Program-made: the position numbers and the translations under genes
Source: Paragonimus westermani
Lineage: Eukaryota; Platyhelminthes; Trematoda; Plagiorchiida; Troglotrematidae
Length of the DNA: 64,000 nt
Assembly (NCBI GenBank): GCA_008508345.1
Contig: QNGE01001713.1
Coordinates: 40,458-104,457, forward strand
Direction of reading: 5' to 3'
Part shown: piece by piece, positions 1 through 64,000 of the stretch
Numbering within the stretch: position 1 is the first letter of the stretch
Layout of the letters: every line of letters begins with the position of its first letter
The notes under the pieces: generated by a model
The model's database searches: none
What the model saw: the letters and a program-made list of their open reading frames with translations, nothing else
What the model was told of the DNA's origin: nothing

Positions 1-3000
1 CTGCTTCCGCTTTGGTCACCTGACTGACTGTTTCAAATATTTCTAGATTGATTTCGCCTAGCTGCTTGCCCCTTAACTATATAAAGTGTATGTTAATTTC
101 GCAAAAGTAACCGATGAGATGCGAACGAAATGTCATTGCGCAAGACATCTTACATGCTGCTATTGGCCTTTTTAAAATAACTAATGAGGGCTGCATAATC
201 AACTGTCTGTTGTGCCGCAGCGGCATGGCTGCATAAATGGTGAGCCACTGTGAGGTCACTCAAGTCTGAGTATGATCTAAACGATTCACGGTCGACCCCC
301 GGGAACGCCTGACTTGAAGAATAGCATCACATCCACTGTTATGTCTGAGATTACGGTCAAGCTAACAATTGAAATAGGAATGAGGATAGGGGAATATCTG
401 TGAACCAGAATCTGTCTCACTTTGGTGCTTAACGAAAAGACAAAGAACAGGCATCGTAACTATTTTATTCCAGTCAATAAACACATACACTTATGGTGTA
501 AACAGACGTGTCTTATACTCTATAGGCACCCAGACGTACAACGAGTCATATGCAGTGTACATCGCTCAAACCTACGGGCGATCATTCTGTCAGTATCGGC
601 CTGATATGTTTCAAGAAACGAAACTAGTACTCAACATGAAAACCGAGTTTCTTGCATCGGATGAAAAGAAGATTTTTGAATTGCCGGACTGACATGCGAA
701 TACCTTTCACATGGGATTTTTGTACGGTGCGTCCTGCGGTCAGAATGTAGAAAACATGAATTTGATCTGACAGAACGGTTGTTTATCAAGGATGGGATTA
801 GGTCCACTTCAAACCCCAACATTGTCACCGATTCCGCCATAGGGGGTCGCTTTTCGAATGGACGACTGTAGGTTAATAAAATTTCTAACCCATGAACGTG
901 CTTCTTACATTTATATGCTCATTCTTGGGGGTTTCCACTGAGATCCGATTCAGTTTCATTCGGACACTGCAGCGTTTCTGCTTGAGACACACTAGCAACG
1001 TCATTCTGTAATTAGTTGTGCTCCCGGCGTTCGGCATTATGCTCTTTGTAAGTTGTGTGGGAACAATTGGTACGATGAGGTCCTTCCTATACTTTAGTGG
1101 CTGATAAATTACATGATATCAGAAAGTGCTTAGCGTAGATGACTGAGTAAGTCTAAGCTAAAGGTCAGTGTCTCTATGCGGTTTATACAGGTAAACTAAC
1201 AAATGTTTTTTCGATGTCCCCTAAAACACTCGACAGACATGTATTCACCGGTTTAGGTGTGTTTTAGGTAGTGGGCTAACTGATTTTATTACACAGATTC
1301 ATAGCTCTTTAATGGAGTGTCATCCACCACTCAACTTTGTCTTGCTGTACTGTTTTTTAAATCTACCTTTGAAATATTGTGGTCCCTCTGTCCCGTAATG
1401 CTAGTATAACATGATAAAACGAAAATGCAGTAAACAGCAAGAAGTATTACGGGCAGGGGGCTTCGTGCCAATTTCTACGTTCTTATCACTTGCCCACACC
1501 ACACGTATTACCAGTTGACCATGTTACATGTAACATGATGCACGTTTAGTAATCTTTGACAAACAGTTTCGTAAGGGGTAGATATCAGGTACTACACTCC
1601 ACGAGCAGGATTGTAAGGTATCAGCCTCTCAAGTGACTGCATCCGGATGACCAATAATCCACGCCGAACATGGAGATGGTAACACTGTTGTTTGGACGTT
1701 TCCTTTGGGGAGCCTACTCCTGATGTTCAGTTCACTGAGACACCTTCACCTTGACGACCACTCCTTGGGATAGTCACCTGATTGAGAGAATGCACGTAGG
1801 ACTTCGAAACATGCTTTACACTTGTTTCTGCGTTTCTAGGTAAGAAGGCTTATTTAGGGCAAGTCACTTATCCATGTGCCATCGATAGGTGTGAAGCGGA
1901 CGTATTTTGGTTTGTGAAGTATTAACTCGAACGCCACACTTTCTGAGGCACATTTCCATGCTTATTCCGATTCACTACCCCTGAGGTAATTCACAGGAAA
2001 CTACAGCATTTGCGAATGGTCTGAAGTGTAATCGACATCTTTTCCTAGTTTGGATAACTCCGACTTAGAACATCTTGCATGAATCTACAGTGGTAGCGTT
2101 ATCTGTGGATGAATCCAAGAAGCCGCTTGGTGAACGTACTTGTGATGTTCTCCTGAACCCTGGACTTATACATGATCACTAATACCAGTCTAGCAATTTA
2201 TCTTTCGAAATGAACTGGGGTGGCGAAAGATTTCTTTTTGCATCTTCCTTTTTAAAATCCTCTCATTAATACCAATCATGTTACTGTTGTTATTGTCTTC
2301 ATTGTTACTATTGTTACCACTTATGAAAACAAATTTACTGCTTATCTTTCTTACTCTATGTTCTTTTACCACTGTCCGGTACCGAGTCTCGTATAGTTGA
2401 GCATCATAGGCTTCCTGTGACTTTTAAAATTCTGCTGATTTGAAATCCTTCCTCCAGAGTACAGTATCATATATATATGTTCCATACCGTGCCGTATAGC
2501 GCAATTTCGGCAATGGGTTTGGAACCAGTGGAACTTGGGAAGTTACAGGAAGTGTACAATGCTCGCCCACACGAGACTATGGTGGACAGTGGCAAAAGTA
2601 CACGCGTTAGAAAAGGACCAATATATATATATATAGTATAGTGTGATTTGTAAGTTGGTAACACCTTATTCTTCAGTGCTCAACGTCGCAAATGTATGGC
2701 ATGGTGTTAGTGGAAAGAGAGGATTCTGGTTCTGAAACTAACAGTAGACGACAACGTCAGGAAGACGTTTGTGCGGGCCAAGTAAACGAATAGGCTGGCG
2801 CCGCACTGCTGGAAGATAAACGCAGATACATGAAAGTCGTTCAAAACATAGCACACGTTTGCCGTAGCAGGCACCTGACAGCAATCGACCTTGCGGAACA
2901 AGCTACTCTTGCCATCATTACTAACCCATCTCTGTCACTGCCTGTTTTTAACCGTCTGGCACAGTCGATGACATCTTTTGGAAGACGAGTTTGTGCAAAT

Positions 3001-3003
3001 GTT
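1..3003. other. No gene recognised
   Basis: I see no supported exon, RNA gene or transposon in this stretch. Open frames are short (60-70 codons) and lack convincing splice sites. A short AT dinucleotide run lies at about 2620-2635. Confidence 0.5.
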
Positions 3004-3146
3004 CTATACGTGTAGGTATCTTCGGAAACCCAAACGCTTCGTAGCACACCTGAAAGTCCTTAAAGGTTCATGTTCATAAATGCCATCCCCAGTATGCTTC
3101 GTTTTCCGAATAACGAAAACCAGCCACTCGACTGCCTCACGTAAAC
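3004..3146 (-). CDS. Candidate 3'-terminal exon of an unidentified gene
   Basis: On the minus strand an acceptor (AG at 3148-3147) opens a 143-bp frame that ends in a stop at 3004. It starts in phase 1, which fits the phase-1 donor of the exon at 3380-3641 upstream on the same strand, so the two may be consecutive. The peptide is rich in charged residues (contains EAVEWLVFVIRKTKHTGD). The pyrimidine tract before the acceptor is weak and I do not recognise the protein. An exon between the two is possible. Confidence 0.3.
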
Positions 3147-3379
3147 CTTCAATATTGGTTAGACAATAGTCCAACTGCAAATTCCATAGCTCTAGTTTAT
3201 CAGACAAGTCTTACTGGTAAGAATCCTGATAACAAACATTTCCATCCATCCTCCGCATATACGTTACAATTACGTCACCTATAAAACTGATTTTCAGCAT
3301 GCTAAATATCTATGGGATTGTGTGTGGAACCAAGAGATTTAGGAGCTTGTAAGGTGTTTCAAGTTGTGTTTGCACTTAC

Positions 3380-3641
3380 CAACAGTGGCATAGAATATTT
3401 CCGGTTTGAAGCACACGTGTTCATCTTTAAACGCTGCCTTGTTCTTCAGCTCCACTATCCACTGAGGTTGTGGTCCAGACCATTGATCAGCATACGGATT
3501 GCATGGTGCAGTCGGGTTGGGTGCGTAACCAGATACCGTATTCGAATCAGGTAGTTCGGATGAATCAGCCGGACTGCGACAAACTACCAGATTCACTGGT
3601 GTCGTGCAACTTCGCACCGTCGTAACCTCCGCTAAGTGTAC
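3380..3641 (-). CDS. Candidate internal coding exon, unknown protein
   Basis: A 262-bp minus-strand exon is bounded by a pyrimidine-rich acceptor (AG at 3643-3642) and a consensus donor GTAAGTG starting at 3379. The frame stays open from the acceptor (phase 0) to the donor (phase 1), about 87 codons. The peptide is rich in proline, tyrosine and cysteine (for example CNPYADQWSGPQPQW and KDEHVCFKPEIFYAT), which suggests an extracellular or structural domain, but I cannot name a family. The likely next exon is at 3004-3146; upstream exons were not found. Confidence 0.45.
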
Positions 3642-3927
3642 CTAAAACAGAATTAACAAAGGTAGGGCAGCGTGTGATCACACTAAAACAACTGTGGTTG
3701 AATGTTTGTACGTGATCACTCGGATTTGAGGTCGATGACTCCGTGGCCAACACAGTGTGCGTCTGGAGTTCAGATACTGTTAGCGTAAATGTATTCCATG
3801 CCGAGAAGTTCTAACAAGTGCGAATAAACAGTATATTTGTCCCCCACAAAATGAGCCAAATGCAAGAGGATAGTAAGAGATATTCATTTTTAATGCGTTC
3901 TGTTGTTAACCGGCACAAAGTTCTTAT

Positions 3928-4345
3928 TTGATGATGATGGTGATAATGATGAATAGGATAGTGATTATCATAGTGATGGTGACGACAAAGATGACGGTGA
4001 TGATGCTGATAATGACGAAGATGATCATTATAGTGCTGATGCTGATAATGGTGACGATGTTGACATCGACAATGATGATGATGCTGGTACAGATGAAGCT
4101 AGCTACGATGATGGGGGTGGCAACGATAACGACGACGACTATGGCGCAGATGTAGTGATGGTAATATGGGTTATTGATGATGAGTTTGATACTGTTGATT
4201 TTGGTGATAATGACGAGGATTTTCACTCCGTTGCCGAAGAGGTGTTTTGTGTGGTTACTGATAACGTTATTGTTATCGGTTATGATCAGGTCTTGTTATG
4301 TTGTCACGTTTGTGTTGATGTTGATGATGATGATGATGTGGTCGC
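3928..4345. repeat. GAT-rich imperfect trinucleotide/minisatellite repeat
   Basis: About 400 bp built from degenerate GAT/GATGAT/TGATGA units with interspersed GAC and AAT. It gives long open frames in several phases (Asp/Met-rich on plus, Ile/Val-rich on minus). These come from the repeat and are not treated as genes. Confidence 0.85.
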
Positions 4346-4449
4346 CCATCCTGGTGATATTGATTCAGGTAGTGCTGTTATTGATGACAGTGTTACTTTT
4401 GTTCACAACTCCATATATCAAAATGGTGATTGGGTGATTAAGAACCGTT

Positions 4450-5458
4450 TGCACTATGACTGAGTAAACAAAAGTCAGCCAACTTTCCTTAGCCTGTTTG
4501 ATTCCTTTGACTGTGTTACGCCCAGATATGCTACTGATAGACGACACACTAACTACTGGTGATTGTTACTGAAAATTATTCTTAACAGATACTTCATTGT
4601 ACTCTCGGTGGTTTCACCTCACTTCTGGGTTTCACAAAATGCTTTACGTTTGCGGTTGTCGTAAATAGTGTTGTATGTGCAAGTTCGATTTAGGGTTTAT
4701 ATGTTTTGTCTCTTCTCGAAACTTAATGATTTACATGTAGATTTCTTGCCAAACAAACAAATATCACCAGCTAGGAAGTATTTTAAAAATAAGGCTGAAT
4801 CCTGATAACAGTGAATCACACTTTGTTTGGTGGTGAACTGTTTGCAGTGTAAACACTAAGTATAGAGTGGACCTGAACACCGGTGTTTTGACCTTAAACG
4901 CAGTTAAAATGTGTTACTTTATCAACACATCCAGTTGTAAGTTCTTCTGTAGTCACTTTCCTTATATACTCTTTACGAAACAGGCAGTAATGAGCTTGAA
5001 GTATGACTTTCATCTTCATGTGGTTTTAGTTCCGGTTGTTAGGTACTTTGTTCTGACGAAATCTTGGACCATTGCGTTGCTAGACAAAATATACCGCACA
5101 TATTTGAAGGTAGTTGGCAGGAGGTGTATTTTTAATTTATTTATTCCGACCAGTTACTATAACAAACATTCAGTGATGGAACTCTCGTCCACTGATACTA
5201 ACTCCTACCCCCCACAGTGCTGACGTTCCGTTCGATAAATTGGGGCATATGTCTCATACGTTCACTAATGATATCTCCAGGCAACTTGGTTCATCGATAT
5301 CTTATAAAACACCTTCGGATTTCTGATGTGGTGGCCAGTTGACGTCATCCATTTATTCGAAGCAAGTCTTTCGAGTCAACTAATAATTGATCAGATTCAG
5401 GTGGGTTTTTGAAGCCGACCCTTCACGAACACAGTAAATATGACACTGACCTCGCATT
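4450..5458. other. No gene recognised
   Basis: A 118-codon open frame at 4867-5223 (plus) has no convincing splice sites and no recognisable domain. Nothing else is supported here. Confidence 0.4.
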
Positions 5459-5568
5459 TCATTTACTGCCGTGCACGGCGAGTGTATTGTATGCTGGATC
5501 CAGCTTTTGAAAAATGATGCGGACTTGTAGACCGCACGAGATAATTCGTGGGTACGCACAGTCAACCG
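5459..5568 (-). CDS. Candidate terminal exon behind a 34-bp intron
   Basis: A good pyrimidine-rich acceptor (ctcttttcatccag, exon from 5568) follows only 34 bp after a strong donor (ATCAG|GTAAGC, intron 5602-5569). Introns this short are known in flatworms. In phase 1 the exon reads about 35 codons to a stop at 5459 (ends with KLDPAYNTLAVHGSK). In phase 0 another frame is open to about 5380, so the phase is not certain. Confidence 0.3.
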
Positions 5569-5602
5569 CTGGATGAAAAGAGTACACATCGTTTGAGCTT
5601 AC

Positions 5603-5623
5603 CTGATCTTACCCCCCTCTTCA
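5603..5623 (-). CDS. Candidate 21-bp micro-exon upstream of the 34-bp intron
   Basis: A 21-bp minus-strand segment lies between an acceptor (TAG at 5626-5624) and the donor at 5602. Read in phase 1 it is open (KRGVRS) and joins the 5459-5568 exon without a stop. Only one such exon was found here, so chance is a real possibility. Confidence 0.22.
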
Positions 5624-6470
5624 CTAATCAGATGTCAGCCGTGCCGCAACTATAAAAATATCCTGCTGTATGCGTACAGGATCGTGTCCCGCCACACAAA
5701 CTCTACTACGTTGCCAGTAGCGTGACACACGAACCCATTGGAACAACTGTTTTTTTTCTGACTGCTCCCATTTAGCCTTCTGGCCTGACGGTGTCTAGAA
5801 GGACCGAAGTCACAGTCAGTATAACTGTCCTGATCAGAACATCACACAAGCCTGTCAACAACTCCGAGGTAGCGAAATAGGTCGCTAAACATGGTGCGTA
5901 CATCGCAAAGCATTTCTCTGTGATGTAAAAGGCCAGTTGGGATTTCTCATCAACCTGTTCGTTGTAATCTTCCACCGTTTTTTACACTACGATTCAGATG
6001 TTTGGACGTTTGGTGATCGCGCCGTTTACTTTTTACGTAACAGGTTTCATGGATTAAAATCACAACTACTTTCCTTTCATAGCATCCAACATATTTTGTT
6101 GACTTCAGCAACACGTGGACACTTTGTACTTTCTAGACGGTAAACTGATTTGTTTATACACTATCAGTAAACGACAATGTTGTCTATGCCCATTCTCGAT
6201 CGAACTGCTGTGGGTCTGATCCCTGGCTGCTTTGCATGCCTTAGTTTATATCTGGGTAGCCTGACAGTATCCACTCTACCACTTACTCGTTATGCAACTT
6301 GTCCAGAAACAGTGCAATGGTTTCATTTCACAACTGGTTTCAATCTACGGCAATGCAATTTCAAAGGCACACTCAGTGTAGTATTGACCCAATCGAACGA
6401 TGATGGAGATGAAGAAGCGATGCTTAAATAAACAAGTGAATAGATTGAAACAGTTGGGTCACTTCATAAA
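5624..6470. other. No gene recognised
   Basis: Short open frames only (for example 6177-6431 plus). I see no matching splice-site pairs and no repeat family. Confidence 0.4.
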
Positions 6471-6563
6471 TTTGAACATAGCAGTAAGAAGACGGACACT
6501 GGTAGATGCAGGCATTTCGTATTGTCTCTTCAGTACCAAATAACAATAACCAGGAACATATAT
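6471..6563 (-). mobile_element. Penelope-like element 3' tail (minus)
   Basis: About 93 bp nearly identical, in inverse orientation, to 6932-7024, with a more distant counterpart after the GIY-YIG region of the Penelope copy at 21.6-23.3 kb (near 23,190-23,230). The shared core contains an agaagacggacactggt block and an aataacaataaccagg block. It represents the 3' untranslated end of a Penelope-like element whose coding part is not recognisable upstream. Confidence 0.6.
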
Positions 6564-6719
6564 AAAAGACACTAATGGGCAGAACCGATAAGTGCTGCAA
6601 CTCTAGGACGAAGGAACACCTGCCGAAGTGTGTCCAGGATGTGACTACGCAATCTATTTCCTTCGTCCCGGGATCACGCAAACTTCCGGCCTCGTCTATC
6701 GTCAGGCCCATATTGGTCA

Positions 6720-7060
6720 CTGGTCACCGGATTAATCCCGAATAAACATTCAGGATTATAATGCGCCACGCTAATCCGCGTTTCCTACGTTTTGCTGAGG
6801 CGGTCGCGATTAGTCTTCTCAAGCCAGTGTTGTGTGTAAGCCTTAAACTCCCATGGACTTAATAATTTTGTCTTTTCGTTGTCCATACCATTTGCTATTT
6901 TATTCTTCACCCCCCATCCCATTAGAGTCATATATGATGTTCCTGGTTATTGTTATTTGGTACCGAATAGACAATACGAAATGCTGGCATCCACCAGTGT
7001 CCGTCTTCTTAGTGCTATGCTCAAAGTAAATAGTTGAGTAGTAGAGGATTTTGATTTTTA
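6720..7060 (+). mobile_element. Penelope-like element 3' end (GIY-YIG C-terminus plus UTR)
   Basis: Around 6780-6835 the plus strand encodes FAEAVAISLLKPVLCV, which matches the C-terminal GIY-YIG segment of the copy at 21.6-23.3 kb (IAEAVAINQLKPALCV). The conserved 3' tail follows at 6932-7024. The element is 5'-truncated. It faces the minus-strand tail at 6471-6563 across about 370 bp. Confidence 0.65.
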
Positions 7061-7324
7061 TATAGATTGAACATCACCCACAAATGATCGCAGCTACCGC
7101 ATGCTCATGGAATTTCCAGTGGGCCCCCTTTCGAAAAGAAGCACTAGACTTGAGTTTCGTTCTTGTTAGAGCACGTCGGTGGTGCGTATCCTTGCCCTGG
7201 CCGGATCTGGAACTCCGGCAATGTTTATCATCAGGCAACCATGTGAACTGATAGGGACCTTTTATATCAGTGCATATTCGGGTGAAAAACTTTATTGTGC
7301 TTGCATCTTGCAGTATTAACGTAT

Positions 7325-7610
7325 ATTATATGAGACCCAATTGTGAAAAGTCAGGGCTCCGGCTGGATTCGAACCAGTGACAGACACAGCATACCTCAAC
7401 GCGGCAAGCGCTCTACCAGCTGAGCTACGAAGCCACACCGGGAGCTTGGAAATTTCACATTTAGACTCTGTTACACACCTGTCTCACTGTCTCACATGGA
7501 ATCCACCGAATGATTCAGGGGATCGACTGTCCCGACAGGATTTCTCAAACAGTTCACACGGGAATCCACCAACGCCACTACTGAGCATAGAAATTGTATT
7601 ACGAACGTAG
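7325..7610 (-). repeat. tRNA-derived SINE (copy 1)
   Basis: On the minus strand 7436-7351 forms a tRNA-like head with a perfect box A (TAGCTCAGCTGGTAGAGC) and box B (GGTTCGAATCC), acceptor ends that pair, and an oversized, unpairable anticodon region. It is therefore a SINE head and not a working tRNA. A body at about 7490-7610 recurs at 23,837-23,941, and the tail (ttttcacaattgggtctcat) recurs at 24,035-24,056. Confidence 0.75.
7351..7436 (-). repeat. tRNA-like head of the SINE
   Basis: Box A and box B polymerase III promoter motifs and a foldable acceptor and T arm are present. The region between D arm and T arm is about 9 nt too long and gives no anticodon stem, so this is not annotated as a functional tRNA. 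Confidence 0.7.
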
Positions 7611-7797
7611 TCAAGTCTGTCGTCTAATTTAGTCTGAAAACGGGTAGGGTTTAATCGTCTACAAGAGTCATTCGATCAGGTGGCGTGAAACCTCTCAGCT
7701 CGGTCACACAGATCTACAGTGGTTTTGTTTGCATTGATAACTGTGTTCATTTAAGTTAATTCTACTTAGTGTCATCTGAGGGCTATTCAAAGCTTAC

Positions 7798-8103
7798 CCA
7801 ATGGGCACAAAACATTGTCAATATTGAAGTCACGCATCTCATGACTTGTAGATAGTCACTTTTGTAGCAGTTTTCCATCCATCTGGAGTTTTGGGTGGAA
7901 ACGTCCGGAGATTCAGGGGTAAAAACTCTGTGGCACGTTAAGTATCCAGATAGGTCGGGTATACTGGTGGTCACGAACAGTCGTACGACTCTTTCGGTGT
8001 TACGCTTCGGGTCCGATTCTGGTGGAATACAAAAGCTACATTGACAAGCACTCAGTGTGTTTGAGGCGAGGGATTTGTTTCGTGGAAATGCGTGTGCCTT
8101 CAT
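7798..8103 (-). CDS. Candidate coding exon, unknown cysteine-containing protein
   Basis: A minus-strand open frame of about 102 codons from an ATG at 8103 ends exactly at a donor (TGG|GTAAGC, intron from 7797); the in-frame stop lies only a few codons beyond it, as expected for an exon. The peptide has a CxCxxC cluster (SACQCSFCIPPESDP). An in-frame stop lies just upstream of the ATG, so this is a first exon or the acceptor lies close by. No family recognised and no following exon found. Confidence 0.33.
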
Positions 8104-8407
8104 GGTTCACAGAACAGGATGACAACTACTCCGATCACCGTATGGTATTATAAAACATTAATCGGGGATTTTGGGTCACAAAGTTAGGGGTGTTCTGAAT
8201 AAACACTGTAGTTTTTTTGTCCGTTTCTATACTGGCTGTCCAACTTTGTCTATCACTTTTACGCGTCTGTACCTGTGAACTCACGTTGCAACCATATCCG
8301 TCGCTCGTCTTTGTTTGTGGAATACAGTGTCTTAACTCTCTCATTACTATCCCGTCTGATGTGAGTCTACGATTGACCACTGAAGGATGACTGTCTACAC
8401 ATACCAG

Positions 8408-8764
8408 CCTAAACTGCACGCAATTTACCACGGAGCATCGAGTGTTCTGCACGGTGGCTTGTCTTCAATTCCGTGCTGAAATATTGTGTTATGACGAGAA
8501 GGAGTATGACCCAGCATTGAAATTAAAGTATATCCTTGAGAATGTCTCACAGAATTCGAACCGTCTGTTTGACAGAAAAGAAGTTATCAATGATATGATG
8601 GGTCACATCAATACACCTTCTCACACAAAGCGGATATCATGCATTGAAGAAAATCTGTCGCTAGAATTAAGTATACAGACAGATGCTCTGCTGGAGAACC
8701 GGTACCCTTGCAACATACTGGGAAGTACAACAGCGCTATTGCTTCAAATATGGAGACAACACAG
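8408..8764 (+). CDS. Candidate coding exon, unknown intracellular protein
   Basis: A plus-strand frame is open from a possible acceptor (cataccag, exon from 8408) to a donor-like CACAG|GTACTT at 8765. The peptide looks protein-like, with mixed charge and helical character (DEKEYDPALKLKYILENV; NSNRLFDRKEVINDMMGHI). I cannot assign a family. The acceptor has a weak pyrimidine tract and no neighbouring exon was found. Confidence 0.33.
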
Positions 8765-8799
8765 GTACTTGAGCCTCTCGTTTCTGCTTGACAGCTAGA

Positions 8800-11569
8800 C
8801 AACACGGTTATCACAAGGCGCTTTCATAGGATTCATTTCATTCGGTAGACCCCGTTGTCGCCCTACAGCTGAGATGACAACCATTCTTCATGGTTTGCTT
8901 TGACATTTGCATAAAATTCCCCTCAACTGCAAGCGCTCAAGGATGGATACATTTAAGGATTTCACTCATATATCTAACAGCGTTCTAATAAATGCAGCCA
9001 CTACCAACGGTTCACCTATAATTCTAAACAACTATTTGCGATCACTCCAATAATTTGATAAACCCAATTTCGAAACCCCTCAGTTTTACCAAGAGAAGTG
9101 TTTATCAAGGGGACCCATGAACATTTGTGTTTACAATGGGCTTTGTTGAACCTCTTTTATTCTTTCTGTTTTGATATTGCCCTAAACACATCTGGAAGCT
9201 TGTTGGACTGTCCGACATATCTGGCTGTCTTGAAAGGAGTGTCGAACTCCAACTGGAACATCTTTACTGTAGTTTTCCCAAAATCGGTGTGGCTCTAAAC
9301 CACTTCTGGGCACAATATATCCACATAAAAGCAGACAGAAAGGGATGAATCGGTGTCCTTGGCGACTGATTCTTTGAATTGAATGGAACCACCACTGTAG
9401 CTGCTTCCACAACAATAACATTCTATGTTCTGAGTGTAGCGATCAAATAGAAAGGAAATCTGCCAAAAACTGTAGCTGCCATTCTATCAGAAATAGACTT
9501 CAATGCTCCTAAAATCATAGAATCAAACTGAAACTTCTCGGATTCACTCAGTACAGAAAATACCCCCAACAACGGTGTCTCAGAGAGGTCTATGAGTGTT
9601 CGCTGGTGTCCTCAAATCAGACAGTAAGGACGAACTTCAAGAAGTGGCCGTGACTTTACAAAGATAAGCCCGGTGCTTTTTTCACCCCGATGTTAAATTT
9701 GGCAACCTCGGGATACGTAGTATTCAGCTAAGTACTATTTTAAGTAGAAGACCGTTCAACGAATAAAGGTCATTTCTGGCATGAGCTCTACACAATCCAT
9801 CATCCCAGCCATTTTAATGCTCAGCCCTGTCTACTGTCAGCAGCCGGCCATAATTGCACCCAAAGAAGAACCACATGTATGGTGAAGTCGGGCCACTTAT
9901 AGTAAGCATAAGACACTGCATGTCTGCGATATTCTCAATGTATCATAACTTTTTACTGAACCTCTCCAGGATTTGTTCCCACTTATATATCAGAATCATG
10001 CAGCTGGGAACGTGTGTTGCCCAGAGAACCCCGTCACTCAGCTGGCCGCCTGAAGCTAACCAGAAATTAGGATGTCGGTATGGTATTTGTCAAGGAAAAT
10101 TCTCACATGTTGCGGTCATGTCCTGTTACTCAACGCGACAGATACAGAGGACTCAACATTACAGTTGATTTGCTAAATCGTACATTGAGAAATACGAAGC
10201 TCCCAACGATGCCAGAACATCATATCCTCACAGCCAACTGGTTTCGCAAACCCGACACTCTTATGTTCAAAGGCGGCGCAGCCTTTTCGTCAGTTGGGGC
10301 TATTTTTGACTCGAACAGAATTGATGGTGTAATCAAGTATAAGAGGGATAAGGGGTAGATCGTCTTCTCTGAAACCGTCCATTTTGCATACTTTTGCAAA
10401 GTCTCGTCGTTATTGCAGGAGTTCGATAGAGTCAAATTTCTCCAATTTTGGATCATTCGAAAATGGGCATCTAAAACAGTTGCATATACCGTTGTGTGTT
10501 AGATGTGCCTAGTATGCGTGTGACACAATCACAAATAATCCCCAAGAAGCTGCTGTTTGTCATTCACTGATTAGTATGTGCACCATGTGATACGTGAACC
10601 TGGTACCTCACCTATGCAATGGTATATTTTGCTACATTTTGCCGAATTAAGTAGACCACAAATCAGATTCATGGTCTCCTTTATAAGTAAATTGATCTCG
10701 TTATTCCGGAGAACGTCATAGTTTGTACCTTCTCAGTGACTTGTCTAACTTCAGTGATCTAAAGACTTGCAACCAATTAACGCTAGTTAACGCCGCTTCA
10801 TATCTCTGTCATCCAGTGACTATAGAAATGCATGAATATCGTTCAGCCATTAGAAGAAAGCTGTGTGAATGGTACGAGTGTCAAAAGTTCGAATTATTTC
10901 CCACACCATCTTCCTGAAGTACTTAAAAAAACCTGACCCGACCAGTGAAATAAACTGCTATTCAGTTTCAACCAGGTCTATTTTCGGTAGGTAGGTAGTG
11001 TGATGTAACATCATACAACCTTTCGTGATAAAAGCGCATTCCCTTAATAACCTGTGGTAATATTCAGCCAGCTGTCAGCCAAACTTTGTCCGTCCCTGAA
11101 GAGCCTAATACCAATCGATGTTTACATCTGTTCTTTCAAATTCTCCATTTCTTTTCTTAGAAGTTAGTTTTCTCAAGCTTTCTGAAATGCTCCTAACCTC
11201 CTGGTGGACACTTTCATACAATCACGGTTGTACGAATATTCAGCTCCTCATTCTAGACCACTGCACAGGAAGTTACTTTAAAAATGGAACCAATAAGTGA
11301 ACAACTCACTTTCAATCAATGAAAACAGATTTAAAGCGTCACATGAGAAGTCTACTACGAACTGAGTGTTGGGTTCCCGATATTATGAATCAAATAATCT
11401 TTCAGTAGAGCCCGATCAAGTAATTGACTGGGGGGGTTAGTAACTTCAAGAAACAGTTATGATGATAATTCGAATTTTTAGACTAGTCAGCTACAAACAG
11501 CTGTTCAAACTCAGAATTGGAATATGGAGTATACACTTGGCTATTTCCACATGTCAGATACGAAATAGT
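8800..11569. other. Intergenic; nothing supported
   Basis: Several open frames of 60-104 codons (9854-10168 and 10080-10358 plus among them) lack splice sites or recognisable domains. This is also the 3' side of the lectin-like gene; I saw no AATAAA signal for it close to the stop. Confidence 0.4.
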
Positions 11570-11689
11570 TCAAGTACATACAGAATTTTTGTAACAAGTC
11601 ACCAGAGAATGTGAATTATAGGTTTGATGAAGTTGGGCACCATTTATTTTCAGCTCGTTCCAGCCAATATGCTCTATCAGTATCTGATA
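11570..11689 (-). CDS. Exon 2 (3' terminal) of the secreted C-type-lectin-like protein
   Basis: A very good acceptor (cttttatcctctcag) precedes a 120-bp exon that reads 39 codons in phase 0 and stops at 11570. Exon 1 ends in phase 0, so the joined protein is 185 residues. This exon holds a Trp-Asn-Glu segment (GWNELKING) and a late cysteine (LVTCYKN), where C-type lectin domains have the WND segment and the final FxCE cysteine. The intron 12030-11690 is 341 bp. Confidence 0.55.
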   Translation of the reverse strand, partial: YQILIEHIGWNELKINGAQLHQTYNSHSLVTCYKNSVCT

Positions 11690-12030
11690 CTGAGAGGATA
11701 AAAGAATTTGTTTGAGTTTTTGCAAAGCAAATTATTCTCGCACATGTCACCATACTTAAAATATAATATGTAGTTAACCAAATTCCTCAGACAATTGGTA
11801 ACCCATATTAGATAGAAATGTCTAACATCAAACGAGTAAAGTACCTTACACAAAATTCTGAATATGTGATAAACAACTCACTATCTTTATGATAATTTCA
11901 CGGCGAGACAGGAACTCTGGAGTTGTTGAACCTGACAGCCTATCTATTGCTAATGTGTAACAGTCCATCGAAATAATCCCGAACCGGGCAACATTCCTGT
12001 TTTTAGACTGTCCTTGTCTACCAGACTTAC

Positions 12031-12468
12031 CGGTGACTGGGGCTGTTTTTCTACCACGAGACACATTCGCTCTCCACTTTCCGTATTTGGATAATCCATT
12101 GTTGCCTCCAAAACATCAGCCAAGTAAAAGTTGACGCCGTATGATACCTTATCAACATGGCTTTCAAATGGTTTTGTGGTTGAACTGGGCAATTGGGCAT
12201 CATCCGATCGAAGGGTCTTGTAGAAATATCGCATTTCACTTGCTCGTGCTAAATTGCCGGTGAGTTGTGAGCAATACTGAGCGGCCTGTATCCAGCTGTT
12301 GATGGCGTCCGTACGAACCCAAGAGAAGTTAACTCGGATCCCTGTTGAACCAATACGTTCCACGCGAAATCCTTCAGCTCGTTCGACTTTCATACTGTCA
12401 TCCGACTCTACGTGTCTTAGAACGAACGCATAGCATACAAATAGGGTGATTTTATAGAAGGAGCCCAT
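12031..12468 (-). CDS. Exon 1 of a secreted C-type-lectin-like protein
   Basis: ATG at 12468; 146 codons to a consensus donor (ACCG|GTAAGT, intron from 12030), phase 0. The first 20-odd residues (MGSFYKITLFVCYAFVL) form a signal peptide, so the product is probably secreted. Residues in the middle, WIQAAQYCSQLTGNLARAS, match the start of a C-type lectin fold (W..A...C...G.LA), and GERMCLVVEK matches the third cysteine region. No EPN or QPD calcium/sugar motif is visible and the fourth cysteine seems absent, so sugar binding is doubtful. With exon 2 it is a compact single-domain protein. Upstream (minus) about 180 bp away is a TATA-like atttatatg. Family assignment is inference from a cysteine/tryptophan pattern. 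Confidence 0.6.
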
Positions 12469-12469
12469 T

Positions 12470-15400
12470 GTGATCGACAGCTACTCCTGGCACCATGCAT
12501 CAACTAAGTTAGTTCGGATACGCCATCGATCTAATGGTCAGTCAGCAAGGCTAACCGTATTTCCTTTTGTTCAGTACCGTTCCGAGACTAAGTACCACGA
12601 TAACTATTGATTTGTTATCGGCCATCTGTCGCAAATGCGGCTGGGCTGTTGCATATAAATTAGGTGACCCCCATTGTGTTCGTGTACATGTTTGTATGTG
12701 ATGACGACAGGAAACAAGAAAACCTGTGACATTTTCGACTCGTTTCTGCTGAATTGATCAGTCACCCAAGCTGACCAATCAGCGAGTGCGTACGCAGTGA
12801 CGTGGGCTGTTGGATCTTACAGAATAAATCTGATAGACAACATGTCGGGAATACCCTGAAGAGTCCACTCTTTAGAATCATCAGTCAAACTAATACAATG
12901 ATCACGTTATAATAATATCTCATCAGATAACTCCCTTGAAAACACGTTCAGCTGAGACGCGGATGGGTATGCGATAATAACCCGGTTTTAGTGATAGATC
13001 TTTCTGGTTGTTCCGTTATCATCGCAGCTATTGATAAAATTCTTTTGCTCTAAGAACCGGAATAAGGTAATCCAAGAGAACAGACAAGCGTTCCTAATTA
13101 AAAGTATTTTGCAGCCTGCACAGTGGTTTTCACAGGAGTCATTGGGACTAGCCAGGGTATATGTGTCTCATTTTCACGGATCATAATCTAGAGCTATGAA
13201 TCTTGTTGTTGGCTCAGGGTTGAAAAGGGAGTACCAAATTCCATCTACTTGTAAAGCGTCTGTAGATTAATTTTGATGGATCCATGTGCCATTGTAAGTA
13301 AGAATGATATACCCTTGCCCATCTGCCACCTCGGAGGATATTACGGAGCTTGTAGCCCTGACGATTTTGTGTTGCCGCCTGCTTGACTCAGTTCGGGAAC
13401 CTTCCAACTAAATATTCTCAATACGACATAGAAGAGAGTGCATACAGAATGGAGTTAGTATAACTTCCACGCCAATATGAACACATCACATCTTGAACAA
13501 GATGTACGATTTTGAAACAGTGCTTCCCGATATGAACCAGACGACAGAAGTGAACGAACAAAGCACCGGTAACATTTTGTTGCAACTTTACATGCACATG
13601 GGGTAGTAACCGATTCCTTCTAGGAAAATCAAATTGTTCACTAACAGGTCGCACTCATCTAGAAAGACACTAAAAACATTGCACTATCAGACTGTTAACC
13701 CCTTGACATTAGTTGCAGTTGGTGCGGTGCATCTCCTTACTAAGAGAGCCATCCACGAAAAGTAGTGACCGATTGTCGTTAGTTGTGTAGACGATTGGGA
13801 TTACCTCGACGGCCTTCACTTACTGATGCGCATTCAGAAAGTTGTGCTTGTCTGATGAAGCCGCCTGTCGTTTTTGTGTTGGTTTTGTGGTCTGCTTGAC
13901 ATTGATCTATCAAGCATCCAACACATTTCGGAATATGCCCGGTAAGTACACACAATTCCATTCTACCGATTTGGACTTTCCAACAACTGCAACTTATCAT
14001 TCACGGAGGAATTTGAGATTCGAGTTATGATGTCGACGATGACAGTTAGTGTTGCGTAATGAGTTTTGTATAGTGTGTAAATTAGCTGTGTGATGATCGT
14101 ACTGCAAACGTTATCAACTTTGAACGACAGATGCAGAAAGCTTACATCTTGTATGCATTGAACAGTGCCCTCAAGCGATTTTACATAGTTCTTAGTGATA
14201 CTATCAGAGTTGTTGCTGAGTGTAATTTGTTCAACAGCAACTAACGTTCTGAATCTGGAGTGCACAATTCACTCACTTTGTGTCGGACAGAAACAAGACT
14301 GTTGCTTTACAGATGTTGCCCTTTTCACATGTTCCCACAATAAGTTAATATCATTACCACCGCTACTGTCACCAGGGAGTTGCAGACCAAGACACTAGAT
14401 GTATCTGCTTCACTAAGACTCTTAAACGAATCTTGTGCTCAGGTAAATGCATTGAAACTGCGACACAAACTGCGAATTTTCGTCTGTCACTTAGGTAATG
14501 GTGAGACAGTGTCGTATCTGTAAATCGACGTTATGACCGCTACCTCCCTGTGAGACGAACCTTTTTGGTTGAAAAACATTCAATAACGTGTCTTTGATGC
14601 ATAGGTCTCATTCGTTGAATAATCCTTTTTCTTTCCGAGTTCACTTACAGTCCCCACTGAATCTTCTCTTGCCTTATCCGGCGCGAGTTATTTTGGGATA
14701 CTTTTGTTACGAACATACTTAAGTGTGTATACAACCTTCAGGATAACGGTTCGTGTTAGAAATTATACTACCCTTATTTCTACATAGTGTGTGTAGGCAT
14801 TGGATAAATCAGTAAAGTACACTTCCATCGGGACATTGATTTTTTGGCTTTCACAGACGGCATGATGCTGATAGCATTCATCTTCCTTGAGAAAAGTGCT
14901 CACTTTTACTCAGTCCATCCCTGATCCATATAGGACCTCCAGGAACCCCAACTAAACCACTGGACCCCAACAGGAAGGTTTTATTCGCCAGTAATTAAAG
15001 CTGACAAGGTTTTCTTCGTGGATGACGGCTGTGATAATCCAATCTTCCAAGAAGGCCATTCGCAGAACATAATACGTTACAGTTTATGGTTCATCGACCG
15101 GAACAGCCAAACTATAATCGATAGTGAGTGTCCTGCTGATTTTCCCAATATTTGTTGAGCAGCTGTCAATCAAACCAACTCTCGAATAATCGATCAATTG
15201 CAAGAGCAGGCGAATTAATGAAGCGCCATTTCACATCGTCCAACCTATACATTCACTCATCAATGCTTATCAAGGTAATTGTGTTCGTATCGACTGCTCC
15301 TCATCCCCTTTTCTTCCACTGCGCCAAAGCAAGCACTGAGCGCTAATAATTCCACTTGCCGTTATTTTCACTAATTTGATTGCAACATTAATGTGCCGTT

Positions 15401-17149
15401 TTTTCGGTCCCGATGGTGTTCAAGTTGACTTCTAGCAGCCGTTGCGAAGTGGGCCACTGTGGTGGTGTATTTTCAGCTGAAGGAGTGTCGACGAAAATCA
15501 GTGGTTCCGAGTACAAGCCATGAGACGACGATATCCTACATTTGTAAAGCGATATTAGTTCCTTGCAGATAGGTTGTCTCGTTCTAGACTTACCTTGGCG
15601 ATCGGGAATAAGAATGCCTTTGTGTATAAAATCTTACTGGGTCGAGTGGTTCTGCGATCTATGGAACACAAGAATTCAAGTGTAATATTCAGTCACTTCA
15701 TATCTGGTAGTCGCAAAATTTAGACTGTTGAAAGGCTACAAAATGTTGTTTTTCAAGGTTTGTAGAGTAGGTTGGCGTTATCGGTCGTTCATATTGCGAT
15801 GCCGATGAAGCATTCCGTTGACTGTCTCCAAATTTGTCTCACAGTGTGAGATCTGATATAACAGTTTTTCCATGGTCAGTGGATTATTGTGATGGAACAG
15901 CATTTGACTGCCAATGAAGCAGTTCCTCACGAATCAGAGGACTTTAGTATATCTCTTAGGCCACCATGAGGATACACTGATGAAGAATATGCAGTGGCCT
16001 CTCGCGCTTGGGGGAGGCTAACGTAACACTGAAGGAATGCAGCTACCTGTCTGTTAACACTACAAAAACGCTCCAAATCCATCAAGCATGATCTGAAAAG
16101 GCTAATGCAATAAGTAGCTTGGACAGATCTCCATGTAGATGACCGCCTGGTCAAACCGTAAACCGCCAAAGAGCAGTCTTTGTTGTAATGATTTTTAACC
16201 TCCTGAAATCAACGAACGTTCATCTTTCTCGTCATCTCTGTGATGATGAATTTGTGTCTGTAAATAAAACTGTCCGTCCATTTTTTGCAGAGCAATGGAC
16301 TTCTGGTTTTTGGCAATTTGGTTGTCATCCGGTTTTCCGCTCTACTCTTTTAATACGAATAGTTGACATCCCTAATCGGTTAACAAACAATTCACTTCAC
16401 GTATTCTGGCTGTTGATGTATTCACGCTTTATTGAAACACAGTGTATCAGCATTTATCTAAGATTAGATTTTTGGTTACCGAACAACTTATTGTTTTGTG
16501 AAATTTCATGGGATGTTCTGCAGTTCTTCTGTCTGCAGTACCTGTTATCGTAATTTTGTATACATTCATGGGCCACAGTTACTCGGATCAGAAACAAAAG
16601 TGCTGATGTTTCGCAAATATGTGTTTTGCTCCAATCTGTTTGTTTTCGAAAAGGACGCAAGTTGCCATCAAGGTTCGAGAATATTGGCTTCTTTCTCGAT
16701 GTTTCCACAATGAAAAGCATGGATACAACATGTCAATGCCAATATATGACATCGCCCTGGCTAGTTCCCTCTGGATTAATTTGCCTAGTACTAATTAGAG
16801 TCGGTTGTCTGGCAAAATGGTCATGAAACTATCATTTGGACACGCATTGCCAGTTGCAACAAGCAAAACAAAAGACTACATTTCAAAATTGTTTAGTTTG
16901 GCTCAGTTTTAGCCTTCTGCTAACTCCTTCTTGAAAATGTTTCATTGGACCACAACCAGCATGTGTTTTGAAACGTAAGGTACTTCGTTATGACCGGTGT
17001 GACAACGTAGGTTTGTTGACGAATAAAGAAGTTATAGAATTTGTTGATCAGTTGATTCTCTATTACAGGAGTAGCATAGGCGGTAGCGGAGTTACGATGA
17101 AGTAAATAGAAACTCCTATCTCTAAAGCTAAAACGGTGCTCACTAAACA
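12470..17149. other. Intergenic/intronic; nothing firmly supported
   Basis: 4.7 kb of unremarkable sequence. A consensus donor (CCCG|GTAAGTAC) at about 13,940 on plus ends an open frame and could close a small exon, but no confident acceptor or partner was found. No repeat family was recognised. Confidence 0.4.
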
Positions 17150-17680
17150 AGAACACCTCTGGCAACAAAAATGTATACCGCCTACAGATGGCAACAGTGA
17201 GGGCCGTATTAACTTGCAGAGACGAGACTTGGGCGCTCAGAGTAGAAGACATGAATCGTCTTCAGGTATTCGAACGTCAATATCTGTCTTTGATCACTGA
17301 CATCAGTTGGAACCAACGAGTAAGCAACCAAGAGGTTAGAAAGCGGCTATTTGGTAGTGATTATCAAGCGAGCTCTTTCATTCAGTCCTTACGCCTTCGC
17401 AAGCCTAAATGGTTAGGTCATGTACTAAGGATGCCGGCTAATCCTCGGTCACAGCAAACACTTTTTGCCGACGTCGCGGTGACTTGTGTAAGGTGCGAGG
17501 AGGACAGATGATGACTTGGTGCAATGGAATAAATTTGTTCACCAATGTGTTGGCCACTGTAGATCGTGTTCATCTTTCGAGCTGGTGTCCTCGCGACTCT
17601 CTGAGATGGTAAGTGAGATGACAGCTAATGGGACTCAGTGGCATGAATGTTGTCGTTGTCTGGTCGAGTTGTCTGTGGAT
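17150..17680 (+). mobile_element. Non-LTR retrotransposon fragment (C-terminal of RT polyprotein)
   Basis: Plus-strand frames encode the C-terminal part of a trematode-type LINE polyprotein: ETWALRVEDMNRLQVFERQY, then LRKPKWLGHVLRMP, and after a frameshift near 17,500 a WCPRD stretch. It is 5'-truncated, with at least one frameshift and several stops. The order (ETW..RVED, WLGHVLRMP, GWGPRD-like) is typical of flatworm elements. Inactive. Confidence 0.75.
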
Positions 17681-17699
17681 TGACGCGGGGTGGTGGAAG

Positions 17700-18095
17700 T
17701 CTTAAAGAAGCTGTCTTGCTGATGGCACCTTACTTTTGCCTACAACTTGGTTGTTTTTTCAAGGTGTTAGCAACTTGATACTGAATTTCTGGATGCAGAC
17801 TCAGTCGTTTTTTCAATAGTTATGTACTGTTCGTTGCCTTAAATAATTTGCTATTCGTTACCTTTTGTTTCTTTCTTCATTGCATGGCAGTGAAGTGTTT
17901 GCATGAGCAACTGAAATACTGATGTCTGATGATCGTTAAGTTAAACAGAGAATCGGATTTCAAATTCTATCCTACATCCAGTTACACGTCTTGTAACCCC
18001 ATGACAAATGTGAACGGATAATTCCAACTGACGAGTGAAGTGAACGCCAAGAATAAGAAAATACTACTCTAGATATGTGAGTAGAGTAAAAGTAA
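17700..18095. other. Nothing recognised
   Basis: About 400 bp between the LINE fragment and a Penelope 3' end; no gene or repeat family seen. Confidence 0.4.
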
Positions 18096-18099
18096 TGTG

Positions 18100-18400
18100 T
18101 AAACACAATAGAAAGACGACGGAAACTAGTAGGTGCTAACATTTAGCATTGCGTCTTCAGTGTCTAGTAACAATGGCCAGGAATATACATATAAAACAGC
18201 AGTGGAGTGGTGAGTGAAAAAGCAGAACGTTAAATAAAGAGGAGGAAAACAGGACAGAACTGTTTGGCCCATGGAATTTCTGTGCACATACCGCTAGATT
18301 TGCGAACGCCTCAGAGAAACGCAGGGTAGGCTGATTAAGGTGGCGTATTAAGATCCTGAATTTCTCATCGAGATTAATCCGATGATGGATGACAATCATA
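18100..18400 (-). mobile_element. Penelope-like element 3' end (minus)
   Basis: Minus strand from about 18,390 encodes FRILIRHLNQPTLRFSEAF followed by AVCAQK, matching the GIY-YIG C-terminus of the copy at 22.9-23.1 kb (AFRILLRHPSP...; ALCVQKQ). The conserved 3' tail lies at about 18,100-18,180. Truncated and inactive. Confidence 0.6.
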
Positions 18401-18419
18401 TCTGGCGATAGTTTAAACC

Positions 18420-20046
18420 TGAAGTTTACTCAAACTTGGGACGAAGGGAGTAGACTGAATAGTCACATTCTGAACCCACTTTAGCAAATGTTCTTTCAGC
18501 CTGGGGTTGAAGCGCTATTTGTCCCGTTGACCTAATGTTTATCGCGGTTACACACAAATCGCCAAATACGGTGAGTCGGCGTCAGTAGGTTGCTCTCCCT
18601 TTATCGAAGGCAGCACGAACTTGCAAGTTCGGTTGACGATTCCCGGTTCAGCTGCACTGTCGACCCACATAACTGATGTGACGAGAGGTTTTATGGTTCA
18701 AGGGGAAGAAGTGTAAACTTTGAGTGGTAGTGATGGACTTTCCTCTTCCCAGCTGTGTAAACTTTGTTCACCGCTATACGTTGCGGGCTGTGTCTATTGG
18801 TAAATATCAACGGAGGCGCATTATCTTGCAACGTAATTGTAAGCAATCGAAGTTTGTCCATTGAAAGTTCCACTGAACAAATAGGTTTAACGCGCGTAGA
18901 GAAGGTGCTGACGAATACTTTTTTAATCTCCACCACTGTGAAATTTGTACAATAATTGTACCGGCCAGTGCAGTTTGACTTTCGGTACACAGACCTTTTA
19001 TTAATTTATCATCCTTGTGACTGGGGGAGAAGAAAGTCTACAGTAAACTACCATTCGTAAATGACACTTGCTTAATACAGTAAATTAGTATCTAACGTAA
19101 CTCTACCATGAGCTCGTGCGAACTACAGTTTCCTATTTAAATATACAGGTCAACGTAGAACAAACAAACTTCCCTGTGAGTCTACACAGCACTGTTACTC
19201 AGAAAGTATTTTTCAGGGTTTCACAGTGTATCAGTGTTGTGTTCCACGTATGTGGGAGATACAACGAATTTTTTCTCAGGAAAATCGACACCATCTCGAT
19301 AACCAACATTTATTTGCATATAACAATAAGCGCGTAAATTTGCAGTTGTTGATGTCACGTTTATGTATGAGAATACCATTGCTTAAAGCAACGCCATCCA
19401 ACATTCGTTTCTGTTATATTCCGCGATTATTTCAGTACCAATTACGTTCCTGCATCTGACTACTGACGAGCAGTACAATGTGGACGATCATTCCTGCTGC
19501 AATTCTTCCCCCGCAAACATTGATATAACTACAGCAAAAGTCGCTCATTGTCTCTCCCTTATCTCAGTGAAGTTGACACACCTGCTATAAATTCTCTCCT
19601 GATCGGTTTATCTTGCCATTTCATTGCTAACTTAAGTGAACTCTATACTCATTCTCCTCTTTCTTAATCAACTATGCTGGGCTATGAATTTTTGCTGCTT
19701 TAAACGGCTTTATTAACTTTGTTAGGAACTTCCTGTACCCTTGTACTGTTCGAACCTGCTTCCGCCAGTCACTGTGCTTAACTTTCGAGCCAGGCCATAA
19801 CACAGATATCTTTGCAGTTGACTTCTGTTTATCGATCTCTTTTGCACTGCCATGTTCTGGTTGGCCAACCGCCGCCCCACTGCTAACCTAAGCGTATCCA
19901 GCAGTCAGCCTTTTCGTTATCCAATTTCCTGAACGACTAGTAGACATGATACGTGCACATATTTTAGCTTAAACGGTGGTTTATTCGTTGTTCCTTGTGT
20001 CGAACAGCGGTTGTCCAACAGAATCAACAGTAACATTTCCTCTCAG
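18420..20046. other. Nothing supported
   Basis: No recognisable gene. At 20,047-20,079 (plus) a 33-bp segment lies between an excellent acceptor (catttcctctcag) and GTAAGAT. It is isolated, so I do not annotate it as an exon. Confidence 0.4.
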
Positions 20047-20108
20047 CCTGCTTCTTTCGTCTCCAACCACTCTTTGAATGTAAGATTATTTCTGTCCATC
20101 ATTCATCA

Positions 20109-20525
20109 TCATGGAGTTGCATGAGAATTATAGAGTCCTAAACGCTCCAAACAGTTTCCGGACTTCATACTCTCAAGGCAGCAGCCTTGTTCGGTTAATA
20201 TGTGCTGTTTTTTTGATGACCGGCAACGATTTCCATTACAGCTGTGGATATAGTGCTTGCAAGCTGATCGAGTAGTGCAGTTGCTTCGATTCATCTTATG
20301 GTGTGTTCCGTCACAACGAAGACGTATTGGGCCTTTTAAGGGGTTGCTAAAGGGAGACTCATCAGGTTCACAGACAACAATCCTCAAAGTTCTACCGATC
20401 GAAGGTGGCTTAATAGGATACTGTTTCGGGTGGCCAGTGCTCTTCAGCAGCTGACGGTGTTGGCATGTCAGCACACAATTGTTAACATCTTTCATTCTTG
20501 ACCAGTGAGCCCTTCGTTTCAGCAC
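20109..20525 (-). CDS. Unassigned 138-codon open frame
   Basis: Cys/His-rich basic peptide (for example RSNCTTRSACKHYIHSC). No family recognised. It lies downstream on the same strand of a segment (20,702-20,940) that may be an N-terminal Penelope remnant, so a transposon origin is possible. Confidence 0.2.
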   Translation of the reverse strand: MLKRRAHWSRMKDVNNCVLTCQHRQLLKSTGHPKQYPIKPPSIGRTLRIVVCEPDESPFSNPLKGPIRLRCDGTHHKMNRSNCTTRSACKHYIHSCNGNRCRSSKKQHILTEQGCCLESMKSGNCLERLGLYNSHATP

Positions 20526-20701
20526 CTCGTCAACCTAATGACAACCCACATGGGCCAGCCGATGACATTCCACACACGTGTTGTACTCAGTCCTGTAGAT
20601 ATTCCCCGCATGCTTATTCTTTCCTGCAACTGGTGAACTAAAATTCTGGAACTATGCACTGAGAAGGCTATCACTTCGGAATGTCCCCTGCCTTCCGGTG
20701 A

Positions 20702-20940
20702 TCATCTTTCCGACAGAAGACGGTTAATCATCAGCCGATTGTATCTTTCTGGGAGCATATGGTAGTTTAATTCTACCGAATCGGAAGACGTTCCTTTGAA
20801 CCACACCCATGTATTGTGTTTGCAAAAGTAATTCGAGTACTTAGTTTCCTTCTCCAGATACAGGAATTTGTGAAGCTTCAGTCTCGCGGTGGTACGGCCC
20901 AACTTGCGGTCTATCCTCGGTAGTTCATCATTGATTTAGC
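20702..20940 (-). mobile_element. Possible Penelope-like N-terminal remnant (minus)
   Basis: The frame contains IDRKLGRTTARLKLHKFLYL, similar in style to the N-terminal region before the RT in Penelope-like elements. No RT motifs follow in this orientation. Weak call. Confidence 0.25.
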
Positions 20941-21124
20941 TCACTTTGATGGTTTTTGTTTGGTCACCACACCGAAACGTTGACCCATCAAATATAACCC
21001 CCATTTTCTAAGTCCCCCATTGGTGCGAAACACTGCTTGTCTGTCGTTAAAGTGTTCCGTTTAGTTAGCGTTCGTACCGGACTAACATTTGACAACATCC
21101 CTTTCCTGCTTCAGTAAGCTTCGA

Positions 21125-21316
21125 TCAATTACACCCCAACCTACGACAATTAAGCGCTGTCAAGTCGTTAGCACTTCCAGAAGCAGTTGGCCCTTTCTCT
21201 TGACTTCCCTCCATTCTACTCTGCTTTAACTTAGTCACTTCCTGCATCAACTTCTTCGTTGCGATTGTATGGTATCCCAGTTCACTTGGTTTGTTTGCTT
21301 GTAATTGGTTGACCAT
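21125..21316 (-). CDS. Candidate coding exon or ORF, unknown
   Basis: 63-codon frame with a lysine/glutamate-rich helical stretch (TKKLMQEVTKLKQSRMEG). Splice sites are weak. It may belong to a host gene or to a decayed element. Confidence 0.2.
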   Translation of the reverse strand: MVNQLQANKPSELGYHTIATKKLMQEVTKLKQSRMEGSQEKGPTASGSANDLTALNCRRLGCN

Positions 21317-21619
21317 GGCGTTTTCTTCCGGCGGTTAACGCGAGGTGTCAGTCAATTCTTCCAAAGTCACCGGACACTCAACGAGAACAAGCATGAGGTG
21401 TTCCCCGACTGCTAGTGACGCTTATCCACGAAAGTATGCTCTACTCCGAATCATTGTTCACTTTCGGCAAAGCTCTTAACAAGGTTGTTCACAGTGACAT
21501 CGCATAAACGAGAGTGTCGCATGTGGGAGCAAATCGGGAGCCCTTAAAATGACACGCTGCTTCCTGGCAGTCAACGGAAATGCTGAGCCTGGCATTTTCA
21601 ACCCGTCTTTCAACTGCGC

Positions 21620-23300
21620 ATAATCGGTGATATGACGTGCGGGTCGTCGACACCCCAGCTCTACGGCGGCTCTAAAACACACAAGTCTGGAATGCCTCTT
21701 AGGCTTATCCTGGCGACGACGAATTCTCCGTACCACAAATTGGCACGCTGGTTAGTTGTCATCTTAACTCCATTGAAACCAAAGTTCCAAACACCTTCTA
21801 TTAAAGATTCTTGTGAATTGATCAGGTACTTGGACAACATCAGTCTTACTAATCAGTTGATGTGTTACACAGACATTCAGTCCCTGTTCACGAATGTACC
21901 GCTACACCAGAAAATCGATTATATTTGTGAGCTGATGGAATCAAACCATATCACTTTGCCTCTGCCTAACGATATTGTGGACGAAGCATTATTGTTATGT
22001 ACTGAAAGCATCAGCTTCCGTTTTCTCGAGCGGTGCTACCGCCGAATAGACGGGGTAGTCATTGGAAGTCCACTAGGGCCCATCATAGAGGACTTTTCCA
22101 TGTTAAGGATTGAGCAAGAGTTAGTCACAGACATAACGAGTCTGTCATACTACAAACCCTACGGCGATAACACACTAGTATTCAGTCGATTCAAACAGGC
22201 AATAGATAACCTAGAGCAGAGCTTAACTAGTCATTCCAACCTGAAAGTGACGTGTGAATTTGACACCGACAACTGTGGCATTTCTGGACATATTCATTAG
22301 TCACCGGAAGGATGGCGCCATTGAAATAGCTGTTTATAGGAAATCCACGTGGTCCGGTCAGTACTTGAACTTTAGTAGTTTCACACCAGTCCACCACAAA
22401 CGCGCACTAGTGGATACACTAGTTGCACGCCCAAGACGAATCCGTACACAAGACACTCTGGTGGAGGGACTCTAGAGTTGATCACCTCTGTACTACAATC
22501 AAATGACTATCTAAAACGTTTCACAGAAGGCATAGTAGACCGAAACCGCCATCCCAACTGGTGGTTATTGTGAGAAAGAAGTTTTATATAGAATGGCCTT
22601 TCAAGGATGATTACAGTGTGCGTAAAACAACACGGAGACTAACGAATTCGAGTAAACGAACATTCAACGCAGCCGAAATTGGTATATTAACTTGAACCCA
22701 GAAACTGTTCCTTTAATCAACGGAGATCAGCCTGTAGGTGCATCTCACCTCGTATCTACCAATTTACATGTAACTGCAAAGAAAGTCACATAGGCAGGAC
22801 CGAGAGACGTTTCATCTCCAGAGTGTAGGAACATTTACCTAAATGGGTGCAGAACTCCATATTACCGAAGAATGGCCATGTCATTGAGACACTCAAGCAC
22901 CCAGCGTTCGCAGTCGCAAGACACTTTCTGACCTCTGGTTACGCCATCGACCTGGCTTGTGCATTCAGAATCTTATTACGTCATCCAAGTCCAAGACACT
23001 TGCCGATTGCTGAGGCGGTCGCAATCAATCAACTGAAGCCTGCCCTGTGTGTTCAGAAACAATTGTTCGCGAGCTTGACCCAATCCTGGAATTAGTGACC
23101 TTTCCAAACCCCATGATCAACTATTCATTCCACCCAACCCTCAACTGTTCAGTATGAAAAGTCGTTTCGTGTTATTGTAAATTTGGTACTGACGAGTCAA
23201 TACGAAGTGCTTGTATCTGTCAGTTTTCGTTTTCTAACGGTTTTTTCAAATTTCTGAAGGGAATCAACTTTTTCAGATTGAGTAGTAGCCAGTGTACGTT
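21620..23300 (+). mobile_element. Penelope-like retroelement, most complete copy (RT + GIY-YIG + 3' UTR)
   Basis: RT: LYGGSKTHKSG (the LPKTHK motif) at about 21,660; motif A TDIQSLFTNVPLHQKI at about 21,870; motif B DGVVIGSPLGPIIEDF; motif C YGDNTLVF. After a frameshift near 22,270 the RT tail continues (FLDIFISHRKDGAIE; YRKSTWSGQYLNFSSFTP). A GIY-YIG endonuclease follows at about 22,760-23,095 (CNCKESHIGRTERRFISRV, then EHLPKWV after a stop, then AEAVAINQLKPALCVQKQ). The 3' UTR to about 23,300 has the tail shared with the copies at 6.5, 7.0 and 18.1 kb. Motif C should be YxDD; here the second Asp is Asn. The GIY-YIG Tyr is His. Several frameshifts and stops: dead. Confidence 0.85.
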
Positions 23301-23309
23301 ATCTGACCA

Positions 23310-23830
23310 GACGATTTATCATAAAATAAGATTCGGAAGTGTGTCAGAGAATGGCAGGAAAAGTGAATTGCTGCTAGCTAGTTAGTGTTTGTCAATCTGA
23401 ACACAAAATAGAGTATGAAGGAAACAGAATGATCACAAACCTTCTAGTGTGTGTGCACTGGTAATTTGTGACTAAATATTGAGATATCTGCTGTGTGTGC
23501 TACCGATATAAGCAAGTTTTAGGTTATTCTTGATGTTCTCTTTATCACAGAGTTCTGTGGATTCTACGCACATCGGTCCTGCAGTACCCATAGTAACCTG
23601 CATAAGTGCTAGAGGCATTTAATCTGTGAACTACACAAAATCTATCGCGTCCATACTTTCAGGCTAGCTGAATTACCTTGACTGCATTCACACAATCTCA
23701 AATAAGTAACGAGTGAAGATCGATGTCGGCAGCGATCTAGCAAAACGATGTGATGTTTTTTCACAAAAATGCGTATCACATGAACGGTCAAATTCAAAAC
23801 TTAGTAGTCAGACACCTATCACGTCATTAT
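23310..23830. other. Nothing recognised
   Basis: About 500 bp after the Penelope element without a gene or a known repeat. Confidence 0.4.
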
Positions 23831-23836
23831 TTCATA

Positions 23837-24062
23837 TGGAATCCATCAAATGATTCAGGGCATCGACTCCCCCGACAGGATTTCTCAAACAGTTCACGCT
23901 GGAATCCACCAACGCCACTGCTGAGCATAGAAATTGTATTACTAATNTGATTTTAGATGAGATCCAGCTGGTAGAGCGCTTGCCGCGTTGAGGCATGCTG
24001 TGTCCGTCGCTAGTTCGAATCCAGCCAGAGCCCTGACTTTTCACAATTGGGTCTCATCTAAA
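23837..24062 (+). repeat. tRNA-derived SINE (copy 2, rearranged)
   Basis: The body (23,837-23,941) has the same plus-strand orientation as in copy 1, but the tRNA-like half (about 23,960-24,030, plus) and tail (to 24,062) are inverted relative to copy 1. The 5' part of the tRNA head is replaced by an inverted copy of the tail (gattttagatgagatcc at 23,950 against gggtctcatctaaaatt at 24,047). A single N at 23,947 sits exactly at the switch point. Confidence 0.65.
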
Positions 24063-24069
24063 ATTATAA

Positions 24070-24465
24070 ATCTGCCCCACCACTTATCGGTAGTACAATA
24101 CTGGTTAATCTATTGGTAGGCTAACTCGAAATCAAAGCCCCTGTCTCTCGAGAAATAAACAAGGAGACTGCAATGGTAGGGTCCACTTTGGGAAGAAAAT
24201 ATTGAACACATAACACAAGAAGTATTCCAGCATAGCAGTACATGTTACTACAGTCTATAGGGGACATAAAGTGAAACAAAATGCAAGGTTGAACTGGATG
24301 AAAACAGTCAAAACATTCACCAGATAGTACACTAACAATGCTAAAGGGAAGAAAAAGTAGAGGACCACACAAGTCCATGTTTCTGAAAGTGGGAGCAGGT
24401 GAGTTACAAACGACGGTACTCATTGGCTGATAGGGGCAAGAACCAAAGGATATGATATTTGAGCC
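24070..24465. other. Nothing supported
   Basis: A 100-codon hydrophobic minus frame (24,121-24,423) has no splice sites or recognisable domain. Confidence 0.35.
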
Positions 24466-24469
24466 TAAC

Positions 24470-26190
24470 TTACTAGTTTTCTCTTGGACAACGGTGCATA
24501 TTGATCAGTTACTAATCCCAAACGACCAGCGCATTCGCGGTTGCAAACATCGCAATGTCATTCAGCTGCTTCACTGCGATCTATGGTACCGATGATTTCC
24601 TTGCATACAACAAGTTTCCATTCTCTAACGCGCAATACAGGCTCACCAAACCGGCGGATGCCGTCCGGATCTTATTTCCTTAGCCCGTCCGTCTCAATCC
24701 TAAGTCTTGCCGATATCCAAAATCAATGTTACAACATGGAAGACTTAATTCGACAACATTCTTGTACCTCTGCTTTTGACCACCAGGATTTTACTTACCC
24801 GATTTCAGTTATCCGTACAGCAGCTGTTTCGGAATACAGCCATTGGCCATTCTACAAACGTGACCTAGCCAACGAGCCTGGTTTAGTGTCAACATGCCTC
24901 CAATCCCGTGCGTGTCCGCTCGCCACAGTGCCTCGGTGTTCTGAACTATGTGCAATCAATGGATGCCCAGAAGGCGTCTTATACACTGCAAATGGGAACA
25001 GCTTAGATAGTTCACGTTTCGCTGATACAACATTTAGGTTTCACTGCCGTACAGCAGCATAGACAGCACCAGTGAGTGGTAGACAAACAGCTCAGTCGCC
25101 AAATTCAGTCGCTGTTCCCCCAGACACTTCCTCCAAGAGGTCCGAAAGCAGCACTAGTCTTTGCCACACAAACTCTTTAACTCGCCTTCCCCGGACAAAT
25201 CTGTCGATAAATTGCTGCCGAAGTAGCAAAAACCCGCATTGTTGTCAACAAAATCTCCATTGATGAGAATCACCGGCGCGAATGCAGGAACAGCACCTGT
25301 ACGTGGTCGCTAAGGCCGTGGCTAATCGTTATAGTTCACAGTCATCGTGTGCAAACGGCGAGCTATCATCTGCGGGCAGAAGTGTGCGCATCATGGAGGT
25401 ATAGAACAAGGTTTTGTTGCTGAAAAGTAGGATATTCAGTATGCTTCCATCCATGAAGCACTCAACCTCAACTCCGTCCTCCGCCGAGTCCTGGGGGAGC
25501 AACTGTCAGCACGGCAGCCAAATATGCAATAAATGGGACTCGGGCTAAAATAAAACCCTGCTTCACGCCGGTGAAAATGCCCTAATCATGAGAGGTCGAT
25601 CCACACGATTGCACCTTTACCTTCATACTCACAAGCGACATTCGAATCAGATTACCGAACTTACCGTGACATCCAAACTTACGAAACGCAATCCACAACG
25701 CCTCGCGGCTCATTGAATCAAAGGTATTGATGAATCCAACGAAGAGGGCATACAAAGGCTGATTGCGTTCCCGACGCTCCTCCTGAAGCTGTCGAGCGGT
25801 CGAGCATACTTCGACTTGCCCCAAATCCGTACCGTTGTTCAAGAACATTCACCTTCAAGTCGTCCACATTCGGTCGGTTCAAGAGGGTTCTTGCAAGCAC
25901 CTTGATGCGCATCGCAGAAGACTGATGCCTCAATAGCTGTCGAATAACAGCTTGCTAACCCTAACTTTGAACAAGGGCATCCTTGAAAACTTGTGGCATT
26001 TCTTCCTGCTTCCAGATGGAGTGAACCAGCTGGGCAAAGCACTTTCCAACTTCGATCTTATTTTCGTCGGGATTCCACTTGGCAATCCACTCTCGCATGC
26101 GGATTTTCCATTGCGCATTTGCTTGATCGCTGTTTGCACATTCACATTTGATCGCAGCTTTCGCATTCTGATAGACTTTCCACGCAGCCT
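24470..26190 (-). mobile_element. Non-LTR retrotransposon, decayed RT and C-terminal zinc finger
   Basis: On the minus strand, 5' to 3': the pre-RT motif (AIKQMRNGKSACESGLPSGI), KVLARTLLNR, then TARQLQEERRERNQPLYALF and FINTFDSMSREALWIAFRKF (the AFDTVSREGLW region), VKQGFILA, a motif C of PADD where YADD is expected, SMLLYGSET, LNQARWLGHVCRM, KQLLYG..LKSGK, and near 24,490-24,560 a C-terminal CDVCNRECAGRLGLVTDQ zinc finger. Many frameshifts and stops. The 5' endonuclease domain is missing. The 3' portion is homologous to the fragment at 52.3-52.6 kb. Confidence 0.8.
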
Positions 26191-26199
26191 CTTTCGATC

Positions 26200-26600
26200 A
26201 CTTATTGCAGCAGATGAGGTTCTACAACTGGAAACTTTGACTTCGGTTCATTAGACTGGCTAGCATGATTGGCTGGATTATCTTATGACATGAGTATTCG
26301 CGAATGCACTTCTTGATTACCATTCGTTGAAGGGAACAATTCATAGCGACACATCCACCAGTCGCTGGACTAGACTACAAAATGTCAAGTGTCTTGCAAC
26401 GAATACCAATCAAGAGGAAACCCTGCGATTCATGCGAAAGCAAGTGATTAATATTCTGCAAAGGGTCGTTAAACTGGTCACTAACATGGGTGCTAGTAAG
26501 TCAGAACGAACAAACTCTAGTCAAGATTCCCACGCCTTCGGTTCTTCAGCTTGGAAGGCCCATTTGGGCTTGGGTTGGTCAACTGATTACCATTAGTTTA
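26200..26600. other. Short gene-less stretch
   Basis: A consensus donor (GTGCTA|GTAAGT) lies at about 26,498 on plus with an open frame before it. Its phase does not fit the acceptor at 26,608, so no exon is called. Confidence 0.35.
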
Positions 26601-26608
26601 ACTTGCAG

Positions 26609-26893
26609 GACTATGAAAATTGCGCTAAGCCCGGCAAGTGGAAAAACAAACTCAGATCTTATCGTTCACGTAGACACAGATGCGCTTGGCTTGCCACTAA
26701 TATGGTCGCTGAAACTAAGAGACCTGCCAAGTTTGCGTCCCAGAAGCGGAAAACCAAAATTTGCGAACACTTCAAAATTCAAATCAGCCCTCCTAATGAT
26801 TTCGCAAACGTACCTATCTGGAACAGGATTTTTCATCATGGAGCTTCTAATGTGAGCATATTTGTGCCACGATTCGGATGTCAGCCTCTGTAA
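26609..26893 (+). CDS. Candidate terminal exon, basic protein
   Basis: A good acceptor (gtttaacttgcag, exon from 26,609) opens a frame of about 94 codons to a stop at 26,893. The open frame starts only 5 codons before the acceptor, which fits an exon. The product is very basic (RSYRSRRHRCAW; ETKRPAKFASQKRKTK). No family recognised. Confidence 0.3.
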   Translation, partial: DYENCAKPGKWKNKLRSYRSRRHRCAWLATNMVAETKRPAKFASQKRKTKICEHFKIQISPPNDFANVPIWNRIFHHGASNVSIFVPRFGCQPL

Positions 26894-26899
26894 ACATTT

Positions 26900-27600
26900 T
26901 GCTAACACATTTGTCAATTCGAATCCGACTGGCGAACAAGTCAGTCTGAATACAAAAATCAAGGGACCAACTATAATGTTCAGATGACATCACTTATGTT
27001 CCCTCTGCTCATCACTATTGATCTAAGTGCTGGAAGAGTCTCATTGAATACACCACCTCAAACACATTCACAGTGGCGAGTAATTAATTGCAATTAACAG
27101 AACCATTTTGTCCTCCCTCAAGGTAACCGTGTAATACGAATATCGCTCCCCAGTAAACTTAAATGACCAGTGACATGTGGGGCTTAGTTTGAAGTCAACT
27201 TGGTGTTAGTTGTTTGGTGGCCAACGCAGCCTATCCACATTCAGCTCTGCGTCACTGAGACACCATATTTCAAAGCGCACTGAATATTCTTCGATTTATC
27301 TCGAAAAATCCCAAGAATTCAGACTGTTGGACTGACAGGACTTCCCCCCACAAGAAGGTACAAGACATCGTGAGGCTGATAACGATGGTCTAAGTGATAC
27401 AGAAATGGAGTAATTGGCTGGGAACGACAGGGTATCGAACAAGACTTGTTTTCTGTGTTTGGTCATCAGGCCAATTAAAACATAATAAATATGGAAACAG
27501 CAACTAGGGCGAGTCAGAAAAACGGTCAATATAGATTATGGACGGCGTGTTTGCCATCAGCTACGCAGTCACTGTTCCAAATCGTGGGCTTGATTGATTG
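26900..27600. other. Nothing supported
   Basis: No recognisable gene or repeat; short open frames only. Confidence 0.4.
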
Positions 27601-27603
27601 TGG

Positions 27604-28210
27604 TCAAAGGAGGTTAAATGTCCTCACGAACTTTTTCCGAGCACAGAGGTCAGGGTTGCGCAATCGGGCACTAATGGCTCCAACAACGGTCAACATTTGG
27701 AATCTCACTATTTTTGATCGATCCCTTGGCACTTGATAGACAGTCTGAAAAGCATCTTTCTCACTGACAGAATGACTGGAGTCGGTCAAGTGAGGAACAA
27801 TCGCGCTCGAAACCATTGTAATCACGCCACTGTTCAACCACGCAAGATGATTTTCACACACTCTTTCCGGCAATCGCCTAGTAGCAAGACCAATACATGC
27901 TGCTTGACACGACAAACAAATGAGTACGCGTAACTGATTGTGGAACATGGAAACGTGTTTTTGAGTTGTGCACTGATAACGGGTGTTGAACGGAAATAAA
28001 TTGTATGCAGCATAATGGAATGGCTAAGATGGTCGCATGTGTAACTTATTGCAAGAGAAACAATTTTTAACTCTCTTTGGATCAAGACTGATGACTGGTG
28101 CATGAGGAGGCTGCGGAAAATTGTTCAATCGCCGAATTCTGATAGAAGTATAAAACTTAGTTCTTTGAACTAGTGCAACGTTTTGCGTACCAATAACGGT
28201 ATTCATGTCA
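27604..28210 (-). mobile_element. Penelope-like element, GIY-YIG end (minus)
   Basis: Minus frame 27,948-27,604 matches the GIY-YIG domain along its length: SCQAACIGLATRRLPERVCE, HLAWLNSGVI, SSAIVPHLTDSSHS, then LRNPDLCARKKFV. The linker before it (KIVSLAISYTCDHLSHSI) is the usual spacer between RT and endonuclease. The RT itself is not recognisable. The Tyr of YIG is replaced (CIG). One intact 114-codon frame remains in the endonuclease. Confidence 0.75.
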
Positions 28211-28214
28211 TCCT

Positions 28215-29050
28215 CCTGTTTACAGATATTGCTTGATTCTTAGAAAGTCATATCTCGTTTCAACAGTATTCACCACTAAAAACCGCTATAATTAATACCA
28301 ACAATCCGTCGACCACGCACAAGATTCTTTAACTTGTCACAAAGTTGCAGCGGGGTATTTTGGTTTGATATTCGTAGAACGAGCTCACAGAAGCACATGT
28401 TCATTGAACGCACGAGTGAAATGACCTTTACACCTTCAGAGGTCTGGAAATCGACGGTAAAGAAGCCTTAGAAACAATTTCTTCAGTTCGTCGGGTGGGT
28501 CAGATTCTTTGATAGTGAATACAACCCAGTGTCCAGCGTTAACGAAGAATGTTGGTCGGTTTTACCTCTTTACATCACAACAAGTGCTGCACCATGGTCC
28601 GAAACTTTTGACTCATTCTTCGATTTCACTTGGAGCAGCATGAAGATTCAATTGCTTAAATGCAGGCAATTTCTCTTCGCGATGCCAGTTTGTAATACTC
28701 GGAAGTGAGGATTTCGATTGGCCCTAGGAGTCATAGTTGAGCTGGAACAAATAAGGAGAAGACCTCGGACTGATTGCACTGAGCAGTTGTTATTTATTAT
28801 ACAAGAACTCGTATTTAAAGATGTACATCCGGGTGAACGAATAACGGGAGAAGAAACGTTGAAGATCCACCTCCAATCCTGAAGTGGTATCTTGACGCAA
28901 AGCTGTTTAGATCTTCGCTTGTGTCGGTGTTCAGATAAGCGGTGGCTGCAGCCGATTTTCATCATCAAACTTCACCGTTTCTGCATCATCTGTATTAGCC
29001 AAGTGCACTTGCAAGACATCGTTCTGTCAGTTGATTTAATATCCGAAATT
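28215..29050. other. Probable decayed retroelement interior, unassigned
   Basis: Between the Penelope end and the gag-like start at 29.2 kb I see only broken frames. An 835-bp decayed Gypsy interior is plausible but I cannot show motifs. Confidence 0.3.
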
Positions 29051-29053
29051 ACA

Positions 29054-29239
29054 CTACACTGTGAACCGGTCGATTCTGTTCGTGATGTCCACAAGTGAAT
29101 CTCGTTTGACATGTGAATTCACTGAAATCACGGATACATTGTGCGCGAACGTTCCAGTTAACTTCAGCTGAGTCGCACCAATTCGCGCTTGTTGTTGTTG
29201 CTGCATGATCAGTTTCATTTCTTCCACTGGAATTGTCAC
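29054..29239 (-). mobile_element. Gypsy-type gag N-terminus remnant (minus)
   Basis: The frame begins IPVEEMKLIMQQQQQARI, which resembles the glutamine-rich start of gag in flatworm Gypsy (CsRn1-like) elements. The initiator is GTG where ATG is expected, and the frame breaks at 29,054. No protease or RT follows in this strand. Confidence 0.35.
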
Positions 29240-29734
29240 TGTCTACGTAGGTTACACATATAGCACAACACTCGAAGTCACCGGTTACTGGATCGTCCTT
29301 TTTTATTAAACGTTCAATCGCTTACCCGAAAACCGAGAGAGTGGAGAGATGAGGCAACACCGTTTACTGGAAAACTGAGCTACCGAGACTCTAAAATCAC
29401 AAGACGGAATTGTCATAGTACATGGTCGATAACACGCACAGAAATTGAGACGATACGATAATATATGGCGGTCGAACGCAGAGCGAATCAGCTGAAAAGG
29501 TCATGTATGGCAGTCAGTGCTTTAGAGAAAATCACATTACAGGTGACATCATAAAGCAAACGTGAAAAATACGGTCCGGATGGTGTACAGGTGTTTGGCC
29601 GCACGTCCGAACTTGGTCGATCGGTGGCGGGGCGAGTCTTGGATGGTTCGCTATGAGATATGTTCCAGAAACCTCTCCTTTGAGCTTGCTGGTCCTAGAT
29701 TGGTGTGTGTTTACATGTTTTACCTCACTTGGGA

Positions 29735-30990
29735 TATTCCAGGGGACATTCCGGAGTAAATGACCATTATACAAAACGGTCGTTGTATTTAGCTCTTGGT
29801 TCGGTTTCTTGTTTTTTGCACTCAGCCGAACCACAATTGAGATCGCCAGTGGTTCCCAAATGTGCACTGATCAAGGGGAGGTTTCATATACTTCCACTAA
29901 CGAAGACTGCAATTAACACACTGGTGACATCACTGAAGTGATGCAGACGCCAGAAGATCAAAGAATCGACGAGGTTAACGTCACTGATATGTGTTATTCC
30001 TGTGGCTATTTTTCAGACTTAGCCTCAAACTGGATGTGAGATAGCAGAATCCATTTCGAATCTAAAGTGACAACGGTTAGTAAAAAGACAAACTGTGTGA
30101 GGGAGAAGGTGAGGTCGTTATTATCTCGTCATTCAGGAGGGTTACCTAATCAGTGCGTAGGGATGACATTACTTGTAGGGTGCAGGTGGCCCTCTCATAA
30201 GAAAAATCCAGTCAATAGGCGAATGACTACTGCCCGAGCTTATTGATATACGAACACTTTTTAAAACACTGAGCAAGCGACAATTTGGGAGTAAAATCCC
30301 ATTCAGTCGATCCTGTCCCGCTCCTTCGCGTGAACCCTTGTGACTAATCGTGTGTTGTGTTCAGCCACATATCGGACCGATTTGACCGCATTTAGTCGCC
30401 TCGTCCTCGCCTGTCAGACGCTTGTGCCAGCAGGTATCGCACAGTTTGACCTTTGAAAATCGATTGCAGCCAATTATTGTGCTTTACCCCGCAGACCTGA
30501 ACAAAATTAAAGTCGTTTCTGGTGCATGATCATAACTTACGGGGTCAATGGGGGGAGTTTCATGTCGACAGTGAGTGAGATTTGGTAACTACGGAGATAA
30601 TGTGGAGTGTGTGGGAGGAGCAGACTCAACATTGCTCCGGAATTCTGCGTTTTCAACAACTGATATGGAGGACGATGAGTTTATTGAACCCCACATCTAA
30701 TATGGAGAACTAGGAATGTTTCATTGGGTTTACGTGATACCAGAAGTGAGCTGATTATAGGTGATTCGAGGGCAATCGCTCTTGGAATCGTGCAAATTGA
30801 TTTATCTCTGACTAGTCAAATGCTCGGAAAAATTCCACAGCTGACCGATTATCACAACAGTCAAAGATAAGTCTGTGCATACAATGAGAAGTGTTGTGGA
30901 CTGGCAACTGGAAAACAGCAATCGTTAGGAAAGAGTGAGAGCAATTTCGGTGGACATGAGGAATAAGTTTACTACTGAGCAACGGGGCAC
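29735..30990 (+). repeat. Unclassified dispersed repeat, copy A (about 1.25 kb)
   Basis: Segments share long stretches with 46,645-47,540 and 53,050-53,470. Hallmark strings are gtcgttgtatttagctcttgg (copies A and B), and gctccggaattctgcgtttt and tcaaatgctcggaaaaattc (copies A and C). No coding domain, terminal repeat or tRNA promoter is evident. It could be the LTR or non-coding part of a larger element. Confidence 0.7.
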
Positions 30991-31279
30991 AGACCATATA
31001 ATCAGGTGGGCAGTGGCTGTTGGAAGGTGGTTGATGAGAGATCTTTCTTGTGAAAAATGATAAATTTGTTTGTTATCGTATAGTATCACAGATTCAGATC
31101 ATTTGCTATCATTCATTGGTCTAGTGATCACCAGATATCGGATGTGATTTGACAGTTGTTATCCATATGATGCTAACGTGACAAAAATGTGGCTCACGCT
31201 ACTGAACTTCGAACTGATGACTTAGCCTACACACACTAACAGTTGGGAGGATTCGAAGTTTTTTGTTGCGATAAGCGTT

Positions 31280-32090
31280 CAGATTGGAATATTCTCGCTT
31301 GACGTCACAGCCCTCTTCACTGATATCCCACTCAATGAAACGATCGAGTTTCTCGGACAGTATGTTCAGAGTAATGATGTCGACATGGGAATACCTGTAG
31401 AGGACGTGGAGCGGTTAACGTATCGTTGCACATATGACGCTCAGTTTTCAACTCGGTCCATAGAAACGTTCATTTTACCATAGACCCCGATTCACCCGCA
31501 CGTATAGCGTTGCAAGACGTGCTCATGTGTGGTCGCGAGGACGACACGATACAACGGAAGGTGTATCGTAAAGCAAATTGGACGGGTCAGTATACAATCT
31601 GCAGTGGTTTCGTGTCACCAGGACAGAAGAGAAATCTAATCCGATGTCTGATAGACAGGGCCACGAAAACATGTTCAAGCGATACCACTGAGGAGGATAG
31701 ACAGTTCATAGTTGATACACTTGTTGAAAGTGGTTATCCGAAGCAGTTGATTCACAAAAATGTGATGATTAATTTTGAGGTGGAGGAACCACAAACTACG
31801 GACAAAATGTCTGCTTAAATTTTCTTGCCCTTCAATGGTGATGGTGTCTCTGAAGGCGTAATCATGTTACTTAATATGGCAATCAACAAAACATACTTTG
31901 CAGTTCAACTGCGCGTTCAATGTACTCTCAAACCAATGTTGCGCTTCCAGTTTGATGATACATTGCTCGTTTATGCCGCCTATTTTGTTTAGGCCGTCTT
32001 ACCTGGTGATGAAACAGTGAAAACGACCTTGTTTGCTACCCGTTTTTTCTCACGGCTAAATCGGGTGCATTCAAACTATCGGAATATATT
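31280..32090 (+). mobile_element. Penelope-like element with internal RT deletion (plus)
   Basis: Motif A region SLDVTALFTDIPLNETIEFL at about 31,300 is followed almost directly (near 31,460-31,480) by the RT tail (VYRKANWTGQYTI; KRNLIRCLIDRATKTCSSDT), so motifs B and C are deleted. The linker continues as FLPFNGDGVSEGVI. No GIY-YIG is recognisable after 32,090. Confidence 0.75.
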
Positions 32091-32155
32091 TGTGTACGAA
32101 ACGAATTTTTTGCTTATGGGTTCTGTTCAATAATCCGGAAACTGAACTCATTTGC

Positions 32156-32262
32156 AAAATATCCGGGCTTCGGTTGGATTGGAACTACTCTTTGAAACAG
32201 CATGCCAGAACTGCATTGTGCTGTTCCCACGGCGTGCGCCTCTACCAGCTACACCGTTTAGT
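32156..32262 (-). repeat. Relic of the tRNA-derived SINE
   Basis: Degenerate match to the 7.35-kb tRNA-like head in the same orientation (gggcttcggttggattggaact ... cctctaccagctacaccg). Confidence 0.35.
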
Positions 32263-32269
32263 TTCGCTG

Positions 32270-33700
32270 TGTTTTGTTATAATGCGAAAAGCCGTTTGAC
32301 CAGTGGTCCGTTCCAAATTCGCTATAAGCATCGACCTATGGTCTATATTTTAACGCCCATACAACTGCACACATAAGGTCAGCTTGCTTCAGATATGGTG
32401 TACTTCCAAACTAGTGTTGGTAACTTTCATCTTATGTCCCACAGGGCATGAACCGAATGGAAAATTCGGGTTCATAAGAGCGTATTTATTAGTAATGCAG
32501 AAGCCTTGAATATCCCTACGCGAGTATAAATTTATATAATGTTCGCTTCGCTGCCAGTAGGTGGCCGTCATAACAGGGTTGACGTGCACTGACAAACTGT
32601 TTATATTGAGTACCGTATGTTCAGAGTAGTGGAAGAAAATAGTCCAATCTACGTAACTCCAGTCCACTAATTGTCCTCTTTTCAATCTCAGGCCTAATCA
32701 TCACACGTGTGATTCGTATCAACTGTTCGTTTGTTGTTGTTTTGAGAATAATGCCCATCAGCAGAATTTCACTACATCGGTTCCTTCTTTTCAATGGTGC
32801 GGAAACACGTTTACCAAGTATTTGCGGATAACTTGTTTGATTGAGGCGACGGTGATGTCCTGCTTGCCAAAGTTTCATATGTAAGCACAAAAAGGGGGGG
32901 TTAGCAGCAACAATACACCTGTTTCTAGGCCGTCTTCATCTCTGCTTCTTCGTCACATTGACTGTCACATTATTTATGTAACTACCCAAGGCAAATAAGC
33001 ATTTTGAATTAAATGACTTCAGGAATTTGTCAGATTCAAGCGTGTATGACAATCTAGGACAGTAGAAGTTACGTATAGCAACACACGTATGTGTACTGGA
33101 AGTTGTGCGCTTCAAGTGTTCATCTTATTCAGAAAACTATCGCAGATAGATCAGCTGTTCAACGGTTCCCAACTGATTTGTTCCAACAAAACAATCGGTG
33201 TGGATTATTCCTAACAGGTACATACATTTACAGCCAACATTTTATCAGAGTGGTATTTCATTTGTTGTCGCACACAAACACGAACTTGGTGACAAAACAC
33301 ATTAAATCATGCATATGGGTTCCTAATTTGGGCAATCAAAACACGTTTCTGGTGTGTCCTCTAGGGACAAAGTTCATGCAGAAACAATTTTGTCCGATTG
33401 ATGTATACCGCTAACGAATGCGCTGATCAACTCTGTTGATGTTTCTCATACTTCCAAGTGATATCTATGATCCAGCCAATGTCAATCAGCGTATATTGTT
33501 CTCTATGCAAAATCAGTGAAGTTGCGTGTTTAATTTGTCAGAGTCATTAGACTGTTTCCGGCTTGTGTATGAAGCCCTGGCCGAATACCAAGATTGTTCA
33601 TATTTAACTCACGGAAATAAAACATCGACTGTATTGTCGGTATTCATATTGGGACATACTTAACTGAAGAATGTAAATTTTGCATTCATCAGCCTATATG
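32270..33700. other. Nothing supported
   Basis: Open frames of up to 107 codons (33,091-33,414 plus) have no splice sites or domain that I recognise. Confidence 0.35.
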
Positions 33701-33726
33701 TTCGGAATACGCAGACTGAGGCTGGA

Positions 33727-34032
33727 GTGATGTTTTACTGCTTCTGGTGCAGGACACATATCGGTCAGTCTCAATTTCGATCATTCCACATTACAATCCT
33801 TGGAGAACGAGAAAGGAATTCAGCGGGGATACGTTCATCAGAAACGTGGATTGTATCTCGTTTGAGGAGTTTGGTTTCACGATATTCTGAAAGTGGTATC
33901 ACAACGGTGAATGAACAGATTATGGCATTCTTTGACATATTTATCAATGCAATCAAATTTCGCGATTTATGCGCCAAATATGTTGTTCTTATGTACGACA
34001 CTGTCTTTGGAGAAAATAACAATTTAAGATGA
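33727..34032 (+). mobile_element. Possible decayed Penelope GIY-YIG domain (plus)
   Basis: The frame starts CFWCRTHIGQSQFRS, like the C.C...YIG.t.R core, and ends FRDLCAKYVVLMY, like the LCxQK(K/Q)FV end, with roughly the right spacing. The middle is weak. Confidence 0.4.
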
Positions 34033-34589
34033 TTGTAAAAACCCTAGAGATGAAATTCTTCGCCTATATTACAGACGTTTAAGTATATCGCAATCGGGCT
34101 TATTCATTTACACTATCAGACGAGAAACGAACTACATAAGGTGAGGGCCATGGGTATGAAATCGACGACCCAATGGAAGATGACTCACTCTGTTGCAGAA
34201 TTGCTGACACTCCGAAGTTATTTCATACACTATCGGTCAGAAATGAGTACAAACTGGAACAAAACCGTGAACAGCAATTTTAGCACTGAGACAACACTGT
34301 GATTTGAAGGAAGCCTGTCTCGACTCTCGGGTTGATGGTAGCTGTCACAAGTTATAACTAAACTTAGGACATCTTACAGGGTGTAACCGTTTCCCCTGAA
34401 GTAGAAAGTTGCAATACAATCAGAGTAACCCAGTTCGTGTTAGAAAATGTGTACACGTTTCGTGTACGACGGTCAATGCAGCGAGTAAATCGGCTTATGT
34501 TAGTGAAATTGAGTGAGTGCATACTCAAAACTCAAAACCTTCAAATTTTTCTAATGAAAAACAGTAGCAACCTTGACGTTGGAACTAGG

Positions 34590-36050
34590 CCTTGGTGGAC
34601 ATAAATAATTTTACGTGGACCCCAGTGTGCACTGTTTGTCTATTTCTGATACATAATCATACAGACATTTCTATGTTCGTGGGCATCTGGCTTATATTAA
34701 ATACGGCTCCATCAACGGCGAGTAATATTACGAGAACTATTTCTCGGAAGGTTTTGCACATCTGCTGCAGCAAATCTGTAAAACGGTTCATTACCAAAAA
34801 TGATCAATTTGTCGTCATCGTTCGTTTTAAACAATCATATTTCAAGCGTTTCCCACACCAAACATAGTTCAGACTGGGAACCGATCAGAACCAGTTTCAC
34901 AAAAGGATAATTCCTGTTGGAAGGTTATATTTAAGTTCCATCCAAGGCATATGAGATATTTTATGACCGTTCATCATTGGCGATTTCGAATAAACTAGAA
35001 TCGAACCAGGCAGGAGGGTGTTCTTTGGTTCGTTTGGGCAAATACAGTCGTCCGACTCACACGTCCCGAAGTAAAACAGCAGGGGAAGGAATAAACGAAC
35101 AGTGTTTAGTCGAGGACAGACAACTTGTCTTTCGGATTCAAAATAACCAGACACGGTTGATGAACCAGCTGTGTAACTTTGCCATTGGGAAGCTGCCTCT
35201 AATGGTCTGATTCGGTCGGCCGTTCAGCCTTTCTGTCATGATGTCAATTTTGAACGATAGGTAGGTGAAGATAGCTCTCTTTGCTACCGTGGTGACCAGG
35301 TCATACGAATTAGTAACGATCACGATCCTGTTCACAAACTGGTTGGGACTGCCATCTCCTAGCAAATCAGTGAATATCTTTAGTTCGTTGTTCACAGCCT
35401 CTGTGGGACAGATTTTCCTGGCCATGTATGTAAGACATCGAACAAGGCTGAGGTTTTGTTTGAGCAGTACAAATCTTTCGAATTGTGTGCTGCTCAGTCC
35501 ACAATGGTTTGCGATAAAACGAGCGCTGTAAACATCTGCCCAATTGTATTTTCATGCTTATATATAGAAAATTGGACGCGTTATCCGAATTTGTTTTGTG
35601 GGTGAATATGATGGAACGCTGTGTTTGATCGTAGGTTTGTACACAACATAACGGTTAGATCCCGGTCAGTATTCAGTAGAGCAAATCACTATGTAAGTTT
35701 AGCCTTTTGGAAAGCTGAGTTTCGATGACACTGTTTTTCAGTTGAATTTACAGTTTGCCCATGAAATTATCTTCTGGTAGCAGACTTGGCGAGGAACCCA
35801 GCGCAACTCCGTTAATTTGACGATACAACTGGTCGTTGAACTTGAATTGCACAATGTGTGCACAGACTGGAATATTTTTAAGCGTTGATATTGGTTTGCT
35901 CATTTAGGTATTCAACTACTCGACGTATTGACAGATTAGATTGACGGTGTCCGACAGGTGAGCACTTGTAAACATTGAAAATCATCCAACAGACATCTAC
36001 TCTTATTGGTAAGGGATTCAGTGATTAATTTTGCGGGTGCGAGGCTCAGA
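34590..36050 (-). mobile_element. Penelope-like element, decayed (minus)
   Basis: Minus strand, 5' to 3': a degraded motif A with SVNLIC-like text near 35,950-36,000; motif B FNDQLYRQINGVALGSS at about 35,800; the RT tail (SFYRKPLWTEQHTI; ARKICPTEAVNNELKIFTDL) at 35,550-35,380; and a frameshifted GIY-YIG near 35,050. The 3' part at 34,590-34,900 is shared with 59,440-59,690. No motif C is recognisable. Many stops. Confidence 0.65.
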
Positions 36051-36059
36051 GATGACAGT

Positions 36060-39000
36060 TCTGCTATCTAAATTGTGGGAATGTTGCCATCACTTCTAAG
36101 GTATTAAATTTTTTCAACCAGAAGGCACAGACAAATCAGAGGAAATATCTGCTTACAATTCACCTTTTGTTTGCAGACCATCTACGTGAGTAACTCTTGG
36201 CTATCAAAGAGAGTCCGATTTTTGCATTTCTGTCTGCGTATGGTTACCATTACACATGTCCTCTTATGATACTAGACAGTGTTCTATTCGTCATCTGTCA
36301 GCAATCAACCGAATTCGTTTTGCCCAACTATAGTTTCATTTGGCACCAGAACTTACGTGTAGAAGTGAATAGATTACTTCTTACTAGTCTGCACAAGAAG
36401 ATTAGAGTGCAATGTTTATACCAGTTACTCTTTCATTTGGTTTGCCGAATAAATCTGCTTGCGTACTTACATGATAGTCAATGTATCACACAAGTGTTCC
36501 GCTTGGTAAACAGGAACTATTAGTGCGTCGTCTCACAGTAACTGTTGTCGCGATTCCAGATGGTTACTTGAAATGTGGTACGTTTTGGGGAGTGCTCAGA
36601 GTGAACTCTGAAGAAACAATGATGGTTTGTGGAGGATGACCATTACATCTAAACTACCATTTGTCAAATTGCACACATGATGCGGACTAGATGGTTTATA
36701 TTTGAGGCCAAATTTTTAACACATTTACGCTGAAATTGTGCTGGTTTCAGTGGACTCTCCGAATTGATGCGCTCCTGCTCTTGTTTTGCACACTGTTAGA
36801 AGCGGGATCTCCTGCCAATATCCCGTCAATATTTGTGGATACCTTACTATTCTTTGCTAGCGTTTTGCTCTTGCATTCACTGAGATACTCCACCGTCAAT
36901 GTTAAATTTTAGTGACAATACGAAAAATATGATTTTGGTCAGTTTGAACTATGACGATGTATATTTATTCGGGAGGCGGAATCGAAAGTCACGATACACT
37001 TGGTTCTCTGAAACCCTTCATTGTCATGGTATTCGCATCCCCGTTATTTTTGTTTTGAGGTAGACAGCCACATTTGCGTTGGACAGAAATTATCTCCTCT
37101 CATTTGGTCGTGATGTTCCCCCCCCCCCAAATTGGCACAACACGTTCGGTTTTGTTCACACTTTTGGCTTTTAGGTGGAGACAGATTGATACGATTATGC
37201 CGATAGTTGTCTTAAAGCGATGCTCTTTAGACAATTGGCTGAACGGATGACAACTTTGTCTTTCGCCGCAAAGGATAACGGTATGAGCCTCCTTCCTACA
37301 ACCTCTACGGAATGAATTCGAAAGAGGTTGGAAACGGCTATGGAGCGTCTGTTTGGGGGTGGGCCTGACGAGTTGTTCTCATCAACCTTGTGAAATTACC
37401 TACTACAAACTGGCAATCCAATGTGAGTCATGTTCAACCATACTCACGGGTTGTGAATAAATTATCCATCAGTTACCCTTCTTAGTTAACTGCGCGTGGA
37501 TTGTAATTGTTAAAAATGCATACGGACAGTAAACAAAAATAGCCGAATGGCGTTGCAGGTCGTGCTCGATTGCCTCCACTTGGCGACGGAACGGTCGCGG
37601 AAGGTAGCGTGCACCTAAGCTTCAGTGGCCAGATCACAACATTGGGCATTCATACAACGTGTGCATGTCAGTGCGGTGGGTGTATGTGCATTATTTTCCG
37701 TTCGTGGCACGCCAGCACGCCCGCAACCTTGCGTTTGCCTCACTGTATTTGTCATGTAACCTTCTTGATTGGAAATGCGAAATTTAACTTTCTTCTGCTT
37801 GGTGTGACATTTAACAATCTACCGCCTCGTCAAACAATCCGCCCGCTTTCGTTTGGCTACAGTAAGCTTAACGCCTATTGATTGGAATTTTCGAACAGTC
37901 AGCGACATCACTAGAAACGAGTTAGGTCGAAAAGCATGGCAAATGTTATATACATAAATCTATCAGTTTATTCAATTACTTCTTGAAGATAGTGAAGCTG
38001 TGTTTGACTTTCGATAGGAATTTGTTCACCTACATTACACTCCTATTGAAATAACACAACGTCACGTTTTCCGCTCACAATGTATGGGAAGTCATGATAC
38101 TAATTAACTCATTAGGTGATATCCAGAGAACACGCGTTTGGTTGCACGTCTACATACACAATTGTGTGTTAGACCAGCAGCCAACGGATGACTGGATTGT
38201 GAATCTCGAGTGATTACTAGTAATTTTTTTACACATTCATACCTACTATGAATCCAAAATAGTGCAGATATTTCAGAGTTTTAGGGTTGGTAACCAGGAT
38301 CACGAATGGAAATTTACTCAGGGCTTTTGAGCATGGTGAACACACCTCGTATCTGTGCTGCATTGTATAGTCGTTTAATCAAATTTCCGCCATTCAGGGG
38401 CTACTTTGCATAAGCCATCTCTTTGAACAATTCAATAAGTGGACTGTTACACGATCTACCCTAGCGATGTCTCATGAAACTAGCATTGCCACGCTGTTAC
38501 AAAAAGGTTACACAACAAGAATTCCTTTCCGAAAGTGTCTGCGGTTGACCATACCTAATTCAGTGTACGGCCGAGGTACGTACATTGGCAAATTCTAATG
38601 ATTACCTAACACATTCTTTGATCAGGCATTCAAGTTGACTCAGTTCTTCCTAACAGTAGCTAGTGGTTGCATCGTTTTCTCGATGAGCACGGCAATGTTG
38701 GTGTTGTACGTTCGTCAGGCCCCAACTACAAGTCAGTTTCTGACCGGAACTAAAATTTAAACATCCTAGAACGATGAAAGAGTCTACCCACATTTCAGCT
38801 GACCATTCACCATATCGGGTTGTGGATCAGCCGATTTTGTTCGCTTAGCTATTAACTGTAGTTAGTTACAGCCACTCAGCAATCTATCAGGAAATGCGCG
38901 TTCTTTGTTCTTCGTTAGCTGCGACAATTACTGCTGTCACACCTTCCCCATGTGTTTTGCACTGAAAGAACGAAAATACATCATGCATACACATCTACTG

Positions 39001-39930
39001 GCATCCGATTAATTAGTTTGACCGATACTACTCTATTTTCGTGAACAAGCTATATTAGAATACGCATATTCACCCATCTACACTACTAAATAAATGAAAT
39101 TGTCACGGTTTATGCAAAGCTGATCGTATCAGCTCTTACTCTGAAAAGCTCTGAATAGTCAAAGGTACTGGTATTTTTTCTGTTGAAATTGTCTGATTGC
39201 TGTTTTGCAAAAAGTGAAGAGTATGGGTACAACTCAACTTGCTTATCATATATTGTGAACAAGATTTATCACAGTTTATCCATTCATTCAGTTGTGGGAT
39301 AATCCAAATTTGAAATATCTCTACGCTATCTACCGTATTTGGCTAAAAAATGGTTTGCAGTATGTGCAGTGCGCCGAGATAGCGAGGACCGATTAGTGAA
39401 ATGGCAGTTGTTCGGAAATGACCAGTGAGTTGAGGCTTTCCATATACTAAAGTTCATGGTTACTGATCCATTTGGATTTGGACAGAAATACCAAACTACT
39501 AAGTGACTGAATCTGTAAAAATATTATAAACAATGGTCCAACCGAATTGTAGTGTACCCACTTGATCAAGGAAGTTGGCCAGTTTATAAGAGAATAAAAG
39601 AAGAGAGCAGTGACCAAGGTGAATAGAAAAGCGGACTGGTAGCGTGCGCGGACTGCGTGGTTTTCAACAGTCATGCATTGATCGTTCCAACTTTAGGCTT
39701 CCGTTGTTTGCACTCTAAGGGAGGTATATATTACCAACCGTTAAAGAGAAATTTAAGTCAATCATGCCATTCAGTGACGACAAAGCTAACTCAGGTTTGA
39801 TTTGTGCGCGTTAACAACATCGCCGCAACTGGTAGAACAACTGACTCATTGATTGTGCAAATTGTATTTCAACAACAATGTGGGTTACACAGTAGCGTTC
39901 ATTTGCAATGTTGCTTGAACGTGTGTTGAC
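36060..39930. other. Mostly unassigned, 3' of MEG-B
   Basis: Open frames up to 108 codons (36,197-36,523 plus; 37,570-37,881 plus) carry no recognised domain. At 36,177-36,185 (plus) a 9-bp segment sits between a strong acceptor and GTGAGT; it is isolated. A C10 homopolymer lies near 37,120. No AATAAA was found near the MEG-B stop. Confidence 0.35.
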
Positions 39931-39936
39931 AGCAAA

Positions 39937-39962
39937 CTAATTTTTTGAGGCAGCTTTCATTA
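39937..39962 (-). CDS. MEG-B last coding exon, with stop
   Basis: Acceptor gtcggttttattttacag. After a phase-1 join (Val codon) it reads MKAASKN then TAG at 39,939-39,937. Confidence 0.45.
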
Positions 39963-42900
39963 CTGTAAAATAAAACCGACATTATCATCAGAACATCAAT
40001 GAAACAATTTGCAGTCTGTACCAAAGAATTCATTGAAATTCAGTCATTTGCTAAATATTACTTAAAATATGACCTACTGTCAAACGTTTGGCTGTTTATA
40101 CCAGCAAAATATATTGGGTTTATGACCACTGAACTTATCGATTCACTTATATTGTTTTATTTCGAGCTGCAGTCGCATTTCTCTAAATACTTAAATTGCG
40201 ATCCATATAGTCAGTCATTTCCAGATTGTCATTGGCTTCACCCTTATTCAGGTGTTCTATGTACGAGGTCACCTACTAGCTTGATCACAGATTCTGTTTG
40301 TACTTTATTACGAATTATAAGGTGGACTGGATACTGATCACACCAGATCATGTGAAACGATTCGATGATATCTCTTATGATCTGTCATAATTTTGCGCTG
40401 CAAATTTGCTTTGTAACCAAGGCAACCGGAGCGCGGATTGTTAGCAGAACTCGAGTTTCGATAAAACTGAGACACAAGTATCGTGTAGCCTGTCAAGAAG
40501 GGCTGTCCGGAAAGATTCTGGAATCAATAGGTAACGCTTCATTTGTAGCGTTCGCAACCGATAAACTTCAATTAACCACAGCATTCGATAAACCAACGTC
40601 TAGATCACCTGAGCATACTTCAATCTCATATAGGTCGTGCGTTTGTTTCAGATGAGGCAGGTGTGTATTCGACGGAAATTTTCTCTTACCCTCAAGATAC
40701 ACATCAAAGTCTAAAAAAAGCATTGTCAGTAAAGGACAGAAACCGAGTTATTGTCGAAATCCTATAACCCTGTTTTAGTTATCAGTTAACAAAGAAACGT
40801 TTTCCTCATGATGAAAATTTGAAGCCAGCTACCGATCCTATCCTAATGTGGTGTGAGCAAAACTCTTTTGGGACAGAAATCACTTGCTTCTCGGAACAAT
40901 ATATAATCCATTCTGACTACCGAGGCGGGAAAGTTAATTGTTTAGTTCGTTTGTGTATTTTCAACGTTCCAACTGCTTTCCTATAAACATTTTTTTCCTG
41001 CAACTTACGAATCTGCATGGATTGAGCAACTGAGAAGGGTGAATATCAGTGAATGACAGTTAACACGGCTTTTGTACGGCCCGTAGACAAAACTATTCCT
41101 AGTTATAACTCAATGTTGCGCACACCAAACATTTAGTGACCAACCAGGCATTATTCGAATGAATGATAATTGTAATATGTACAACTTTGCCAGACGATTG
41201 TTTTTACAGGTACAGCACCCTGAGGCAATCGGTTGGAATTTTTGTCTGTGAACTTGCATCATTTGCCAATATCTGGTCACCTATCAATGTGTCTTTCGTG
41301 TCATGTTTTACTAAACTAGTCCCCCCGTATGACTTGCTGCCTACCGATGTAGACAGACGGAGCACCCGTACGTCCAGTGCCTAAGATAAAGTGTTCTAAT
41401 ACTTCGGTTTGCTTTAGTAGGCAATAAACGAAGTTCCGGAATCCCCATGGTGGAGAGTAAAATTGATCAGGAAAATTTACCTACTGATCGTTTAGTCAGT
41501 CAATTATTGATCAGAAATTGATGTGCTGTGGCGGACGGCTGACACGTTCAAGGACAAAGATCCCCTCTCGAAACAAGAAAAGTTATGAACATCAAGAATA
41601 TTCGTGAGTGACTAGAAAATCGTTTTTTGTTCAGTGTCGGTTCAAATGGAGTGACAAAAGCGGTTTTCGAAAAGACGATCTTGAGTTTGCTAAAAAGCGA
41701 CAAGCGAAATATCGTTGGATCTTCAGGATACGAGTGTGATTGTTGCAAAAATTTATTGGAGATCAAGCCCAATTGCTGTCCTTTTCACTCACTCTGCCGC
41801 AGGTGTTCAGACACTCCTTGAAAGATAATGCAAAGAACGCACTGTTGAACAGATCATCACACTGGTGAAGGCATGTAGTTTACCAAGAGCACTCCAGCCT
41901 AAGTTAAACTAGAACGCTACTCTTAATCCAACATAACAAATTTACACAAAAAGCTTATATCATCTGTAGTGCTTGCACTCCGGTGCACATTAGTGATGAA
42001 TGATATACTTACTGGTGAATTCTTCCTTATCGTTAACTAGAAAAATATTAATGGTTTTAAACGGGCCCTGAGGTCTAACACTAAACAACATGTAATGATC
42101 TCTCCATACGTTGTAAATATTCTCCAAATAGTGAGCAATATTAAAATTCCACATTTTTCAACCAGCACTGAAGATGAGTTTGATCGTCGTACATTCAATA
42201 AATGATCCGTAGTGAAATATGCGCATTCAATCCACTTAAAAAATGTTCCACTAAACTCAGTCGCGCTATCACAATTCCCGTTTTATGATAAGGTGCGCAA
42301 TTTCAAGTGTATTTATTTCAGTAGGTGTATCGTTCATTGCTCACCAAATGAAGTTGTATTAAAGCAAACTTACGTTGCTTTAAATGCCTGTTCACTAGAA
42401 TTGCAAGGAGATACGGCACATTCTTCTGTTCGATAGTATCTCATTGCTCAATGTATATATAAATATATTCGAATATTCAATTCAGTCCGTTTTTCCGATT
42501 AACCGCATTGACTCACCTGCCACGTAGTCCTCCGGGACTGCCGAATGAGAGTATGACAAAAGGTAAACGATTTTGGTATGTCATCAGAAACTAACATATT
42601 AAGATGAGCTGATCTACAGACTATGTTCGTCACCGTCTTGTGTTTGATATTTTGATATCGTCCCAGTACATCGCAATGTGACTGAATTCACATTGGAATG
42701 ATAGTTTTGTTGTTTGCAGCGAAAAAACTTCAGTTGAAGAAAAATTGGGATACATTTAGTCCATTTCACATCCGAACTGTCAGTTGTTTGAAGTAAACTT
42801 TGTCTAATAAGCTGAATGTAGCATACTAATCCACTATGCCTAATGCTGTGGTTCATGTTGTGTAAATATTGTGATATTTCCGTTATGAACGTAAAGTTCG

Positions 42901-45900
42901 ACCGATTTCGCCCGAGTGCGTTTAGGTCGCAACAGTTGTGGATCACGTCTTTTGAGGACACTGTGAGATATGTGATTGCCCTTCTGCCTGGTTGTCACTC
43001 GTGGGTGTGCATGCGCTGCTGACGAGGACTCGCATTGCAACTATGTATGTTGGTACAATCTAGATACGAAGAAATGTACCACTTTCCACTGGACGGTGGC
43101 ATTTGCCCACTGCAAAGTATGGATGCTTGCTCGTAACTACTTGAGAAATAAGGGTATTTTCGATTACATACCACCTAACTGACATTCGTTCTGCTGCTTA
43201 GCAATGACCAGTCAACATGATGCACTCACTGGTAGTTATGAAGGACAATTTCACAGACCGCAGTAAAACTAGGCCTAGTGGCTGGGTTAAATGTGAATGC
43301 CAGTTAGCTTTCGTGGATTCGACGTGATAGGCAGACATCTCTTTCTGGCTTCCACCTCCTAGCCATTTCTGAAAGTGTGAAGCAATCTTGCAAACAAGAA
43401 GAAATACGTGTCGATTACCCTTGTCGTTCTTGTTATAACAATGTCAACCGTAAGAACACAGAACACGAAACATGAGTGCGCACACTGCATTCCTGCCACC
43501 CACTATGGAACCGAAAGGAACGAGTCATGTCAACCACAAAGGTGACCAGTCTGACAAACAGTCGATCGAGAAGCAAAACCCATTGGTCCGATTTGACCAA
43601 ACCACCAGCGGCTTATTAGACGGACAGTTACAAATGAGTGATTGGACAAAAGTACGTCGATTGTTTGCAACCACGGGAACTAATCCGGAAAATTTCCCGC
43701 TTCATTAAGGCAAACTGGTGAGCTAGCATCAAAATACTTTCTGAAGTAAGCAACTAAACGACTGACTCGATGACCAACATGAGTAGATCTGCGAAGTTCA
43801 CATGTGTGTGAAGTGGCCCAGGCTGTCAGTATTTTGGAGGTTCACACACAGAAAAGTTCTGGCGACTTCGTGTGTGCACCGACTAATAATAAATGTTGGT
43901 GTCTGTTTGAGGGACCTGCACATTCCAAATGAAGCCGAAATTACGGTCTGCAGCTTTCTCGACAGTCCCAGCACTTCCTGTTAGACTACAGAACTAGGAT
44001 GAAGAGACCCCAAGAAGTTCGTTATCGTACGGTACTGACGGATTGACGGAGTCTTCACCAGCCTGTATTTGCATACATCGACCGGGAGTGTCACCAGAAT
44101 AGCGAAGATACTCCCTCGTATATCTGAAGTGAATTTTGGCGACATGTTTCCGTCTACCACTGTTCTCGCCTTCTTACACAGGAGTGCAATTCCGACAACT
44201 GGACAGATTTGAATACAGTCTGAATTCAATAGCACATGGATTAGTCCGACTTAAGTAATCCAGCCTATATCTGGCGAATAGAACCTCAGGTCATCAACAA
44301 TGTGGCATTCAGCATCAGCATATGAATTACTAGGTGGAAACCCATAGTTTAATTGTCCCACACGTGGAGTTCGTGTTTCTTGGACGTTCCGTGTTACACT
44401 GTCTGTTTTCCTGTATGGTAAGCCACTTTATTGGTCTTCTAAAATGAACACAATATCACAGGCTGTGTCCAATCGACCGTGTAGTTTCGTGTCATTCAGT
44501 GAAGTTCTGAATTACCTTCTGTTGTTCGAACAACGAATAAAACCGTGAATTGGCTATCTTGTTTGGGTCAACTTTCTTTAGGTTCTCGAAAACGCCTGTA
44601 TGAAGCTACTTTTCTACAGAAAACCCCTTAATATCCATGTTTTCCGTAGCTTCGGCAAACATGATTTCACAATGCAAACACACGTACAACAACCTCCTAA
44701 ATAATTGCATTGCTTTTTTGATGATCCAACGATGTTTTATTCGCTGTTGCGCTTGTTTTCCCTCAGTCGAGTGGCATTGCTTCAGAGATATTAATCGCTG
44801 ACACTCAGCTAAGACAGTCCGCAATGTCATTTCCAACTTCTCTTCTGAATGCGATCAGATATGTGTACGCTTATCCTCATCGGATGCTGACTTGAGTTAA
44901 CACACAAAACTTAACATTAAAAATTAAACACTGCTGAGATTTGACAAGTGGAGTTCTTTCCATTCACGAGTGATCACAGCAGAGACTATTGAATTTCACC
45001 AGTTTATTAATTACTGGGTTGAAAGCAATCGAACACTATACAGTGTCTGTGAATGAGCATTCACGTGGGTTTCTTGGCGGATTACAGTTACAAATCTGAG
45101 CGCGTTCCGTTGAGCGAAGTCTGCGTAAAAACGATCGGATTAAAACATTGTCATGTAAGTTCACTGCGTCCTCCGTTATTTGGACTTCGTAACACCCGAT
45201 TCAGACCTCGGACTTGATCTCGCTGTCAGGGTGATTAAATAGCAATGAACCGGCTGTCTACAACAACGGGAGCACCTTCGCGACAGTTCTGTGGAGTGTA
45301 TAATTTGATTAACCTCGTAGTGTGGCAACCACTGACAATTTTTGCGGTAATTATTCGTGTGAGCTAACGTTGTGTTATCAGACGAATTTTGCCCTCCAGA
45401 AACAACCTCTCATGTCTGGTGTTGTCGAGGGTACGTCGGTGACAAAAACTTCCAACACCGGCTACGAACTGCTTTGTGCCCCTTGAAATCTACTCCAACA
45501 CTTCGAGAGTCACATCGCAAGAACTTTTCAACAGCTTGAATTCGCCTATTTTTCTACCATTTTTGATTACCAGACGGAAACGATCCTCACTACCGATCAA
45601 TGGAGAGCATTAATAATTAAGCAGACATAGCATTTCTTTGATATGAGACGACGGATCCGGTTAGCAATGCTATTGGGGGCCATGTTGGTATGGCGAATGC
45701 TTCCTTTCGAAGGCAGATGCAGCAGTTCGGTAATAAATTAAACAAGCTTATATATTTTGCCAACCGAATACGTACATACTTACTCCCAAAGGGTGCTGAA
45801 TACATATATGCATAGAGTTGACCCATCTTTCATTTTTCTTCGTCAGTTGTTGAAAGAAGTGGGAAACTTTTCCCATTTAAACCATTGGTCCCACGTTGGT

Positions 45901-48434
45901 TTAAACTATTCAGGCCTGCATCAAGTCCAAATAATTGTTTCCATCATACGATCAACATAGCCACGCTAAACACCATGTTTACGGCAATCTGAAGGAGTAT
46001 TTTAAGACAAGTGTACCCTTCCTGAACACTGTACATTTATCTACTGAAACGCTAATTGGTAAGCGGAAATACATTTCGTTATAAAAGTCTGGGTCGCTTA
46101 CTTTCAGCATAATATTTAACCGCTGTAAAGTGATTTCAGGTTGAAGAACACCAATGAGGCTTCATATTCCATGTATTGCGCCCAAATGTTAGGAAGCTGT
46201 ACTTGATTTTTCTCAGTGTTTTACTGAAATATCACCAATTACTTACTATCAATTATGTATCTGTCATCTGAAAATCAGGTAAAACAGCTGAATGCATGAA
46301 ATGAACCTCGAGTTCGATTGATGTGACACCTGAGTATTCAATATTCAATAGTCAATGTATTTTTCACGTTAGCCTATTAAAGGGAAGTATATATCTCCTG
46401 GTGCAATAGTTGTCTTGAAAACTGAGGAAAAGTGGAGGAAATCGAACGATTATGTAGAAGAGGAAATCTTCGTTATGTGTTGGGCAAAGTCCAAACCCAC
46501 TGCCTTTTCACTTCAAGCCGAGTAAAGCCTCTTTTTTCACTCGTTAAACATATTGACAATCCTGAAAGCATCACTGTTGAATTAATATAATGTGTGCGTT
46601 CAGTTCACAGAGATTCAACAGCTACTTGTTAACACCGTTCGGGATATTGCAGCGGGCGTTCCGGAGTAAATGACCATTATATTAAACCGTCGTTGTATTT
46701 AGCTCTTGGCTTGGTTTCACAGTTTTGCGCTGAGCTCATCCACAACTGAGATCACTGGTGGTTTCCACATGTCTCTTGATAAAGAGGAGGTTGCATATAT
46801 TTCCGTCAATGAAGACTACAGTTAACGTACTAGTGATATAGGTGAAGTGATGTGGACGCCAGAGGTTAACACCGCTGATATGTGTTACTTCCGGAGTTAT
46901 TTTTCAGAGTAGGCCTCAAACGGGATGTGATGCTGAGAATGGCAAAATCCATTTGGAAACCAAGGTGACAGTGGTTAGCAAAATAGCAAACTGTGTGATG
47001 AAGAAGGTGAGGCGACCGTTATCACGTCATCGTTCAGAAGGGTTAGATGAATTGCGCGCAGGGATGACATTAGTTGTAGGTGAATGACTACTGCGGGATC
47101 TCATCGACGTCACGTTGGTAGTCAATGAACAATAGTAAATTCTACTCAACGGAATATTAGTCCACACTTTCCGAAGAGATCTAGTGTCAACAAAATCCAC
47201 ACAAGTAATATTTGGTTAGAAGGGAAGCAAAAGCTTGGAAAAATAGTTTGAAATACATGGATGGCATGCCGTCTACACTCATTTTCCGCTCGTGTGTAAT
47301 TTCATAATGAAACACTGAGTGTTAGACATTCTTGGAGATCGAAATTAAATTCAGTTAGCCTTGTCGCGCTTATCCCCATGATCCTGTGCAATAAATCGGT
47401 TGTTCTGTTTAGTCACACATCAGACCAATTCTATTGCATTTAGCCGGCTCGTCCTTGACGGCTTATTGCAGCCAAACATAGTCCTCTACACGGCGAACGT
47501 AAACAAACTGAGACTTGTTTCTTGTACTCGAACGTGTTGTTCATGTTAACAGTACCACGCTTTCAGTGAATTGACCTTGTTCTGATATTCGATATCGTTG
47601 GTTATACATGCATCGCTGAAAGTTCGTCGAAAGGGTGTACTTTGAACAATCAAAAGTAGGTGTATGTATTGCCAGAATACTCACATCTGTCGGATGTGAG
47701 GGTCGACGAATTGACTGGAAACACGTGTGTTCAAAATTAAATGGTGCACAATCACTGATAAACAGATTGGGAATAACACAACGTTACGATCAAGTTGTAA
47801 TACTCTACGTTTCAACCACCTCGGGAGGCCTTCCTCAGGAGTGTTGTAATCGAAATCACTACAAAATGTTATTATGCAAGATGAACGCTTTTACTATACT
47901 GTGGTAAATCGTCAGTGAAGATGATCTGCAGAACGAACGTAACAATGCATGACAACACTCTCATACCAGTTCGGTGACTGACAGCATGAAGTTGCACATC
48001 GTAAACTAGTATCAGTGAACGAATTCATTCTACTTTCTGAGGATTATGACGGATGACTGTGGACACCTGATTGGGTTAACTAGTAGACAGCTTTCAGGTC
48101 AGATTGCAAGTCACATTCTTGTATGAGTATTTATCGTGGGGTTAATGTTCAGTTTTGAAATTGCATTCAACGCTCTTTTATTGAGCGTGTTGGACTGAAA
48201 CTAAGAAGTGTGAAGAAAAGCAATTAAGCCACATTCGAATTTCTCCGCTAAGCTTACTTCTCTTGAGGTATGGAGTAACTATGGATTACGTAAAACATGT
48301 CATGGTGAACCGCGCAAAATTATTTCACTTTTGAGAAAGCTTATTGTAACAATACGGAAATGGTGATGAAGAGGCTATATGAAACGCTCCAAAATAACTA
48401 TGTTAATTACTTTCATGCTTCAACTGCTGATGAA
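39937..48434 (-). CDS. MEG-B: micro-exon gene (5' end not found)
   Basis: A chain of 12 internal exons of 12, 21, 24 or 30 bp on the minus strand, then a 26-bp last coding exon with a TAG stop. Each has an AG acceptor, usually with a pyrimidine tract, and a donor, mostly GTAAGT, GTGAGT, GTAAGA or GTAAGC. All exon lengths are multiples of three, every intron is phase 1, and every junction codon joins without a stop. The joined frame, about 95 codons, reads as a mixed-charge, helix-rich soluble protein. Symmetric micro-exons are the hallmark of the micro-exon genes of parasitic flatworms, whose short secreted products come from pharyngeal/oesophageal tissue and can be varied by exon skipping. 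The signal-peptide exon was not found, so secretion is inferred only from the gene class. Introns hold a dispersed repeat (46.6-47.5 kb) and a gag fragment (44.6-45.2 kb). Exons are listed separately; a 39-bp exon (43,230-43,268) is tentative. Confidence 0.6.
40690..40710 (-). CDS. MEG-B micro-exon, 21 bp
   Basis: Acceptor caatgctttttttag, donor AGG|GTAAGA. Phase 1 reading FDVYLE. Confidence 0.6.
41009..41029 (-). CDS. MEG-B micro-exon, 21 bp
   Basis: Acceptor gatattcacccttctcag, donor TTC|GTAAGT. Phase 1 reading AQSMQI. Confidence 0.6.
41635..41802 (+). CDS. Candidate exon encoding half a RING-type zinc finger
   Basis: Plus-strand acceptor (atcgttttttgttcag) opens a 168-bp exon, phase 2 to phase 2, ending at a CGCAG|GTGTTC donor. 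Residues near the end, CDCCKNLLEIKPNCCPFHSL followed by CRRC, fit the first half of a RING finger: C-x2-C, a loop, C-x2-H-x2-C-x2-C. The N-terminal part is helical (VTKAVFEKTILSLLKSDKR). It lies on the opposite strand within a MEG-B intron. Other exons were not found. RING identity is inference from spacing. Confidence 0.38.
42013..42036 (-). CDS. MEG-B micro-exon, 24 bp
   Basis: Acceptor ttaatatttttctag, donor CCA|GTAAGTAT. Phase 1 reading NDKEEFT. Confidence 0.6.
42374..42394 (-). CDS. MEG-B micro-exon, 21 bp
   Basis: Acceptor atctccttgcaattctag, donor AAC|GTAAGT. Phase 1 reading NRHLKQ; phase 0 starts with a stop. The intron from the previous exon is 122 bp. Confidence 0.6.
42517..42537 (-). 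CDS. MEG-B micro-exon, 21 bp
   Basis: Acceptor catactctcattcggcag, donor GCAG|GTGAGT. Phase 1 reading PEDYVA. Confidence 0.6.
42976..43182 (+). CDS. Candidate cysteine-rich exon, unknown
   Basis: Plus frame of 68 codons ending in a stop. The cysteines (DSHCNYVCWYNLDTKKCTTF) are spaced somewhat like PAN/apple domains. Splice sites are not convincing. Confidence 0.22.
   Translation: MPFCLVVTRGCACAADEDSHCNYVCWYNLDTKKCTTFHWTVAFAHCKVWMLARNYLRNKGIFDYIPPN
43230..43268 (-). CDS. MEG-B tentative 39-bp exon
   Basis: Strong donor CCA|GTGAGT, but the acceptor (cactaggcctag) has no pyrimidine tract. Phase 1 is open (LRSVKLSFITT). The chain also joins without it. Confidence 0.25.
43472..43708 (+). CDS. 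Candidate small ORF (78 codons)
   Basis: ATG to stop, hydrophilic peptide (KGDQSDKQSIEKQNPLVRF). No family recognised; no splice sites required. It lies in an intron of MEG-B on the opposite strand. Confidence 0.25.
   Translation: MSAHTAFLPPTMEPKGTSHVNHKGDQSDKQSIEKQNPLVRFDQTTSGLLDGQLQMSDWTKVRRLFATTGTNPENFPLH
44178..44198 (-). CDS. MEG-B micro-exon, 21 bp
   Basis: Acceptor tattcaaatctgtccag, donor TGT|GTAAGA. Phase 1 reading VGIALL (hydrophobic). The same donor also ends an ATG-started frame (from 44,235) in the same phase, so an alternative first exon is possible. Confidence 0.5.
44600..45240 (-). mobile_element. Gypsy-type gag fragment inside a MEG-B intron
   Basis: Minus frames match the C-terminal half of flatworm Gypsy gag: NPRE..SFTDTV near 45,060, LKSASDEDKRTHI near 44,870, and MTLRTVLAECQRLISLKQCH near 44,790-44,830 (typically TLxxVxEECQRLxxLKxD). 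Frameshifts and stops throughout. It lies between the 12-bp (45,784) and 21-bp (44,198) exons. Confidence 0.6.
45784..45795 (-). CDS. MEG-B micro-exon, 12 bp
   Basis: Acceptor catatatgtattcag, donor GGA|GTAAGTAT. Phase 1 reading PFG. Confidence 0.5.
46102..46122 (-). CDS. MEG-B micro-exon, 21 bp
   Basis: Acceptor gaaatcactttacag, donor AAA|GTAAGC. Phase 1 reading VKYYAE. The intron to the previous exon is 124 bp. Confidence 0.55.
46247..46267 (-). CDS. MEG-B micro-exon, 21 bp
   Basis: Excellent acceptor tgttttacctgattttcag and donor ATA|GTAAGTAA. Phase 1 reading DRYIID; phase 0 would contain a stop. Confidence 0.6.
46645..47540 (+). repeat. Unclassified dispersed repeat, copy B
   Basis: Shares its order of blocks with copy A at 29.7-30.5 kb (ggagtaaatgaccattata, tcgttgtatttagctcttgg and agggatgacatta blocks), with deletions. 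It lies inside a MEG-B intron. Confidence 0.65.
47685..47714 (-). CDS. MEG-B micro-exon, 30 bp
   Basis: Acceptor acacacgtgtttccag, donor GAT|GTGAGTAT. Phase 1 reading NSSTLTSDR. Confidence 0.5.
48258..48278 (-). CDS. MEG-B micro-exon, 21 bp
   Basis: Acceptor ttttacgtaatccatag, donor GAA|GTAAGC. Phase 1 reading TPYLKR; junction codon with the 24-bp exon is Ile. Confidence 0.5.
48411..48434 (-). CDS. MEG-B micro-exon, 24 bp
   Basis: Acceptor tttttgacatttcag, donor AAA|GTAATT (weak). Phase 1 reading HQQLKHE. Most 5' exon found with fair confidence. Confidence 0.45.
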
Positions 48435-48449
48435 CTGAAATGTCAAAAA

Positions 48450-49765
48450 TGGGGAAGAACGTTGTAAGCCAATTTGTCTAATATCTTCTTTGTCCCCTAT
48501 GAGACATTTGTTAATTTCAATTTGAAAACGCAAGTCAAATATATCGTAGCACGCGATGAATATCTTGCGAACATCCCGCTTAAACTTATCAGGATCAAAC
48601 TAGTATAAAACCCACTCACATAAGAATGTGAATCACGCGGAAATGTATCGCTTTCACTAAGGTACAGGTTGTTCGGTTGATCACGGTCAGTGGACTGTGG
48701 CATGAGTGTCGTTCTGTGACTAGATAGAGGAGGACAACAATGTTTGTTACCTTTTACGCATCAAAAATGAATCGCTTCGTCCCATTTGATTTGAGTCCGA
48801 CAGCTTAACAAATGTAGATCACATGTTGATTTGGTTTGTTTGCTCTCTGTCATTGAACTCGATTGCGCGATTGCGTCACATTACACTCATTACTCAAAGA
48901 GTGTCTGTTGTCCGTTACAGTGAAACGGTGTTGCGTTAACGGAACGTACTAACCGAAATAACGTGGATAAGGAACTCTGACTGGCGTGGGCCTTGCTTTA
49001 ATGTCCATAAGTATGCTACCCAAAGTCGCAAGTGGAGCCAATTGTGAAGAGGCAGAACGAGCCTACCTGTCAGTTGCTAGTCCACTGGCATACTTGGAAA
49101 TCACGCATACTGCTAATCCTTACTGTCAAGACGAGTGTCACAGACAAATACGTAGTGTGAATGTGAGAATTTTGCTCATAACTTTTTCAACCGTCAAGTG
49201 TGTAGCTTTCCTTAACGTCTGTCGTCGGCAGTAAGTAACCTTACCGCCTTCAGGTTGGCGGTATGTTTCACCACAACGAACGACTAAAGTGGAACGATTC
49301 AGTTTGCAAGTGAGATGACAGCCCAAAAACATTCTTATTTTTACGACTGAGTTTCAGACTACTGACTGGGATGTGTCCACAGACGTTAGAATTTGACGGC
49401 ATCCCAGCGGGTGAATAGAGAGTCTAGTCTTCTGTAGACAAAACGTGTGTTTTCGCTTTCGAATTACTCTGCTAATTTGATCAAATTGGCACGGCGTGAA
49501 CGCATTTATGCAGAACCCAACGAATTTGGTTAGTGGAACTGCAAATGACCAATTTGGAGGCAAATGATCAGCTCACGACCCACCTATGCAAACGCAGCAT
49601 GCCTAATTATTGCCAAGCAGGGGCGTCTACTGCTCTTAACAGTTGCACTGAGTCAAGGAGCATATTTCGGCTTAGACGTAGAGCAGACAAGAGTGTAACC
49701 GCGTGATGTAATCGGGTGTAAATTCAGAAATAGATAGCAGACGGTCAAAATTCCCGGCTGCTGGA
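48450..49765. other. Interval between MEG-A and MEG-B
   Basis: Should contain the 5' end of MEG-B. Candidates seen but not called: a 12-bp segment at about 49,110-49,121 (strong acceptor, weak donor) and an ATG-started frame at 48,703 that runs to a GTGAGT donor in the wrong phase (phase 0). Confidence 0.35.
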
Positions 49766-49771
49766 CAAATT

Positions 49772-49995
49772 CTAATATGCCAATGTAAACACATTGTTGT
49801 CAGTCCGAAACTTCTGTCGTAAATATGCAACTTCATTGTCTATGTGTGTCACGTGACATTTATTTTCACTCATCTTTTCTGGCTCAACTACATGTGCATG
49901 ATGAGATCCAGCTAAATTGGCCGGGCCATCAATTGCGCACTCTGTTTTATCCGAATCCATTTCTTCTGTTTGCCAATCTGATAGCCCCAAATCAG
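49772..49995 (-). CDS. MEG-A terminal coding exon
   Basis: Acceptor cgaaactcttcattcaag, then 224 bp (phase 1 entry) to a TAG stop. About 74 residues, acidic then His-rich (SDWQTEEMDSDKTECAIDG; AGSHHAHVVEPEKMSENKCH), ending KFRTDNNVFTLAY. Codon content is clearly protein-like. No known domain. A long last exon after a row of micro-exons fits the micro-exon gene layout. Confidence 0.55.
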
Positions 49996-52900
49996 CTTGA
50001 ATGAAGAGTTTCGCATCCGTTGCGTAACAAAGTATTGGAGATTGTAACGGATGGCAAAGCCAGAACCACTCACGCAGTGGCGCGCACAATAAACACCTTC
50101 ATACCACAAACCATTTGCCTTGGCAACAAATCACCCATGACTATCTAGGCACATTGTGTGTGAAATTGCATTGCAAGTTTTTGGCAGACTTCACAACCTC
50201 AGACGAAGCAGTTCAGTCTTTACTTGATAGATTGCCGCGGAGTGTTCCCGATTGAAACATTGTATGTTCTGACACTAATGACTTTACCTTTGAAATTCTC
50301 TGAATAAATCACATGTGTTTTAAATATATTTTTTGTTTCATGCGTTGACGTGAGCATACTTCAGACTGATCTCAATATCCCCTAGGGATGGTGCTATTAT
50401 CCACACAGCAAATAATCTCATATAATTTTAAGCTAAGCAGCAGTGGGAAGACATTGCATATTCACCTCGTAATGAAGTGAACGTTGTGTTGATCAGTCGA
50501 ATCAATGAATGGCTGTCCAACTTACCACGTTCTAGGTCATCGGCTACGAAGAAGCGGAGCAAAATGAAAGATTTGTCTGGTGTTTTGGTCTCTGCTTGTT
50601 GTATCACAAATTGTGCGAATCTGTCATTTACAATAACAGCGCATACTTACTAGGATTTGCTCCATCTGAAAATGTATACAGACACGGTACATTAGCCATT
50701 AGAAAGTGTATGTTACAAGATTAGTTTGCAAACTGTCGTTACCAGACATAGGGATGTCGCTTACAAGAGTCCAAATACTGTGTTTCTTCGATGTAGGAAA
50801 ATAGAATGTTTTTGTTAATTAATGTCTCATCGTATGATAATGCATTGAAGAACTAGGTTAATTTAAAATTACTCACCAAATTTAACGAAGTTTATCCATA
50901 CTGCAATTAAAAATAAACACAAGATAAGTGATTACACGTTACCTGTATTTACACAATCAACATTCAGGCCATGGCGTTCTCCTGATTCAGGTGACATTCA
51001 CCAGTGTTCACAAAACTACGAACTTACATTCATCCCATACTATTTTTGTGATAAGAACCGAGTGTTTTGTTCCCATAAGTTTTACGGCATATCATGATCA
51101 TCGAATCATATGAGGTATAGAATTACAGTTCTCATCCTTGTCAAACATAAATACGACCCAAATTATAGTTCTCTGTTAACAACAGCGGACCATTGATTTC
51201 ACTGAATGGGAAAGCAGCAGTCGATGTCCAGCTTCGGTCGTGCCTAATGTGAGGTCAATGGCGCAGTGGTTAACACGGTTGCCTCATGATTGGAATGTCC
51301 GGAGTTCAAATCCCGGCCGTGGCAAGGATATGCACTACTGACGAGCTCNNNNNNNNNNNNNNNNNNNNNNNNNNNNNNNNNNNNNNNNNNNNNNNNNNNN
51401 NNNNNNNNNNNNNNNNNNNNNNNNNNNNNNNNNNNNNNNNNNNNNNNNNNNNNNNNNNNNNNNNNNNNNNNNNNNNNNNNNNNNNNNNNNNNNNNNNNNN
51501 NNNNNNNNNNNNNNNNNNNNNNNNNNNNNNNNNNNNNNNNNNNNNNNNNNNNNNNNNNNNNNNNNNNNNNNNNNNNNNNNNNNNNNNNNNNNNNNNNNNN
51601 NNNNNNNNNNNNNNNNNNNNNNNNNNNNNNNNNNNNNNNNNNNNNNNNNNNNNNNNNNNNNNNNNNNNNNNNNNNNNNNNNNNNNNNNNNNNNNNNNNNN
51701 NNNNNNNNNNNNNNNNNNNNNNNNNNNNNNNNNNNNNNNNNNNNNNNNNNNNNNNNNNNNNNNNNNNNNNNNNNNNNNNNNNNNNNNNNNNNNNNNNNNN
51801 NNNNNNNNNNNNNNNNNNNNNNNNNNNNNNNNNNNNNNNNNNNNNNNNNNNNNNNNNNNNNNNNNNNNNNNNNNNNNNNNNNNNNNNNNNNNNNNNNNNN
51901 NNNNNNNNNNNNNNNNNNNNNNNNNNNNNNNNNNNNNNNNNNNNNNNNNNNNNNNNNNNNNNNNNNNNNNNNNNNNNNNNNNNNNNNNNNNNNNNNNNNN
52001 NNNNNNNNNNNNNNNNNNNNNNNNNNNNNNNNNNNNNNNNNNNNNNNNNNNNNNNNNNNNNNNNNNNNNNNNNNNNNNNNNNNNNNNNNNNNNNNNNNNN
52101 NNNNNNNNNNNNNNNNNNNNNNNNNNNNNNNNNNNNNNNNNNNNNNNNNNNNNNNNNNNNNNNNNNNNNNNNNNNNNNNNNNNNNNNNNNNNNNNNNNNN
52201 NNNNNNNNNNNNNNNNNNNNNNNNNNNNNNNNNNNNNNNNNNNNNNNNNNNNNNNNNNNNNNNNNNNNNNNNNNNNNNNNNNNNNNNNNNNNNNCTCGCG
52301 ACCACGCAATAGTTGCTCGTTGAACGCTCGGACGCCCGCCCGAACCGTATTCCTCCAGGCCGTCCATTTCAACGCCAACGTGAAAGACTTACCTGCACAA
52401 CATCCTGGTATCTCCGCTTCTGACCACCGGGATTTCGCTTACCTGACTTCAAATGTCCACACAATAACTGCTTCGGGATACGGTCATCGCCCATCCGACG
52501 GACGTGACCGAGCCAACGGAGCTGATTCAGCATCAACATGGCTTCCATCCCGTCCATGTCCGCTCGCCCCAGTACCTCAGTGTTCAAGACGTCCGAAAGC
52601 AGCACTAGCGTTCCTCACCACAATATACACAAACACACACAAACACACATACATACAAGATTACATTCAGTCTCATGACTATACGCCTACGCTGGTTATT
52701 TGGCCACATGAATTGTTGAGCACACAAGCCACTAAACAGTTTTTGGAATATCCAGTTACAAGATGCGCATAATATGAATTCTAGGCAATTTGGAAACAGT
52801 GCGACGACTGAACTCAACTTGATATGCGGCAAAATTGTTGATCACTTTCATACTAACGCCATGAATCGGAGTGGATTGTGGCAAGTGGAAATCAGGGTCT

Positions 52901-55900
52901 CTCCCAAGTGTTTGATGTGTTTGAGTTCCGTTCACATTCGGCGGACGTGCTCCCAGTCAAACTAGTTGTTTAATACCGCCAGTGCATCGTTCGCTTTGTG
53001 TCTAAAGGTGATTTGGACGAGTAGGAGACAAATGTCACTTGTTCACAAAAGGGTCAATGAAGGGAGTTTTATGTAGACACTCAGTAAGATGTGATAACTA
53101 CCAAGATAATATGGATTGTGTGGGAGAAGCAGACTCAACACTGCTCCGGAATTCTGCGTTTTCGACAACTGATATGGACGACGAACAGTTTATTGAACTC
53201 CACCTCTAATATAGAGTACTAGGATATGTTTCGTTGGGTTTACGTGGTACCAGAAGAGAGCTGACTATAAGTGATTAGAGGGGAAGCGCTCTTGAAATCG
53301 TGCAAACTGATTTAATATTGAAAAGTCAAATGCTCGGAAAAATTCCACAGCTGACCGAATATCGCGAAAGTCAAACAAAATTCTCGGAATAAAATGAAAG
53401 ATTCCGTGGGTTAACAATAGGTAAAGAGAAAACCGTTACGGAAGAATGAAGGAGAAATCGTTGGAAATGAAGAGGTAGCCCAGAAAACGGAAGAAGGAGA
53501 TAGAAAAAATCAATAGGAAAGAAGATGTTTCAAGGAGAAACACCGTAAGCAGATATGGAAAGGGCACACGAAAGTTAATATCACGTTCTGGAGTAGATTT
53601 AAGAAGAAAATTGGGGAGATCACGAGAAATCAATCTGAGAGATATATTCAAAACAAACAAACGGAAAGGACAACAGTTTGAATTCACATGCAATGTGCAA
53701 CGAATGTGAAAACCGTTGATCAATCTCAAACGGGTGTAGATTTACTTACCATCATGTACTGGAGGAGCATGGAGAGATAATTTCCGACGAAAGTTTGAGA
53801 TGAATCTCAGATATTTGATCATAACATTGTATTCGGGATTATAGCTACGTGTGTGAGCATGCTGTTAAAATGCGGTGAACATGCACGCCACAATGACTAC
53901 GAGCATCATCAATGTGCGGTTGTGGGAATGGAACGGGGGAGAACATTGTTGAATGATGAGAGCACAGTTTGAACATTGGCCGCAATCTGATGGAGTACAA
54001 TGTATGCGGCTAGTCGCATCAACATGTTACATTCACGTCACTTCATCGAGTTGGACCGGACTAGCGTTTGAATTCACATGCAATGTGTTTCGAATGTGCA
54101 AACCGTTGATCGTTCTCAACCGGGAGTATGGTAACATACCATTCTGTTGTTTGGCAGCTTGGAAATGAAATGTGGAAATTTTCGTGAAACGAATCTGAGA
54201 GATCTGTTCAGAACATCGTATTCGGAACAATAGCTACGTGTGTGAGCATGCTGTTAAAATGCGGTGAACATGCACGCCACAATGACTGCGAGCATCATCA
54301 ATGTGCGGTTGTGGGAATGGAACGGGGGAGAACATTGTTGAATGATGAGAGCACAGTTTGAACATTGGCCGCAATCTGATGGAGTACAATGTATGCGGCT
54401 AGTCGCATCAACATGTTACATTCACGTCACTTCATCGAGTTGGACCGGACTAGCGTTTGAATTCACATGCAATGTGTTTCGAATGTGCAAACCGTTGATC
54501 GTTCTCAAACGGGAGTATGGTAACATACCATTCTGTTGTTTGGCAGCTTGGAAATGAAATGTGGAAATTTTCGTGAAACGAATCTGAGAGATCTGTTCAG
54601 AACATCGTATTCGGAACAATAGCTACGTGTGTGAGCATGCTGTTAAAATGCGGTGAACATGCACGCCACAATGACTGCGAGCATCATCAATGTGCGGTTG
54701 TGGGAATGGAACGGGGGAGAACATTGTTGAATGATGAGAGCACAGTTTGAACATTGGCCGCAATCTGATGGAGTACAATGTATGCGGCTAGTCGCATCAA
54801 CATGTTACATTCACGTCACTTCATCGAGTTGGACCGGACTAGCGTTTGAATTCACATGCAATGTGTTTCGAATGTGCAAACCGTTGATCGTTCTCAAACG
54901 GGAGTATGGTAACATACCATTCTGTTGTTTGGCAGCTTGGAAATGAAATGTGGAAATTTTCGTGAAACGAATCTGAGAGATCTGTTCAGAACATCGTATT
55001 CGGAACAATAGCTACGTGTGTGAGCATGCTGTTAAAATGCGGTGAACATGCACGCCACAATGACTGCGAGCATCATCAATGTGCGGTTGTGGGAATGGAA
55101 CGGGGGAGAACATTGTTGAATGATGAGAGCACAGTTTGAACATTGGCCGCAATCTGATGGAGTACAATGTATGCGGCTAGTCGCATCAACATGTTACATT
55201 CACGTCACTTCATCGAGTTGGACCGGACTAGCGTTTGAATTCACATGCAATGTGTTTCGAATGTGCAAACCGTTGATCGTTCTCAAACGGGAGTATGGTA
55301 ACATACCATTCTGTTGTTTGGCAGCTTGGAAATGAAATGTGGAAATTTTCGTGAAACGAATCTGAGAGATCTGTTCAGAACATCGTATTCGGAACAATAG
55401 CTACGTGTGTGAGCATGCTGTTAAAATGCGGTGAACATGCACGCCACAATGACTGCGAGCATCATCAATGTGCGGTTGTGGGAATGGAACGGGGGAGAAC
55501 ATTGTTGAATGATGAGAGCACAGTTTGAACATTGGCCGCAATCTGATGGAGTACAATGTATGCGGCTAGTCGCATCAACATGTTACATTCACGTCACTTC
55601 ATCGAGTTGGACCGGACTAGCGTTTGAATTCACATGCAATGTGTTTCGAATGTGCAAACCGTTGATCGTTCTCAAACGGGAGTATGGTAACATACCATTC
55701 TGTTGTTTGGCAGCTTGGAAATGAAATGTGGAAATTTTCGTGAAACGAATCTGAGAGATCTGTTCAGAACATCGTATTCGGAACAATAGCTACGTGTGTG
55801 AGCATGCTGTTAAAATGCGGTGAACATGCACGCCACAATGACTGCGAGCATCATCAATGTGCGGTTGTGGGAATGGAACGGGGGAGAACAGTGTTGAATG

Positions 55901-57087
55901 ATGAGAGCACAGTGTGAACATTGGCCGCAATCTGATGGAGTACAATGTATGCGGCTAGTCGCATCAACATGTTACATTCACGTCACTTCATCGAGTTGGA
56001 CCGGACTAGCGTTTAAATTCACATGCAATTTGCAAACCACTGATCGTTCTCAAACGGGTTCCGGTTATTACTACGTCATATTCCGAACGATCATGCGAAG
56101 ATTATTTGCCTCGTAGGATTGAAAATATTCTGACAGATCTGTTCAGAACATCTTATTCGGAACAATAGGTACGTGTGTGAGCATGCTGTTAAAATGCGGT
56201 GAACATGCACGCCACAATGACTGCGAGCATCATCAATTTGCGGTTGTGGGAATGGAACGGGGGAGAATAGTGATGAATGTTGATTGCACAGTTTGAACAT
56301 TGGCCGCAATCTGATGGTGTACAATGTATGCGGCTAGTCGCATCAACATGTTACATTCGCGTTACTTCATAAATTTTTAGATGAATTTGTTTCTCTTTCT
56401 CTCTCAAATTAATTCTTCTCTTTTCATGACATCTTTCAATTTTATGTAATTTTTCTCACTTAGGTAGTTTTTGGCTGCAAGTGAAAAATTTTCTCAATCA
56501 ATTTCTGTTTACTTCCTTCACTTTTTTCAATTTGTCTTTATTTTGATTCATATGTCTCTTGTTTATTCTATTGGGACTCATTTCTGTCATACATTTTTGC
56601 GATCATTTTTATAATTTCATATTCTTGCTTTTTTCATTGTTGCCATTTTTTATTTATAATAATAATGAAATTTTTACTTCTCTCCTTCTCTCTCGTTGTG
56701 CCCGTTTTTCACTCACCTGAATATTGTTCTTTAATCCGAGAGGAAGTATGATTTAAATCGGTTGTTAGTTGCAAATTACATTGTACAATTTGGTAAGTTG
56801 CTAAGCCTACTGATAAAATTACTTAAAGTTGCACGCCTGGTTTATTGTTATGTTGAAACAGGCGGCAGCAATATTGAATGATGTTAGCATATTCAGTAGT
56901 TTCGGGGGAATGTTCTGAGGCCCCATGTATTGTGCACAGTGTTTTACAATATTATGTCCCCAGATGGTTATTTCATTACTAACAGTAAATTTTCATTCTC
57001 CCCCCAATTACTGGAAATAGCCCTGCGAGATTGTATTAGGTTTTCTACCTAGAATTTACTCACCCACGTAATCTTCTTCGTCTGCAT
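49772..57087 (-). CDS. MEG-A: micro-exon gene (5' end not found)
   Basis: From 57,087 downward: exons of 24, 12 and 15 bp; five 18-bp exons, one per unit of the 389-bp satellite; then 9, 18, 12, 24, 21, 15, 18 and 12 bp; and a 224-bp terminal exon with a stop at 49,772. All micro-exons are multiples of three, all introns are phase 1, and all junction codons are sense. The product is hydrophilic and acidic at both ends, with a possible Gln/Ala-rich repeat from the satellite exons. The terminal exon encodes about 74 residues. By class this should be a secreted micro-exon-gene protein; no signal-peptide exon was found. The 51.2-53.7 kb intron contains repeat copy C, a LINE end, a 946-base gap and a SINE, so exons may be hidden in the gap. 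Confidence 0.58.
50288..50299 (-). CDS. MEG-A micro-exon, 12 bp
   Basis: Good acceptor catgtgatttattcag, donor AAAG|GTAAAG. Phase 1 reading NFK. Confidence 0.52.
50526..50543 (-). CDS. MEG-A micro-exon, 18 bp
   Basis: Excellent acceptor ttgctccgcttcttcgtag and donor GTG|GTAAGT. Phase 1 reading DDLER; phases 0 and 2 both contain a stop. Confidence 0.62.
50651..50665 (-). CDS. MEG-A micro-exon, 15 bp
   Basis: Excellent acceptor ctgtatacattttcag and donor CTA|GTAAGTAT. Phase 1 reading GANP. Confidence 0.62.
50765..50785 (-). CDS. MEG-A micro-exon, 21 bp
   Basis: Acceptor attttcctacatcgaag, donor CTT|GTAAGC. Phase 1 reading TQYLDS. An alternative acceptor 8 bp downstream would break the frame. 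Confidence 0.5.
50877..50900 (-). CDS. MEG-A micro-exon, 24 bp
   Basis: Excellent acceptor gtttatttttaattgcag and donor TTTG|GTGAGT. Phase 1 reading WINFVKF; other phases are less good (phase 2 contains a stop). Confidence 0.6.
51028..51039 (-). CDS. MEG-A micro-exon, 12 bp
   Basis: Acceptor ttatcacaaaaatag (moderate), donor AAT|GTAAGT. Phase 1 reading WDE. Confidence 0.45.
51155..51172 (-). CDS. MEG-A tentative micro-exon, 18 bp
   Basis: Acceptor ccgctgttgttaacag is good; donor GTC|GTATTT is weak. Phase 1 reading NYNLG. Confidence 0.3.
51246..51348 (+). repeat. tRNA-derived SINE, second family
   Basis: Box A-like ATGGCGCAGTGGTTAACACG and box B-like GAGTTCAAATCCC in the right order, with an acceptor-like end. 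Its tail runs into the assembly gap. A relic copy is at 59,889. Confidence 0.65.
51349..52294. other. Assembly gap (946 N)
   Basis: Run of N. Sequence on both sides is repetitive (SINE on the left, LINE 3' end on the right), which probably caused the gap. Open frames that cross it are artefacts. Confidence 0.99.
52295..52612 (-). mobile_element. Non-LTR retrotransposon 3' fragment (minus), running into the gap
   Basis: Minus frames: LNTEVLGRADMDGMEAMLML, NQLRWLGHVRRMGDDRIPKQ, LLCGHLKSGKRNPGGQKRRY, then WTAWRNTVRAGVRAFNEQLL. This matches the 3' half of the 24.5-26.2 kb element. The rest lies in the gap. Confidence 0.75.
52617..52662. repeat. Short ACA-rich simple repeat
   Basis: An acacaaacacacacaaacac tract directly after the LINE fragment. 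Confidence 0.6.
53050..53470 (+). repeat. Unclassified dispersed repeat, copy C
   Basis: About 400 bp highly similar to 30,540-30,960 (copy A), sharing gctccggaattctgcgtttt and tcaaatgctcggaaaaattc. It directly adjoins the 389-bp satellite. Confidence 0.75.
53750..53758 (-). CDS. MEG-A micro-exon, 9 bp, in the diverged satellite copy
   Basis: Excellent acceptor tctccatgctcctccag and donor ATG|GTAAGTAA. Phase 1 reading HD. It sits at the place homologous to the 18-bp exon of the other units, which supports both calls. Confidence 0.48.
54140..54157 (-). CDS. MEG-A satellite micro-exon, 18 bp (unit 1)
   Basis: Identical to the exon at 55,696-55,713. Confidence 0.38.
54529..54546 (-). CDS. MEG-A satellite micro-exon, 18 bp (unit 2)
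   Basis: Identical to the exon at 55,696-55,713. Confidence 0.38.
54918..54935 (-). CDS. MEG-A satellite micro-exon, 18 bp (unit 3)
   Basis: Identical to the exon at 55,696-55,713. Confidence 0.38.
55307..55324 (-). CDS. MEG-A satellite micro-exon, 18 bp (unit 4)
   Basis: Identical to the exon at 55,696-55,713, 389 bp away. Confidence 0.38.
55696..55713 (-). CDS. MEG-A satellite micro-exon, 18 bp (unit 5)
   Basis: Acceptor ccacatttcatttccaag, donor ATG|GTATGT. Phase 1 reading AKQQN; joined to a copy of itself it gives Ala at the junction. Same sequence in four other units. Confidence 0.38.
56460..56474 (-). CDS. MEG-A micro-exon, 15 bp
   Basis: Excellent acceptor aatttttcacttgcag, donor TAA|GTGAGA. 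Phase 1 reading KNYL. Confidence 0.55.
   Translation of the reverse strand, partial: PKTT
56717..56728 (-). CDS. MEG-A micro-exon, 12 bp
   Basis: Acceptor ttcctctcggattaaag, donor TCAG|GTGAGTG. Phase 1 reading QYS. Confidence 0.45.
57064..57087 (-). CDS. MEG-A micro-exon, 24 bp
   Basis: Excellent acceptor ttttatacccatttatccag and donor TGG|GTGAGTAA. Phase 1 reading ADEEDYV. Most 5' exon found. Confidence 0.58.
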
Positions 57088-57099
57088 CTGGATAAATGG

Positions 57100-59265
57100 G
57101 TATAAAACTCTTTTTTCTCGATCCAATTATTTTGTGCGATTTTAAATTTTTGTGAAATTTTTCCGAAGAAATGTTTTATCGTTCATATTATGTGGAAGTG
57201 CACAGCAAATCTGCCTGCAGAAATATGATATTGTGTAGACGAAAATAGAATGCTGATTGACGAAGCGTTTAGTGATTTTACCTTTTACGAACTTTTTGGT
57301 GTATTACGCTTTCTGTTCGATCTCTTTCAAGGTGAATTTTTCGTCTTTTTTTACATGTGTACGAACAATTTTGCATTTCAAACTGATTTCTTTGACAAGT
57401 TTGAATTTTCAATATACTGAAGATGGTAACAGTAACACAATCCAGAACGCTTACAAACTTGACTGAGTGTTACGAATTTCTGTTGGAACGAACAGCCTGA
57501 GGACCGGATGGCTGTTAATTTTGGAGCTCCGTTGCTTCTGAACTAACTGACTGAATATTCTCGTGTCAAATGACGCAACCAGATTAGCAGCTTTTTCAAC
57601 CTGATCACCCAGTGTGCTATGCTTTATCGCAAATACCACATGGTCAAAAACTTGTTATCAACCTGCTCTAGGCACCGATCTTTGCTTTACGTATAGAGAT
57701 CTTTCTGGCTATTCGTGTTACAGTGTTCGCTCAAGGTACGGGGTATTATGGCGGAGTAAAATATAGAGAAATATGGGCAGCATTTTCAGCTGAAAAAATG
57801 AAAGTAGTCTAGCTACTTCTGAATAAATAACACCATTTCTTCAAACCTTAAACTCTGTGTTATAATATGCCAGTTGTATCTAGCCACACCATGATTGGAG
57901 ACAGCTTAGAAACCGTTGTGTTGTCACTGTTGACATGATACATGCACAGATTTATCCATTGGTTTGTAGTTAATTGTACACAAACAAACGTAGTCACATA
58001 ATACACCATACCATCTAAATCGTCTGACGCATTATACAATGAAGAAGCACAAAGTACTGACGTGTCGTGGAAAGGTGAACACATAGATTAGGCTAAGTGA
58101 CAGTGTGAGGCTTCGCAAAGTTCCAATATTTATTATCTAACCAACGTCTACCCACATGTTTTATTCTTTCTGCGAAAAACGTGTGTTCGATTTGTTTGTT
58201 TGTCATCCGAATGTCCTCAGCTTTTTTACGACACTCAGATGCGGTAAACTTTAGCCGAATGCTCAAATCGATCATAATGCACTCGCAACAGTATAACACC
58301 GATTGTGTGTTACTGGACAGTTTAGATTTTGTATACAACAGCATATAATCTTCACATCAATATCGAAGCTCGATTGGTACTTGACCATTTCCTAGTTAGC
58401 ACGTAACAACCGAATAATCTCAGCTTCTATCGTTGAATAGTGAAATCTCCAAACGACGATAACGGAATCCAAAAACAATATAGCCATCTGAAACACTGAA
58501 TCTATCTGCCCCAAGAAATTTGTTGTTGCAATGCTTTCTAAGATAGGGATTGATGACACGGATTAATGCATTGCAAACTGAAATACATTGACACATTTTA
58601 TAATTGAAAACAGTATTCGCAAAACTAAATATTGAAGGCGGTTAATTTTTCTACACAACACGAAAGGGAGTTTCTAGAAATTAAACACACGTTCGGTTAA
58701 TGTGATCTACGACATAATTTTTGTTCGACCAACAAACAGGAAGACATTTATAGGGTTTATAACTTTGTACACTACAACAAAATGCCGAATGCAGCAGCAA
58801 GTGCTTTGAGCAATATTAGTTTGTCATTAACAGTATGCTTATTCTGATATGTTGCGGACTGTTGGGGGGTGCGTCAAGATAGAGATGATGAGATCCACGG
58901 ATAGACAATCAGCGACTTGATGAAAGAAGACTGACTACATTCAAAGCAATATTGGAAGTTTTAATCTACTTTAGATTAATGAGCAAAGATTACTTGAAAC
59001 GGAAAGACTATTAAACACAAATCAAAACCACATATTAACCAGTATGTTAACATTCTTTTCAAATATAAATTCTCTCAAATGTCGGTTTGATGACGGCTAT
59101 TGTGGATCACATTAAACATAAAACAACTTACATAGCTCGACTCTTCCCCAAGAAACCATCAACAGCAACATAGTCGGAAGAACGAGTTTCATGCCGGGAA
59201 ATTCTCTCATGTTTTGAAGACGATAGTGCATGGTGACAGCACCTTAATTTATACGGATTAGTATT
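57100..59265. other. AT-rich, no gene called
   Basis: Probable intron or 5' flank of MEG-A. Minus frames at 58,093-58,344 (basic, KKAEDIRMTNKQIEHTFF) and 57,860-58,084 have no clear splice sites. Confidence 0.35.
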
Positions 59266-59439
59266 GTGACCTTGAATGATTGCTTGTTCAGAATTCAGAA
59301 CCGTCACATTTTTCTATGGAAAACAAAATGGTAACCTTCAGCTTCCAACTGAACTTAACTCGGCTTACTTAATTTTATGCAAAATTACAACGAGAATGTG
59401 GGTAACTCTAATGCAGATTATCCACTCGTTTCAAAACAT

Positions 59440-59790
59440 AATTATACGGCTTTATTTTGAAGTCATTTCTATATTCGTTGGAACCTAGTTCATATTAACT
59501 GTGGCTTTGCCAGAGGCGAACAATATTAGTGCTCAAAATTATATTCTGTGAAACTTTACACGTATACCACAACAAATAAGAAAAGTTTTCGTTTGTCCTG
59601 AGTAATCATTTTTTATCCGCTTCTCGTATCAAACATTGTTCAGGCCGGAGGTGATCAGAATCAGCTCCATTTAAAAATAATTACTATTGAATTGACACAT
59701 TTCAATTCCGTGCAAAACATGTACACTTTTTGTGACCGTTCGTGTTATTCGTTGGCTGTGCATCACAGACCTGATGGATCAATCTTCTCG
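59440..59790 (-). mobile_element. Decayed Penelope-like 3' end (minus)
   Basis: Diverged copy of 34,590-34,980: the same order of blocks (acatttctatgttcgtgg against tcatttctatattcgttgg; gatcagaaccagt against gatcagaatcagc; ttttatgaccgttc against ttttgtgaccgttc). No open reading frame. Confidence 0.5.
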
Positions 59791-59888
59791 GATTTCTAGA
59801 ACAATCGATAGGGATGCTGATAAATACAAGTAGATCGTCACTCACAATTGTGTGGATTTTCCATATTCTCGAAATATTTTCACTCGTT

Positions 59889-59965
59889 CCTAATGTTAGG
59901 TCAGTGGTGGGGTGATTGATACGGTTGTCTCGCAAGAACGTGCGCTACTGCTCAACTATGGTAGG
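59889..59965 (+). repeat. Relic of the second SINE family
   Basis: Degenerate copy of 51,241-51,342 (cctaatgttaggtcagtggt ... cggttgtctc ... gcgctactg), with the box B part deleted. Confidence 0.5.
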
Positions 59966-59969
59966 AGAA

Positions 59970-62600
59970 CTTCAGCATAGAGCCATTTTTCAAGAGGATT
60001 TGATCATAGAATCTGTTATCCGCTGTGTGACGCACTCCGAATTTGTTGGACTTTTGAGTGGCTTCGCTGTGTTAACTATGTAGCGGCTGATGATAGACGG
60101 GATTGTACAGAGCTTCGGTTTGGCTATGCAGGCTGCTAGTGTGCAGTACATTAATGGTTGAATTTCATAATTACATGATTATGATAAAGAAATTAATCTG
60201 TAACGGCAGCTGATATATATGAAATCTCTGGCGTCTATGCAGGGATGAGACAGAGGGTGCTGGAAAATTTAAAGGCAATCACATGGTTCTTTCACAGTTT
60301 CAGCCCTGGGGTGAAATGTCATATTGTACTGACGTGTTTCATTTCTGTCATGGAGCTGCACAGTTGGCTTTTAACGAGAATTACCACATATTGCACCATC
60401 TGTTTCGGTTTCTCAAAAACATTGAAAACTTGGGGTTTCGTCCACCGTCTTTCAGAAATTTTTGTTACACCGCCGACCTACGTTGCTGTTGACTGTTACT
60501 TGGTGACAGAACAAGCTTAGTTCATGAATGCGAACGCAGAGGCAGTTGGGAATTTGAAGCATGCCAGGAAAATCTGGAAGGCCGTGTGAAAAGTTGCATA
60601 TGCAAAAACATGTTTATCGCCACGAAGAGAGGATGACTGAGTTGAAGTTATATATTGTTTTACTGTATCGTTTCAAACGCAAGAATGAGGAAACACGGCC
60701 AGTTAAACATTCATAACCAGCTTGGAAACATAGCATCAAAACAGAATCGTCCTTCCAAATTTCCTGGGTAATTTCGCAAATGCGAAGTTGAAGAACGTGT
60801 CTTTGGGGAATAACCAACCTAATGAGAAAACCTAGCAAGTCTAGACGTACATGAACTGGGAGGAGAAGTGAACCTGTTACCGATGAACAATCAGAGATCG
60901 CACTCACTGAATACCAACTTCAGTGCGGTGGCTTCAGCAGTGTGAATATTTGTTCAACGAGGTGTCGTCCTTAAAGAAATGGATGGCGAGAAGGAAATGG
61001 AGTTCAACGAAAGAACTACGAAAACGTGTCACACGGTCTAAGGGTTAGACAGGTATTGTCGGCTGACAGAGAACAGGACATTTTCCTGTGGAACGATGAT
61101 AAACCCGTTGAGAGCCGATACTCATGAGAAACCCTTATCCTATCTGTACCAGTGGCAGACGAATACTATGGCACTTCCATCGTTAAGCCGTTCCTACAAT
61201 CTATCGCCATTAGGGCCTTTCATTGCAGACTGTCAACCACAGCTACCAAGCGATTGAACTCACATTAGACTATGTATTACAAGGCAATATACTTGAACTT
61301 AAGCGGGTTAAAAGTTTCACAATGCAGACAGCACGAGTAGCTTTGGCATACTAAGTAACACCCTGGAATGTCAACACACTGGGCTTATTGGCTGTTATCA
61401 TAATACTCAATAAAATCCAATCACTTTCGATGAAAACCTCGAGGTGTTTCATTTCTAAAAGCAAACATATTTCAAACAGGCGATGTTCACTTATTGGTTA
61501 GTAGTTTCCGTTTATTTTCTTTGTCTGTTTTGCAATTTATCAGTATGCTTTTCGATGATGAGTATTCTGGCCGTGGTTACTTTCAGGTGAACTACATATC
61601 GTCATGACACTCATATTCCGATAGACATTCTTGTCGGTACTATTCATGATAGCCTGGTCGGAAAGGCCACCTTAGCGCCACCTTTGCACTTTAAAGAAAT
61701 TTTCTGTTCTACGCAGGTTTCATGCGTCTACCATGTTTGACGCCAAGTACTTTAAAGAAACGTATAGAGGTATTCCTTCTCACTGGTTGATACTAATTTT
61801 AATAAGTGGCGTTTTCGAGTGGTGCAGTAACCTTTCACATTAGCATGCATAAACTGAATGTATAACCTTGTGACCAAAAGTGCATGTCAACAAGAAGCCG
61901 GTGTATCCAACTGTTTTTGGGTAAACAGAACAGGTAGTGAACAATGTTTTTCCTATTAGATGAGAAAACACAGTTGTATTGTTTATCGTTGTCTGACTAT
62001 GAACAAATATGCTTTCGGGTAGAACGAGCGGTGCAAATACAGTAGGGTTCTTCTAATGTTTCTCAGTTTAAATCTTGTTTATTTTAACACAATCCCGGAA
62101 GTAGAATTGTGAATAAAACACACGTTTGAGCAGCAAGTGTGTGCATTTCTCCTGCTCAGCGATCAACTTTTAAAACAAACTTCCAAAAAATAGCTAGGTG
62201 ATTAAGTTAGTCTTCTTTCAACCGTAAAATACGCACGGTCTGCAAAGTTGTTTAATGCACAAAATCCGTTGAAGGTTATCTGAAAACGAAACAACGAACA
62301 CGTATACTCAGTTGTATGGCTGACTAGTATCCGCACTCATTACGTGGCAGTGCGGTAACATTCGTCTTGGAGACACGTCCCCTGTAGTGCATACATATCA
62401 TCTAAGTAGTCGCTCTTAATCTTTCGTCTTCCTTGCGTTGAGATAAGCATGTTAGTTTTGGAATGTACACAAAAAATGCTCACTAACGAAGGTGCATTTT
62501 ACACAACACTCCTCCCTAGCTTGAGGTTTTGTGGTTCTTTGAACCTCCTGAAGGATACTGTTTGACCAACACAGTGTTGCCTTTCGACGTATCAATCTTC
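59970..62600. other. No gene recognised
   Basis: Open frames of 91-97 codons (60,245-60,520 plus; 60,614-60,907 minus) lack splice sites and domains. No repeats recognised. Confidence 0.4.
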
Positions 62601-62933
62601 TGATGATTCTTTGCGTTGGTATATCGTGTCAATTTGCTATCACACTATTATGCACTCGTCTCGTCTCCCTTGATCGTGTATACTGGGCTCCCCACGGAAG
62701 ACACGAAATACGGATCATTCAATTTAGGCAGTATTCTTGAGCCTGGGCTCCGTCACCCGTGTTCCGATCATCTGAATAATTTACCCTATCACATGAATTG
62801 AACATTCTAGCTCTCCCCAGTCATTGAGCTGTCGATCACTCTTTGGAGTGTGCCTGCGACAAACAATTCACAGATGGGATCACAGCACTTTGGCTATATT
62901 CCAATGTCTTGAGCCACTGGAAGTCGAGAGGTT

Positions 62934-63180
62934 CTAACGCACATCAATTAGAATAGAGAGTTCTTTGTGTTCACCTGAACAGACGCACAATGGGTCAATA
63001 ACACCAGTCGTCTCCCTTAGCTGATAACCATTCAAGGATTGTTCGGTTACGTTTGATTCGCCCGTTTGCTTGTGGATGACATGTTGATATTCGGATGCAC
63101 TTGATTCCCAGTTGTTACGTATGCGTTGGAAATCCCTCACTTTGGAAGCATATTCTGTATTCCGCCAACATCGTTAGGAT
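62934..63180 (-). mobile_element. Possible Gypsy integrase core remnant (minus)
   Basis: The frame KVRDFQRIRNNWESSASEYQ followed by HVIHKQTGESNVTEQSLNG resembles the last part of a retroviral-type integrase core (F..R..G......YHPQ.NG.VER.NR.L). Only one acidic residue region is visible and the match is distant. Confidence 0.35.
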
Positions 63181-63477
63181 GTGCATTATCAATATGTCTC
63201 CCACCGCAGATGTCTTTTGGTCCGAAACGCCAGTCGCTTTGATCTGATGGGTAAGATGTTGCGCCATGACCAGAACGTGCTGCTTATCGCAAGAGCTCAG
63301 TGGAAATGGGTACATAAGATGGACTAGTCAGAGTTTTGAGAAGAAATGCGTAGCAAACTAGATCGTTTTCGGTGTTTCATCATCAGGCTAAATACAACAC
63401 ATTTATATGAATTAGATGGAGGTGGTAGATAACATATCACTAAAGCGAAAGGTGTCAGTCAACAGTTTTTATCTGGT

Positions 63478-63896
63478 TTGAGTCATGATGTGGTGGATTG
63501 TCAGGCCGGAGGTGCGAGTTTTCAAACGCTCGGCCGAATACCTCAACGCGGGGGAGGTACGTTCAAAAGCCTGTCGCGATCGGATCAAGAACAACGTGCA
63601 CGACCGGATGAGTCATCGCTCGACTGGATCGGACCAACAGGCGAGGCAGGGCAGGCGAAATACGACAGATGGCTAGATCGGAGACGTGGTTTTTCCAACA
63701 TTTAGAGGAACATCTCGACACGATGTTGGAATACGGTCAAGGCCAACATTGGGTGGATGGCGGACAGCACGAGCAGCCGGACGAGCCATCGCGCAACGAA
63801 ATCGGACAAACAGACGAGGAATGGCAAGCGGGAAACCCCCCGATAGAAGGCGCCGATCACACACGTGAACCGGTCAGAAGTGCACACGACGTGTGA
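63478..63896 (+). mobile_element. GC-rich 3' coding end of a probable LTR element, with internal duplication
   Basis: Clearly more GC-rich than its surroundings. Two frames, 63,478-63,705 and 63,669-63,896, carry related segments (PDESSLDWIGPTGEAGQ and PDEPSRNEIGQTDEEWQ) about 173 bp apart, so a roughly 174-bp unit is duplicated with a one-base shift that moves the frame. The product is hydrophilic and Asp/Glu/Arg-rich. It is directly followed by a purine tract. A retrotransposon polyprotein C-terminus is likely; a host gene is not excluded. Confidence 0.4.
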
Positions 63897-63897
63897 A

Positions 63898-64000
63898 CGG
63901 AAACCGGGGGGGGGGTGTTGCGGGTTGGAATTATGACTCATAAACGAGAGAGCGCGCGTTGCATGTGACTGGCGATTTGGACAATAAAGATTGTGCTTTA
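63898..64000 (+). repeat. Polypurine-like tract and start of a putative 3' LTR (truncated by window end)
   Basis: An acggaaaccggggggggg stretch (G-run 63,906-63,914) is followed at once by TGTTGCGGG, the usual arrangement of polypurine tract and LTR beginning with TG. A polyadenylation signal AATAAA is at 63,983-63,988. The end of the LTR and the partner LTR lie outside the window. Confidence 0.42.

Follow-up and report, generated by a model that had tools for sequence, protein, structure and literature searches.

We think it probable that the minus strand of this Paragonimus westermani window (the whole stretch of DNA analysed, 64,000 nucleotides) carries, from about 59.2 down to 39.9 kb, a single fluke micro-exon gene (MEG) for a secreted, mostly helical protein, of which the region under study (39.9–48.45 kb) would be the 3′ half. 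The predicted gene model spans ~19.3 kb and has 30 exons: an exon for a putative signal peptide, as many as 28 symmetric micro-exons in phase 1 (9–39 nt) and a short last exon, which together would encode a 215-residue pre-protein. All introns of the model are in phase 1 and all internal exons are multiples of three in length (3n), so that exons could be skipped without a frameshift; skipping in frame, singly or in groups, would give many related secreted isoforms. On the model of the schistosome MEG proteins, these would likely be exported towards host tissue or cells. A stop would be created at 8 of the 435 possible forward exon junctions of the model.

The region at 39.9–48.45 kb is predicted to be MEG sequence. 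The initial annotation had proposed at least 12 minus-strand micro-exons here, and 13 were recovered (12–30 nt, from 48,434 to 40,690), every one of them 3n in length and open in phase 1. The joined frame comes to 101 codons, close to the ~95 that had been estimated, and the 26-bp last exon with its stop was found as described, at 39,962–39,937 (minus), with TAG at its end. The count of eight good GTRAG donors between 40 and 44.3 kb, nearly all fitting, needed some adjustment: nine were counted on the minus strand and seven fit, those at 43,230 and 42,345 (minus) having no scoring 3n acceptor. The exons of this part, in the order of the predicted transcript, are as follows.

48,411–48,434, minus: predicted 24-nt micro-exon, score 5.4; the first in the initial annotation
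48,258–48,278, minus: predicted 21-nt micro-exon
47,685–47,714, minus: predicted 30-nt micro-exon, its peptide with one N-x-S/T sequon
46,247–46,267, minus: predicted 21-nt micro-exon, score 8.7
46,102–46,122, minus: predicted 21-nt micro-exon
45,784–45,795, minus: predicted 12-nt micro-exon
44,178–44,198, minus: predicted 21-nt micro-exon, modest score
42,517–42,537, minus: predicted 21-nt micro-exon, score 9.8
42,374–42,394, minus: predicted 21-nt micro-exon
42,013–42,036, minus: predicted 24-nt micro-exon
41,793–41,816, minus: predicted 24-nt micro-exon, AAG acceptor, modest score; a GAG would give a 21-nt form
41,009–41,029, minus: predicted 21-nt micro-exon
40,690–40,710, minus: predicted 21-nt micro-exon
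39,937–39,962, minus: predicted final coding segment, running 26 bp to TAG; acceptor 4.7, fourth highest of 24 listed

Since the first of these exons (48,434) opens at an acceptor, an upstream exon is required. The same strand and phase carry on upstream through symmetric micro-exons at 50.9–50.3 and 57.1–53.7 kb, beyond which lies a candidate leader.

59,246–59,253, minus: TATAAATT, TATA-like box 5′ of the predicted first exon, of putative function
59,132–59,192, minus: predicted 61-nt exon that opens the coding sequence, signal-peptide-like, ending in phase 1 (one base into a codon) at donor TAT|gtaagt
57,064–57,087, minus: predicted 24-nt micro-exon, score 7.6; an 18-nt form, 57,064–57,081, would use a second CAG
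56,717–56,728, minus: doubtful 12-nt micro-exon, donor strong (6.4), acceptor weak (−0.5)
56,460–56,474, minus: predicted 15-nt micro-exon, score 8.3
53,802–56,370, no strand: 389-bp tandem array, 6.6 copies, inside the predicted gene
55,696–55,713, minus: 18-nt candidate micro-exon, array copy 1, AAG acceptor, modest score
55,307–55,324, minus: 18-nt candidate micro-exon, array copy 2, identical
54,918–54,935, minus: 18-nt candidate micro-exon, array copy 3, identical
54,529–54,546, minus: 18-nt candidate micro-exon, array copy 4, identical
54,140–54,157, minus: 18-nt candidate micro-exon, array copy 5, identical
53,750–53,758, minus: predicted 9-nt micro-exon, in a diverged copy of the unit at the edge of the array, strong sites, score 9.5
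50,877–50,900, minus: predicted 24-nt micro-exon, score 10.6, top of the list for minus 36–64 kb
50,765–50,785, minus: predicted 21-nt micro-exon, AAG acceptor
50,651–50,665, minus: predicted 15-nt micro-exon, score 7.4
50,526–50,543, minus: predicted 18-nt micro-exon, score 9.5
50,288–50,299, minus: predicted 12-nt micro-exon, modest score
49,245–49,283, minus: doubtful 39-nt exon, open in phase 1, score 5.3

The hydrophobic core of 59,192–59,132 suggests a signal peptide, and both its connection to the micro-exons and the secretion of the product are predictions. Its donor scores 5.2, the top value among the listed hydrophobic-ATG candidates with a phase-1 end, and farther 5′ there are two more in-frame ATGs, at 59,210 and 59,231. 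A phase-2 leader candidate that shares its donor with micro-exon 42,517 scores 6.4, higher than the 59.2-kb leader. In this upstream half 6 of 14 donors scoring at least 4 fit the pattern (P = 0.008), leaving eight strong donors without a partner, one of them the first-exon donor; among unique donors scoring at least 3, the fit is 8/18 versus 13/137 in controls (P = 0.0006). The best upstream chain, with the five identical array exons included, scores 45.0 against a shuffle maximum of 12.0, and the chains in phases 0 and 2 (25.6 and 24.0) also lie above the phase-1 shuffles. No family of direct repeats of at least 24 nt was found in 39.5–60 kb beyond the 389-bp array and its edges, and recent exon copying is therefore not seen there outside the array. 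Davis et al. are said to have described, in 1988, tandemly repeated 81-base exons in Schistosoma mansoni. Those exons are linked to antigen 10.3 / MEG-4, and they resemble the present case as repeated exons within one gene, whereas the unit there is 81 bases and here a candidate 18-nt exon lies in a 389-bp unit.

On account of the leader candidate and the symmetric phase-1 micro-exons in between, the stretch that had been annotated as a gene of its own, ‘MEG-B’, is more likely the 3′ half of a larger MEG for a secreted protein, and its upstream boundary was probably misplaced. It is rather unlikely, on our assessment, that this strand instead carries two adjacent MEGs (or a single shorter gene), the first running from 59.2 kb and ending upstream of 48.4 kb, and the second combining the exons annotated initially with another first exon, such as 52,709–52,619 or one that was missed. 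That second hydrophobic ATG frame does have a phase-1 end and a donor of 4.2, but it is largely a TG-rich simple repeat of low complexity and adjoins a retroelement-like fragment. The chain is weakest at 50.3–48.4 kb, where one doubtful 39-nt exon is flanked by introns of ~1.0 and 0.8 kb; against a break at this point, no phase-1 leader candidate is listed in the interval, the nearby open reading frames at 50,074 and 50,360 end in phase 2, and phase 1 is common to the model exons on both sides. AATAAA is present at 53,194 and 49,864, and MEGs are frequently clustered, according to passages of PMC10526429 and PMC4350168, both of which would suit two genes.

In its composition the single predicted gene resembles the described MEGs. 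The definition given in the relevant part of PMC7653826 asks for at least seven exons, and the model has 30, with 14 in the 3′ part alone; by the same definition, 28 of the 30 are micro-exons, and all 28 internal ones are consecutive. Symmetric exons of 6–36 bp make up ~80% of the coding sequence of schistosome MEGs, as stated in a passage of PMC5825161, and here 522 of 648 predicted coding nucleotides (81%) lie in 3n exons of at most 36 nt. The proposal that the gene consists mostly of symmetric micro-exons is well supported by the sequence statistics. Two segments of the best chain were dropped from the model: 57,496–57,455 (42 nt), which overlaps a 25-nt alternative, and 40,916–40,884 (33 nt), which has a weak donor. 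The model uses 9 of the 24 acceptors scoring at least 3.4 in 39.9–59.3 kb, those at 57,789, 46,421 and 57,214 being among the unused, and a 946-base gap falls inside the predicted gene.

We regard it as improbable that the strongest pairs are mostly real but belong to a conventional gene, with long exons outside the window or missed, or to an unexpressed, decayed relic, rather than to a secreted MEG. Such readings would accommodate the lack of any AATAAA from the predicted stop (39,937) to 38,500 and the weak splice sites at some predicted exons, with near-background scores at the five array copies (3.6), at 50,765 (3.9), at 50,288 and 44,178 (both 4.1) and at 41,793 (4.2). They are opposed by the leader-like exon, which shares the phase and has a strong donor, and, at the 3′ end, by a good acceptor followed by a stop. 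For a conventional gene, the long frame at 42,614–42,994 (minus), the only one scanned here, gave no Pfam match above cut-off; for a relic, stops would be expected among the strongest pairs, and the nine pairs scoring at least 7.4 have none in phase 1. With the five identical array exons taken once (24 unique of 28 internal exons), stops number 0 in phase 1 versus 7 in phase 0 and 15 in phase 2, an absence that is partly built in because the exons had been picked as open in phase 1.

The region shows a strong excess of splice-site pairs around 3n segments, and the best pairs on this strand and stretch are all open in one phase. On the minus strand at 39.9–48.45 kb, 8 of the 15 GTRAG donors are preceded by a YAG at a distance of exactly 21 nt; for the rest of the window, both strands taken together, the figure is 6 of 195 (Fisher 2e-7). 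When the region was shuffled by dinucleotides 150 times, no single length gave a count above five, so that none of the shuffles reached the count observed. Sites were scored with a generic consensus matrix, the weight at donor position −1 being softened, and control donors exclude 59.3–64 kb (both strands) and 39.0–39.9 kb. All nine donors in the region scoring at least 4 have a 3n partner that leaves phase 1 open, versus 7 of 67 controls (Fisher 8e-8), the latter being close to the rough initial estimate that one chance fit in ten should be expected; a tenth donor, at 42,345, falls just short at 3.99 and departs from the pattern, and with the cut-off lowered to 3 the region's count is 11/17. 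The best phase-1 chain of the region reaches 41.2; the shuffles average 5.3 (SD 3.9, maximum 16.8), and the plus-strand chain scores 10.3. Short acceptor–donor pairs are common in any DNA, as the control fits illustrate, but the spacing test, the donor-fit test and the shuffles lead us to reject a chance alignment of splice-like sites selected by eye, a reading that is close to refuted. Chains in phases 0 and 2 (31.7 and 24.6) also exceed the phase-1 shuffles, and the eight YAG-21-GTRAG pairs are open in phases 1, 0 and 2 in 8/8, 6/8 and 5/8 cases; phase 1 is favoured over the other two for the region, without being decided.

A second MEG was considered on the plus strand at 8–24 kb, where 3n pairs are somewhat in excess (11/17 and 8/16). 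It was dropped because the 19 listed pairs show no preferred phase, with 14, 13 and 12 of them open in phases 0, 1 and 2, respectively.

The joined peptide of the predicted single gene carries a moderate helix signal. Periodicity at 100 degrees has P = 0.009 for the 3′ part, giving some support to the earlier description of a helical protein, and P = 0.0018 when exons from 50.9 kb on are included; it is not significant in the 42-residue upstream part alone (P = 0.14), one wrong frame gives P = 0.046, and the maximum helical moment is not unusual (P = 0.175). The modal exon is 21 nt, or seven residues, and the nine such exons of the model show a common heptad hydrophobic register (P = 0.003 and 0.014 on two scales). 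Each would add about two helical turns in that register. This common pattern suggests, and does not prove, that skipping of 21-nt exons alters the length of the helix and its surface while leaving the hydrophobic face of an amphipathic helix in place. The joined peptide also contains eight Y-phi pairs (amino-acid shuffle P = 0.053, or 0.032 with His taken as Tyr), which were not used as evidence.

As noted initially, the protein was not recognised among known MEG products: its structure fits the class, and it joined no recognised MEG family. For the joined peptide, the only Pfam matches lay below the cut-offs of their families (DUF7281, E = 0.0095; Noc2, E = 0.013; DUF6080, E = 0.23), which were taken as composition or helix noise rather than as a known domain. 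A protein search with the joined peptide gave nothing at E≤1 (candidates of 118–376 aa, in a database with Schistosoma and other fluke proteins), and the 3′ half had no candidate in the protein database. Nor did the database search, whose coverage of each family is not assured, show similarity to the named families MEG-1 to MEG-32. According to a passage of PMC10526429, all S. mansoni MEGs have the motif FL-phi-phi-F-X6-W-p-(K/H/R) after the signal peptide; by eye, it is absent from the predicted peptide.

In the classical description, schistosome MEGs open with an exon for a signal peptide, yield secreted or membrane-anchored products and have transcript variants that arise through exon skipping. 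The predicted gene resembles them in its long series of symmetric micro-exons behind a candidate signal-peptide exon and in a small, putatively secreted product, amphipathic helices being present in some of theirs (PMC4671649, in part). It differs from them in its modal exon (21 nt versus 15 bp reported for S. mansoni), in its size (at most 28 micro-exons and 215 residues versus 10–20 short exons and a longest product of 189 residues in the account excerpted from PMC10526429), in GC content (41.9% versus 34–37% listed for three schistosomatids) and in having no sequence similarity to the schistosome proteins of the database. Composition, together with a reverse transcriptase, points to a fluke other than a schistosome. 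The structural definition is identical for the tapeworm MEGs of Echinococcus multilocularis and Hymenolepis microstoma (passages of PMC7653826), although these belong to a different flatworm class and are compared otherwise by description only; the leader here is unlike the motif published for the leader of one H. microstoma MEG family. Part of SmVAL-6 likewise consists of very small symmetrical exons, as a section of PMC4350168 has it, but that is a VAL gene, and the joined peptide here has no VAL or other Pfam domain above cut-off.

Tentatively, we propose a further-reaching reading, in which this would be a giant MEG of a non-schistosome fluke whose exon is a structural unit. Each 21-nt exon would encode one heptad, in a common register and ending at the same heptad position, and splicing would produce combinatorial secreted amphipathic or coiled-coil helices that vary in length and surface around a fixed hydrophobic face, the 389-bp array adding a hexapeptide repeat per exon.

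MEGs have been described from schistosomes and tapeworms (passages of PMC10526429 and PMC7653826), and one review, as excerpted, regards them as apparently confined to schistosomes (PMC8293314). According to part of PMC5825161, transcript databases of Fasciolidae, Opisthorchiidae and cestodes yielded no orthologues of schistosome MEG-4, -8 and -9, and among the literature matches listed, in the portions they gave, we recognised neither a MEG in a non-schistosome fluke nor heptad-sized micro-exons. Tiny exons are a difficulty for RNA-seq aligners and gene finders (PMC7653826, in the passage concerned). If the prediction is true, a long MEG in a non-schistosome fluke, recognised from DNA alone, would suggest that annotation misses such genes because these programs skip tiny exons. 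Should the heptad register be borne out, the size of the exons would itself amount to a design rule, by which skipping preserves the periodicity of the protein as well as its reading frame.

Symmetric micro-exons had been proposed in the initial annotation on the minus strand between 48,434 and 39,937 (the 3' half of the model described here), and the spacing, donor-fit and shuffle tests bear them out far above chance. The minus strand of 39.5–48.9 kb holds 16 GTRAG donors, eight of which have a YAG acceptor exactly 21 nt upstream; within 39.9–48.45 kb the proportion is 8/15, as opposed to 6/195 elsewhere in the window, counting both strands (Fisher 2e-7). The 21-nt spacing was picked post hoc and, because this length was noticed after the fact, the fairer figure comes from 150 dinucleotide shuffles of 39.9–48.45 kb, in which the highest count at any single length was 5. 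Scored with a generic splice matrix, all nine donors reaching at least 4 in the 3' half pair with an acceptor to give a phase-1-open segment divisible by three (a "fit"), compared with 7/67 controls (Fisher 8e-8) taken from the same stretches read on the plus strand (1/6 and 0/3) and from 1–39 kb (1/27 minus, 5/31 plus). A tenth donor at 42,345, scoring 3.99, does not fit, and 11/17 fit when the cut-off is lowered to 3.

The best chain through the 3' half scores 41.2 when read in phase 1, and phases 0 and 2 give 31.7 and 24.6. The eight pairs with 21-nt spacing are open in 8, 6 and 5 cases for phases 1, 0 and 2, and a stricter scan of 36–51.3 kb (minus) found 9/12 pairs divisible by three, open in 9, 5 and 4 cases, respectively. 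Phase 1 is thus favoured, yet exons this short leave the phase undecided.

All nine pairs scoring at least 7.4 on the minus strand of 39.9–59.3 kb are divisible by three and open in phase 1. In the upstream stretch the top-scoring chain reaches 45.0 in phase 1, with 25.6 and 24.0 for phases 0 and 2; phase-1 shuffles of this stretch average 2.7 with a maximum of 12.0. Here 6/14 donors scoring at least 4 fit (P = 0.008), as do 8/18 unique donors scoring at least 3 versus 13/137 controls (P = 0.0006); the excess of fitting donors is genuine, though some donors are unexplained. Both strands were also scanned for ATG-started hydrophobic stretches terminating at a donor, and the predicted product of the candidate at 59,192–59,132 resembles a secretion leader. 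The signal continues upstream in phase 1 to this leader candidate, and the 5' boundary, originally placed at 48,434 in a gene ending at 39,937, probably has to be moved to 59.2 kb. The joined predicted frame comprises 648 nt (215 residues and a stop) in 30 exons, the internal ones of 9–39 nt.

Features of the predicted minus-strand gene
57,064; 56,460; 53,750; 50,877; 50,651; 50,526; 46,247; 42,517; 41,009, minus: pairs scoring at least 7.4 in the splice scan
59,192–59,132, minus: leader candidate, donor score 5.2, top among phase-1-ending candidates
59,253–59,246, minus: TATAAATT, near that leader candidate
52,709–52,619, minus: second phase-1 leader candidate, score 4.2, for the most part TG-rich repeat
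donor of micro-exon 42,517, minus: phase-2 leader candidate from the same scan, donor score 6.4
39,962–39,937, minus: predicted last exon with TAG, 3' end of the phase-1 chain from 59.2 kb
56,370–53,802: tandem array, unit length 389 bp, 6.6 copies with 96% matches

Five units of the tandem array carry an identical 18-nt candidate exon (AAG acceptor, GTATGT donor, score 3.6 each), each of which, if spliced in, would contribute the same six residues; these five rank with the least certain exons in the model. The outermost copies are diverged, and a diverged edge copy holds a 9-nt candidate exon with far stronger sites (score 9.5). Strong acceptor-like sites at 57,789, 57,214 and 46,421 (minus), inside the predicted gene but not paired with any donor of the model, are possibly missed or alternative exons. 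The predicted gene also spans a 946-N assembly gap (51349–52294). A frame flanking it at 52.3–52.6 kb is reminiscent of the terminal part of an RTE-type retroelement, and 17110–17511 (+) holds a similar one. Three donors scoring at least 4 near 52.4–52.6 kb have no partner.

Other features of the window
21,587–22,300, plus: reverse-transcriptase ORF, matching 50 proteins at E <= 1e-5, many unnamed
7354–7434, minus: tRNA-Asn (gtt) gene

The reverse-transcriptase ORF is presumably of Penelope type, and the named proteins that it matches include those of Dicrocoelium dendriticum (49% identity, 76% of query), Paragonimus kellicotti (63%, 37% of query), Echinostoma caproni (37%, 82% of query) and Schistosoma or Trichobilharzia species (39–42%), as well as of tapeworms and a shrimp. 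A Penelope-type RT-like fragment at 31438–31818 (+) resembles by eye the C-terminal part of the protein P0001. A 176-residue frame at 11950–12480 (−) begins close to a hydrophobic leader with an ATG start, and its spacing is reminiscent of C-type-lectin-like domains; Pfam gave no match to it at E<=1. A low-complexity Asp-rich open frame with an 18-bp repeat occupies 3957–4463 (+). Outside Ns the window has a GC content of 41.9%. PMC6739440 gives 34–37% for three schistosomatids, and lists Fasciola, Clonorchis and Opisthorchis at about 44% and the tapeworm Schistocephalus at 43%. Composition and the reverse-transcriptase matches point to a probable non-schistosome fluke as the source, a tapeworm being less likely.

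The earlier suggestion of a helical protein finds some support in the periodicity of the 3' half (P = 0.009), where the mean hydrophobic moment peaks at 100–110 degrees; the maximum moment is ordinary (P = 0.175). The part from 50.9 kb on gives P = 0.0018, and the upstream piece of 42 residues is not significant by itself (0.14). When the 3' half is compared with chains built from random phase-1-open intron pieces, P = 0.023, and the wrong reading frames give P = 0.159 and 0.046. In the nine 21-nt exons hydrophobicity is highest in columns 1 and 5 and column 3 is polar, which is the 3-4 spacing of a heptad, and this register stands out from cyclic rotation per exon (P = 0.003, Fauchere-Pliska; 0.014, Kyte-Doolittle). 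Random rotation of every 3'-half exon weakens the helical signal (P = 0.0115), whereas shuffling exon order or removing about 40% of exons does not lower it, so the register travels with each exon. The pattern offers moderate and largely independent support for coding and underlies the idea of a modular helix, short of proof in both cases.

Searches with the whole joined peptide found no relative at E <= 1 among 2,512 word-sharing candidates, and no Pfam family passed its cut-off. A protein search with the 3' part gave no candidate, the PDB yielded none at E values of up to 5, and sequence searches found no micro-exon gene (MEG) family for the model to join. The reading as a MEG is supported, and the predicted model classes as one under the structural criteria of PMC7653826. 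It differs from the MEGs described in PMC10526429 in its modal exon (21 nt rather than 15), exon number and predicted protein length, and the predicted peptide lacks the post-leader motif that marks S. mansoni MEGs there. Judged from sequence, the predicted gene would be a variant within the MEG class.

All predicted internal exons are divisible by three and all introns are in phase 1, so that exon skipping would keep the frame. Of the forward junctions between model exons, 8/435 would make a stop and, among the 28 single-exon skips computed, only that of exon 2 yields one. By analogy with schistosome MEGs, as portrayed in PMC5825161, PMC4671649 and PMC8293314, the predicted gene may be alternatively spliced, and its product would be exported via a signal peptide and may come into contact with the host.
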